Source: Acanthochlamys bracteata (Eukaryota > Streptophyta > Magnoliopsida > Pandanales > Velloziaceae). From it: a stretch of DNA of 64,000 nt. The DNA lies in assembly GCA_019914995.1 (NCBI GenBank), contig CM034127.1, positions 1,426,001 to 1,490,000 of the forward strand, read 5' to 3'. A model generated the notes under the pieces. It was not told where the DNA came from. It saw only the letters and a list, made by a program, of their open reading frames with translations, and made no database searches. Position numbers and translations under genes: made by a program. This document shows, piece after piece, positions 1 to 64,000 of this stretch. The number at the start of each line of letters is the position of its first letter. Position 1 is the stretch's first letter.

Positions 1-1205
1 GTCAAGACGCTAAAGATTATGATTATTATGAATTACAGTTGTTATCTCTGGATGCTTCCGACTTTGGGAAAAGGGTTAATTTTGAAATGTTTAAACTAAA
101 CTGAACGATATATATTATAAACATTTAACACCTAGGAGGGAGACAAAAGAAAGAAAGAAAGTTCTCTCAGGAAAGCAAGCAACAAAGAAGAAAGTAGACA
201 AGTAGCGTAACTGTTGACAGCGAAGCAAAAGGAATGGGGAAACTGTTAACGTTATATCCTAAACGGTGAATGCCTCTCAATAGTTGTGCAAAGTTAAGCT
301 AGTACAACATAAATCAACTATAAATTTGTCACCATTTATGGACTTCTGCGTTCAAAATGATTCATCAACATATGATGGACATTTGAAAAAAAGTAAAAAA
401 TTTCGTAAAATGATCAAACTTTTAAACGCAACTCCGAGCGTGAGGGAGAAGGTTCCAACAGAGAGAGATTCAAGCAAGAGAACACTATATATAATAACAC
501 TTGAAATAAATAAGAATCATACACGCTCAACCTATCTCAAAACAAAATCATACTCACATGGCATGCCGGTAAGGTCAATGAAGCTTTGACAGCAAATCAT
601 GATACAATCAAAAGATGAACACATGGTCGTGTACTTGATATATGCAAAAATATTGGACTGCACGAGTAAGCTGACACATTCTCCCATGTGTCCAAGTCAC
701 CTCAAGCACAACATTTGTAGGCAAGATTGCGGTATTTGACAGCCCAATATTACTGACATTTCTCATCCATCAACCATAAACTAAGTCATCCATGAGCCAA
801 GGGAAGTTCATTTATCCCTGATGATGAATTCCATAAAATCTCAGATTGCATCTAACATATACAACTGCCGCGAAGTCGTCCATACTACAACATACTTTAC
901 ATGGAGTGGCTTCAGAAACAAATTGACGCAAAAATTTTCCACATTGCAACAGCTATAACTCCAGCAAATGAATACATGCATCCGCTGCTGATTGCAGTCA
1001 CCCAAACTCATCTATCACTCCATAACTTTCACATGAATGTTCAAAGAATCTGTGCCGTTTTGAGTATGCAGAATTCAGAGAACCCAAAGTGGAATCCTTG
1101 TATTGAAGGTGGGAGAATAAATTGACTGTTCACAATCTGATCAAGTTGAGAACCTTTTGGATGTTAGAGACTCTTATCTTTTCTACCAAGGAACAAAATC
1201 ACACA
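1..1205. other. Left-edge non-coding DNA and 3' flank of the minus-strand gene
   Basis: No convincing coding sequence is visible here. The right part (roughly 600-1205) is probably the 3' UTR and terminator region of the minus-strand gene that stops at 1208. At 120-235 the minus strand is strongly CT-rich, and an AT-rich TATA-like stretch lies at about 106-121. This could be the promoter or leader of a gene lying left of the window, but no start codon with coding support can be seen. Confidence 0.4.
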
Positions 1206-3171
1206 CTACAGCTCTATAATCTCCCCATAGGATGAGAGCTCTTGAGCCATATTAGACAACCTCTCTTCATCTATATGGTTAACAGTGCAATTCTTGGGTA
1301 CAGAATAGCAGGTCGAAGTAGACGGATGACTTTCAGATTCTTGTCTGGCAGTCACAACTGCTTCGTCTTTCTGGTCACGAGTTGTACCTTCAGCCTTCCT
1401 TTCCATGTCACTAAATAACTGAAGTTTCATTTCTAAACAAGATTTCAAGTCCTCCTCATTTCGGGCCTTGTTCATCTTATCAACCAAGCAATAGATGGCT
1501 CTGTTTTTCTCAGCTAGTACCTTGGCTCGTTTTGGATATTTACCAGAATCCAGTTCGACATTGTCAGGCAGCTCGTTATAATTAGTTAGCTCTCTTTCTT
1601 GCAATTCTCGGAGTTTCCAATCAATAAGGTGCTGAATTCTCTCTCTAAATTTAGCTTCTTGCATGACGCTGCATTTCAGTTTAACTTTAGCTTCAGAGAT
1701 CAGCTGTTGCTTAGCATCTTCAGAAGAAGCTTCCAAGTTGTTGGGGCCAAAAGGGTGGGGCTCATCTGGTGACATAAACGTTTCCTTCAATAACTTTACA
1801 TTCTGCAAATACCTCTCAAATGCTTCATTTTCAGCTTCAATGCATCCTTCAACATGTTCCCTCAGTTTCGAAAACCTCCAGTTGTTTATGTTGATAGCAT
1901 CCTGATTCATTCCAACAAAATCAGCCAGTCCCACTGAGATTATGATAAGCAATCTAGTGTTATCTAAAAAGATTGAGAATTACCTTCCGGGAAAGTGATT
2001 TCTTTGACCTGAGAGTATTTAGAAAAGTGTTTGAAAGTTGTCTTAGAGAAGACAGCCTCCAAGGAGCCCTGCAAGAATGAACCTATTAAAAGATATTCAC
2101 TGGAATACAAAAGGCTGCAAGATTATTTTACGAAATTTACCCTGATAAAGGCATATCACTAGCAGAATGTTCAATTGGAGGAGCGCTAGAAGGTGGCGGC
2201 TTGTCTGGCAAAGTTCCATTTTGTTTTAGGACTGCAATTATTAGAAAATTATTAGTTAGCAAGAGACCATAATATATATGACACAAAACTTTCTCCAGAT
2301 TACATCATATGTCCATCGACATCGAAACAAATGCATTTAACCAAAGATTACAGCAGAATAAAATTGTATGAAGACAGGATTATTAGTCTATTCATCTTGA
2401 ATCAAATTGACTGACTTCAATATACTTAAAATTCCCATCTCCAGTTAATTTGCTTTCATACCATGAATAACACATGGGTTTTGAGCTTTTGAACAGCAAC
2501 TTTTGCAGCACTGAAATGGACACCTGCATGAGAAAACACACAAAGTTGAGATTCCATACACGCCTATGAATTAACAAGAAATTGCAAAGATTTTATTCAT
2601 TGCACACACAGGAAGAAAAAAAAATGACGGTTACTTGGAAAGACTCGTTCCATATCCTTCATTGACAATAAACAAACTTGTATATACTATTTCCATACAG
2701 AGTGCTGGGAATTAAAACAGACTATTGCAAGCATCATATGAACAATGACAAAGAACTATGAAGTACTTCATATATATTCTTGTTATTTGAAAACTTCGAC
2801 TGATGTTTGGACAGGCAACTTTTCTGGCTTATCATCACCATATGCAAAGGCTACCACATTAAAAAGAATACAACAGCCTAAATTCCCATAAAGCAGCCAA
2901 GTGAAAACTCTAATAGGCTAATAGCATAGTCAATGGATAAACAGCTAATGATACAAAAAGAACCCAATAGCACATACTTGGAGCGAGCAACGTTGCCGCA
3001 CTTGATACACTTTGGTTTATTGAGGCCTCGAAGGCTTGACTTTGGAGTATCTGAAAGTGAAGAAGGTTTTTGGGGTGTCCCCATGATTCCATTACTTCTA
3101 AAGGAAGCAATTGTCGATTCTGAGACTTTACTGTTGCTGCTAGTCACAGGAGATCCAGAAATAGAAGCCAT
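1206..3171 (-). CDS. Plant Cys-rich zinc-finger-like protein of unknown function, five coding exons
   Basis: Phase-consistent minus-strand exons are 3171-2978, 2523-2462, 2231-2141, 2068-1984 and 1901-1206, giving 375 residues. All four introns are GT-AG. The start is the first ATG after an apparent 5' UTR acceptor near 3190. Residues 55-85, joined across the first intron, form a compact cluster: C55-x2-C58-x7-C66-x3-CC-x2-CC-x6-C82-x2-H85. Its spacing is reminiscent of the zinc-binding region of the SHI/LRP1 family, but I would not place it in that family. The N-terminus is Ser/Thr-rich. Residues from about 145 on are charged and probably helical, with many Lys/Glu/Arg and several Trp-Arg-Phe/Leu motifs. 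A conserved plant protein with this arrangement exists in my recollection, but I know no function. A nuclear or nucleic-acid role would be a guess. The acceptor at 1902 was chosen because the alternative upstream AG breaks the frame. Confidence 0.8.
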
Positions 3172-3184
3172 AACATGCTAATAT

Positions 3185-3545
3185 TTTATCTGCAACATAA
3201 ACACAGAATTAAGCTTAACTTCAAAAATTGAAAAATCAAGAATAACCAATCACTTAGTTTCACTCCGCTACTGATCTATGTCAATTGAGAGAGAGCATGA
3301 GTATGACAGAGCGAGAGAAAGGTTCAGATCCTTAAAAAGACGTAGGCGCCTTGACCAACAAGCAAAACAACGTTAGTACTAAAATACTAATCTAGGGCAA
3401 ACAATAGCGCGCACGCGAGTGCGCCAGAGAGAGAGAGAGACAGAAAGAAAGAAAGCGAGACCTTAGAAGGCTGGAATAAGGTGACGGAGGAGAAGGCGAG
3501 ATCGACGGAGTACGGTGGTCGGCGTCGGAAGAGACGAATGAAGAC
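3185..3545 (-). promoter_or_regulatory. 5' UTR with probable leader intron and GA/CT microsatellite
   Basis: Upstream of the minus-strand start at 3171, a good acceptor (TTGCAG on the minus strand) sits near 3190 and a donor (AAG|GTCTCG) near 3461. This suggests a 5' UTR intron of about 270 bp. The plus strand carries a GA run at 3426-3452, which is CT-rich on the transcribed strand just after the putative donor. CT-rich leaders and first introns are common in plant genes. No TATA box is obvious. The transcription start is probably close to 3500-3550. Confidence 0.45.
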
Positions 3546-3549
3546 GTAA

Positions 3550-4089
3550 GTGATTTTAGTCCGGTTTCTTTTCCTGTTGATATTCTGGACTCAGGCTCGA
3601 GTCTGGACACAAAGATTGAGGTGGAAAGATCGCAGACCCGATTGATTTGATTTGGTTGATGTTTAAACTGGGTTGGACCCCGATTCTGTAGATTATTGTT
3701 TAGGGTTTCCTTTCTATTTTGGTCAAAAACCTCAAGCCCACAGATAGTCTGTTTATAAAAAGCCCACATATATGTACAAAACAAATAATTGATAATCTAT
3801 TACATCAAGAAAACTATACAATTCAAGAAAAAAAAACAAAAAACAAAAAAAGAACTTTGAAGAAGCAACCATACATAAATACGGATACTAGAAATTAAAC
3901 AATAATTAAGTTTCGTTGAAGGTTCTTTCTTGAGTCATTACTATTCTAAATATTATCTTTTTAACGCTCATTCAAGATCATGTAGCTGATTGAATTTAAA
4001 TTTTATATTTATTTTGATTTTAAAGTGAATTAGAAGTAAAAAAATTTTTAAAGTAAAAAGTAAACTAAAAGTGTTCTTCATGGTTTTAT
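3550..4089. other. AT-rich intergenic DNA, nothing recognised
   Basis: Intergenic stretch between the minus-strand gene and the first FLZ copy. It has poly-A tracts near 3828-3850 and no coding signal. It probably contains the divergent promoter of the minus-strand gene at its left edge. Confidence 0.4.
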
Positions 4090-4560
4090 TAACAACTGTA
4101 CCCTATTTCTTTTTTGTTTATTTCACAAGACAAATCTTCCTACATATAACACCACACACGCAAACATTACTTGAACCAAAATCAAACAATACTAGTTTAG
4201 TTACTGAATAATATTAGAACCATCACCATGCCTGCAGACAACACATGCTGCTCATCTTCTTCTTCCTCCACATAGCCCAAAAGTATTCTGCAATAGAAAA
4301 CCAACACTCATATCTTTGTCACTATCAGAAACTTTTTATCTTCGTAGACCATGATGAAATAGAGAAGCCCCCGCATTTCTTTGGAGCTTGTGCTCTGTTT
4401 CAAACGTCTATTACTAGACTCAGATATCATCATGTAGCAAAGAAGGCTCACCTTGCTGTAGTGAATAGTGCATGCAAGAACAGATTAATCATTTAGATGA
4501 AACATTGGAAAGAAGCAGGAAGATAACTATAGCTTCCATGAAGATGAGATATGGTGTTTA
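4090..4560 (+). pseudogene. FLZ-domain pseudogene 1 (intronless, decayed)
   Basis: This is a decayed copy of the intact FLZ gene at 6565. The ATG (4228) sits in the same ATCACCATG context. The stretch EKPPHF, then CAL, then the segment corresponding to the second half of the FLZ domain can be followed in order to about 4560. Breaks seen: a stop at 4273-4275 after 15 codons; a two-base loss near 4393 that removes the second Cys of the C-x2-C pair and shifts the frame; TAC to TAG plus an extra base at the Met-Tyr motif (about 4434); and further stops where the FCSEEC segment should be. Upstream 4090-4227 also matches 6445-6564, so promoter and gene were copied together. Like the 6565 gene it has no intron after the MY motif. 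Confidence 0.85.
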
Positions 4561-6440
4561 ATGTTGATTACTATAGATCAAGTTCAGAAAAATTCAGCAA
4601 TCAACACATGTATTCCCCTGGGAATGGATGATTGGGATTGATGGAGATTCCTGCAATTCTTCAGGGCTAGCTATTTGGTTCCAACGATAGAACTTGAGCA
4701 ATTTGGTGACATATGATAGGCTAGCTATTTGTTAGAACAGTGATGAATTTAAAATTATTCTCAAAATTAATTACCTATAAAAAAAGTGAGCTCAAGTATT
4801 TATTAATATTATTTTAAAATTATTGATAAGTAATGTTGAACTAAACTTTTTTTAACACATGTCTTCTAGCGAAACGTTCTTTTTTTTTATTTATAAATTG
4901 AATTTGATGCGAGCTACGTGCCTCGTAATGAATTTGATAAAGCAAACTCTCTACCTTAAAACGAAATGGACTACTTGCTGTAGAATAGAGCAGATAACTG
5001 TTTTTTGTATGAAGTAAGCTACATGTTTTGAAATAAAGGAGCTATTTTTTTTTAAAATAAAACGAACCATAAAATTTCTGAATAAATATGAATAATAAAA
5101 TTAGATTTAGTCCACATTTTCGATCAATCTGACATAATCCGTTCTGTACTATGTATGAATTTAAAATTTTTTTCAAAATCAATTGATTATGAAAAGAGTG
5201 AGCACAACTTTTTATGAATATAATTTTAGAATGTTGATAAGTAATTTGAGACTAAATCTTTTTTAACAGGAACAATGTCTTTATACTTCAAAATAGAGTC
5301 TTTGCTAGTAAAAATTTATGCTGGAATTTAAACTTAAGTGTGGAAATTGGTTACTTTTCTTCAAAATAAATACCTATGATTGATTTACTTTGCATCAAGA
5401 AACTGAAAAATGGTAGCTAGTTACCAAGATCAATATTTGAAATACTTGATAGTTGATACGACTAATTTGAAGAATCCTTTTCGCGTATACCATGTTATTT
5501 ATCTCTAACCAAATGAAATGCTACTTTATTATGGTACGTTTAGAAATATTTATAAAATAAATATTTTTAGATAAAAAGTATTTTAAATATTTTTAAAAAT
5601 AAATTTGTTTTTTAAAAGATTCAGCCAAACGTCTCCTTAATCTAGTAGGACGCAGGGTGAGAAGCAATTAACTCATTATACACATACATTATTCTAACAA
5701 CTATATAAAAAGTGATTATTTAGCAAGTAAAGTGTCTAACTAGACAAAAAAAACACATGCGTATGATAAAAAACCTTAAACAATATCAGGATACCAAATA
5801 AATGAAAAGCCAGAACATAACACTTGCCTCGTAACTCATGTTCCTTTCTGGATGCCTCCTAACTCCACACCAATCTTTCACAAGAAGAAAATAATACCCA
5901 CATTCACATGAACTAACTTTTTTGAAACGAAAACAAGTGCCATAAGTACCGTCAAATACTTTCTTAACTACATTTCATTATATAACATAATATAAGATTT
6001 AGTAAAGGAAAAGTTAATGTTTTTATACACCGTGCACATGAGCTCCACTCTTTCGTAGCTATTTTTTCTATATAATAAAACAAATTGTTATAGTACTACT
6101 ATATTGAAGTAGTAATTAAATTAGTGATGCACCCACGGGCAGCGGTGTGGTTCTCACATGGGAGATTCTGGGCTGCCATTGAAGCTATAGCACACGTAGC
6201 CCGGAGAACAAGGCTTGAAAAATCTCTCCACAGGTTTGCAAACACGAAGCAAACCAAAGTAGAAAACAAAGTTTAGAGTAATTGACCATATTATACATTT
6301 TTTTAAATTCTTTTCCGTTTTGTTTTCATGTTATTGAAAAGAGAAGAATTCAGAAGTTGTTGCCCGGTCCCCTGCAAAGATCACGTAGGTGAATGACAAG
6401 TGACCCCATGAGTCCCGTGGACTAGGTTCGTTGTAAGTTT
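4561..6440. other. AT-rich intergenic DNA with FLZ-upstream duplicate and small TIR elements
   Basis: No gene is seen. At 5533-5638 there is a small AT-rich element with weakly inverted ends (ACGTTTAG... / ...CAAACGTCTCC), one of many in this window. The block 5780-6240 has a second, diverged copy at 7840-8230. Shared landmarks include a GCACATGA(G/A)CTCCA stretch and a GGGAGATTCTG stretch. It therefore looks like a conserved upstream region of the 6565 gene and not random DNA. Confidence 0.5.
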
Positions 6441-6490
6441 TGCCAACAACTGTTCTCACAGCCCTCTGTTTGTTTATTTCACTACTCTCC

Positions 6491-6499
6491 CTATAAATA
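6491..6499 (+). promoter_or_regulatory. TATA box of the FLZ gene at 6565
   Basis: CTATAAATA lies 66-74 bases upstream of the ATG, which would place transcription start near 6520-6530 and give a leader of about 40 nt. The matching position in pseudogene 1 (about 4140) has a degraded ACATATAAC. Confidence 0.6.
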
Positions 6500-6564
6500 A
6501 ACCCGATCCAATACATCTCACACACTACTCAAACCAAAATCGATCAAAACAAACAACAATCACC

Positions 6565-6963
6565 ATGGCTTCCTGCTCAACGTTTTCCACAGACAATCTG
6601 CGAAGAAAACCTACACTGAGATCTTTCCCTGTTACAGAAAGTTTAATGTTTGTAGACAGCGATGAAACAGAAAAGCCTCCACATTTCTTGGATTCCTGCG
6701 CTCTCTGTTTCAGGCGATTGCGACCTGATTCTGATATCTTTATGTACAAAGGAGACACGCCGTTCTGTAGTGAAGAGTGCAGGCAAGAACAAATTGAGAA
6801 AGATGAAGTCGCGGAGAAAAGCAGGACCATATCTTTAGCTTCCACGAAAAAGAACAACAACAAGAAGAAGCAGAAGAAATCTTCTTCTACCACGTCCAGC
6901 CGTGCTGGTGCTGAAGGGCATGAAGTATTTCTCCAGCGGCAAGACGCTGTTGTTACTGTGTAA
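6565..6963 (+). CDS. FCS-like zinc finger (FLZ, DUF581) protein, intronless
   Basis: 132 residues in a single exon. FLZ proteins are small plant adaptors that bind the SnRK1 kinase complex and link it to starvation and stress signalling. The FLZ domain spans about residues 36-85, with C45-x2-C48, the FMYKGD motif at 59-64, and C68-x3-C72 (FCSEECR). After it come a short acidic helix ([10 protein letters not shown]), then a Lys/Asn-rich and Ser-rich low-complexity tail. The ATG is the first one downstream of a TATA box. Other FLZ genes in this window (12151 and 22421) have an intron exactly after the MYR/K codon region. Here the coding sequence runs straight through that point, so the intron has been lost. 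The reading frame is intact and all four Cys are present, so it is probably functional. Confidence 0.9.
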
Positions 6964-7839
6964 AGATTCATATGATCGCACTCTACCATGAAAGCAACAA
7001 GCAAACTGGTTGAAGCAAAAATTGATTATCATCGGCTGGCAAAAGAAGAAAAGTTTTGTGATGATTACGATGATGGGTATTGAGAGAGATGGTGGAAAAA
7101 TTGCACCAGTCTAGCTACCAATACAAGGGCAAAAAAGTTGGGAAAAAAAAGACAAAGCTGCAGAAAGTTTGATATGTATTGAATTTTGTATTCTAATGGA
7201 ATTTCGTATTTGATATGGAAATTGATAGCTTTACTTGAATCAAGTACCTCTGTTGATAGACTAAGCTTCAAAATATTTACTATTATTTTATAATTTTGTA
7301 AGCTTCAATTTTTTTAAAAAATTAGCTTAATAGAACATTATTAAACTTTTAGCTTCAATTTTACAAAAATTGTACCAAGAAAACTCAACCAAACGTTTAC
7401 TACTTCATGACTAGAAGAACTACTTTGTATTTCCCCCGGTTCTCTATAATTCAGGCACTGAACTTGGTAAAAAAATCTTTCTCTAATGCTTACATGAACT
7501 TTAAACTCAATAACAAAAATACAGAAATTAAGTACATGTTTGACAGTGTTTATCAAAATGCTTCTCCATTTTAAATAATATCTTATTTTTAAATAAATTT
7601 TTATAATATTTAATAATTTAATTATTATAATACTTTATAAAAATAAATAAATAAATATTTCAAAATATCTTACATTAATATTTTTTTATAAATTTTTATT
7701 TTGAACAATTTCAAACGACTTTTAACTCATATAAGTTAAGGATCATATGTACTAGAGAATTTTTTATATCAACACATTTGCAAATAGACAAACAGTGTTG
7801 CTATGTCGGTGATGTTACAAGTAATAACAGAATCTTATT
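6964..7839. other. 3' flank of FLZ gene and AT-rich DNA with a TIR-like element
   Basis: The first 250 bases are the likely 3' UTR of the FLZ gene. The rest is AT-rich and holds an AT-rich palindrome-like block at about 7538-7725, flanked by GTTTGACAG and CAAACGAC. It resembles the other short TIR elements in the window. No coding signal. Confidence 0.45.
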
Positions 7840-8230
7840 ACTAGAATGGCAAATAAATGAAAGCCAGCGCCTAATATTTTCCCCGCTACCGCTGCTGCTG
7901 AATGCCTCCCGATTCCCTTCAAATTTTCAGAACAATACAAAACAGAGTAGAAAACTTTTAAAACTTTAAACTAAAGATAAAAGTAAAAGATTTGTTTCTA
8001 ATAATCCCTGCACATGAACTCCATACTTTTCTTTCCTAGCTACGATAATAAGACAAACAAAGAATCAAATAGAATATGATTGTTGCTGCACTGGTGAATT
8101 GGCAGCGAACGCACGGCACCAGTGTGGTTTCTTCACGCGGGAGATTCTGATATGGCAATAGAAGCTACAGTACAAGTAGCACAGAGCACAAGGCCGCCCA
8201 CTCACTGTCCGCAAAAACAAAAAATCCAAC
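7840..8230 (+). repeat. Solo copy of the FLZ upstream region (relic of a lost FLZ locus)
   Basis: Colinear with 5780-6240, the upstream flank of the 6565 gene. Both contain an AAATAAATGAAA(A)GCCAG stretch, a GAATGCCTCC / GGATGCCTCC stretch, GCACATGAACTCCA, then GGTGTGGTT/GTGTGGTTTC followed by GGGAGATTCTG and a GAAGCTA(C/T)AG stretch. After 8230 the similarity stops and no FLZ coding sequence follows. This is best read as the surviving 5' part of a deleted tandem copy. Confidence 0.7.
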
Positions 8231-11200
8231 CAATGCAGTGCAGTGTTTTGCTTCGCATCTTTTATCTTTTTTTTATAATGGACTTTTTGACCTAAAGTGT
8301 GAATATTTTTCACCTCATAATTCAAATTTCTATTAAAAATCATTTTATTCATAACTCTATATATATAGGAGAACATACAAAATTATATTGAACTTATTTC
8401 TAACGAGCTATCTGGAAACGAGATTAAAATGTAAGATAGAGATGAAATAATAATAAAGATGAAGATAAAATAAATAAAAAATAATTATTTAATTTTATCG
8501 TATATGAATATACTAGTAAGTTTAAAGACTCAATGCTATTTAAATTTTAAAAAAATGAGTAATAGAAATACACTTCTGATAAAAAATTACAATGCTTTTC
8601 CTAAGTTATATTAATATAAAATTTTAATATAACTTTAAAATAACATTATTATTAAATTTTAGATTAATTTTATTAATTAATATACTTTTAAATTAATTAG
8701 ATATAACATAACATAAAAATTAACCACATAATAAAATATAAAATTTTGTAATAAAATTAATTAAAAATAAATAAATATACAAATTATAAGCTCTTATAAT
8801 AAAACGTAACAGTGCTAATTTTTAAATTTTTAATTTTTTTAATACTTTTATAAAAACAAAGAATGGCAGCAGAGAAAAATGAAAATTTAATTCTAATATC
8901 CGCTACACTCCAATATTCTTCAAACAGTATTTTTCAAATTAAATAATTCATTTTCTTTAATAATAATGATGATTGCTAAAAATATGAACGGTGTGAAGTA
9001 ATTTACTTGTATCTCCATTCACTCTCATTCATCCAAACAGTCTTTTTACCAAAAGAAAACAAGGCAAAGGAAATAATTAAAGAGAATACAAGGCAAATCA
9101 AATAATATTATAAAATTTATTAAAAGATAAAAAGTTAAAATAAAATAAAAAATAACATGTAATGCGAAATATGCATGTATCTTGCATAGAGCTCCTATTT
9201 AAATTTAAATTAGGATATATATTCTATATTTACAATTCATTTTTTTACTAAAATAATATTTCTAACTCGTTCCTTCTTACAAAATAATATAAAGATTAAA
9301 TATATTTCTAAATAATATTATATAAAATAACTCATTTTTTAATTATTTATTTGTTATTAATTCACTTAGAGTTAAAAGAACAAACCAATAATCTAACTTC
9401 ATCTCTTCACTAATATATACACTTTGGAATAAGAAAAAACAACTACAGCGTAAAGATTCATACATAGGAAGGTGACGCGAAGTTTACCTGCTTTATTTAT
9501 TTAAATGAAAGATTCGAAGTTGTTTTCTCATTCCCAGATTTCTGCCATGTTTCCTGTTAACTGGTCAATGAAAATCTTCTATTACATTACAGTGATTATC
9601 AGTTCCATTAGAAGAAAATAATGAAAGATAGGGTTTCTGTTGATAAATATAATAAAAGGTTTTGATGTGATGCAGAGATAGGGGCATGTCGGTAGCCAAG
9701 GAAACCAGAGTTGTTAAAATAAGATTATATAAATTAGTTTTATTATTATACATAAATATCAAAGAATAGCCAATCCTACGTAATTAAGATTGAAAATTAG
9801 GATATTAGGTTTATATTTTGATTTATCCATATTTAACTATGAAATAGATATTACATGAATTTAAAAAAATCAATAAAATATCTAACAAATATAATTGAAA
9901 ATTTTAAGAATATTAAAGTGAAACTTCTACAAAATATAAGGAATCTCGGACCACTCAAACTTAGTTAAAATGCTCAATTTGGCAACAATGAATAAGACAA
10001 GGTTAAAATTTTCAATTTAGCAACAATGTCAAATGTTCCGTACGTATATTTGCTGATTACCATGCTATGTATAGTTTTTGAGGATTATATCTATAATACA
10101 AGCATTAGACCACACGTACAATTTATTAGCTTCCTATCAAATAAACGTATTAGGGTGCGCGTGTAATTACGCTCTTTTTAATTTTTTTTAATATATATTT
10201 TATAAATAATTAGAAATTTTATTTAAAAATTTAAAAAATATAAAACAATTCTGCATAGTGAAATTTTTTTAATGTATATTTTTATTATTTTTTGAAAATA
10301 AAAAATAGAGTTCATTTTTTTAAGAAAATAAAAATATATTTTATTTTAAAAAATTTCTATTTTATAATATTTTAAAACGCATACCTAATTATAAATATAT
10401 TATATTATAACATATTTATATTTCTAAATATAAAAAATTGAAAAACGGTTGTATCAAAACGAATTAGAAAAGATAGAAGCATAACAACCGCACACGTAGT
10501 AATCCTGCACAGAGTTCGACAGATTCTCGCGGAGTTCGAAGTCCTGTACTGCACGCTAACAAAGAATTATGTACTACTAAAAAACTTTGGCTGATTTTTT
10601 TTTGGGTTGAAAAGTAAAAGCAATCTAGTTAGTGGTGGTAATAATTCATAATTTGTACTATGTTGTTTGATTTACTTTTACAAATTATTTCATCACAATG
10701 ATTAATTGACTTTTTTTTACAGAATTCCTGCCATGTTTCCAGATAAAAGTGCGAGAGTTATAATGAAGAGATTGAAAAAGTGAATTATTCGAGAGGGTCT
10801 GTGTCATCAATGGAGGCATGTCGGCAATCAAGGAGACGAAGTTAATTATACAATAAGCTATATTAATTACTAATCATTAAAAAATTTGTTTGCTTTGTTC
10901 TGAAACAAAATATTTTTATAATTAATATAAATGTGATTTATTTTTTTTAAAAAATAATAAAATTAACTAATAATAAAAAGTTTTACCATATCGAATATTT
11001 TGTAGTTTTAAAATTAAAAAAATTTTTACAAAATATTTTTAGAAACTTTATTAAGAAAAATAGAAATTGGAACGATAAAAAAAAATCCACTTAAATTAAC
11101 TTTTGAAAGTATTTATAAAAATATTTTGAGACTTATATATATATTAATAAAAAGTAATAATATTTTAATACTTTATAAGATACAATTTTTTTTACTTTTA

Positions 11201-11269
11201 AACTACAAATTCTTTATAGTGTACTAAAACATTATTTTATCATTAAATTGGTAATAAAGAAAAAAAATA
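8231..11269. other. AT-rich intergenic DNA with internal duplication
   Basis: About 3 kb of very AT-rich DNA without a credible gene. A diverged duplicate pair is visible: 9530-9740 and 10715-10860 share CTGCCATGTTTCC and, further on, GGCATGTCGG(T/C)A(G/A)(C/T)CAAGGA. A short TIR-like element occupies about 10149-10388. Confidence 0.45.
10149..10388. mobile_element. Short AT-rich TIR element (MITE-like)
   Basis: An AT-rich block of about 240 bp. Its ends are TTAGGGTGCGCGTGTAA and, inverted, TTAGGTATGCGTTTTAA. The interior has the (A/T)-rich TATATTTTATAAAT / TTTAAAAATTTAAAAA pattern shared by the blocks at 14.6, 15.6 and 24.1 kb. It encodes nothing. The target-site duplication is not resolved. 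Confidence 0.5.
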
Positions 11270-12036
11270 TGTAGGACTGATTTCTTTGGAAAAGCTTACA
11301 AGCTCTAGAATGAACTATTATTATTACGTATGGGACCCATTTAAGTGGGGCGGTGTGCCGTACGTCTTAGAATAAGCTAGCAACAAATTCACTGAAAACG
11401 AAATAAAGCAAAACAAAACAAAGCAAAGCAAACCAGGACAAAAGAACAAAAAGAAAAAAGGTAGCAAATAAATTAAAAAAGCGAAGCTTTCCCTTTCCCT
11501 GTGCAGGTTTATTTCATGTAGAAATAATTTTCAAAAACAATTTTCATATATTAATAATTTAAAGTTTTTATTTTTAAATATTGCTGCAGTATCTTTTGAT
11601 AAATAAAAAAGTTTTTTATATTAAAAGTGAGTTTGTAATGATATTTAGTTTTAAAATATATACTTTAAATATAAAACTTTTTTTGCTTAAGTTTTGTTTA
11701 ATTTATTTTTTTAAAAATATTTGTTGCAAAATTTTGAAGAAAAAAGTGAGCTTATATAAGTTATTATTATTATCAATCAACACCAAAATGTACATTTTTT
11801 GTTAAATTAATTTTGTTTATGTACATATTCGAAAAAAATATTACATATGTACTGCTTTTGTCTTTGTTTGTGTTAAATTAATTTTGCTTCCATCACTAGT
11901 GCTTTGTTTATTGTTGGGCATCTATATATGTTTAAAGCTTTTACCCACAAGCAACACCAACACATTCACCAAAGAATCAAATATACCTCTGATTTTAATT
12001 TGTTAGCATTCCAAACTCTACAACACTCAATTAAAC

Positions 12037-12048
12037 CTATATATAAAT
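12037..12048 (+). promoter_or_regulatory. Probable TATA box of the FLZ gene at 12151
   Basis: CTATATATAAAT lies about 105 bases upstream of the ATG. It aligns with CTATAAATAC at 15413 in the duplicated unit B, which supports it over a second TATA-like stretch at about 11921. If the upstream TATA were used instead, the message would carry a four-codon upstream reading frame at 12051-12065. Confidence 0.5.
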
Positions 12049-12150
12049 CAATGAGTCGACAATAACTTCTTCTTCTTCTTCGTAATTTTCTGCTGGCTGT
12101 GTTGTTTCGTCGGAGGAAATTATATAAGTAAAGAGATAATAGCCAGAGAT

Positions 12151-12539
12151 ATGAACAGCACGGCGGGATTCTATTTGGAAGAAATAATCGCCGGAGAAGA
12201 AGAACAGAAACATTTCCTTGACGCGTGCGCCAGATGCCACAAGTTTCTCAAACCCAATACAGACGTTTATATGTACAGGTTAGCTATCGATTCCATATAC
12301 ATATATTTTTTCTCTTTGTAGATTATTATTTTTTTGTTTTAATTTACACTGCATGCAGAGGGAACATTCCGTTTTGTAGTGAAGAGTGTCGTTCGGAGCA
12401 GATCGTAATCGACGAAGCTGCAGAGGGAAGTCGAAGGCGATCAACGGCGGAGAGAAAGAACGAGTCGCGTTCATCTACTACTACACAATCAAGTGATCAG
12501 ATCAGAAGAAGACCTGGAAGTACTGTTGTTGTTAATTAA
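12151..12539 (+). CDS. FCS-like zinc finger (FLZ, DUF581) protein, two exons
   Basis: Exons 12151-12278 and 12359-12539 join across an 80-bp GT-AG intron to give 102 residues. The FLZ domain follows a short acidic N-terminus (GEEEQKHFLDAC): C26-x2-C29, the VYMYRGN motif at 39-45, and C49-x3-C53 (FCSEECR), then EQIVIDEAAEGSRRR. The C-terminus is Arg/Ser/Thr-rich and ends VVVN. The ATG is the first in-frame one after an in-frame TGA in the leader. The intron falls inside the Arg codon of the MYR motif, as in the 22421 gene. It is smaller than the other two intact copies and lacks their long N-termini. The expected role is a SnRK1 adaptor, as for other FLZ proteins. Confidence 0.88.
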
Positions 12540-13299
12540 TTAGCTAAACATTTTCAAACTGCTTCTATTGTGCATGCCGTGCTGCCGGGAGCGTGTACTT
12601 CTAAATTATGTATGTGTAGAAAACAACAAGGCTCTAATGGAGTTGGTACAACTAAAATGGCCAAATTTGAAGCAGAGAATTATATGTAAGGGTGATTTGA
12701 GATGCTTAAATAGAATGAAAACATATTGCCAGGTAGAACCATACTTAAATACATGGAAATGTAATGCTACATGTTGTTTGGCATTCTCTTGATTTATGTT
12801 GTACAATCCACAGTTTTTTTTTCTTTTACGGTATGTTTAAATACATAATTAATAAATAAAAGTAAAAAAATAAACAATAATAATAATAATAAAACAGATA
12901 AAAAATAATTATTTAATTTATGATATTTGAATATATAATTAGAATAATAAATTAATTATATTTAGATAGATAGATAAATGAATGAGTAATAGAAATAAAT
13001 TTTTTATAAATACTCAAATGTTATTGTATTTATAATTTAACTTTTGTTGATATAATTTTAAACCAATTTTATCAATATAACTTTAGATTAATTTTTATAT
13101 TAACTTAAATTAAGATTAATGTTAGATATAATTTAACAAAATTAAATTAGTTTTTAAATATAAAAAATTGATCTATAGTTTTATTCTTTTATCTACCAAT
13201 TAAAATTAAATAAATATAAAAAATATAATTATTATCATAAAAATAACATATATTAATTTTTAAAATTGAATTAAATATTTAATTTAATTTAAATAAATA

Positions 13300-13300
13300 A

Positions 13301-13326
<26 letters not shown>
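13300..13326. repeat. (AT)n microsatellite
   Basis: An uninterrupted AT dinucleotide run of about 26 bases within AT-rich intergenic DNA. Confidence 0.85.
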
Positions 13327-13331
<5 letters not shown>

Positions 13332-14608
13332 ATTTGATCATATAAAATTAAATAAAAAATTAATATTTAAGAAAAAAAGACAAAAAAAAAGTAAATTTGT
13401 TTTTTTTATTGCAACCATATGTATTCACTAAAATAGCCGGTACATATTTAACTATATACAGGGGAGTGATGGAGAATTGTTTCTGTTTTTTTCATTAATG
13501 AAATAAAACCAAAGGTAATAGAGATGGAGAAATGGATCACCTTCTCCTTCACTTTCCATCTCTATCCATCATCCTAACAATGTCTTAGGACCACTTGAAT
13601 GTTTACCAACGATTATTACATTTCTTTTTATTTCAAAATAATTTTATATCTTTTAATAAACTTTTACAGCATTTTGGAGCAATGTATTAAAATTTTGAAA
13701 AAATACATTAAATTATATATCATTCAATATAGATATAGATATATAGACCAAATATATTAAATTTAATTTTCTAAAAAAATTCAAAATAAATTTTATTTTA
13801 AAAATGTTTTCATTTGAAGTATTTTTAAAAATTCCCTAACCAACTTGCTCTACTTAAAAGATTTTAGAACAAAAAGTTGGTCATGGCCAAGAGAAACCCA
13901 AGTGTTACTTCTCATGAATCATGGTATTACTCCATGCCAGTTACTTCGTTTCTTTTCCAATGAATATGTCACATTCCTTATTAATTGAATGCAATTTTCA
14001 TTGCTGCTGTTTGATGAACATATAGAAATTGACCAGATTTTATCTTCCCTATCTCTCTCTATCTAGAGATATTTTAGACCATGTTTACCGGAACATAATA
14101 AATTTAATAAAAATTAAGTTTTTAGATTATTCTATATTAAAAATAGTTTAAAAAAATAGTTTACTAAGCTGGTAAATAAGCTCTTTAGAGCTATTTGACA
14201 ACACGTTTCAGAAAAATAGTTTTTTAATTTTAAAAAATAATTTTTTAATTTTTCAGTTTCTAATAAATTTTTATAAATTTTATTTAAAAATATAAAAAAT
14301 AAAATCTTGTTACTATTTATTTTATTAATATTTTTTTGAGTTAAAAAGTAGAACTTATTTTTTAAAATAATATAAAAATATTTTCCGTTTCATAAAAATA
14401 CTTTTCAAAAATACTTTCCAACACAAATTTAGAAAATATAAAATAAATTCTTTTATAAATTAAAAAATATTTTATATAGTCCTAGAAATAAAATATTTAT
14501 TAATAAAATAGTTTTACATGTTCTAAAATTTAAAAAAATTCTAAAAATTATAAATTTTTTTAGTAAAAGGTGGGAAATGAAAAAGTATTCAAACCCACGA
14601 TCGGTGTT

Positions 14609-14820
14609 AGGGGTTGTTTGGTTCAGTTTATTAAAAAAATAATTTTTTAATTTTATATTTTAATATATATTTTATAAATATTAAAAAAATTATTTAAAAA
14701 TTTAAAAATATAAAATAATTTTACGTAAAATATTTTTAATAAAGCTTCTTTTTTAAGAAATATAAAATACTTTTTATTATAAAAAAATTTTATTTTAAAA
14801 ATACTTTCAAACGTCTTCTT
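14609..14820. mobile_element. Short AT-rich TIR element (MITE-like)
   Basis: It begins GGGGTTGTTTGGTTCAG and ends TACTTTCAAACGTCTTC. The ends are imperfect inverted repeats around the core GTTTG(G/A). The interior pattern matches the blocks at 10.2 and 15.6 kb. It is non-coding. Confidence 0.55.
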
Positions 14821-15529
14821 AATTAATCAAATGAATTTTTCGAATTAAGGGAAAAAATCTGTGACTGATATCTTTAGAAAAGCTTACAAACCTCTAGAGT
14901 TAATATAATGTATGAGCTCCATTTGAAGCTGGCGGTGTGGCAGACGTACGTCTCAGAAGAAGCTCGACAACAAATTCTCATTGAAAACGAAATTAAGCAA
15001 AACAACAGCAAAGCAGGACAAAAAAAAAACAAAAAGAAAAAGGTAGCAAATTAAATTAAAAATGCGAAGCTTTCCCTTTCTCTGGGCAGGTTTATTTCAC
15101 GTAGAAATAATTTTTCAAAAAGTTATATTTAAATTTAGAAAATATTTATTTATTTTTCCTTCGTGAGGTGATACAAAATAATTGATGTAATTAAGTCAAT
15201 GTACCGGCTGATCAAAATTAAGTCAATGTAGAGCTACGCGTATTTTAATTTTTTTATTTATTTAAAAAACGTAACGATATTCATACTTATTTATGTATTA
15301 GCTCGTCAGAGATTTGAAATATAAGCAAATACACACTCAAAAAAGTATTATATGTACAGTTTTTGTCTTCGTTTGTGTTAAATTAATATTGGTTGACATT
15401 TTGTAATTTCACAGCTATAAATACATAATATAAGACAGTATTCTTAGCTCGACAAAGAACTTTCTCTTCTTCTTAACTTTCTACGTTGTCTTCTGGTGGC
15501 TGTGCTGTGTTTTTTCATCGGATGCGTTT

Positions 15530-15753
15530 GTCATCAAGTTTCAAAAACAATTTTTTATTTTTTTTTATTTTATATTTTTCAATACATATTTTATAAATTA
15601 TTTAAAAATTTTATTTAAAAATTTAAAAAAATTTTACGTAATGAAAATTTTTTATTATATATATTTTTTATTTTTTTAAAAATAAAACTTATTTAAAAAA
15701 ATAAAAATATTTTTTATTTTAAAAATTTTTATTTTATAAGTAATTCTAAACGA
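15530..15753. mobile_element. AT-rich MITE-like insertion in the leader of FLZ pseudogene 2
   Basis: The leader of unit B matches unit A up to about 15525 (TTCATCGGA) and resumes at about 15753. Unit A has only about 45 bases between these points. The inserted DNA starts near TTTCAAAAACAATTTTT and ends TTTTATAAGTAATTCTAAACG. It has the same internal pattern as the blocks at 10.2 and 14.6 kb. Its exact ends and target-site duplication are unclear. Confidence 0.6.
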
Positions 15754-15754
15754 T

Positions 15755-16115
15755 ATAAACAGCACGGCGGGGCGTTTCATTGACGCGTGCGCCAGATGCG
15801 ACAGGTTTCTCAGACCCAATACAGACCTTTATATGTACAGGTTAATTAGCTATCGATTCCATATACGTATATTTTGTTTCTAATTTAAAAACAAATTTAT
15901 TTATTTTTGTTTTCAAACTGCATGCATGCAGAGGGAACATTCCGTTCTGTAGTAAAAGGTGTCGTTCGAAGCAGATCGTAATCGACGAAAATGCAGAGGG
16001 AAGTCGAAGGCGATCAGCAAGAGACCCTGCTGCCGTTACGGCGGAGAGCGTTCATCTACTCCTACACGATCAAGTGGTCAGATCAGAAGTTGGAAGTACC
16101 TTCGTTGTTTGTTGA
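15755..16115 (+). pseudogene. FLZ-domain pseudogene 2 (start codon lost, domain frame intact)
   Basis: The copy corresponds to the 12151 gene. The initiator ATG is ATA here (15755-15757), and an in-frame stop lies a few codons upstream inside the inserted element, so no in-frame start precedes the domain. About 45 bases of the N-terminal coding part are missing (STAG then runs into RFIDAC). Downstream, exon-like blocks 15755-15840 and 15932-16115 keep the donor, the GCATGCAG acceptor and an open frame. All four FLZ Cys survive (CARC; CSKRC), and two Glu in the FCSEEC motif have become Lys-Arg. The tail diverges from the parent and ends at a TGA at 16113. It is recent, since the frame is still open, but probably not translated. 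Confidence 0.8.
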
Positions 16116-16460
16116 TTTGGTAAAACATTTGCAGGACTGCTTCTTCTTTGCATGTTGTGCTGCTGGGGGTTTGTAATTCTAAATTATGTATCTGTAGAAA
16201 ACTAATTGCTCTGTAGGAGTTAAATTTTGTACGTATGTATTTATTTTGTATTAAAAGTGAGTTTGAAAGTAAAAATTTTTATTTTTATAAATTGAAATTT
16301 CAAAACTGAGTTTGTGAAAAAATTTAATTTAATTTTTATATTTACTGAAATTTAAAATTAAAAATTGAAAAAAATTGAAAGAAAAAAACTAAATTTGAAG
16401 TGTAGATAAACAAATCTTTGAAATAACTGAAATGGGCAAATTTGAAGCAGAGAAACTTGG

Positions 16461-18805
16461 AACAAATGGGAAAATTTTCAGGAAGAGACCGCAAAATTAT
16501 TAGGTAATTAAGAGGCATTTAGTAATGCTTATAAAATATTACTTAATTAAAATAAAAAGTATTTTATGTATATTTAGAAAATAAATCTTTTTTTTTCAAA
16601 AAATACAAAAGTAAGTAATAAGAAAATTTTACTTGCATACAATTTTTTATATTTTAGAAAACTTTAAATAAACTTTATAAAACATCACACAAAATTTATT
16701 GAAAAAATAAGAAATAAAATTGAAATATGAAAATGCATTGCCGGTGCCTAATAATCAAGAACCACATGCTTCCTATTGCTAATAACAACTAGATCAAAAT
16801 ACTTCTTTAATTTAGATATCCAGTTAAATGGTTATAATTGTTGAGAGCATGTAGTTCTAAATTATTTTTTTTTCCCTGTTTTTTCGAGTAATACTTTGTG
16901 TCTAACTTAATTTTTTCAATGTCGTCTTTTTTTAATTAATTATGAGTTAGTCTTATTGATTTATACTGTTTAATTTTACATATGAAATTATATATTAATG
17001 TATTAATGATGAAAAACTGGATGAGATATTGAGATTAGATGCATAAAAAGAATAAATGTTACGATTATAATTCGCATGTATCATTATATCTTAATTATCT
17101 CAATAATCCAACTCGAGTAATAAATTTTGAAGAAAATTAAAATAAAAAAGTCCAATTTGAGTTGTATTTTTTTAGTACAGATTTTAATTAAATAAAAATA
17201 AGTTTCGTAAAAATAAAATTCTGTAAAATGTAAATTTCAGTAAAAATAAAATTCGAACTCATAATTGAAAGTGAATTTTAGAATTATTTTGATGAAATAA
17301 GGTTTGATTTTAAAATTATAATTAAGCTATATATGGTGACGAAATTTAAAATTAAAGAATTTTTTTTTTAATGATTAAAATATGCCTTTAATCTTAAATA
17401 GTTATCACATTGTCCTTACAATTCCTAACTGCTTCCACTCTTCCGACCAAACGGTTAGAAAATTTTCTTCAATGACGACGGTGAAGAAATTCAGTTCACT
17501 GTTATACACATGTCTATAATCACCATGCATGGATATTAATTTTTGGGCACTTCTTAAATTTTAGAAGTTCTGGAGTTTTTTTTAGGAAATAATTTTTATT
17601 TTCTTATTTAAGAAAATAATAAATAATAATAATTATATAATATAAATTTTTTCTATTTTTTAAATTTTTAAATAATATAAGAAATTTATTATAAAATATA
17701 ATATAAAATGAAGTTATTAAAATAATACCAAACGCACTCTACTGTCACTACCAGATACGCACATAACAGGGAAAATTAAAAAAGTTTTCATGCGCTAGCT
17801 TTGGCTTTCACGAGGGAAATGACCGATAATCACTTTACTTACTTGCTTATTTGAGTGCGTGTTGTAAATATTCATAACTGAATTTCGTAAAAATAAAAAA
17901 TAAAAAATAAAAATTTTTTAAAATAAAATAAAATTAGAGTTCAGTATTTATATTTTAATATTTTTTAGAGATATACTGAAAATTAAAAAATATAATTATA
18001 TTATAATTTGTGCAAATAAAAAAATTATAACTGAAGTTCGTACGTAAAAATAAAATTCTAAATTTGTTAAATAATTAGAACATATAAACTGTCTCAAATT
18101 CAAAATTTAAATACAAAAAAATAAAATAATAGACGTTTGGAACACGTCCTGAGCTACGGGTGTGTTTGAAATGTTAGAATTTCACTTTCGTTGAATAGAT
18201 TTGAAATTTTTTTATATATTTTAATTACTTATTAAACTAAAAATGAATTTTTTTATTATTTAAAAATTCATCATTTTAAATTTAAAATTATACTTTTCAC
18301 TTACAATTTAATTTCAAATAAAATTTGAAAAAAATAACTAAACTCACTTTTAACTACTTTTGAAAAAAATATTTTTTACTATTCTTATAAAACTCGCTTC
18401 AATTATATTTAAGATATGTTCTTTAAATATCATCTTATATTTATTTTTCTTATTTGTAGCTATTGCTAATGCGTCTCTTCTTCTTTTTCTTTTTCTTTTC
18501 TTCTTAGTCAAATGATTATGTTCAATTATAAGTTTTGTAAAAAACAAAAATAAATTTTAGTAAAAACAGATATCAATAAAAATTAAATTAGAAATGACAA
18601 TTAAAACTAATAAAATAAATTTGATTAAAAATAAATTAGATGCATAAGTGAAAGTAAACTTTAGAATAAATTAAAACGCATAAAATTATCTAATTCAAAA
18701 TTAGATAAAAATTTTGAATTAAGTGGTAATTGAAAAATATCTTAGACTCTACGACAAATAAAAATGTAGTCATCTGTTGTATGAATTACAACATCGATGT
18801 GTTGT
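16461..18805. other. AT-rich intergenic DNA
   Basis: No gene is recognised in 2.3 kb of AT-rich sequence with many short A/T tracts. A MITE-like block at about 17544-17740 ends CCAAACGCACTCT, the same end as the element at 24115-24314. Confidence 0.4.
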
Positions 18806-20201
18806 CTTTTATGCTCTGTTTGGATTGAGAGTAATGAAAAGTAATTAGAAATAAGTGAATTAATTATTCATAACTATTTTTGTTTGGTAATAAATTTGTA
18901 AAAGTAATGAGAAGAATTTTACTCTCCAATAATCTCTATTGGGGAGTAATTAGTTATATCCCATATTGGGGTAACCAAGTGAAGAGAATTTTATGGTCTA
19001 TTGAGTTTATAAAATTTCTATTTTACTCATCTTTGTTTGTTATATTTACCTCAGTGATTTTCTTTCTTCGTTTCACTCCAATCCTGACAAGTTTCTATGC
19101 CCTCGAACCGCCGCCGCCGACGGAGGTGCTTCTTCTTCTTCTACCAAGTTTCTTTGCCCTCCACCACAAATTCTTGTCTCTCCATCTTCTCCTTTTTTTT
19201 TTAAAGAATATTCACCGCTGCCAGAACCGACAAGATCAGTGTTCTACACGCAGACTGAAAAGAAACCCGCCGCAATGACGGCGACTTCGCACACCATGTA
19301 TAAACTCACGCATCACCGAAGCTCAGGCCGGTGTACAAGCTTGCTGTCACAAGTGTCGCTTGCTGTTTAGCCTCTTCAGCTTCCTCTTGTGCTTGCTTCA
19401 TTGACGATTCAGATGCGGAGTCGTAGCCGTCGGCTTGCTCGTGGGGACGAACGCGAGACCAGATGCTGCTCTGAGCATGGACAGAAAATTGGCGAGACCG
19501 GATCACGAGGAAGCAGCAGCAGTCTGGTGGGTCCATGTCGATCGACCCGATTGGTAAGGCGTTGGTGTTGGCTAGGCAAGAGGAGGAGACGGGCCGGCAG
19601 CAGTCGTGGTGGTTGGTTTGAGAGGACAGGAAGAGAAAGCGCGATTGAAACCATGTACAAATTCACGCACCGTCGAAGCTCAGGCCACTGTGCGAGCTTC
19701 GCCGAACTTGAAGCTCGTGCCGGCGCTGAGCTTCAAGTTCAAGCTCACGACAGTGGCGAATGCGTGAGCTTCGCCGAACTTTATAAAGCTCACGCCGCGT
19801 GAGCTTCAAATTCAAGCTCATGCACCGGCGATATTCGTCGAACTTGAAGTTCACGTCGGTGCAAGAACTTTGCCGAACTTGAAGTTCATGCCGGCGATGG
19901 CTTGCTGTCTATGACAAAATTAATTACTTATAAAAATTATTACTCTTATAAAATAAAATTATTCTTATAAAAATTACTAAACATGAAAAGATTTCAGATT
20001 TTTTATAAAAATTACTCTTATTTACTTTCAATTATCAAATAAAAATAATTATTTATTCTTTATTAACTTTATTGATATATTCAAATAAAATAAGATAAAT
20101 TATTACTCTTACTTTCATCTCTACCTAAATAATTTATTCTTATTTAATTTTATTTTTATTTACTTTTATTTATTACTCTTATATTCAAACAGACTTTTAC
20201 G
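18806..20201. mobile_element. Non-autonomous hAT-like element with a GC-rich core, about 1.4 kb
   Basis: The ends are inverted repeats: TCTGTTTGGATTGAGAGTAA at 18815 and, inverted from the right end (20193), TCTGTTTGAATATAAGAGTA. Flanking them are CTTTTATG (18806-18813) and CTTTTACG (20194-20201), an 8-bp duplication with one mismatch, the length typical of hAT elements. The subterminal 150-250 bases on each side are AT-rich with repeated (A/T)TTACT(C/T)TTA motifs. The middle (about 19080-19910) is GC-rich, unlike everything around it. No transposase is present. Confidence 0.65.
19280..19900. repeat. GC-rich core with direct repeats inside the hAT-like element
   Basis: A segment beginning CCATGTATAAACTCACGCA at 19293 recurs imperfectly from about 19650 as CCATGTACAAATTCACGCA. 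Both are followed by CGAAGCTCAGGCC. From 19700 to 19900 a short motif of the type GAACTTGAAGTTCA(C/T)G, itself nearly palindromic, repeats several times with GCCGGCG(A/C) spacers. Open frames exist on both strands but none resembles a known protein. This could be captured host DNA that amplified inside the element. Confidence 0.55.
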
Positions 20202-22190
20202 GAACTAGTGAACCAATCAGCACAATAAAATTGTTGCACGACAAAACTTTAAATATTAGATAGCTTACTACTTCATTCGCCGTTGAAGTATATGATCACA
20301 TCAAAATCAAACCTTCTCCAAAGTCTTCACTAAAGCACAATCACTTACGCAAAAAATAAAATTTTTAAAAATAAATTATTAAATATTAAGTTAAAAAATA
20401 ATTTTAAAAAATAAGTAAAGCACAAAATAAAAGTTATTGTTTTGGTGATAAATATAATTTTGGAATAAAAAGTTAATAAAAATCTGCCGATTGTGACCGA
20501 TTTAATCAAATATACCGGTTTGAACTTTCTAGAGACCGAACGTTCGAGGACCGTTGATAACCAACGGATAAGATCTTATCTCGGAAATCTGACGGTGGAA
20601 ATATCGAATAGTCCGTGTGCCACGAGCGAGTTGTTTTGACCGTGCCCTGGCTCGTGTGCTCGTTCACGAAGTGGTGATGGTTGGTCTGCGCGTGCTGGGT
20701 ACCCACCGAGTGAAATAGGCCAAGAAGGGAGGGGAGAAAACGACAAAAGAAAGCAGCTGTCCGGCTTCAATTACTAAGTAGATATTTCGTAGTAGTTCCA
20801 AGTGGGTCCCTATAACGTTCGTTACGTCACCGCGAAAGTTTAGTGTTGTTAACCTGTGGGACCTGCGCATTACGAAAGCAAAAGATTCAAAGGGCGCTTG
20901 ATGTTCATATTATTCCATCTCAAAAAATTCAATTAATTTATATTTTAAATAAATTATTATAATCTTTTATAAATTGTTAAAAGATAAAATATAAAGAAAT
21001 TCATATATAACATTTTATTATTTTTATTTAAAAAATACAATTTTTTAAATAAACACAAAATATATTTTTAAATATTTCAGAAGAAATAATTTCAAAATTA
21101 CTATCGAACACTCCCTCCTTCATTTCATTCATCGCGCCTGATTCTATCTTGTTAAATTTGCTCCTATGTTTCAGGTTACTTACTTTAATGCCATTCAATA
21201 ATGAAATGTCGTTATTCCGCCACGCCTTACTTAGCTGCGGTAATAATAAATCACAATCCTTAATAGTGTGACATTATAGTTAATAAATTAATTATGAGTC
21301 AATTTATTTTATAATTAAATTAAAATTGTTTAATTTTAAAATAAGAACTATATTAAAATAAAATTATAAAAACTAATTTCTAATTTTACTAAAAAATTGT
21401 TAAGTTATATATATATTTATTTATTTTTAACAAATTCTATAAATTAAAACAATGATGCAAAGTATGATAAATTAAGCAAAAAAATACAAATTAATAAAAT
21501 TCAATACCTTTATTCTAAGTATTTTTTAATAATTAATTAATATCATGTGATATATAAATAATTATATGTATTGGATATATTAATGTCAAATTAATTCAAA
21601 ACTGGTCTGAACATATTTATTTTATCGTATCGTTTTTGGATTGATAAAAACATAGATGATTTCAGCTGGAAACCCAAAAATCAGTGTAAAAACTATTACA
21701 TAGTATCAGTATCAATTGGTCATTTTTTGTATGATTTATTGAAAATAGTTTTGAACTTTGCAAATTCAAAAATTTCTTCCACAATACTATAACATTAGTA
21801 TCTTATATAAAATTTATTCAAATATTTTTCAAAAATTCGAATTTTATTAAAAATTGTATTTTTCAGCATCTCAACGTGCCCTTTCTGTACATCTATTTTT
21901 TCAGCATCTCAGCCTGCCAACTCGGTGCCGTTAATTTGTGTCAAATGCATCGATATCTATATTTTCACTACAAAATTGAAGTTCGACTAGTTATGTTTTA
22001 ATTATTATTTCAAAATTTATATTAAATTTTAAGATATTTTAACCATTATAAATTTTAATTTAATTTAATTTAATTTTTTATGGAATTTTGTTTTTATAAT
22101 TTTTTTGTAGAACTCACTTTAAAAAATTTAGAACAATCTCTAAGCAATTGCGGGTGGTACATTAGTAATTAAACGAAGAAATAGTGGTAT
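20202..22190. other. Intergenic DNA upstream of the 22421 FLZ gene
   Basis: No gene is seen. The stretch 20490-20880 is of normal GC content, with a short inverted repeat CCGTTG/CAACGG at about 20551-20567. It might be an ancient gene or regulatory fragment, but no coding match was recognised. The block 20890-21120 is AT-rich with MITE-like ends (GGGCGCTTGATG... / ...CGAACACTCCC). The rest is AT-rich. Confidence 0.4.
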
Positions 22191-22420
22191 GTTAGTCAAC
22201 AATTTTCCTAACTTTTTTAAATCCAAACCAGTTTCGTTCTTCCAATACTACCCTCGAGTTCTTCTTCTTCTGGGTCCTCTGCTCACGCCAACAGGCATTT
22301 GCTAAACCTCTCCCACCACCACCAACATTACCACTCTCCGCAATTCCCAAAAACCATTTTTTCCTGAAAGAACTGTTTCTGTAAGTCGAGTTTTCAGTTT
22401 TTCTTTTTGGTTCTGTGGAG

Positions 22421-23187
22421 ATGGGTTGTGGGGAAAGGATCTTTACTACTGCTACAGAGATCGAGGCTACTGGATTTATTGTGCCTGGTGTAGTAGAGAG
22501 AATCGGGTTATCTCCGGCACCGGTTGTTCCTTCTCCTGCACCGAGATTTGAAGGATTTTTTTTGGATGATCTGGTTTGTGAAGAAAAGAAACATTTCTTG
22601 GAGGCCTGCGCGCTTTGTAATAAACCGTTGGGATCTAATCGTGATATCTTCATGTATAGGTAAATTCCATCTCTCTAGTTTTTATTTGTTTATCGGCTGG
22701 TGTTGTTGTGTTTGTTTCTTGTTTTGGTTCTGATCGTTTTCATCTCGAAGCTTCCCTATCTTTCTTCGAAATAACTGGAAACTTCATCTTTTAGCTTCGA
22801 ATTCTCTCCTCAAGGGTTCCGATTTTCGCCGGTGAAGAAAAAAGATTTCTTTTCCCCCTCCTTAAATTGTATAATTTCTGGTCCATGCAAAGGAAAAATT
22901 TAACCTTTCTCCAATCTGGGTTTAGAATTCGGAAAGTGTTTTTACCCTTGGGAGAAATTTTCCCTCACTCGTTAAAATGATTTGTTGTTTAATTCAGGGG
23001 TGATACACCGTTCTGTAGCGAAGAGTGTAGGCAAGTACGGATCGACATGGACGAAGCAGCAGAGAAAGCTCGGAAGCTCTCCTTCAAACAAGCTTCTGCT
23101 TCTTCCACAATCATCGAAGAAAAGAACACTACTTCTTCCGAAGGTCCGACAATCGGTGTGAGAACTGGCGCTGTTGTTGCTGGATAA
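22421..23187 (+). CDS. FCS-like zinc finger (FLZ, DUF581) protein, two exons
   Basis: Exons 22421-22659 and 22998-23187 join across a 338-bp GT-AG intron to give 142 residues. It has the longest N-terminus in the array: residues 1-55 hold a hydrophobic/Pro stretch and a motif [10 protein letters not shown]. The FLZ domain covers about 56-101: KKHFLEAC63-x2-C66, FMYRGD at 77-82, C86-x3-C90 (FCSEECR), then [17 protein letters not shown]. The tail is Ser/Thr-rich and ends GAVVAG. An in-frame TAA lies upstream of the ATG, which fixes the start. It is more diverged from the 6565 and 12151 genes than those are from their pseudogenes, so it may be the older member of the array. The likely role is a SnRK1 adaptor or scaffold. 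Confidence 0.92.
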
Positions 23188-24830
23188 ACAAAATTTCATC
23201 ACCAAAAAAAAAAAAAAAAAAAAAACTTCTTAATCACAAGTAGTGAAAGAAAAGAGAAACAGAACTTTTTAAGTATGCAAGAATCAAAACGAGCTTGGGA
23301 TTATGTGCTAATCTTGGTTTCTTTCTGCATAGACGAGCTCTGTTTCCGGATCTATGTGAGCTTTTCTGTATGATTCAGAGGTAACTGGTAGTAAGGTTTT
23401 GTATCTTGAAATCAAAACGGAGAAGGTAATCAATGGTTGTCGTTAGGATCTTCTTTCTCCTCTATAATGAAATACTGTTGTGAAAAAAAAAAACGAGAAT
23501 GAACAGAGAAAAAATTTATTTTAAGGAAAATCATTATGTTCTTGTTCGTTCACCTCATTGCATAGCTAGTTGCTAACTGCAAAGCAGCATGCATGCTTCT
23601 TTGTTTTCTTTCCCGGTGATCTGTCTGTTAATTTTTATATAGAGTTGTGTAAATGATCAAACGAATACTTACCTAAATGTTATATCTGGTGCAAAGTGCG
23701 AATAAAATCAGTCACTCTTCCGCGAGCGTTGGTTCGTGTTAATGTGTTCTTTTGGTTAAAATTGATTTATTCGAAAATAAGTTATTATAAATATTGTTAT
23801 TAAAAATAGATTTAACTTTTTGGATTAAAAAATATTGAAAATAATTTATTATAACTTTTATATATTAAAAGTGAACAAAAATAAAATTTTAATATAAAAA
23901 GTGAGTTTTTTAAATATAATTAAATGTTTCCAACATAATTGGATTCCCTCTGATATGAAAGTTCATTTTCTGAAGATGAGATTTTCTCTCCCACCCAAAG
24001 AAAGAAAAAAAATAAAATAAATTCTGAAGAGATTAGATTTTAGCCTTTTTCTATTTTCAAAGATAAAAGCTAAAGTGATGTTTCATTACATTTTGATATG
24101 CTCGTTATAATTTTGGGAGCGTCTTGTGCTTATAAAATAATTTCTTTTAAAATAAAAAATATTTTTATTTTTTTATCTAAAAAAATAATTTTATTATGTA
24201 AAATTTTTTACATTTTTTAAATTTTTAAATAATTTTTTTATATTTATAAAATATACTAAAAAGTATGAAAAAAATTAAAAATTAGTGTTAGGAAACACAT
24301 CCAAACGCACTCTTACTGTTGAATTCAAAAATTTGTTTTTAGGCTAATAATTTCTTTTTAGAATTCAGTTGATAAATCATACATAACAAAATTATTATAT
24401 TTATGTTTAATTAAGAAAAGTTTATTTAAAAAAAAATTAAAAATAAATTTAATTTATAAGTATTGTTTAAAATAACTTTATTTTTAAGTATTTTAAAACA
24501 TATTTTATAGCTTCTGGAAAAAGTTGAAATAATTATAATAATGTTTTTGATTACAGCTTCTGGCTTTTATGAAGAATCTGTTACATCTTAGACTTTTAAT
24601 ATGACTGTGACCCTGATGTTAGAATTTGAATATAATTCACTGATATCGTTTATTAAAAAAAAAAAGTAAAGGTTTTGGAAAGTACTACTATAACTGGATT
24701 GAATTGACCGCGCCCAAATCCAAACCCAGTAAGAAGTAGACCCAAAACCCGAACGTCTTTTTCTCATGAAGGCCCTTGGACAAGTGTAGTTTACGAAAAA
24801 GTCCTTTGTTTTAACCACAGAGACCAGTTA
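23188..24830. other. 3' flank of FLZ gene, poly-A tract, MITE-like element, intergenic DNA
   Basis: A 22-base A run at about 23202-23223 lies just after the FLZ stop, within its 3' UTR. Beyond about 23700 the DNA is AT-rich, with no gene. The short TIR element at 24115-24314 is listed separately. From 24680 on, base composition rises towards the promoter of the MUSTANG-like gene. Confidence 0.45.
24115..24314. mobile_element. Short AT-rich TIR element (MITE-like)
   Basis: About 200 bp, with ends GGGAGCGTCTTGTGC and CATCCAAACGCACTCTT, an imperfect inverted pair. The AT-rich interior contains runs of TTTTTTA/TAAAAAA. The right end matches that of the block at about 17544-17740. Confidence 0.5.
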
Positions 24831-25566
24831 GGGTTTTTTTCCAGTTACCCCCTCTCTTCTCCGACTCCGTAACTCCGGGGCGGCAGTCGTCGTTGAGCGA
24901 TCAAATCTGTCTTCTTTTTCTAATTTCTTACTAATTTCCCTCTCTCGATTTGTCTTTGACAGCAATTTTCAGTCTTTTTTCTAATTTTTAGCGAAATTAG
25001 TAGTCTCTCTTCCTTCTACCTGCTACCATCCGTGAATTCCAGGTTTGGTCATAACGTTCTTTTTCTAAATTTAGTTTATTTGTGTAATTTTACTATTCAA
25101 TTCTTCTAAAAGAACAAATTGGGAAAACGTATTTGCAAAATTTTTTAGAGTCTATTTATATCGATTGATGTTTTTGAACACCTGTTGAGCTCCTGTATGT
25201 GATTCTAGAGATACTGAGAGTAAAATATAACGTTTTCGTAGATTTTGTGAAGTTGTGGCACAAGTAGTTCTGTTAAAGGTGCAATTTTTTGATCTTTTCT
25301 TGATTTCTGCCATTTTGTATGACCAGTTTTACAGTAAACCTTTTTTTTTTCAAAACTTTTTCAAGATTTGTTCTCTTAAAAGTAGAGTAGATTTCCAGTT
25401 TGATAACTTTGTACTGGTACTTGTGAACTAAAACTAGGTCTAATTTTAGTAAGGTTTTGAGTGTTCATGTGTAGGAGAGAACGAGTCTGCTATATGATTA
25501 TATAGTACTTACTGTTTTGCTTTTCTCTTGCGTTACGCTTCAGATTGTAGCTTTTAACTTGAACAA
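24830..25566 (+). promoter_or_regulatory. 5' UTR and leader intron of the MUSTANG-like gene
   Basis: A CT-rich segment from about 24838 to 25042 looks like the first, non-coding exon. A donor AG|GTTTGG at 25043 and an acceptor TTCAG at about 25543 bound a 5' UTR intron of about 500 bases that is T-rich, as plant introns are. The coding start follows 23 bases after the acceptor. Confidence 0.55.
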
Positions 25567-28500
25567 ATGATAGAAGGGAAAGTTGTGGCTATCTGCCAAT
25601 ACGGTGGAGAATTTATTTACAATGCCGATGGGTCTATGTGTTACACTGGTGGAGATGCTCATGCAATTGATATCGGCCATGAAATGACTTTTGAGGAGTT
25701 TAAGACAGAAATTTCCAGTTTGTTTAACATCGACCTCACAAATATGTCTGTCAAGTACTTTCTACCTAGCAACCGAAGGACCCTTATCACAATCTCAACA
25801 GACAAGGATCTGAAACGCATGGTTGCTTTCAATATTGGAGCCATGACTGCGGATGTTTACATTCTTAGCAAGGTTCAGACCAGGTACTGAGCTCCTGACA
25901 TCTTCAAATTCAGAACATTTGTTCCTCTGTGGAGTCTGACTTAACAAATTGCCTATCTTCTTGCAGGATCATGAAGAATATTGTAGCTGATTCCGGCACC
26001 TCTATTGTTGCTACTGCCGATACTGTTACTGGTAGCAAGAGGAAAAAGACGGCGGCTGGTGGCAGGTAACTCGCTGTGTAAATTCTCTATATAATCTTTC
26101 TGTGCAAGGTGAAAAAAAATTAATACATTGATTGATGTAGGTTAACTAGAAACAAGATGCGTCTTGTCGATTCCGGTACTGTAGATACTTCTCTGGTTCC
26201 TGCAATGGATAACTTGAGAAATGCAAACCAGGCCCTGATAGCTGTTAATGAGAAGATTGGTGAGAGGTATGCTTACAAATTATATAGTGATGTTTACTTA
26301 ATTGAAGCTTTCTAGAACTACATATTTGGAGGCAAACTTTATCTTTTGTTGTTGTAGCCGTACACATTACTTCCTATCAGCTACTATTGTGTTTACCCTA
26401 TGAAAAAAGTTTCCATGTTTTTTGCAAAACTCAAAAGGGGGGGAAGGAAGGGGAGGAAGAGATAACTCTAGAAAAAATAGTGTGCCTAGGATTACGCTGA
26501 ACCAAGTCACAGGGATTGAGCCTACCCATTTTTTTTTATCCTGGAAAGAAATTGTGCATCTTTTCCAACCGAAAGATTTTTTATTATCTGAATTCATGAA
26601 AGTTCTTAAAGCTTTTATTCTACTATTGCTCTTTAAGTGGGTTCTTTCAACTCTGGTATAAAACCTTGCTGGTGAAGGGTGGCATGTGTATAATTTTTGC
26701 ATTAAGCTTCATGTTCTGTTGATAGTAGAGTCTATTCTGTAGTGTTGTATCTCCAGTGAAATACCCTTCTCTCATGTAAGCTTGTACATGATTGTTGTTT
26801 CTTTCTTTTCTTTTTACCAATTAAATTTAGTAGCTAGCCTATTATGTTAGTGGTCTATGTTCATTGTTAATTTCTACACTTAGAATGTGCTATCTACTGA
26901 TCTTAAAGTTGTGTGCTAGTTGCTTGTCTCATTTGATTTGAAAGAGGATGAAGAAACGATGCCTATAGCCACTCAAAAATGTTGTTAAAGAATGAAGGAA
27001 CAATTACCACGAGAACTTACTTCATTAATTATATTGTATGCAACTGTAGTGTGTTCTACTTTGTGGTTGGTCGAACTACCAATTTTGGGCTCATATTCTT
27101 ATCTATCAAATGGCGTATATGCATCCAATTTTGACCCATAATTGTATTGAAAAGGCAGATGATCTCTAAGCCTTTGGAACCGAGATTCATGGAAGAAACC
27201 AAGTCCCAATTTTATATTTTGACTGGTGTTTTCATTTATCAGATGTTTGAGCATCTCCTTTATGTAATGATGTGAGTTTTGATATGTCAGCTGCCATAAA
27301 TTATAATATAAGTAGGCCAAGTTCAATTTCTTTTAAATCTTTGTTTGCCTCTTGTTCTGACTGTTTAGTTCTTTGCGTCTGCTTAATTTTTTTGAAATAA
27401 ATTCTCCTTTAAGTCCTGCCTTGGTGTCCTGTAGTTTTAGCACATTGGATTTCAAATCGTTGTATTTCTCTGTTCATTTTATTCTATGGAGCTCTAATTT
27501 GTGGAACTGTTATTAGGACCATCCTGCCGGACTTTGGAACAGTTGAAGTTGATGTTGCTGGCACAGCTGACAATTTAGGACAGCAGAAACTAATCTCGAC
27601 TGGTGCTATTGACACAACCATTCCTTTTGATGCTTCCTTAGCTTGTTATGATGTTTCACCCAACAACCCCATTGACGTAGGGAATGATATAATCAAAGGA
27701 GTGGGGCAAGAATTCGATAATGTAAAAGACTTCCGAACACAGTTATGTCAGCATGCCATTCGCAAAGGGTTTGTGTACAAGTTTATCAAGAATGAAAGTA
27801 CTCGTGTGACTGTTAAGTGCAACGAGGAAAAATGCCCATGGAGAATTCATGCATCTGAGGTATCCCGTAAGCAGAAGTTTGTGATTAAGAAAATGAATAA
27901 TGTGCATACATGTGGTGGAGGAGATGGGGGAGATGGCCAGCGACGTGCGACAAGACAATGGTTAACAAATTATATCAAGGAAAAGTTGCATGAATCCCCA
28001 GATTGCAAGCCTAAGGAACTTGTAAAAGAACTTTATGATGAATTTGGAGTTACTGTTACTTACTCACAAGTCTGGCGGGGAAGGGAAGTTGCTAAGACTG
28101 AGCTTATAAATACAATGAAGGAGACGTACAAGCAGTTGCCAATGTATTGTGAAAGGATAATGGAGAGCAATCCAGGTAGCGCTGTGATACTATCAACCTC
28201 AGACAATTCAAAGTTCCGACGCTTTTTTGTGTCCTTTCATGCTTCACTTAATGGCTTTGAGCATGGCTGTCGTCCTATCCTGTTTCTTGGTCGGATTCCT
28301 CTGAAATCAAACAATCAATGCAAGTTGTTAACAGCTGCTTCTGTTGATGGTAATGATGCTGTATTCCCTGTTGCTTTTTCTGTGGTAGAGGATGAGAGCT
28401 ATGATAGTTGGGTTTGGTTCTTAACACAATTGAAGCAACCTCTTTCGACATCTCGCACTATTACCTTTGTTTCCAGCAGGCAAAAGGGCTTGGAACAGGC

Positions 28501-29398
28501 TGTTCCTCAAGTTTTTCAGGATAGCTATCATAGTTATTGCTTGCACAACCTTATTGAGGATTTCAAGGCAGAGCTTGCTAAGGAACCATGGTCTCAACAG
28601 ACAAAGGACGCGTTGGTTGATGACTTTACCCGTTCTGCTCAAGCTTGTACAAGCGAAGAATTTAATGCTTGCATCGAAAGCATAAGGAATGTCTCTGGAG
28701 AACTTGCTGATTGGGTGTTGACCAGTAAGCCAGAAAATTGGTCTGATGCCTTTTTTGCGGGTTCTCGGTATGATCATTTCTCATCGAACATCATCGACTC
28801 CTTAAACACATGGATACCTATTAAGCATGAGTCGTCAATAGTGCAGATGGTGGATGCCATACACTGTAAATTGATGGAGGTGATGAGCACGAGGCAGGAG
28901 TCATCTAGTGCATGGGTTGACACTTTGACACCATCCATGGAGCATAAACTGCAGAAGGAGATTTCAAAATCTAGGAAACTCAATGTGTTATGCTCTTCCG
29001 ATACGGTTTTCGAGGTGCGTGGTAACACTATTTATGTTGTTAATACTGGCAGCTGGGAGTGCACATGTCGGAGGTGGCAGATATCAGGTTTGCCTTGCAC
29101 GCATGCGATTGCTGTCTGCAATCGTACCGGTAGATCTGTTTATGATTTTTGCTCCAAGTACTTCAGAACGGAATTTTATCACTTCGCCTATGCTGCTGCT
29201 GTCCATCCAATACCTTCATTAGAGAGTGCGGAGTTGAACAGCGGTGGTGATATGTTTCTCTCTGTGAACCGTCGTCCCCCTGGACGACAAAGAAAGAGGC
29301 GTATCAATCCGAACAAGACGGCACCCACAGCATTACGTCTTTGCAGCAGATGTAAAGTAGCAGGACATAACAGGGCAACTTGTGGAGCTATTCTCTAA
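25567..29398 (+). CDS. Domesticated MULE transposase of MUSTANG type (PB1 + MuDR + SWIM)
   Basis: Exons 25567-25883, 25967-26065, 26141-26266 and 27517-29398 are phase-consistent and give 807 residues. Domain order: PB1 at about 1-105; a Thr/Ser/Lys-rich linker; the MuDR-type zinc/DNA-binding domain at about 249-313 (C282-x4-C287 and HTC at 311-313); the MULE transposase domain at about 430-530; a SWIM zinc finger (C696-x-C698-x9-C708-x-H710); a basic stretch; and a C-terminal zinc knuckle (C790-x2-C793-x4-H798-x4-C803). A PB1 domain fused to a MULE transposase is the mark of plant MUSTANG-B (MUG) genes, which are former transposases kept as host genes. No terminal inverted repeats were seen around it. 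In the positions where active MULEs have the first two catalytic Asp (LDG.HLKG and SDRQKG motifs) this protein reads LGRIPLKS and SSRQKG, so cleavage activity is not expected. The third intron is 1,250 bp. Confidence 0.92.
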
Positions 29399-30377
29399 GT
29401 TGAAAGTCTGCTTTTTCTCCATTTGTACATAAGTGACCATTTAACCCGTCGGCGGATCACCAAGTGGAAATGCACGAGGAGAACCGCTCGTGTAAGTTAC
29501 GCTAAACTCACTGCTCAAGTACGAGTTTTGAAATTTCACCTCTTTATTCTTGTTACAGTTGACGATGAAAAAACTGTGAGCCTCTAGTAGTAGACTCGAC
29601 TATCATCTACAATGAAGGGTATTTATACATTGTATTGTAATGCTTTTTGTAGGTTTAGTTTGAGTGTGTTTATTTTGGTATTAAGCTCACTTGAGATTGT
29701 AAAAAAATAAGTTTAGAATTGAAACTGAGCTGGATAAAAAACTATAGTAGTGTTGGGCCCATTGGGGTTTGGCCCAATTATCATAGTGATGTAAGTTTTA
29801 ATTGTTTGAAATCGTTACAACGTGTAAACAAAAACACACATAATCTTTGAAGGCTCGTAGGCGTTGAATTTGTTTATCTAATCAATTATTTATTATTTTT
29901 ATCGATCTCAGAAGAAAGCTACAGCCGTATTTCCTCTGCTTGTTATAACGTGTCAGCTCACCACAACTTCGCTATTAGCTGTCTAATCATCTGCCACCGC
30001 ACCCTCAAAAAAAGTTTTTACCAATGAAAATAACAATGGCCCATAGATAACAAAATAAAATAATAAAAAACCCCCTCAGCAAGCAAACAAAATAAATTTA
30101 CTTTGTTGCGCCTTTCGATATTTCATGTAACCTAATAGTAAAGAAGTATGGAAAGAAGAAACAAATCAGGGGTATTATAGACATTTATAAGGAACCCGTT
30201 CCAGACTTCCATCTTCCAGCGAGTGCTATACTTTCTTTCGAACGGTGATAGACAGAAGTCGTGGAGATTCTTCGACAGAAACTAACTCTTCTCTCTTTCT
30301 TGTTATCGTTCTCGTTACTCTTCTTTGGTGTTTCGATGAATTTGTAGGTAGAATCGAGAAACAGGGAAGTAGAAAAA
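29399..30377 (+). promoter_or_regulatory. MUG 3' UTR, intergenic spacer and VPS13 leader
   Basis: The first 300 bases are the probable MUG 3' UTR. The spacer of about 980 bp between the MUG stop and the VPS13 ATG holds no gene. From about 30190 the sequence is CT-rich and typical of a leader. The 5' UTR may continue unspliced to the ATG, though a TTTGTAG acceptor lies just upstream at about 30348. Confidence 0.45.
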
Positions 30378-33300
30378 ATGTTGGAAGATCAAGTCGCGTT
30401 CTTGCTCCAGAAGTATTTGGGCAACTATGTTCGAGGGCTCAACAAAGAGGCCCTCAAAATCAGTGTCTGGAGAGGTAGTACGCAAACAGACTCTCTCGCA
30501 ATCTATCGATCCACTAATCTCTGTTGTTATTTTTGCTTTCAAATTTCTGATGTTGTTTGTTGTTGATGATCGAATTAATTTTGTATCTGAACTGATTGAA
30601 ATTTTTAGTAGTAGAAGTTTTGGTGTTTGTCATGATCGTTGTAGTTGGTACTAGTGAATTTATCGAGCAGTAGCAATGAGATACTAGCAATGTGTCATAC
30701 GAACCATGTATATGCTTTGGATCGTGCAAGCCAAGCATGGAATCTCTCTCTCGCTCTTTTCCCACTTTTGTGTTTATTGTTGTTTTTATGTTTTTATCTA
30801 GTTGTATGACTAATTAATGTGCCAGTGCTGCTCTAAGTCAAGATGGTTAAGCACGTATTGAGTGGTTACCAACAATCAAGGTTTGCTTGTAACATTGGTT
30901 GAGACTTGCTAATTATCATTTTTATTTATGGGTCTTACTGTCTGTTTGCATTGTTCTGACTTTCTCCCGTGCATTTTTAAAGATGTTCTGGGCTGGTTAT
31001 AAGGGGATGTATAGTTCTTTGATGAGTGCCCAATGGTGCATTTCATGAGGGTGTCGAAAAGCCTTCTAAGACTTCTTTGGTATGGTAGGAATGATGGTTA
31101 CAACACCCTTGAAGAAACAATGGGAAATTGGAGATGAAAATAGAGTGGATAAAAAAATTCAACATAGTAAAGTTGAAGAAATGCAGCGAGAGTCTTACAA
31201 AGAGAAAAGGCCAAGCCTTAGACGGAATACATAGTTAGAAGTTAACATGCGGGGGATATGATGAGTTTGAATCATTTAGTTTCGTCAAGCTTGAGCAGAA
31301 TGAAGCTTTTCTAAGTTTCAGTGGTTGCTATGCATCCTTTGAGATTGTTTTTGGACCTATAGTTTTGATTATCTGCAATGCTGTTGAAGTAATTGCTTTA
31401 AGCCTTTAAGAATTCTAGATTAAAATTGAGAATCCAACAAGGAATTTCATTAACGAGCCTTCTTACACTCATAAACATAAGCAATTGTGGTATAGGGAGC
31501 ATTAGTAAGTGCAAATGAGGAGCAAATAGAAAGTTCCATTTATACATGGCAGGTATTTCTCTGGTTTGGCTGCTTTGCTATCAACTAAGGATCAGATAAA
31601 GTTGAACTCTATATTGAATTTGAAGCATATAAATCTGTAGTTTAAGATACCATCCAATTCATTTACTTTTTGGTACAGCTTTTTAAAGGTGTTCCTGACA
31701 AACCTGTAGGTATAAAAAAGCCCTTTGTAAACCGCAACTTGTCCTTTTCTATTGTGCTCATATGATGGTCTAAATCTGATTAATTCGGAGTTCTTCACAG
31801 CCTCTGAAATGCCAAATTGCTGGGCGAATGCTACTATTCTTTTTCGGTAATTGGAGTTAATTTGTGCAAGAGTAACTTTTATGCGTGTTTGTGTTTTGCT
31901 TCCAAAGTATTATTATTGGTTCCACGATGGTGCATTAGTTTTTTTGATCTGAGCTTCTAGTTCTGACTTAACAAATGCATTAACTTTTCGTGCAGGTGAT
32001 GTAGAACTAACAAATATGCAATTAAAACCAGAGGCGCTTAATGCCTTGAAGTTACCTATAAAAGTTAAGGCCGGATTTCTTGGATCCGTGAAACTTAAGG
32101 TTCTCCTTACATCTTGCCTTCCTTGGTCTATGCACGTTCTAAGGAAATTGGACTTGTCATGTCCTTCCCTTGAGCATTGAAAATATTGCTAGAATTGTGG
32201 TTTACCAGTGGCCTTTGCAATTTTTTTTGGGTTAATATTGCCTTGTCCATTAGGTGCCTTGGAGCAGGCTTGGTCAAGAAGCTGTTCAAGTAATCTTGGA
32301 CCGTATATTGATAATAGCTGAGCCTGCAACACAAGTTGAAGGTTCTAGTGAATCTGCTATTGAAGAAACTAAGAAGAACAGAGTTCGGGTAAAAGATATT
32401 ATCCTCTTATGCTTTCAATCTATATTCTTCAGTTGGACGCCGTGCTTTTAGTGTTTGTCAATGTATTTTGGTAAAAACTAACTTCTTTCTTTTCTTATTT
32501 TAGGAAATGGAAATGAAACTATTGGAAAGTCACCAGCAGCAGAAGACTGAAATGGTATCTACGCACTTCAAGTTATTGTGTAGACAGAACCCATAAAATC
32601 TCTTGGATTTTCAGATGTAGTTATAAGGAACACACAAAATCTCTTGGATTTTCAGATATAGTTGTTTCTTAATAAAAAAGTGTTTTTTGACCACTAATAT
32701 TATATAAAAAAAAATGGTCTATGATTACTTTGGGGTTGTAATGTTTCTTTACATAATTACTGGTAGATCTTAGCTCTTGAAATTCTAAGTTACAACCATG
32801 TTACTTTCACAAAATTGGTTGCGGTTGGATTGCACCTTAGACTAACAGCCTTATCACATCATGAAGTTTCCTTGTGCTTATTTAAAACCATACTTTGGAG
32901 TTCTTGATTATTTTTATTTGACTATGGGTGTCAAATGTATCCTTCCATTGCTGTGTTACTCATGCTCTGGAATGTGCTCATGAAATTCTGTCGCTTTTGT
33001 ATTTCTACGATCCAATGCATACTTTTTCTCTTTCGTATTTCTAGGTCTACATAGCATCTTGCCTGTTCATTATTGTCGTATCTCTATATATTTTCTGCAT
33101 TCCAATATGCATCGTTTTTGTCCTTTTGGCTGCTAATTGCATGCCATCATAGAGTTGGTTTTGTTTTACTCGTGGAAACAACATGAGATATGTCTTTTGC
33201 GCATGAACCATGATTACATTATATTCTTTAATATAAGTGTGTCTTAGTTTGAGAAGATATCAGCTTCACACATTTGGCAGCTGGAGTTGCAGACATTCAA

Positions 33301-35031
33301 AAGAAAGCTGAGGGTTTATAAATCATTTAGTCATGGAAAATTTGCGTAAGGTGGCGGCACCAAGCTATAGTTTATGTAGATGACCTGTAGCTATGGACGA
33401 CTTGAATTATATGATCATTTGAATATCTAATTAGTCCACATACTTGTATATATTGTATGGGTGGTGTGTGCGTACATTTCTAGATAGTAGAAATTTTTTG
33501 TTTCATGATATCTGGTCAAGTGCTGTGCCATGTGATTTTAATCTCACTATGAGATGTAAGCTGAGCCATTGAAGATGTGCATGTTTTTAGCACATGAGAA
33601 TATGTGAAGAGCAATAAAACATACTGGAAAAAGGAGATCAGATGTTGAACATAGCCCCTAGTGCTTATCACCTAATAACTACTTATATTTCTCATCAAAG
33701 TTCATCCTTCTTTTCCATTACTTTGAAAGTGCTGGCAGGAAGAAGCATGGTATTGTAGCATAAATTAAGGAGTAATGCAGCTCCATGAGTTTGAAAGGAA
33801 GACAACTAGTTAGGTAGTTTGTAGCATAAATTAATGAATAATGCTGTCTATGAGTTTCAAAGGGAAAATGTCAGTTAGATACTTTTGTTTGGAGTGTATA
33901 TCAAACCTTCTTTTTCCCAACATTGGAACTGATAAATGTTATTCAATTTTTCATGAAGAATGCATCATGGTTGGGATCTTTGATCAGCACAATAATAGGC
34001 AATCTCAAGCTCTCGATAACGAATATTCACATAAGATATGAGGATCTTGAGAGGTAATCATCTGAACTCTGATTTGCCAATACTAATTAATGGGAGTTCT
34101 TATATTCTTGCTCTTGTAGTAATCCTGGTCACCCACTTGCGGCCGGCTTGATCCTGTCAAAACTTTCAGCAGTCACAATTGATGATTCTGGCAAGGAAAT
34201 TTTTGCTACAGGTGGTGCTCTAGAACGCATTCAGAAGGTGAGTTTGCCAGAACTTGAGTTTTGGATCCTGGAAAGTAATATCTGCAATCTATGTAGGCTG
34301 AGTTTTCTATCTGTTGTCATGTACTGTCTTAACGTAACTCGAGTCTAATGGTTATTGTAGTTTCAAATGTTTTTGAGAAATAGCTTTGCGTTTTTGATTC
34401 CCCCATTCGCTTGTTCATGACTAGGCTTTTATTTTGTAGTCTGTGGTGCTTGAAAGGCTGGCGTTCTATTTTGACTCGGATGTATGTCCATGGAGTGTTG
34501 AGAAACCGTGGGAGAAGCTGTCTCCTTCAGAATGGAGTCAGGTATGGCATTTTTGCTGTGGTCATGATATAGTGGCTTTTGTTATTTATGTGGTTTCATA
34601 TTTTGCAGATATTTGAACTTGAAAGCAAAAATGGTAAATCCGTAGAAGATCTTCTTATGGAGCATAGTTATGTTTTGCAACCAGTAACTGGAAATGCTAG
34701 ATACACAAAGCTGAGGCCTGATAAAGCTAAGTCAACTGGGCAGGCATTACAGGCAGCGGCAGTTAATTTGGATAATGTTATATTATGTCTATCAAAGGTC
34801 CGACCATCATTCAATGTTCTTTTAGTTCTATATTTGGTGAAATCTCTAACATCTTCTACTCTGAATGCAGAATGGTTACAGAGACATTCTGAAGTTGGCT
34901 GATAATTTTAGCGCCTTTAATCAAAAGCTGAAATATGCTCATTATCGTCCAAATGTTCCTGTAAAGTCTGCCCCTAGAGCTTGGTGGAAATATGCGTACA
35001 AAGTGGTAACGGAGGAGGTGAAGAAAGCAAG
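30378..35031 (+). other. VPS13 exons 1-9: N-terminal chorein and start of the lipid groove
   Basis: Exons: 30378-30474, 31996-32099, 32254-32388, 32504-32554, 33959-34053, 34120-34237, 34440-34541, 34609-34797, 34871-35031. Exons 1-4 code the chorein_N cap (residues 1 to about 129), with the conserved KAGFLGSVKLKVPWSRLG stretch across the exon 2/3 border. It is followed by a charged loop (MEMKLLESHQQQKTEM). Exon 5 carries SLISTIIGNLKLSITNIHIR, the next conserved groove segment. Introns 1 (1.5 kb) and 4 (1.4 kb) are long and hold nothing I recognise. Confidence 0.9.
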
Positions 35032-38000
35032 GTATCTGCCTGTTTTGTTAGATTTAGCTGGCTTGCACCTCAACTTCTTGTGGATTTCTTCTTTTCTTTT
35101 TTCCCTCTCTTTGAAATGGCTAGAAACTTTCCCATTAGCTTGCAATTTATATACTTCCATTAATGATTTAGCTGGTACTTATTAGCCTTAACGAAATTTA
35201 TTATAGAGAATGTGATTATGTATTACATTGCAGAGGTATCAACTGCAAATAGTTTTGATATGACTTTATATGGGCAAAATTTATCCATCTGCGAATAACA
35301 TGCGTCAACTTAATGTGTTCCTGTCATATCTTTTGCTAATACTTAAGACAACTGTGTCCTCAATGTTATTGTTTGAACCAATTCTCACAAACTTATGTGC
35401 CTAGCCTATTATAAGGAATCTTCTGAAGCAAGAGATAGCATTTGTCATATAATCATCTTAAAAATTTACAAGTGGAGACCTTTCAGCATGTTGATAGTGC
35501 TGTATATCTAACTAGTTAAAATCCTTTGAGGTTAATTATTGGCTATAAAAGGCATGTTAGTAGTTTCTGTATGTGTTGCAGTATTCAAAATGAGGACTTA
35601 TCCCCAAAATGCTTTTAGGATTTGCAGGTCTGTTGCTCTCAAATTTTCTTAGATATGGCATTGGAGGCTGCTAGAGGTTTCTCTATTGATTCATTAGCTC
35701 CCTCCTTGTTCGGGCTTTTGTACCTTGTCACTCTGAATTTTAGACCCTTTTTTCGTATTACATCAGTACTTTGCTTTCCATCTTCTACTTTATTTATTCA
35801 AGTTATCGTGCTTCAGTAGAATCAGCTTTTGGTTTTCATTTTTTAGGTTTCGATTGATTGCTTGACATAGTACCTAATGAATACTATTTAGTGAGAGATG
35901 AGGTCGACTTTCTGTTGCCTTCTTATATGCAGTGGTAAACTCTCATGGGAGCAGGTTTTGAGGTATGCCAGGCTGCGCAAGAAGTATGTATCACTTTATG
36001 CATCATTGCTTAGAGCAGACAGCAATCGCATGGTAGTGGATGACAATGAGGAAATACAGAGCTTAGATCGGAAGCTTGATATCGAAGTTATTCTTCAGTG
36101 GAGGTTGACAATGAAAAATGCCTCTTCACTATGTGTTCAATTCATCGATTGCATGCATTGTTATTGATGTTTCCCTTTTACTTGAAATGCATTAGCAAAG
36201 TAGCTATTGTGTGATTGGAAAAGAAAAGTTAGTCTGTCTTGGGATAATAATTCCCTCATATTACATCTTTTTTGTCAACCAGGATGTTGGCACACAGATT
36301 TGTAGAGCAATCTGGGGATTCTAGTGTTTACGCGAATAAACAGAAATCTAAGAAGTCATGGTGGTCATTTGGAAGGTTAGTGTCCATGTTTGACTTGCAC
36401 TGATGAATTGTAACATTGAACAGCTTGCATCACTTACATGAAACTCAAAATTTTCTGCAGGAGTGGATCTAGCAATGAGGAGAATGAAACTAGGCAGCTC
36501 TCGGAAGAGGACTGGGAACAGATAAATAAAATAATTGGTTACAAGGAAGATTCAAATGAGCAGTTACCAGGAAAGGAAGACAAAGGAGATTTACTCCAAA
36601 TCTCTTTAGAAATCCGCATGAAACAGAATGCGACGAGGCTCATCTCTAATGGGGAAGAGCGCCTTGCTGATTTATCTTGTGAGGGATTGGATTGTTCCAT
36701 AAACGCATATGCAGAAACCAAAAATTTTGACCTTAAGTTGGGTTCCTATAGGCTCTCAACACCATATGGACTTTTGGCTGAGGTCAGATATACATTAGCT
36801 AATTATTTAGTCTGATGATAAGTGCAAGTCTTTACTACTGAATTGTGCAAAGCTGATTAATCACAGAGGTTCTTGTGATTTTGTCTAGAGTGCAACTGCT
36901 GCTGATTCTCTTGTTGGTAAATTTTGTTACAAGCCCTTCGATGCCAAAGTAGATTGGAGTTTTGTGGCCAAAGCTTCCCCATGTTATGTGACTGTACGTG
37001 AACTTGTTTAAAGTTTAAAACAGTCAAATATCATGCCTTGTATACCACTAATGATTGTGATTGTGATGCTATCAGTATATTAAGGAAGCTGTTGATCAAA
37101 TTACTGCTTTTTTCAAGAGCAATACAACTGTTAGTAGGACGTTAGCATTGGACACTGCAGCTGCAGTGCAGGTATTATGAATATAAGTCTGGTTCTGCAA
37201 ATGAGACTATCTATCTATTTTATTGAATTTTTTGCACTATTTGTATAAAGATGACAATAGATGGAGTCAAACGCACTGCTCAAGAAGAAGTTACGAAGGC
37301 GTTCAAAGATTTCTCCAGGTTTGTTCTAAGTGTGTTGTCTGGTGTGGGGTTGTAGAGGATTTAACTTTTAAAGTGTGGGCTGTTCAGATGTTATGCGTAA
37401 CTCTTATGTAGTTTCGTTGTAATAATCAATGCAAGTGTTAGATGAAAAAGTCAAATTTGGTGGCTTAGGAAGCTGAAAAATAGCAGCTATTCTGAAGCTT
37501 CATATTTGCACATACATCTTTCAGTTTGTTCTTTATTTCTTTAGTATTGTAGGTTTTAAAGTATTACCTATCATTTCCTGAATAGGATTTCTAAAACATG
37601 AGACTAGAGCAGCTACTGCCAAATCTGGACAGAATTCGGAGTTTTGAAATTTGCTGTTTACATCAAAGACCTTATTATTTTAGATTTTATAGCTAGCTAG
37701 TGGATCATGTTGTACTACTGCACTCTCAAAACTTGTGTCGAGTAAATGCAGTATATGCTATATGTAATTTTGTTCTTTTTTAATTTTTGTTATGCAGTCT
37801 TTATTAGGTCCTTCCATTTGGCAATCTATGCTCTTGATCAATGATCGTGTGTACTCGATCTGCTTGATAACTCTTCAGGATTTTAAGACTGAGATACAGC
37901 TGATATGATGTCTTCATTTTGTATGTAGGTTTTTCTTGGACCTTGATATTGCGGCTCCTAAGGTTATAGTTCCTACAAAGTTTTGCCCGAACAGCTCACA

Positions 38001-41000
38001 TGCAACTAGGCTTCTTCTTGATTTGGGACACTTGACATTAACAACGCGGGTAAAATTTTGAAGCTTTCTGAATTTGTCCAAAAATTTTAGTCAGCATCTG
38101 ACGTGGTTATTGTAAAGGACTTATGGGAACACGACTCATCTGAGAAGACGGATATGTACTTGCAATTTAACTTGGTTCTGAGTGATGTATCTGCATTTTT
38201 GGTGGATGGTGACTACCAATGGGAAGAAGCAGTATCCAATAGAGAAGCTGACATTCCTTCAGACATGATTTTACTGCCAGTCATTGAGAAATGTGGAATC
38301 GTCGCAAAACTTCAGCAGGTATTTCGTTTGTTTTTAATTTTCCAATATTATATTGTGCTGTTTTGATAAGTTGGTCTTTATTAACAGTACACTTCTGACA
38401 GTGATAACTTTGCACTTGTTTCATAGCTTCCTGCAGAAAATCCCTTTTATCCATCAACAAGGCTTTCTGTACGATTACCTTCTTTGGGATTTCATTTCTC
38501 TCCAGCTCGTTATCACCGACTGATGCAAGTTGTAAAGCTCTTTGAAGATGAAGATGCTGCGTCTGTGGATGTGCATCCCTGGGACCAAGCTGATTTCGAG
38601 GGATGGATATATCTTCTATCACGAAAGGTATTCCCACCTCTAATTTATGATTTGTTGCCAACTGCATGCTATTTATGGTGTTTCTAGATTGTAAATTGTT
38701 ATCTACTGATAGTTTGTAACTTGTTTATAGTAACCCAAAATACGCTAACAAAGTATATGAAGACTGTGTAAATGCTGTGCCTTTTTGGTATTATGATCAT
38801 GCATTTGTTTTTCTATGAATTTACTAATACGATTGATTTTGAGGCTGTAAGCTCAAACTACAAGATCATATTGTGTGAAATCTCAAAGTCTGATAGTACT
38901 TTATTAGATCTACAGCAGTACTATGGATACTTTGTTGAGTACTCTCCTTGTACTCTCTTTGTTCGTGTACTGTAGGGAGTGCTCAAGGGAGGACTAGCCA
39001 TTGTTTTATTCTGAGATCTATATATAGTTCCGCAATTCAATGAATGCCATAAAAGAAGGTTTGGGCCATGGACCTAAATAAGTAGAGATGCGACATTGGA
39101 ATTGTCGCAAGTCAAATGGGGTAGAGGAAGGCCTCTAGATGGCTAGACACGAATTTGAAGAAAGAGATTTCTATTAATAGGTGCCCCACAAGGTCCAGAA
39201 CCGAGCTCACTTTGGCGAGCATTCATAGTCTGGTCATGGCTTAGTTGTTATCCTTGATTTAATAAACTCATGATGTGAAGCTGGTATTTGATAGATCAAT
39301 GTAATATACGTATTCTTCATTTATTGCTGCATTTATGTTACAGGTTTATGATATAATAAACTTGTACTTTGATCAGTCATAGTGTAAAAAACTTTGTTAC
39401 TCCTTTAAGTAACATCTTTTAACTGTTTGTTAGGGCGTTGGAAATAGAGAAGCTCTATGGCAGCACAGATACTTATATCTAGTTGGACCCTATCTATATA
39501 TACTGGAAACTCCTGCATCGAAATCATACAAACAGTACATCAGGTGTCTTACTGCTTACTCGTTTCTTTTTCTTTTCTTTTTTATTTTTATTTTTAATGA
39601 TAATAACTGTGAGCAAAAGAACCTAGCATACTAATTTGGAGGATTACTTGGTCACTCAGATTTTCACTTTATTTCAATTATAAAAACTATGAGAAAAAGA
39701 ACTTAATGTCTTAATTTGATAGAGAAAATACTTCCTTACTAAAACTTTTTGAGAAAGAGATTATATGTAAGAAAAAACTGAGGTATCAACTTGCTGAATG
39801 CATCACATACTTTGGATGTATAAACAGTCCCAACTTTTTGGAATTGTGTTTGAATATGAGATAACGTTTTTGGACCTACTTGGATACTGTTGTGTTTGTT
39901 TTTGTATAATCTTTATGCCTTGCGAAATTTTCTCTGGCAATTTGGCAGTTACTGCAAATAAATATCATCACGTTTGAGTCAATTTAGTAGCTGTCATTTG
40001 GTTTGCTTTTGTTGAGGATGAACAAGCACCTTATGGAGTGTTCTAGGTACAAGCACGTAAGTAAGATAGTTTTTGTGCTTCAAGTTAGGAAACTGATGTT
40101 GTAATATATGACTGCATGTTTAATGAAGTTGAATGTTTATTACAGAACTGAATTAGCTAGGTTTTGTAGTAGATTACATAGCTAGTCCATATATTTGTCT
40201 TTGTAACTAATGCTATAGTAGATTACTGCATGTTTAATGAAGCTCAAAGTAAATTATGGCATTAACTAGCATTGGTCTGTTCCTTGCCAATGATATATCT
40301 AATCCTATATTTTGTCTTTGCAACTGTTTCTAAACTTACGGCCAGCCCCCTCTGTAACAGACTTGGGTATGTGTTACTATTTTGCAACGAATGCAGCTTC
40401 TCTTAGGTGATGTTTGGGAGTGCTTTTCAACTCCTTTTTGTTCCAACTTTTTATTTCACGTTCCCAATAAATCTTCTACAATATTCTACAGAATTTTAAA
40501 AAAAAATTAGAAGGTACAGAAAAATTCTACGCCGTAAGATTTTATTATTGCTTATTTTTATTTTTGTAGGTAAAAAATAGAGCTTGTTTTCCAAAAATAT
40601 CCAAAATATTTTTCGTCTCAGAAAAGCTTCTTTTCAAAAGCACTCCTAAACATCTCCTAAGTTAGTCTGATATCTGCAGCGATTCTGTCCTTTTTGTCTG
40701 ATTTATGTGGATTTTGCATCGCCTTTTACATTTGTGCATATGTTTGCGCAACTTTCATGCTTTTAGTGGTTTGGCAGCTTAAGTGGTAAACAAGTACAAC
40801 AAGTTCCAAAGGAGTTTACTGGTGACTCTGAGGATGTGCTTGCAGTGTATGATGCAGGAGTGTCTAATTCCAAGGTTGTGTCATATGGTTGTCTTAAAAA
40901 TTGTGTGATCCTAATTAACAAGTGAGCATGAGCTCTTGCTAACTTTCCTGATTGCAGGCTGTCGAAGATGCGAATGCCTTAATTCTAAAGTGTGACACTG

Positions 41001-44000
41001 GTGAATCTCGAAGAATGTGGCAGACTCGTCTTCAAGGAGCTATATACCGTGCATCGGTATAAATTTTCTTATATTAGGTTATTTGTTTTGCATGCTATTG
41101 ATTTATATACCCCGCTTGCAACATAAATTACAGTCATCTTATCTTTCTGTAATTGATCTTGTTTAATACTGTCTAGTGTACTAGGTGATACAGTTCATGT
41201 GTTGTTTCAAAATGCAACTTGCACTTAATATTTATTTACATACAACTAATGGTGCTCTGTTTGTAACTTCCTTCTATTTTTAATTATCATAGGGCTCTGC
41301 TGCAGTAACTAGTTTTGAAGAAACTTCTGATTCAACAGAAGCAAGTAACACATCAGATGACAGTTCTAATATAGATTTGGCTATGATGGAGACACTTTTT
41401 GTCACAGGTGTACTTGATGAACTGAAGATTTCTGTGAGCTGCAGCTGCCAGGTAAAGTTTGCAAAAACTAGTAGTTTGCCTCAGATATTTGTTGCAATGG
41501 CCTTATGTAATGTCCATATACAGAGGGATGATAGTTTCGAGAAGATGCTGATCAGCAGAGAAAGTCCTCTTTTGGAGTTCCGTGCCGTAGGTGGGCAGGT
41601 TGGTCTTATTTGAATGTTCTCGTGTCTTCGATTTTGTGCTTTTTAGTTCTTTTACCGTTTAGTGGATTGATTTTTTAGAGTAACAGGTAGAAGTTTCAAT
41701 AAAAGCAAAGAACATCCTAGTTGGAACTGTTCTGAACTTGCTGGAAATTGAAGATAAATATTGCTATGGTGGACAATCACAGCCTCGTTTCTTGGCAAGA
41801 TCCTTTCTAAATAATGCAGAATCTGCCAATTCTGATTATTCACCATCTTTCACAAACATCGACAAGCAAGAGAATGTAATCAACCAACAAAGTCAAACTG
41901 ATGGAGAAGAGAAGTTTTTTGAAGCGCCTGAGGATTTGAATGAGCTCAATGATACTCCTGTCCGGCGACAAGGAAGTGTTTCTGAGTATTTCAGTGCCGA
42001 GTCATCTTTACTCCCTCGAAATTCTCCATTGAAGCCCCCCACTTTTAACCGAATAGCTGGTTTAATTCCTGATGCTGAACTCCTGTCTAGAGGATCTAAT
42101 TTGGAAAACCTTGAAGATTTGGATAGCTTTATAAAAGCTCAAATGATAATTTACAGCCAGGATTCTCCTTTATATAACAATCTAGACAACAGGGTGAGTT
42201 GTTTCCTTTTTATGTAAATCTTTTTACTGTGTTCAAGCAATTAACACATGTATGCGGTATTCAGGTGGTGGTCATGCTTACAACTTTGTCGTTTTATTGT
42301 CACCGACCAACCCTTCTTGCACTTCTCGAGTTTGTTAATGCCATAAACTCTGGGGAGAAGGATTCAGACAAAGCAATAGATGCTGAAGACTCCTCTGAAT
42401 CTGATGGTTTTCCAGATGAACAGTCTGATTCTGTTGTTGTTGAAGAGCCACTTATGGAGGTATTGCGTGGTAAAGGAAAGACCAGGATAATTTTTTACCT
42501 AACGTTAAATTTGGTTAAAGCAGAGATTTTCTTAATGAATGAAGATGGTACTTCTCTTGCCACTTTGTCGCAGAATAACTTGCTCACTGATATTAAGGTA
42601 TCTTGTCTCTTTCATTTGCTGCATCCTTGTTTCTTCTTTGATTGCTGACATGTTCAATCTTTATTTGGCACAAGATTTTCTCATCTTCATTTAGTATTAG
42701 AGCGGCTCTTGGAAACCTCAAAATCAGCGATAACAGTCTTCCTAGTAGCCATCCATATTTCTGGATCTGTGACATGAGAGATCCAGCAGGAAGTTCCTTT
42801 GTGGAGGTATTCATCTTTTAATGGTTTTGTACAAATGGTGGTTATATGTACTTCCCGGAATTTATTTTTTCAACTTGCAGTGGTCTTGTAGATGTACTAC
42901 CTAAATAATCTACTTCATATTGGTTTCATGCTACTGTTGCAACCACAATCCTTTTTTTGATAATCTAGATTAGTCCACCTAGTTGATGAGCATTCTGTTC
43001 TCTAGAAAGTTTGTACCTCATCTAGTAAATTTCTTCGACCAAAAAATCCGTGGGGAACAGTTCGTGGGTACAACAGTTCTGGGGTTACCTTTAGACACTA
43101 CACTTCTCATAGAAATATGGGTAGAGACAAGTCTTGAAAATTTTCCATAAAAGTTGATTTTTATAATAGATTTACTCTTTTTCATTTGTGGTTTTGCAAA
43201 CTGTGACACAATTACCGAGGATCTGACTTGTATTCATTGATTTTGCTAAGCTGTGAGTCAATAATTTGATTTGTTTGATTTGACATGTGAGATGGAGACA
43301 TGTAGTTGTACCTGGTAGGAAATGTGGTGTATTCCAACTTTGAAGAAAATACATCGTAGTAGTACACAGAAAAGCTGGCTCTGGAATTAGTCTAAGTTGC
43401 AAGTTCTTGTAAACCTTTGAATCCCTTACTATTAGGCACTTGGTAAGATAGCACCTGGTTTGTATCTCCCTCAGCCAGAAATGGGGGTGCCTATTACTCT
43501 CCCTTGGAGCTTTTGGTTTAGAATGAAAAGTACATAAGGAATCTTTGATTTCAGTGACTCTTGATGCTTGGTTAGGAGCTAAATATACAGCTGTCTGCTT
43601 ATACATAAGAAATCTTTGATTTCAATGACTCTTGACGCTTGGTTAGGAGCTAAATATACAGTTGACTGCTTATACATTGCCATGTATGTATACATTGTTG
43701 TGCTAGAGACATTACAGATAATCAAGTGTTTTCTCGTAACTGCTACCATAATTTCATTAGTTTTTTTAGCCATCACAGAGTATTTCCCAAGCAAGTGCAC
43801 AACATCTCATACAGTGGCTGGTATTTCTTAGACAAAAACCTCAATTTTTATTTTTGAGTAGGACTTATGACATAAGTTTGTTTGCAGCTTGATTTCACTT
43901 CCTTTGACGTATCTGATGAAGACTATAATGGTTATGATTATAGCCTCGCTGGGCAGCTTTCAGAAGTTCGAATAGTATACTTGAATCGGTTTATTCAAGA

Positions 44001-47000
44001 GGTAGATCGTTTATATTTCAATTTCTTGTTCTTCTTGATTTGGTCTTTATCGGGTCTGAATGCCACCTGCAGGTTGTTAGCTACTTTATGGGGCTTGTAC
44101 CTAGTAACACAGAGACTGTTGTTAAGCTCAAAGATCGCGTCACTAACTCGGAGATGTGGGTTAGTACGAATGATATTGAGGGATCTCCAGCTTTTAAGCT
44201 TGATGTGTCACTGAAAAAGCCTATAATCGTTATGCCTAAGAGAACGGACAGCTTGGAGTAAGTTTGTGATCCTTGGTAGTAGATGATAACATTCTGATGT
44301 ATGTTTTATTGAAGCTCTAACATGTACTCTCATATTTAGTTACTTACAACTTGATGTACCTCACATCACTGTTCAAAACACGTTTTCATGGCTTGGTGGT
44401 GACAAGAATGATATTAGTGCAGTTCACGTGGAAGAAATGACTGTTAAGGTACTTTTAATGAGTTTTCTTCATTCTTTATTTGTTTCTTAATTCATTTTTT
44501 AGTGAAGAAATACATTTTGTGCAATTTACTAAATTGTGGAGCTGTATATATGGGCAACTCCAAGTAAGAATTAGGATAGATGGAGTATGGGTTTGCAGTG
44601 ACGGGTAAAGTTGCTGCAACATTGACGGGTAGTTATTTCTGTAGGAGCATTGCCAGACCTCCTAAACTATGATTCCATGTGTTAACGTGTTGCATGGATT
44701 AGTTCATCATGGGTGTACTCTATAATTTCACTTACAGGTTAAGTTACACATTTATTGGAATGTAGATAATATTGAGTTTCAGAATTTATCCTACTTCTTT
44801 AGATAGGAGAGCTGGTCTCCTAACTAGAATCAGCATTAGATGATAGTAGGAAATTTGACAGCTCCATGCAAATTGCTGTATCCAACATTACGTTCACTCA
44901 AATAGACCTCCTTGATGTACCACACTTGAGAACTGCATACTTTGTCAAGGGAACATCATATGCATGTAAGCCAACAGGTCCACCATTTAGGTTTGTGATG
45001 TCACTATCGTGGATCTGTAAACAATTGGGTTGCAGTTTCTTGGATTATTTGAGTAACAGTTTCTATTTGTCTCTTTGAGAAAATATTTCTGCTCTTGTTA
45101 AAAGTATTTAGTAATTCTTTCACAAAGGTAGTCTTGGAGAAAGAAAATTGAGGGGTATGAATGGCAGGTAAGTTGGATTGAAGAAAAGCGAGACAAAAAT
45201 TTTGGAAAAATAGAATAAGAAAACTAAAATTACATAAGCTTCATAAGAAAGAGAGGGCAAGCCTCATTGCTCAGGATTTAGATTACCGTTTAGGCGGCTT
45301 TAATAGCTTTCAAAAGGAAAGAGAGTAACCATAGAGGGGACGCATTTACATGGGTCGTAGTCTGGCCTATGTCCACACAGGGAATTTGGCAGATTCTCAC
45401 TTGTAGAGTGATTACTTCTTCCCTTTCTGGCTGCAGATGGGAGGGTATGTATAGACAGTTTAATATTACAAATTGAACTAGTTTACCACTGCAACTTAAA
45501 TGCCGAATGTATCAGCTGTATGACAGATTCCTTGTAGAAAGGATTATTACTGTCAGAGCAGATTGCTGATTTCACACAAAAGCAGGCCCTATAAATGACG
45601 GAATTTGCTCTGATGTTCAATTATTAGGTCACTGTAGTTATTAATCCCTGTGAACCTTCCTTCTGCAAACAAAGGGATGTGGGCATTAAGTGATTAGCAT
45701 ACCTTAGACTCCAGCCTGAACTGCATGCCCATAGAAAAGCGAAGGTGAGGAAGGAAAGAGAAGTAGTGTGCCAGAGAAGAAGGAGAAGAATGTTAAAGTA
45801 AGAAATGATGAAAGAAATTGAAGAGAAGCTTGAGAGGAAAGTAAAGGAGAAAAAGAAAAGAGAGAGTCATGGGTTGGGTGTAAGGAGTCTCCAAAAATTA
45901 TAGCAAAGTGGAACTGTTGAGTGAATTATTTGGTTTTGTTTATTGGGATTATATCAAAAAGTTAATTTAAATGCGTCACGCAAGATCTTTTTTATTTTTA
46001 TATTTAAGTGCAGCTCTAAATTGAAAGGAGATTTTGAACTCTCAATACTATAATAGATCTATGCATCCAAGTGGGGATTACACGTAGGCTAGTTGCGTTG
46101 GATATTGTCTTTAAAAAAGGAAAGAAATATAACAAATCTAATGGAACACTTACAACCATACGGTGGAAATTGCATTGAGATAAACAAGTAGTAGTTATAA
46201 GCCGAATCTTGAAGGAAAAAAACTGGGATATAGACGGAGATAGTAACATGATATGGCTGGGAATGGCTAATTGCATTAGAAACATTGCGAGAGAAGTCTT
46301 AGTAGAATCAAAGTTAGAAAACTCCCACACAAGAAAACTTGATGGTGGAATGAAAGTGTATAAAACGCAGTTAAGCAAAAAGAAAATGCTACAAGAATCT
46401 ACCAAAAGAAAATAATATGGAAGCATTTGAAAAATATAAATTAGCAAAGAAAGAAGTTAAGAAACCGATTGCTGAGTCTTGTACTACGGATTCTAAAAAC
46501 TTATATAAATATTTAGATACTAAGGAGGAAGAGAATGCTATCTATAGAATTGTACATCAGAGAGAAAAAGAAATTAGAGATATAAATCAAATTAGATGCA
46601 TTAAGGATGATGACCCTTCAATATTATTTCGTAGTAGTGATATCACAAACAGATGGATAACTTATTTTAATAAATTATTGAACGAAAGACACGTGGTTAT
46701 AACTGATTTGATGAATGTTGATGTAGATAAGAATGTTAATTATATTAGAAAATTTCAACCATAAGAAGTTAGAGAAGCTCTGAAAAAGATGAAGATGAGT
46801 AAAGCCATTGGTCCAGACACAATTGAAGTTTGGGGACATTTAGGTCAAGCGGGGAGTACTTAGTTAACAAAATTATTTAATGTTATTTCAAAGAGTAGAA
46901 AGATATCAGATGAATGGAGGAAAAGTGGCTTTACTGTCTATTTATAAATATAAGGAAAAAGATCGTACGAATTATAGAGGAATCAAGCTCATGAGCCATA

Positions 47001-50000
47001 CACTGAAGTTGTGGGAGATAGTTATTGAGCATAAATTAAGATATTATTTGAAGATTTTAGATAATCAGTTTGGTTTTATGTCCAAAAGATATATTATGGA
47101 AATAATTTATCTATTCAGGAGATTGATAGAATAATATAGAGAGGAGCAAGACCTACATATGATTTTTATAGATTTAGGAAAAGCTTACGATAGGATAGCT
47201 AAAAAAGTGTTATGATGAGTATTAGAAAGAAAATATATATCTAATACATATATAAAGATCATTAAGGATATGTACGATGGAGTAGTCACTAGAGTACACT
47301 GTAATGGTGGTATTAGTAAAGAGTCTTCTATTGCGACAGATTTACATTAAGGTTTAGCTTTAAATTCTTACCTATTTATTTTAGTAATTGATGAACTCAC
47401 TCGACATATTCATGATGAAGTATCATGGTGTATGTTATTCGCCGATAAAAACAGAGTTTTAATTGAAGAGACAAAAAAGAGATTAAATTAAAAATTGAAA
47501 TATTGGAAGACTATCTTAAAATCTAAGGGTCTTAAATTAAGTGGACTAAGATAGAATACATGCATTGTTATTTTAGTAAACATAATACTATTGTTATTGT
47601 AGAGGATTGTTTTGTACAGCAAAGTGATAATTTTAAATATTTAGGATCAGTTAAGGAAGGAGGAATTGAAGAAGATGTTATGCATGGAATTAAAATAGGA
47701 TGGATGAAACGGCGAAGTGCTACCGAAATTTTGTGCGATAAGAAAATCTCCTTAAGACTAAGCTGGGAGTTTTATACAATGATAATTTGGCCTGTAATGT
47801 CATACGATAGTGAGTGCTGAGCTATTAAAGGTCAAGAATAAAATAAACGTAGAGAAAATGAGGATGTTAAAATAGATGTGTGTATATTAGAATGGACAAA
47901 ATATGAAATGAGAATATACGCCAGTAAGCAGTTGTCGTGCCGATTGAAGACAAGTTAAGAAAAAATAAACTTACGTAGTTCGGACATATCTTGCGCAAAC
48001 CAAAAGATGCTATAGTGCATAAGAGTGATGTGATTCTATTTGAACACTATGAAAAAAATGGATAGATAGACCAAAATTAACTTAGCGTAGGGTGGTAGCG
48101 GATGATTTAGATGAATTAGATCTTTAGCTGGATCTGGTTTATAATCGAATGAAATGAAAAAAACGGATTCATATACCCGACCCCACTCAAGTGAGATAAG
48201 GACTTAGGTTACTGTTGTTGTTGCATTAAAGTGGGGATAAAGACTTTTTGATTGAGATGATAAGCATTTGGACTTTACGATACTTATGGGTAATGTAGTT
48301 ATACATTTAAAAAGAAGTTTATGTAATCATACAATGCAAGTTAGAATGAACAGGTGGTGTCCTAGATCATCTTTTTGGTTCATCTGTTTCACTCTTAGAA
48401 CTGTTAGTTTCTCTTCAGTCTAGACATTCCTCTTAGAAAAATTAGTACACCTTCTAAGTGGACCATCTAGCCTAATTCTCTATATTTTACCACATCGCAT
48501 CTTGACATGAAGCTTTGGTGAGAACTGAAGCATTTTGGAGTCTTGGTACAAAGAGCTGTCGAGTTTGTTTGGCTATCTTCTTACATCCCCCAAACAAATG
48601 AGATAAGGTTCCAAAAGTGCTAACTTCTTACAAGTCCTTGACCTTGCAGATCAGTCACCTTCCATGCTCCTCTGTCGCCTTCAATGTCTATGATATTCAA
48701 CCTTTTGGTTGCTGCATCCTCTTTGCCACCCACCATGTTAGTTTCATCACTGCTTCTTCTTGTAGGCTTCTCCTGTGTTCGGTATACATACCTAGGTTGA
48801 TAGCATCTTCACCCTGTTCTTTATGATCCCATGCGCAACCATGTTGCCATTTTTGAGTCGATGGAATGCAAAGGGATTATAACAGCTCGGTTGTTGTTAG
48901 AGTAAAGGAGCATTCAAACACCTCCACAAGTTAGATTAGCTTCCCTTAATCTCCGAAATATGCATACATACTTACTGCGTCACATGAAAAAGAGCATTTC
49001 TTTCAAGTTTGTCCATATAAGCCCTCAGCACTTAAGGCATTTTTGCCTCTGTTCTCTGAATATGTCGATAAGGTATGATGATGTGGTTGTATTTGTAGTT
49101 GTTGAACACTTAAACACTACGTTGGTATAACACCCTTGGTTAGTGTGTTTGCAGTATGTAAAAATGATTGTAATTGTTGGCTTGTTCTTTCTTGTGATAC
49201 TGGTTCTATGTGAAGGATTTTTTCAAAGTCTTATAATCCTATTTCTAGGTTAAGTAGATAAGGTCTATACTTATTTTATTATTTATTTTTGTATGTATTA
49301 TGTATGAAGCTTCTTGTAACTCTATTTTCTTTCTCATGATGTAGATTAAAGGCATAAATGTGACTGTTGGTCATGGAACTACATCTGGTGAAAGTATAAT
49401 TGAAAATGTTGAAGGGCTTTCTATTGTTATTCAGAGATCATTGCGTGATTTGTCCCATCTAATTCCTGCCACGGAGGTTGCTCTTAAGGTAATGGTTGCT
49501 GATTTCTTTTAATCAGCCTTCCTTGGTCTTACATGTTTTTCTTTCCGTCTGGTTCGATTTTCAGGTAGAAGTTTTGAAAGCAGCTCTTTCGAACAGAGAG
49601 TATGAAATAATTACAGAGTGTGCATCATCTAATATTTCTGAGACTCCAAAGGATGTACCAAAACTGGATGTGGGATCTCCAACTTCTTCAGTCGAATCTC
49701 CAGAAATGCAGCTTTCTCATGGTTCAAGTACAGAGGACCCTCCATCATCAGATAAAGGAACATGGATCACAATGAGGGTTTCTGTCTCTATTGATTTGGT
49801 AGAGTTGTCTTTGCATTCAGGGCCTTTCAGAGATTCACCTCTTGCCAGAGTGCAGGTACTATGATTCTTCCTTAGACTTCACCTAGATTTGCTTGTCATT
49901 TTGGGATAAAGTATCACAGCAGAACAGAAGCCATAGTAGTTAGCACTTCCAGTTTTTATCTTTGACCTCATGGTGTGTTTTCCTTCTGCTATCCAAGTGG

Positions 50001-53000
50001 TCTTTGATTAGATTCTAACAATTATAAATTGCCTTAACAGTGGCCTAGTATTGGCTTTTGTTTTAATGAAGATGCTTCATCTGTTTTTCGAGTACGCTAT
50101 ATATTTCTTCTTCTTCTAGTTTTCCAAACAAGATAAAATGTGATAGAAGCTCCAAAAATAAGAAACAATGACAGATTCCTGTAATAAGCTTTGTAAGTAA
50201 CAACTGAAAGAACTGGCATGGGGTATGCTAGCTGTTTCTTCTAACGGTAAATTAAATTTCCGTAAGGTGATTTTAGCAACATATGTTCGAAATCCATGTA
50301 GCTGTGATGATATTTCAGTGTATCAATGATTTAAATCTGGCAAATGCAGGCTGCAGGTGCTTGGCTTCTTTTTAAGTCAAATGCATCTGAGGATGGATTT
50401 CTCTTTGCAACCCTTAAAGATTTCTCTGTCTTTGATGACCGTGAAGGAACGAAGCAGGAACTTAGGCTTGCAATTGGAAGATCAAATACTGCCAGGGATA
50501 TGTCTCCTTATCATAATACTCAGGATGGTGGTAACTCAGTTGATTCCCGTGAAAGAAGGCTAAGTTCTGAGAACACAGCATCAATGCTAATTATGGATGC
50601 AAAGTTCAAAGGGACTTCAACAAATATTTCACTCTGCATCCAGAGGCCTACGATGCTTGTGGTTCTCGACTTTCTACTTCCAACAATTGAATTCTTTGTC
50701 CCATCAGTACGCAAAATGTTCGCAGATGATGATGAAGATGACGATCCTCTACAATTACTTAATGCTGTCATTGTCGACCAACAAATATATCTTCAACCTT
50801 CACAAGAATTCTCTTTGTCACCAAAAAAGCCTCTAATTATCGATGATGAAAGGTTTGATCATTTTATATATGATGGACAAGGTGGTAAGTTGTATTTACA
50901 GGACAGAAAAGGGAGAAATATCTGTGATCCTTTATGTGAGCCCATAATTTACGTTGGAAATGGCAAGAGACTGCAATTTAAAAATGTCACTGTGATGGTA
51001 GTGCATTCAATTGTGTTCTTCATCTTCCATTACCATTTTGCTTGAAGTTATGATTATGTTATTTTTTGTTTTCTGGCAGAACGGGGAGTATATGGATTCT
51101 TGCATATCTCTTGGAGCGGATAGCAGCTATTCAGTATCTAAAGCTGATTGTGTTTTTCTGGAAACTGGAAGTACACCTTCTTCACCAGAAATGCAGCAGG
51201 AAAAAAAGAAGAATGCTGCTCCACATGCTTCTGATAATTTGACGGAGTTAGTTGTGGAGTTACAGGTATAGAAAAGTTGTTTTGTTGGTTGTAGAAAATT
51301 TTAATTGTTTGTTTTTCATTTACTAGAACAGTTTATGCTTGCAAGGAAGTTGATGTCCTTTAAGAGGCCATCACTTTTTTCATTCATTTTTACTTCGTAA
51401 CTTGATTATCTTTTATCTGTTAAATAGTATGGACCACTTTAATAAAAAAAGACGATTAACAAATATACCAATTGGCTCACTAGATACCAATTAGCTCACT
51501 AGGTGAGCTCTTAACATATACTAGACAAGATCTCAACCTCTCACCATCCCTGCTGGTAACATTACGCTGTTTATTGACAGCAGTCTCTTCTTTTGTGAAA
51601 CTGTTTAATACTGTCCTATCCCTGCAAATACAATCCATAAAACCATTGATTTGCGGATAGATTTCTTTTGTTTAGGAAGTTAGCAAATGTTTAAAGTCTT
51701 AAGTGGTACTGGTCATTCAAGTTGCTGAAAAAGTAAACCTGTTCCCTCAATTCCAACTTGAACCAGTTTGATATCGAATGATCTAAGAAGTGTCATGTAG
51801 TGCTTTCTCGCCATCTCACTTTGTTTGTGATCCAAATGCTGCTGGTATGTGAATATTTCACACTATCCGAGGACCTGTTTTGAGTCCAACTACTATTAAG
51901 TGACTTGAAATACCTTTAGATTGATGTTGTAAATCTTCTATGTTATAATTGTGATACCAATTTCATGTTAGAACATTGGAGACACATCATTTTACATTAA
52001 TTTTTAAATCATGTTCATTATGGTTTGCTTAACTGAAAGAGCAGATTGGCACTTTTTGCCCACGTATAGAACCAAAATTGTCCAAATTTGACTTGAAGGA
52101 CTAACTTGGCACATGAAAAAAAAGATAGATTGCAGAAGACACACTTATTTTGAAAGATCACCATTTTCCCTTGAACTTCTTCTTTTGCTCGGGACACCCA
52201 TTCTGGATGGAGTTTTGAGACTTGCAAATTATTTGTGCTTTGTATAATAACAAGCTGAAGTATGCATCTTATCTCCAAACTTTTTTTTTTTGTTTTTTAG
52301 ATTTCCTCTACCCTTGTTTATTGGCATAATTTTCGTCAAACTTATAACTACTTGAGCATAAATTTATAAGATCAAATGGTATTGTCCAAAACCTTATTAT
52401 TCTTGACAAAGAATTCGCTTCTGGATCAAATACTAAAAAGAACCAAGTAGAGTCCCTATATCCTGGTCATTTGATGGCTGCAGCTTTCGCAATAGTGACT
52501 ATATGGAATCTAGCTCTCTTCAGAACCGCTGTGTCCCTATGTATATCCAATAGCTTTGCTGCATTCCATCTTGCTCCTCTTGTCGAGCCTTTACTTTTAG
52601 GAGAAGTGATTACATCGTTTTAGAATTTTGATACGGAAATTGGTCTAGAAGACCTCTTGAGCAAGAAAGAAAGCATAGTACTGGAGAAAAATGATAACCT
52701 TGAAAGTTCCAGCGGTATATCTATCTCAAGGAGTGTATATTTGTAATTTCCCATATATGAATAGACTTTCATGAAGATGCTACATTAAGATGCAATCTGT
52801 TGAACGTTTGAAATAATTAGCACTTCAATCAACATAATGAATTAAAAGGCATCAGTTCAGCTCAAGAGATAACAAACCAAATCTTAATCCTTCAAATTAA
52901 ACTATCTCCTCAACAATGTTGCTTCATGATTTTCCTATGTGTATTCCACTAACTTTGCTTAAAATATTAATTTGTTTACTTCAAACTAATTGATATTGGT

Positions 53001-56000
53001 GAGATCTTTTATTCAAATAAGAGATCTGACAAAATACAAGTTTGTGTACCATAATTTGAAAATTCTTTTGCCAGGCTATTGGCCCAGAGCTCACGTTTTA
53101 CAGCAGCCTGAAAGACATGGGGGAAACATATGCACTTTCTCCCAAAGTCATGCATGCCAATCTGGATGTGTTCTGCAGGTTTTGTACTCCTCTCCACAGT
53201 TAAAGTAACTTCTTATAGTTTGTTGTTCAAGCTTAATCATTCTCTGATTGTTGTTTTTGCTTTCTCAATTTTTTCCTTGAAACTTTTTACTTTATACTTA
53301 TGTTTTCTATTAGGAATACCATATCCTTGAAGGTTAACATGGAAATGTTAATTTACTGCCAGAAAAACGGCCTACTGTCATCTAATTAATTGTTAGGTCC
53401 TTGCATTGTTTCAGTAGCACAGATAAGTCTAATGCACAAGTTTTCTTGAACCTTCTCTCATTTAGTGTTGTTTAGATGATATTTTATCAGCCATTAGTTT
53501 TGTTCTCTTCCTAACACTTAATAAGTTGAGCTACTAATAATAGAAAGGGATCAGTTGCAGTGACCTTAGGAGGCTGCTGGGTGCTTTTTTTATATAGCAT
53601 TGTAATTTTGATTCCTCCAGTAAAATTCTAAAAGAGTTATTAGAACGCGTAGCCTAACTTTTTTAAAATTTCCTGTTTAGGGTAGTTGTATGATAATTGG
53701 CCAATAGTATATAAAGTTATAAGGTATTAGATAACTTGGAACTGGAGGGAATAGTATGAAGCCCATTAACAAGTTTCTTTCCTTTGTAGAGTTCATGAAA
53801 TGTAATGGGTGTATGTTGTACTTGTCTGTTGAGGATGCTCAGTAAGTCACAAGTGACTTCCTAAAGAGATTTCATGAGCTCATTTTATGACTGTAGGCAG
53901 CTAAGTCTAATTGGTTTCAAACCTTTTACTACATGAGCACTTGACATTTTTTTTTGGGGTTTAAAATGGTTTGATCATATAAAGCGAAGACCTCCAGATG
54001 TGCCAGTTCATAGATGCGAATCGTTGGCCATGCCTCTTGCTAAAAGAGGTAGGGAGGAGACCTAGGAAGATTTAGTTGGCTATCATACAAAATGGCGTAC
54101 TTGCTTGTAGCCCGACCGAGGATATTGCTTTAAATAGAGCATATAATGTAATCGTATCCATGTAGCTGATCCCACCTAATGGGATGAGGCATTGTTGTTG
54201 TTGTAGAGCTTTGTCCTACTTCATCTTCCTACTGTTCTTATGTCACTTTTGATTTTGGATTCATCACTTAGCTTAGGTGTTTGAGTTGGTTTGTAAATCC
54301 ATAGTTAGCTCTCTTTTTGTTTCAATATTTTTCTTTACTTGTTTCATTTGGTCAATATCTGACCTTTTAGGGCAAAAGTTCCTTATGTCCATTTCATGCA
54401 CACTTAAATATTCAATTATATAAGAATATGATGAACTTGAGCTGTCTTTATATTGCATCTACCATTTTAATTATCTAATATTAAATGTTTTTGCAGGCTC
54501 ATCATGAAGGGTGAAAGCATGGAGATGAGTGGAAATGTCCTTGGACTGAAAGTGGAGAGTAATGGGATCACGGTCTTGGAACCTCTCGATGCTCGTGTAA
54601 ACTTTTCAAATGCTACTGGGAAAACAAATATACATCTAGGCATTTCTGATGTCTACTTGAATTTCACTTTTAGTGTCATTAGACTGTTTTTGGCCGTTGA
54701 AGAAGACATTCTAACATTCCTAAGAATGACATCCAAGAAAGTGTCAGTGGTTTGTTCTCAGTTCGACAAAATTGGGACAATGCATGGTAACAAACATCTG
54801 GATATTCTTGTTTACTTGGTTAGATTGTGTAGACAGACTATGGCTTCTGATGCTAACTTCTTTTTTTTTTTTGGTTGAAAATTTCAATTTTTTTTAGATG
54901 TCCAGAAAGACCAAACATATGCTTTTTGGAGACCACGTGCACCATCTGGTTTTGCAGTACTTGGAGACTGCTTAACTCCATTGTCTGTATTGTCAACTAT
55001 AGATTAATTTTGTGCTTGGTGTATCAATCTTTTAGCAGGTTATAAATGATTTTTCTCAATGCTATAGGAATGAACCGCCCTCAAAAGGAGTTCTTGCTGT
55101 GAATACAAGCTTAGTCAAAGTAAGGAGGCCTCTCTCTTACAAGCGGATTTGGCCAAGTGATTCTCAAGCTAGTGGAATCAATTCTGCTTCTCAAATTGGT
55201 AATAGCGAAGGGGAAAGCAACTGTTCAGTTTGGTTCCCTGTGGCACCTGAAGGCTATGTTGCTGTTGGATGTGTAGTTTCATCCGGGAAAGAACCACCAC
55301 TCCCGGGCTGTGCTTTTTGCATTCTGCCTTCCTTGGTTTCTCCGTGCAGCCTGAAAGACTGCATTGTGGTTGACTTCAATGAGTTGTATGACTTCATACT
55401 TTTGACCTTGGATAATTATGTGTTCCTACTCTAAATGTTATTTCCCCTAGTGTGCCCTCACTTTCTTATGAATGCTTTTAATTGCAGACATTCTCGTAAT
55501 ATTGCATTTTGGAGAGTGGAGAATTCTGTTGGGTCTTTCTTGCCTGCAAACTCTAATGACACGAGTGTAGATGGTAAAGCATATGAGCTGCGTCAGCAAG
55601 TCTTTGGGGAGACAGAGCAGCTCTCTATGACAACAGATATACAAAACAACTCTGAAGTTGATAATCATTTTACCGAGTCAGCAAGATCCTCATTCTTAAA
55701 TTCTGGCCGCATGTTTGAAGCAATCGCTAGTTTTGAGTTGATTTGGTGGAACCAGGGTGCTAACTCACAGAAGAAACTGTCGATATGGCGTCCTGTGGTT
55801 CCAGACGGAATGGTTTTTCTTGGTGATGTTGCTGTTCAAGGGTATGTATTTTGTTGGTTTTTCTTACCAACTTGAATTTCATTCTTTTCCCAATACAAGT
55901 TTGCCTTTTCTTCAATTTATTGGAAATGCAGATATGAGCCTCCAAACATGGCGATTGCCCTTCGTGATATGGGAGATGAGACCTATTTCAAAGCTCCTCA

Positions 56001-59000
56001 AGATTATCAGCTTGTTGGGCACATTAAGAAGCAGCAGGGAGTTGATAGCATTTCTTTCTGGTTCCCGCAAGCACCTCCAGGATATGTTTCCTTAGGTTGT
56101 GTTGCTTTTAAGGGCACACCAAAGAATGAAGATTTTAGTTCCTTAAGATGCATACGAAGTGATATGGTTTTAGGGGATCAATTCCCAGATGAAAGTATAT
56201 GGGATTCATCAGGTGCAAAGGTGAAAGAACCATTTAGTTTGTGGAGCATTGATAGTGAGGTGGGTACCTTCCTTGTCAGGAGCGGATTTAGAAAACCTCC
56301 GAAAAGGTTCGCCTTAAAGCTTGCAGATGAAAATATATCCACTAACTCAGACAATACTATCATTGATGTAGAAGTTAAGACCCTGTCTGCTGCTGTATTT
56401 GATGATTATGGAGCGCTGGTAAGAGTATCAAATTTCTAGGTCTCCCAAGTCGTTTTCTAGAAATGTGATTGATTTATATTAAATTCTACATACTTGCTTT
56501 AGTTTTAACTTTTTGCTAATCCTGTGGAAGTGTTATTTAAGTATGTGTTCTTGGATGTCCCCAAGTTTTTAATTTTATTAATGGACTCTTGCAGATGGTT
56601 CCATTATTTAACATTGTCTTAAGTGGTATTGGATTTAATTTACATGGGAGACCTTCCTACTTGAGCTCGACAGTGGGCTTCTCCATGGGCGCTAGATACT
56701 ACAATGACAAGTATGATTCTTGGGAGCCACTTGTTGAACCAATGGATGGGTTCCTGAGGTAAAAACCAGAGCATTTACTTCTTCTTTCTGATTTACCTTG
56801 TCTTCCTAAGCATTATTCTTTTCATAGTTCCAGCACCATGTCTTCTGCACAGTCTACAGCATACTAGTAATAGGCTTGGTCTACATGACCACAGGAAAGG
56901 AACCAAATAGGATCTAGAAATTTGATGAAGCCTTTAGTTTCGTATTATAAAGTTTTCTGGTTTAAAGTTGATTCTTGAAAGAATCAGGTGTGAAGATTGT
57001 AGCCTGTTGAATAACTTGGTTGATGTTTACGGAGAGGTTATTTTAATTCTGATCAAAATTTTATTGAGAGTCATTTACAGGTACCAGTATGATCCAAATG
57101 CCCCAGGTGCTGCAACACAAGTCCGGATGACTTCTACGAGAGATATTAATGTGAATGTCTCAGTATCGGACATCAATTTATTATTTCAAGCATATTCTAG
57201 CTGGAAAAGCTTTATTGACATCCATGAATTACATACAAAGATGGTATGTAATTCATCAAACTTTGTCACTACCTTACTGTTCCTGTCAATCATCAAACTT
57301 TGGTTAATTATCAGGGTGCATCATCTCCGACTTACAGCAAAAGATCGGTTATTGACATACATCAGAGAAAAAGTTTTTTCATTATACCGCAGAACATGCT
57401 TGGTCTAGATATATATATACGGACACCTGAAGCTAAAAACTTCTCAAATGTCATTAAGATGTCTTCAGGGGATAACAGACCATTGAAGGTTCCAGTCTCA
57501 AAAGATTTACTGGACTCCCATATGAGAGACGAACTTGAGAGACCTTCGAGATTGATGGTGACAGTCATCATTGCTGATGCTGAGGTACAATCAATGTCGA
57601 TCTTTGTAGTGACTAAACTATAAGCTCTTCTGAATTTGATTGCCTGTATGATGTATCCTTGTTTTAGAAACTAGAATGCTTAAAAACTTTATCGTGCATT
57701 TCTTGATCTAATTTTTTTCTGGATAGTTTTGCTTTTGAAAGAACTTTTGCTAGCTTCATGGCCTCAAAGCTCATATTTCTCAGCCTTTAATCTTGCTGCA
57801 TATTGATTAATTTCTAATATCATTTTTCTTAGTGGTTCACCAGTTTTTCATTTACAAACTGGCATTAAGATGAAATATTGTGTCACGGTTGTATCTAGTA
57901 CATCGATTTTGTTAGAAAATTGAAATGATTGGCCCTTTAAAATAACATTAGTGTATTGGAATTTAGCAGTTAATAGTGATGCAAGTTGTTTGGAGATTTG
58001 TATCGCAGTCAGGGAGCTACTTTCGATTTGTATACTCAAAATTTATCAAAAAGTCCATGCCATATGCTACGGTGGCATATATTGTTTTCCAGTCTTTGGT
58101 AACATATGGCTCGCATAGGTCTAGCCCCTTAATGGACAACTCTATGTGTGTTTTAGTGGGCCTTGACTTGATTTTCTTCGAGCCATTTTAATTGGACTAC
58201 TAGCCTCTGGTCGCCCTTTGTCCTGAATTTGACCTGAATAGGTCCCTATGCAATTTCCAATTATGAAACTTCGCAGTTGGAAGCATACTTTGCTCCTCTC
58301 TGCAATGCAGCAGACAGAAGCTGCTAGTCTGTAAGAACTCAATATAAACGTAGTTATCTGCTGTCTTATCCTTTGAGGATCATGCTTCATCAACTTAACC
58401 CATCCTTCTTAGCACCGACTTTTGTTTTTTTGATTCAGTTTGGGAATAGTTGCTGGGTTGATTCTCTTTTGAACCTGGTTTCCAACATTGATTATCTCAT
58501 AGCGCCAGTCTTTTCACCAACTTTGCTTGTAAAACTTACAAAACTCTCTCTCTCTCTCTCTTTCAAAAGGTGTGTCAATTGTAGATACTTATGTTGTTTT
58601 TTGCTGTTAGTTCTGCAGTTTCTGCTTACATTTTCCTATCCATGTTAAATTGTGACTAAGCATTGCCTTTGTTAGCATTCCTTGTCCTTTTTGCTACACA
58701 GAGAAGATGCGTCCATTTATTTGTCAGAACTCTGTAATGATAGTAGTGAGTAACAGTCTTCATGTTTGCTCTGCAGTTAGCCTCAAGTGATCAGCTGGAC
58801 AATTGCCTTTATATGATGGCAGTACGCCTTTTTGCAAACAATCCCCATGATTCTCCACTCCAGCAGCTTAGTGCTCGGACATCAGGGATATCTTCTGAGC
58901 AGTCTTCTAGTACAGGAAGTGCACTAGTGCAGTGGGACGAAGCATTCTACTTCAAAATCGAGTCGCTGGTATCTTGATTTACTCTTTTATTCTAGAAGGG

Positions 59001-62000
59001 CTCTTAGGCTTTCATTTAGGATGGTCCTTTTCCTACACACACTTTATACTCCTTAGATTTGTCATTTATCAGTTTGTAAATCTGTTTAGGAAAACCACAT
59101 GGTGGAGTTTGCAGTTGTCGAAATAGGGACAGGTATGTTTAAATTCAAGCACCATTTCTTTATCTGGCCCATATCTTTCTGAATGTTCCAATTGCCTCTG
59201 GTCAAGTTTCTTAAAAGAAGATTGTCGCGCAGGTGAACCTTTAGGGATCTATTCTGCTTCTTTACAGCGCTTAGTTTCTGAATCTCGTCCCCTTGCACAT
59301 TCTTATGATTCTAGTTATGAGTTGAAATGGAGAGAACTGTCTTCACCAATAAAGATGGTAAACTTCCTCTTATTATTTCTTTTTTCACTAGTTTCTTTCT
59401 GGACTTAGCTTATTGTTGTTTTTTCTAATCTTAAGACTGTCATTGCATATATGAAATTTGAAGTGGAGCTATTTTTACCATGATCCAGGGGGATCAAACT
59501 GATGCACATGTGAAGTTTCCTGGAAGAATAAGATGTGCTGCACTCCTTTCAGGTGAAAATGAAATTAGAAATGGAAAACGGAATACTAGAAGCGGCAAGA
59601 ATGGATTTATCCGAATCAGTCCTTCCAGAGAAGGACCTTGGTCAACTCTAAGGCTCAATTATTCTTCACCTAGAAGTTGTTGGAGGTTGGGAAATGATGT
59701 CATTGCCAGTGAAGTACATGTCCAAGATGGAAATAGATATGTCAACTTAAGATCTTTAGTTTCTGTTACCAATAACACCAGTTTTGTAATTGATTTGCGC
59801 CTAAAAGCCAAAGCGTCTCCTGAAACATTGGACTCTGTTGGTGATGAGCATTTTGATTACGACAGAATTGAGACTGATGAATATTTTGAGACAGAGAGTT
59901 ATATTTCATCATCTGGATGGACTAGCTATTCCAGACTCAAGCCACCTGCAACGGCCTCTCATCATGCTTATGCAGGAAATGAACAGAAGGTGCGGCACTC
60001 CACATGCTTTTCGTATCATATAATGCTTTATGATGTTTGTAATGGTTGAGCCTTTTTACTTCTTATACAATGTGAGTAGTCTAGGCAACATCTTTCATCC
60101 TAAATGTCCTTAAATTAATTTGAGTTGAATGGGTCCCATGTAAGAATTTCTTGATGATATCTTCAAATATGCTATGTCACTTGGGCCTTTAATTGCATAG
60201 ACCTATTTGATTATAATGTTATTTAATTATGAAAGATATGATCACTGAAGTTGCAAATTGACAATAGTTTGTATAACTAGATAGAAGTATGGCATACAGA
60301 AGTTGCATTAAAATAGATAAAATTGAAGCAAGTCTGTAGAAAGTATTGAGTTTCCATTTAGGGTGGTCTTGGCTATGTTCCAAATGCTATATAGTTTCTA
60401 TGAGTTTCTTTTTTTTTTTAACTGTTTCAGAAATATAATGCCTTTAAAAAGTAATAGTTTAGGAATGGCTAGAAACAGATGCAGCAGAAGGTAGTAAAAG
60501 CTCCCCTCTTTCTTTGAGATAGAGAAAAGCATCACATTTTTCCAATTCTTAAAATATACATAAGTGCTCCTTGTGAAAATCTTTTAGGATCTCTCTCTCT
60601 CTCTCTCTCTCTCTTTCTATATATATATATATATAGTGCAATTAGAACTGATATGGTTATTTTTTGAAGCTTCTTTCTGTGCTTATGTTTTGTTTATTTC
60701 TAGGCATTGCTATTTTTCTTGTCCTATATTTTCAAAGCCTTCATGCTGCTATACGTCAGAATTTTGATTTGTCAGTTGAATTTTATTTTTTGTTCGGAAT
60801 CCTCAGTAGAATGCTATGCCATCCAGTTGGAAATCATTCTTTTACACTTTTAGAGGATATCCATACACGTAAATAAATCAGAAGCTTGAAGTTGTGGCTT
60901 TATTGTTGGAGTCCCTTGTTCTTGCTTTAGCAGGCTTTTGTTGAGTTGTAGCTACCTTTCATGTATAGACCAATTGAAAGGTTTGCAAAGTTTATCCAAC
61001 TTCTGCTATTCGTGGCCTTAGACAGAGTTAGTTTTGAGCCTGGATTAGGTGCATCTAAGCTTTCTTGAGATCAAAGTGAGACATAAGTGACGACTTAAGG
61101 ATCATTGACAATGCCACAAAGGTCTTATCTTTTGGAAAAACAACTTATGAGATCAGGTGCCTTATAATGTCTAAGAAATTAGGTGCAAGTTAAGCATAAG
61201 CCTGGTTAGCACCTCAGGAATTATCTGAGTAATGAAGATAAGGTGAAGTCTTCTTTACATTCATTGGATTTGAGTCCTAGTTGTTTAATCCTTAAATGGT
61301 GTGTTCTATGGGTAATTTTCTTTTCCTGAATTTGCAGGAAATTTCTGATGTTCATGTGCCAGATGGCTGGCAATGGATTGATGATTGGCATGTTGATAAG
61401 ACTTCAGAGAGCACGGATGATGGTTGGGTTTATGCTTCAGATGTTGAGCATCTGAATTGGCCGAAGTCATTCAATAGTGTGACTTCAGAGAATCCTGCTA
61501 GACAAAGACGATGGATCAGACATAGGAGATGCACAGCCTACAATGGGAAAGAGGAAATTCCTCTAGAAGGGCTTATGCCTGGTCAGAGTATTCCTCTTCC
61601 TTTGTCAGCTCTGTCACATTCTGTACTGTCTTATGCTCTTGAGTTGAGACCAAAGAATGATGATGATGCAAATGAATATTCTTGGAGTACTGTACTAAAG
61701 AAACATGATCAATCTGATGGCAACAGCAAACAAAGAGATGCACAGGGCATATGTATATCTGCTCTTACTGAATCTAATGAACTGTTACACTGTTTGCAGA
61801 TGAGTGGAAGCAGCTCATCAGAATTTTCAGAGGGCTTGTGGTTTTGTTTGAGCATTCTAGCAAAAGAGATAGGGAAGGATATTCATGCAAACCCTATACA
61901 TGACTGGAACCTTTACGTTCATGCACCACTGTCCATAACAAATTTCCTACCTCTGCCATCCGTATATGATGTCACTGTAAAGCAATCAAAGAGTCTACAC

Positions 62001-64000
62001 AGGACTGCTTCAAAGGGTAACTTATGTTCTGGTGAAACTGTTAAAATTTATAATGCAGATCCACGTGGTCCATTGTACCTGTCAATTCTACCTCAAGGAG
62101 GATGGCAACAACTACATGTATGACTGACCAATGAAGTTGACATGGTTTCATGTTTAGTTTCTATATTTCTTTTTATCATTTGTTTTCTTTCCTCTCCACA
62201 GGAAGCAGTTCCAATATCTCTTCCCAATCATACACCTGCAAAAATGATAAACCTGAGAAATTCCTTTTCTGGAAGGTGAGGATTGGGTTATGAATGCATG
62301 CTAGTTTCCTTTTATATCCCATTCTTTCTGAATTATATGACCAATTTTCTTACATCTTTCAGGATTGTCCAAATAATTCTTGACCAAAATTACAATAAAG
62401 ACCAGTTGTTGGCTAAAGATGTTAGAGTATATGCTCCATTTTGGATAGAGAGTGCTAGATGTCCACCCCTTACGTACAATCTCGTTGATATATCTGGGAG
62501 AAAAGAAAGACGGAGCTTTTCTGTTGGATTCCATTCTAGTAAAAGTACAGAACAAGTACTGTGGCAAATTAGTGAGGAGGAGTTGGTTAATGGATGTACG
62601 ATACTGTCTGCACTGAATTTTAAACTTTTGGGCCTCTCAGCATCTATTGCTGGAATTGGCAAAGAGAGCTTTGGACCTATCAAAGATCTTTCTCCTCTTG
62701 GTGATATGGTAGTCTATATTCTTTAGTGAATTCTTACCCTGTATTTACAAAACTTGTAGTAAGCTTGACTTCGATTTAATGTGCTGTGTTCTCTATAGGA
62801 TGGTTCAGTTGATCTTTTTGCTTATGATGCTGATGGGAATAGCATTCAAATCTTTGTTTCTTCTAAACCATGCCCATATCAAGCTGTTCCAACAAAGGTA
62901 ATTGCAATAGTTGGAAGTTATTTAGGTGTTGCCCTTGGTTTTCAAGTATTCTTGATTTTTGCTCCAGGTTATCTCTATCCGTCCATTCATGACGTTCACC
63001 AACAGAATTGGGAAAGATATATTTATCAGATTCAATTCTGGTGATCATCCAAAAGTTCTACATGCAACAGATGCACGCGTTTCTTTTGCTTATTTTTACA
63101 CAGGAGAACCAAGTAAACTACAGGTATCATATAAACTTGCATCTGGATGGAAAAACGCAAGAGCATGTTTTTTGTTACTACTGCTATTTTTAATTTTGAG
63201 TATGTATAGTTCTATACAGTGATTACTAACCTTGACACCTGTGTAAAAAGAGAGACTCTTATCCTTTTTTTCTGTATCCATGAATGAATTAAATAAAGAT
63301 GTCTTATATTTCACTCTCGTCTTTCCTTTTCTTTTTTTTGTTGTCCTTTTAGGTTCGTTTGGAAGACACAGAGTGGTGTCTGCCTGTTGAGATTGTTAAG
63401 GAGGACAAGATCACTTTGGTAATGAGGAAGTATAATGGTGGGAGGAGATTTTTGAAAACAGAAATTCGTGGCTATGAGGAAGGATCACGTTTCTTAGTTG
63501 TTTTCCGTCTGGGTTCAGCAGACGGTCCCATTAGGTATGAACTTTTCTTACATGCTATTGAAATGTTGTACTTGAAAATTTTGTTGATTTGCTGCTAACA
63601 TGATTTATCTGTTGTCAATGCTTCACAGAATTGAGAACAGAACAAGTAGTAGATCTATCAGCATCCGGCAAACTGGATTAGATGATACTGCATGGATCGA
63701 CTTGGATCCGTTGTCGACAACAAAATTTTCTTGGGATGATCCATACGGACAGACACATTTAGATTTTTGTACCAACAGTGGAAATGTTACTTATTCCAAG
63801 ATCAGCTTGGAAAAGCCACTTACTTCATCGGCACACTTTGAGGAACAAGGAATCCAACTTAGTATCTCTGAAATGGGAGATGTGTTGGTTGTGCGGATTG
63901 CAGATGATGAGAAGACAACAGAATCAGGGTCAGGTGGGGAGCCTGGAACTAAAACACTAAAAGGTGGTCGTAATTCTTCTGAGCAGGAAATGAAAAGTAG
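30378..64000 (+). CDS. VPS13M1-like: VPS13 bridge-like lipid transfer protein, PH/C2 type; 53 exons, 3' end outside window
   Basis: The N-terminus MLEDQVAFLLQKYLGNYVRG identifies VPS13. I could follow 53 exons in unbroken phase, all GT-AG, coding about 3,582 residues before the window ends inside exon 53 (from 63629). Plant VPS13 proteins are around 4,000 residues or longer, so the C-terminal part is missing. Domains in order: N-terminal chorein, a long lipid-groove region, a PH domain (about 809-921), four VPS62-type repeats (about 2014-2427), a C2-like domain (about 2616-2720), VAB-type repeats, then SHR-BD (from about 3198). A PH domain within the protein points to the Arabidopsis VPS13M1 (At4g17140) type. 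VPS13 proteins carry phospholipids between membranes at contact sites. Exons are short (43-780 bp). Introns reach 4.9 kb and hold LINE and MITE insertions. Exon coordinates are in the block entries. Confidence 0.95.
35933..38318 (+). other. VPS13 exons 10-17: groove region
   Basis: Exons: 35933-36103, 36283-36375, 36461-36782, 36889-36993, 37076-37171, 37251-37318, 37929-38049, 38091-38318. These code about residues 351-752. A conserved WWSFG motif closes exon 11 and an acidic EEDWEQINKIIGYKE segment opens exon 12. Exon 16 contains the FFLDLDIAAPKVIVP groove strand found in VPS13 proteins. Every junction keeps frame. Confidence 0.9.
38427..41056 (+). other. VPS13 exons 18-21: PH domain
   Basis: Exons: 38427-38627, 39434-39543, 40778-40874, 40958-41056. 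The PH domain runs from FEGWIYLLSRK (end of exon 18) through LWQHRYLYLVGPYLYIL (exon 19) and the gap coded by exon 20 to RRMWQTRLQGAI (exon 21). Its core is WI..L....W..R...L.....L...........W...L. It interrupts the groove region and is what separates this VPS13 type from other plant members. It probably binds phosphoinositides or a protein partner. Intron 19 carries a MITE. Confidence 0.88.
40403..40660. mobile_element. MITE in VPS13 intron 19
   Basis: The terminal inverted repeats are about 28 bp with few mismatches. The left end reads TTAGGTGATGTTTGGGAGTG, and the right end, inverted, reads TTAGGAGATGTTTAGGAGTG. Both continue into CTTTT(C/G)AA. Total length is about 258 bp. The interior is non-coding and AT-rich. 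The ends resemble those of the intergenic elements in this window (GTTTGG...GTGC), but here they are much better preserved. The target-site duplication is unresolved. Confidence 0.75.
43531..43672. repeat. Two tandem copies of a 71-bp unit in VPS13 intron 26
   Basis: Unit 1 (43531-43601) and unit 2 (43602-43672) both begin TACATAAG(G/A)AATC and contain GCTTGGTTAGGAGCTAAATA. They differ at only a few positions, so the duplication is recent. It lies within the intron between exons 26 and 27. Confidence 0.85.
46050..48228 (+). mobile_element. Degenerate RTE-type LINE in VPS13 intron 29
   Basis: A 5'-truncated non-LTR retrotransposon in sense orientation. In pieces broken by frameshifts and stops one can read the reverse transcriptase N-terminal region (46200-46760), KKMKMSKAIGPDTIEVWGHL (about 46780-46840), NYRGIKLMSH (about 46970), FGFMSKRYIME, the FIDLGKAYDRIA motif (about 47161), and the catalytic box at about 47440 as MLFADKNRV, where the second Asp of FADD is Lys. 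Then come the C-terminal part with a FGHILRKPKDA-like segment (about 47970-48010) and a 3' end rich in TTG triplets (about 48210-48228). Element-encoded activity is not possible. The left edge is uncertain. Confidence 0.85.
53075..56418 (+). other. VPS13 exons 34-39: VPS62-type repeats
   Basis: Exons: 53075-53178, 54497-54786, 54898-54982, 55068-55382, 55488-55841, 55932-56418. Exon 37 was ended at 55382 (AATGA|GTTGTA), the only donor that keeps phase with exon 38. Four copies of a W-x-P-x-(A/V)-P-x-G-x-x-x-x-G motif occur: FWRPRAPSGFAVLGD, VWFPVAPEGYVAVGC, IWRPVVPDGMVFLGD and FWFPQAPPGYVSLGC. These match the VPS62 family (PF06101) consensus. They are beta-rich modules inserted in the VPS13 groove region. 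Confidence 0.88.
53965..54205 (+). mobile_element. 3' fragment of an RTE-type LINE in VPS13 intron 34
   Basis: A roughly 240-bp fragment in sense orientation. Its frame reads a WF.HIKRRPPDVPVHRCES-like segment, the standard C-terminal end of plant RTE LINEs. It ends in GATCCCACCTAATGGGATGAG and a (TTG)n tail (54192-54205). It is severely 5'-truncated and has several stops. It belongs to the same broad family as the element at 46.05-48.23 kb but comes from a separate insertion. Confidence 0.75.
56595..59989 (+). other. VPS13 exons 40-46: groove end, C2-like domain, start of VAB repeats
   Basis: Exons: 56595-56758, 57081-57243, 57315-57584, 58777-58968, 59090-59132, 59233-59357, 59489-59989. 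The C2-like module starts at LMVTVIIADAE (end of exon 42), continues with YMMAVRLF in exon 43 and WDEAFYFKI, then FAVVEIGTGEPLGIYSASL across exons 44-45. Calcium-binding Asp residues of classical C2 domains are only partly present. Exon 46 begins the VPS13 adaptor-binding (VAB) region, with NLRSLVSVTNNTSFVIDLRL. Exon 44 is the smallest at 43 bp. Confidence 0.85.
58543..58562. repeat. (CT)n microsatellite in VPS13 intron 42
   Basis: About nine uninterrupted CT units within a pyrimidine-rich intron. Confidence 0.8.
60590..60636. repeat. Compound (CT)n-(TA)n microsatellite in VPS13 intron 46
   Basis: About twelve CT units, a short TTTC break and nine or so AT/TA units. Such compound tracts are usually length-polymorphic. 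Confidence 0.85.
61338..64000 (+). other. VPS13 exons 47-53: VAB repeats and SHR-BD, truncated by window
   Basis: Exons: 61338-62117, 62202-62275, 62363-62708, 62799-62897, 62968-63123, 63353-63534, 63629 to beyond 64000. VAB repeats continue, each ending in a segment like PLSITNFLPLPSVYDV. The SHR-BD region (PF06650) is marked by VYAPFWIESARCPPLTYNLV in exon 49. Another repeat is seen in exon 51, with FMTFTNRIGKDIFIRF. The window ends in an acidic, Ser/Gly-rich stretch of exon 53. The rest of SHR-BD, the ATG2_C-like helices and the stop lie outside. Confidence 0.88.

Follow-up and report, generated by a model that had tools for sequence, protein, structure and literature searches.

Introduction

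Binding of the SnRK1 alpha subunit is given as a trait of the FLZ family in the accessible part of PMC11641214, and the FLZ motif CX2CX3LX4DX3YX5FCSX2CR is quoted in PMC9879155. Table 1 of PMC4529292 lists tandem FLZ genes in rice (8), Brachypodium (10) and Sorghum (13) and zero in many dicots, and the accessible part of the same paper counts the intronless rice gene OsaFLZ5 as a member of the family. A preliminary description of the locus studied here stated that FLZ genes are usually dispersed or segmental duplicates; given these tandem genes and a cluster in Brassica nigra, that statement was too strong, as far as the accessible sources go. The window, the whole stretch of DNA that was analysed, covers C2:1426001-1490000 of Acanthochlamys bracteata (64,000 nt); C1, C2 and C14 are contigs of the same genome.

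Results

Between 4.2 and 23.2 kb of the window, on the plus strand, lie three intact FLZ genes, two pseudogenes and one promoter-only relic, six loci packed into 19 kb (Table 1). Gene models, Pfam and alignments confirmed the loci first placed at 6565, 12151 and 22421 (intact), 4228 and 15755 (pseudogenes) and 7840-8230 (relic), all on one strand. As adjacent homologous copies of one family on one strand, they form a tandem gene array. Tandem birth and death, proposed at first for a local array of six loci, is real, but the array is larger: a fourth intact gene, A2 (C2:1425147-1425563), ends ~440 bp ahead of the first base of the window, and a partner array lies on C1.

A search of the genome (195.5 Mb) returned 48 FLZ-matching pieces, which were merged by hand into 30 loci; B2a and the relic gave no Pfam match and were not counted. 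Because 11 of the 30 loci sit in two short stretches, of ~24 kb and ~15 kb, the clustering is not due to chance. The C2 copies differ by 20-30%, and duplication in the assembly was rejected as their source.

Table 1 Features of the C2 array and its flank, in window positions.
Position	Strand	Feature	Basis
1206..3567	-	gene N, single-copy, non-FLZ	extent and 5' leader inferred from ORFs
4083..4192	+	immediate upstream region of B2a, resembles that of gene 6565	66% to 6437-6550, among matches listed
4225..4547 (about)	+	B2a, intronless FLZ pseudogene	early in-frame stop, several frame-shifting indels vs relatives
5997..6262	+	upstream element P of gene 6565	sequence homology
6565..6963	+	B2b, intact intronless FLZ gene, 132 aa, one exon	zf-FLZ E 2.8e-23, full motif
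7832..8240 (about)	+	promoter-only relic of lost intronless FLZ gene	matches to C1:1285368-1285770
12151..12278	+	D2 exon 1, intact FLZ gene	gene model; zf-FLZ E 2.2e-22
12359..12539	+	D2 exon 2	phase-2 intron of 80 bp
14843..16221	+	tandem copy of 11253-12644 (~0.9 kb upstream and D2), C2-only, matched piecewise	blastn
15757..16150 (about)	+	E2, FLZ pseudogene, intron kept	start codon lost, exon 1 deletion, exon 2 degraded
22421..22659	+	F2 exon 1, intact FLZ gene, 142 aa	gene model; zf-FLZ E 2.3e-23
22998..23187	+	F2 exon 2	phase-2 intron of 338 bp

The zf-FLZ domain (Pfam PF04570) was found in A2 and in the genes at 6565, 12151 and 22421 at 78.7-81.8 bits, against a curated cut-off of 23.4. 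All 10 intact genes of the array type (A1, A2, B2b, B1a, B1c, X14, D1, D2, F1 and F2) carry the quoted motif, which was not found in the decayed B1b; it fits letter for letter in just 6 of 12 dispersed FLZ gene models and so is not a strict test of the family. By analogy with the family, the intact array proteins should be small zinc-finger adaptors, predicted to bind the SnRK1 kinase; the preliminary description suggested that the array might vary the dosage of such adaptors.

The C1 partner array (1280142-1295384) contains intact A1, B1a, B1c, D1 and F1, together with the decayed B1b. It is mainly colinear with C2 over ~35 kb (C2:1414749-1451875 to C1:1262841-1297420, blastn): the order and orientation of A, B, D and F, and of a PB1-domain gene downstream of them, are shared by both contigs. 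Some matches are inverted or out of order, and in the compared C1 stretch no C2-C1 match was found past 25.9 kb of the window. The stricter blastn run was used; a low-stringency run was swamped by AT-rich matches and served only upstream of B2a. A piece of the C1 array (~4.8 kb) has a further copy on C14; there, one B gene (X14) is intact, and an orphan upstream element (C14:3921862-3922277) has no FLZ match behind it in the stretch examined.

The leader region of gene N is a positional anchor common to C2, C1 and C14 (3431-3567 matches C1:1283501-1283645 and C14); it lies left of all B copies on C2 and between B1a and B1b on C1. Left of gene N on C2, matches to B copies were just 11-30 bp long. 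The 248-aa ORF of gene N matched C2 only and had no match in the compared C1 and C14 stretches, and a VPS13-like protein (275 aa) gave a second match that was distant only (32% identity). Since neither has a close second match, neither provides evidence of synteny.

Pooled Ks for the A, D and F pairs between C2 and C1 was 0.59 (0.45-0.75), in agreement with three other FLZ pairs in the genome (0.51, 0.41-0.65); one further FLZ pair links the same contigs (C1:9.64 Mb with C2:9.17 Mb). The shared gene order, which includes a flanking gene, and a Ks close to that of other duplicated pairs mark the two arrays as a homoeologous pair locally, over ~35 kb. Ka/Ks of F2 against its C1 partner was low, at 0.18. 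Ks among the B copies was 0.99 (0.64-1.74) for B1a-B1c, 1.10 (0.68-2.28) for B2b-B1c, or 0.98 under another end-gap treatment, 1.35 (0.78-9.9) for B2b-B1a, 0.67 for B1b-B1a and 0.80 for B2b-B1b. The point values for B1a-B1c, B2b-B1c and B2b-B1a exceed the pooled A/D/F value.

A domain tree was built from 26 of the 30 FLZ loci of this genome only; g12a (pattern not found), g13 (second exon not found), E2 and the decayed B1b were left out. A split with modest support (69/71) separated the array members from the remaining FLZ genes of the genome, and they did not fall in unrelated FLZ clades. The dispersed genes paired as C9-C17 (twice), C4-C6, C8-C11 and C1-C2.

The A, D and F genes have two exons and a single intron, and the B subclade is intronless. 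A survey script that searched for a junction at one position in the domain found a phase-2 intron there in 6 array and 12 dispersed gene models, 18 in all; six B-type copies have none. In B2b the intron is missing exactly at the MYK|G junction, and the junction codons are read straight through in B2b, B1a, B1b, B1c and X14. The gene at 6565 and the pseudogene at 4225 are members of a subclade that precisely lost an intron near-universal among the genome's other FLZ genes. The loss probably took place through a spliced-RNA intermediate. Because Ks is near 1 within the B clade, a poly-A tract or target-site duplication of such putatively retro-derived copies is unlikely to have survived.

B2a shares 73-76% DNA identity with the C1 intronless copies, and the alignment of 4077-4558 with C1:1281768-1282256 spans both the pseudogene and its upstream region, as before B1a. 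With 97 codons still open and a Ka/Ks of 0.21-0.33, B1b may have decayed recently or only in part.

The tandem copy of the D2 region is 78% identical in the gene and 79% and 84% in the upstream pieces. In E2 the start codon ATG has become ATA, ~42 nt of exon 1 are gone (read by eye) and exon 2 is disrupted. DNA identity was 78.1% for D2-E2, 66.5% for D2-D1 and 62.3% for E2-D1. As E2 is closer to D2 than D2 is to D1, it is later than the C1/C2 duplication; E2 is a C2-only tandem copy of D2 and the sole clearly later local duplicate.

Element P is homologous to C1:1283071-1283412, C14:3921985-3922123 and the relic. Local scores of segment 7780-8420, which contains the relic, were obtained against eight segments, with 40 dinucleotide shuffles. 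The highest was with the region upstream of the C1 gene B1c (181 vs shuffled 35±4); the C14 orphan element scored 171 (34±4), the upstream region of gene 6565 152 (35±5) and the element before B1b 119 (40±4), and the other four segments gave z <= 2.6. The relic and the B1c upstream element grouped in a tree of five elements (UFBoot 98), and the spacing between their two matched pieces is 334 and 331 bp on the respective chromosomes. These similarities suggest that the counterpart of the relic is most likely the upstream region of intact B1c. No coding remnant was found downstream of the relic in 8200-9500.

Raw identity to the relic in the five-element alignment was 0.604 for the C14 (X14) orphan, 0.591 for B1b, 0.579 for B1c and 0.566 for B2b, B1c not being the top value; the C14 orphan score is nearly equal to that of B1c (171 vs 181).

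The relic is unlikely to be a dispersed repeat. A 140-bp element of gene 6565 was found at 2 places genome-wide, itself and C14, in a search that had this element and not the relic as query; it failed to recover either the relic or the C1 elements and is insensitive at such divergence. A known structured RNA was rejected on 0 Rfam matches in window 1-26000.

Discussion

We favour, with a probability of about 0.8, the reading that C2 and C1 carry sister (homoeologous) FLZ arrays, formed by a tandem expansion that included B before a whole-genome duplication and followed by unequal decay. An ancient genome duplication is the probable origin of the two partner arrays. The array is older than the duplication, which has a Ks of about 0.6, and decay has since taken a different course in each copy; A, D and F were in place before the duplication, and the intronless copies probably were too.

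Before the duplication, one FLZ lineage would have expanded in tandem, A, D and F keeping the ancestral intron, and sub-lineage B would have lost it precisely and then probably given rise to three or more copies. Whole-genome duplication would have given the C2 and C1 arrays. C2 would then have kept A2, B2b, D2 and F2, while B2a became a pseudogene and another B gene was cut down to its promoter; later, D2 would have gained a tandem copy, which died (E2). C1 would have kept A1, B1a, B1c, D1 and F1, with B1b decaying, and would later have given the ~4.8 kb on C14.

The intronless copies could instead have arisen by tandem expansion on each chromosome independently, after the genome duplication, starting from a single intronless ancestor and without previous multiplication of B. 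Coding DNA leans that way, in that the C1 B copies are closer to one another (82-86% identity) than to the C2 copies (73-80%). The B coding tree is poorly supported, with B1a+X14 at 100 and the remaining nodes at 62-63, and so does not settle a one-to-one matching of the copies; the Ks intervals also overlap. However, the Ks point estimates among the C1 B copies (0.99, 0.92 and 0.67) are no lower than the pooled value for the A/D/F homoeologs, and upstream elements pair across chromosomes (relic-B1c, 181; 6565-B1b, 168) above the score between the two C1 elements (66). Independent expansion is unlikely in our judgement, and B copies older than the duplication are favoured, with Ks intervals that overlap.

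A role of its own for 7832-8240, as an enhancer or non-coding transcript outlasting its FLZ neighbours, would fit the three similar elements that have no intact FLZ gene directly behind them (the relic, C1:1283071-1283412, which precedes decayed B1b, and the C14 orphan). Such a role is doubtful: there was no Rfam match, identity among the elements is only 0.50-0.62 except for B1b and the C14 orphan (0.78), and similar elements stand upstream of two intact genes (B2b and B1c), as expected of a promoter. There is a slim chance that up to five intronless copies existed before the duplication, with complementary loss between the sisters and orphan elements kept to regulate those FLZ genes that the cluster still has. 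A purely local array, decaying in place with no partner, agrees with the tandem layout and the late local duplicate E2 but is contradicted by the colinear C1 array, itself with intact intronless copies, and is highly improbable.

Under the sister-array reading, the locus is a clean case of gene birth and death, in which the sister array offers surviving relatives for comparison with decayed or half-erased copies: a promoter stands without its gene on C2, the gene most likely being intact on C1. In addition, one subclade has lost its intron precisely, in a family whose other members retain this single intron. Knowledge of FLZ proteins is unchanged by these arrays.

Rice OsaFLZ1-6, on chromosomes 2 and 4, are likewise tandem FLZ genes in duplicated blocks with diverged structures, and include one intronless member, OsaFLZ5, as with the B copies here; unlike the C2 array, the rice cluster has no pseudogene or promoter-only relic described in the accessible part of PMC4529292. 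Brassica nigra BniFLZ19-25 are seven FLZ genes in ~108 kb of one chromosome, which, in the authors' reading, may have arisen by tandem duplication. The C2 array is denser, and neither a partner array nor a decay series is reported for BniFLZ19-25 in the accessible text of PMC11641214. Arabidopsis AthFLZ17 and AthFLZ18 are tandem duplicates too, but a pair only, both with one two-exon structure and with no intron loss or decay series reported in the accessible parts of PMC4529292 and PMC4047054; PMC4047054 reports its tandem pair as identical in sequence, unlike the diverged C2 copies. FLZ clusters and an intronless member are thus already known elsewhere, and the C2 array is an instructive example that is ordinary in kind.

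The FLZ array and its members

The preliminary description had placed three intact FLZ genes, two pseudogenes and an upstream-only relic on this stretch of contig C2, and all six loci were borne out. The window spans C2:1426001-1490000. The intact genes matched zf-FLZ with 78.7-81.8 bits. A further intact gene, A2, lay outside the view of that description. The start-codon change and exon 1 deletion in pseudogene E2 were read by eye from the sequence.

Features of the array and its surroundings (positions without a contig name are those of the window)
Feature	Location	Character
A2	C2:1425147-1425563	intact FLZ gene, zf-FLZ 79.7 bits
B2a	~4225-4547	pseudogene; early in-frame stop, several frame-shifting indels
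B2b	6565-6963	intact FLZ gene
Relic	~7832-8240	promoter-only
AT-rich pair	8445-8860 and 12872-13301	69% identical, ~430 bp
D2	12151-12539	intact FLZ gene
AT-rich element	15538-15752	repeated; 77% to C1:1296053-1296255
E2	~15757-16150	pseudogene; start ATG to ATA, ~42 nt of exon 1 gone, exon 2 disrupted
F2	22421-23187	intact FLZ gene
Transposase-like gene	25567-29398	PB1-domain ORF, then MuDR/MULE/SWIM ORF
Putative large gene	41738-62726	ORFs resembling exons of one gene
C14 segment	C14:3920621-3925150	matches C1:1281309-1286085
C14 putative insertion	C14:3923861-3924916	~1 kb, absent from C1

A zf-FLZ (PF04570) search of the whole genome (195.5 Mb in 557 contigs, the larger ones seen being of chromosome scale, such as C1 at 14.9 Mb and C20 at 6.4 Mb) returned at least 48 matching pieces, which we merged into 30 loci; these counts are lower bounds. 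Five loci were located on C2:1425198-1449058, six on C1:1280181-1295255, one on C14 and 18 elsewhere. Two of the 18 dispersed loci neighbour each other (C3:593306-593935 and ~597.7 kb). Lying 4 kb apart on one strand and sisters on the domain tree (78/85), they form a second small tandem pair.

A sister array on contig C1

C2:1414749-1451875 was mainly colinear with C1:1262841-1297420 at default stringency, with a few matches inverted or out of order. Beyond window position 25.9 kb no C2-C1 match was found, C1 having been compared up to 1322000. The order on C1 is A1, B1a, B1b, B1c, D1, F1 and then a PB1-domain gene, whose C1 copy carries a pair of TAG stops within its PB1 portion. The C2 counterpart resembles a domesticated transposase gene of MUSTANG type. 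Farther along the window, the single ORF (275 aa) scanned in the putative large gene matched VPS13_VAB and Pex24p, and its second match in the genome was only distant; the gene as a whole is presumably VPS13-like.

The three intron-bearing C2-C1 pairs gave Ks values of 0.70, 0.68 and 0.47 (pooled 0.59 [0.45-0.75]), similar to the pooled value of 0.51 [0.41-0.65] for three further FLZ pairs in this genome. Dispersed FLZ genes paired on the domain tree as C9-C17 (two pairs, one with support of only 59/84), C4-C6, C8-C11 and C1-C2. Because of these similar Ks values and this pairing, the sister arrays are probably the outcome of an old whole-genome duplication, their colinearity being seen over ~35 kb.

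Intron loss and history of the B-type genes

A single phase-2 intron, identically placed in the domain and mostly MYR|G, was common to 18 gene models (A1, A2, D1, D2, F1, F2 and 12 dispersed), as located by a script that sought a junction at that place. The domain was likewise split in four further dispersed loci and, in degraded form, in a locus on C8; for a locus on C13, no second exon was found within 3.5 kb. The intron was absent from six copies: two in the window (B2a and B2b), three on C1 (B1a, B1b and B1c) and one on C14 (X14). All five of the six whose junction codons are intact read straight across the junction. The intron was therefore lost precisely, a pattern suggestive of a spliced-RNA intermediate. 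A single loss in a common ancestor suffices to account for the six copies.

The coding tree of the B copies supported solely B1a with X14 (100), the remaining nodes reaching 62-63. Since Ks between B copies mostly exceeded that of the A, D and F pairs, with wide and overlapping intervals, the data favour a B lineage already of at least three copies before the duplication. Gene N, a non-FLZ gene (predicted extent window 1206-3567, minus strand), lies left of all B copies on C2, and its leader region on C1 and C14 is to the right of both B1a and a "P" element, the type of element upstream of gene 6565. Either up to five B copies were once present or the order was altered. B1b lacks a start and the first zinc-binding cysteine, and its death may be recent, because it retains 97 open codons and a Ka/Ks of 0.21-0.33.

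Later copying

E2 is a tandem duplicate of D2 confined to C2; the copied stretch includes ~0.9 kb upstream of the gene, where the match is piecewise. Identity was 78.1% for E2-D2 versus 66.5% for D2-D1, and the E2 duplication was a later event. The AT-rich element directly upstream of E2 is perhaps a small transposon insertion.

The C1-like segment on C14 is also a later event. It holds X14, an intact B1a-like gene (Ks 0.25), and the remainder of C14:3911001-3934000 gave no additional match to C1:1262001-1322000. The putative insertion listed for C14, at both edges of which ~10 bp of C1 (1281486-1281495) is matched, looks like a transposon with a target-site duplication.

The promoter-only relic

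The relic scored highest against the upstream region of the intact C1 gene B1c (181; shuffles 35±4), followed by a C14 orphan element (171), the promoter of gene 6565 (152; 40 dinucleotide shuffles 35±5) and the element preceding B1b on C1 (119); z was at most 2.6 for the remaining four segments compared. A tree of the five upstream elements joined the relic with B1c and the B1b element with the C14 orphan (UFBoot 98 each). Raw identity to the relic on the five-element alignment was 0.604 for the C14 orphan, 0.591 for B1b and slightly lower, 0.579, for B1c. Spacing between the two matched relic-B1c pieces is 334 bp on C2 versus 331 bp on C1; past the relic, colinear matches restart at window 9464/C1:1287644. 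We assign the relic to the B1c upstream region with fair, not full, confidence. No coding remnant was found behind it at 8200-9500 (best DNA match E 0.019). The first copy of the AT-rich pair lies directly behind the relic, and the pair may represent a repeat element connected with the loss at this site.

Selection and comparison with published FLZ clusters

Ka/Ks was 0.18 for the F pair, 0.36 for A, 0.48 for D and 0.15-0.29 among intact B-type genes. All upper limits were below 1 and the full zinc-finger motif was present in 10 of 10 intact array-type genes, so the survivors look functional; six of the 12 dispersed gene models departed from the letter-for-letter motif. A SnRK1 adaptor role is predicted for the survivors from their family, as described in the excerpt of PMC11641214.

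The FLZ motif and single intron are as given in the excerpt of PMC9879155. According to the excerpt of PMC4529292, tandem FLZ genes number eight in rice, 10 in Brachypodium and 13 in Sorghum; Medicago has four, Arabidopsis two and many other dicots none. The intronless OsaFLZ5 belongs, in that excerpt, to a tandem and block-duplicated cluster. A 108-kb cluster of seven FLZ genes is described for Brassica nigra (PMC11641214, excerpt). Neither an FLZ pseudogene series nor a promoter-only relic appeared in the literature titles and abstract openings searched or in the excerpt of PMC4529292, and the excerpts of PMC11641214 and PMC4047054 reported no decay series. Because FLZ clusters and an intronless member are already in print, the array pair is best seen as a good further case of an established type.
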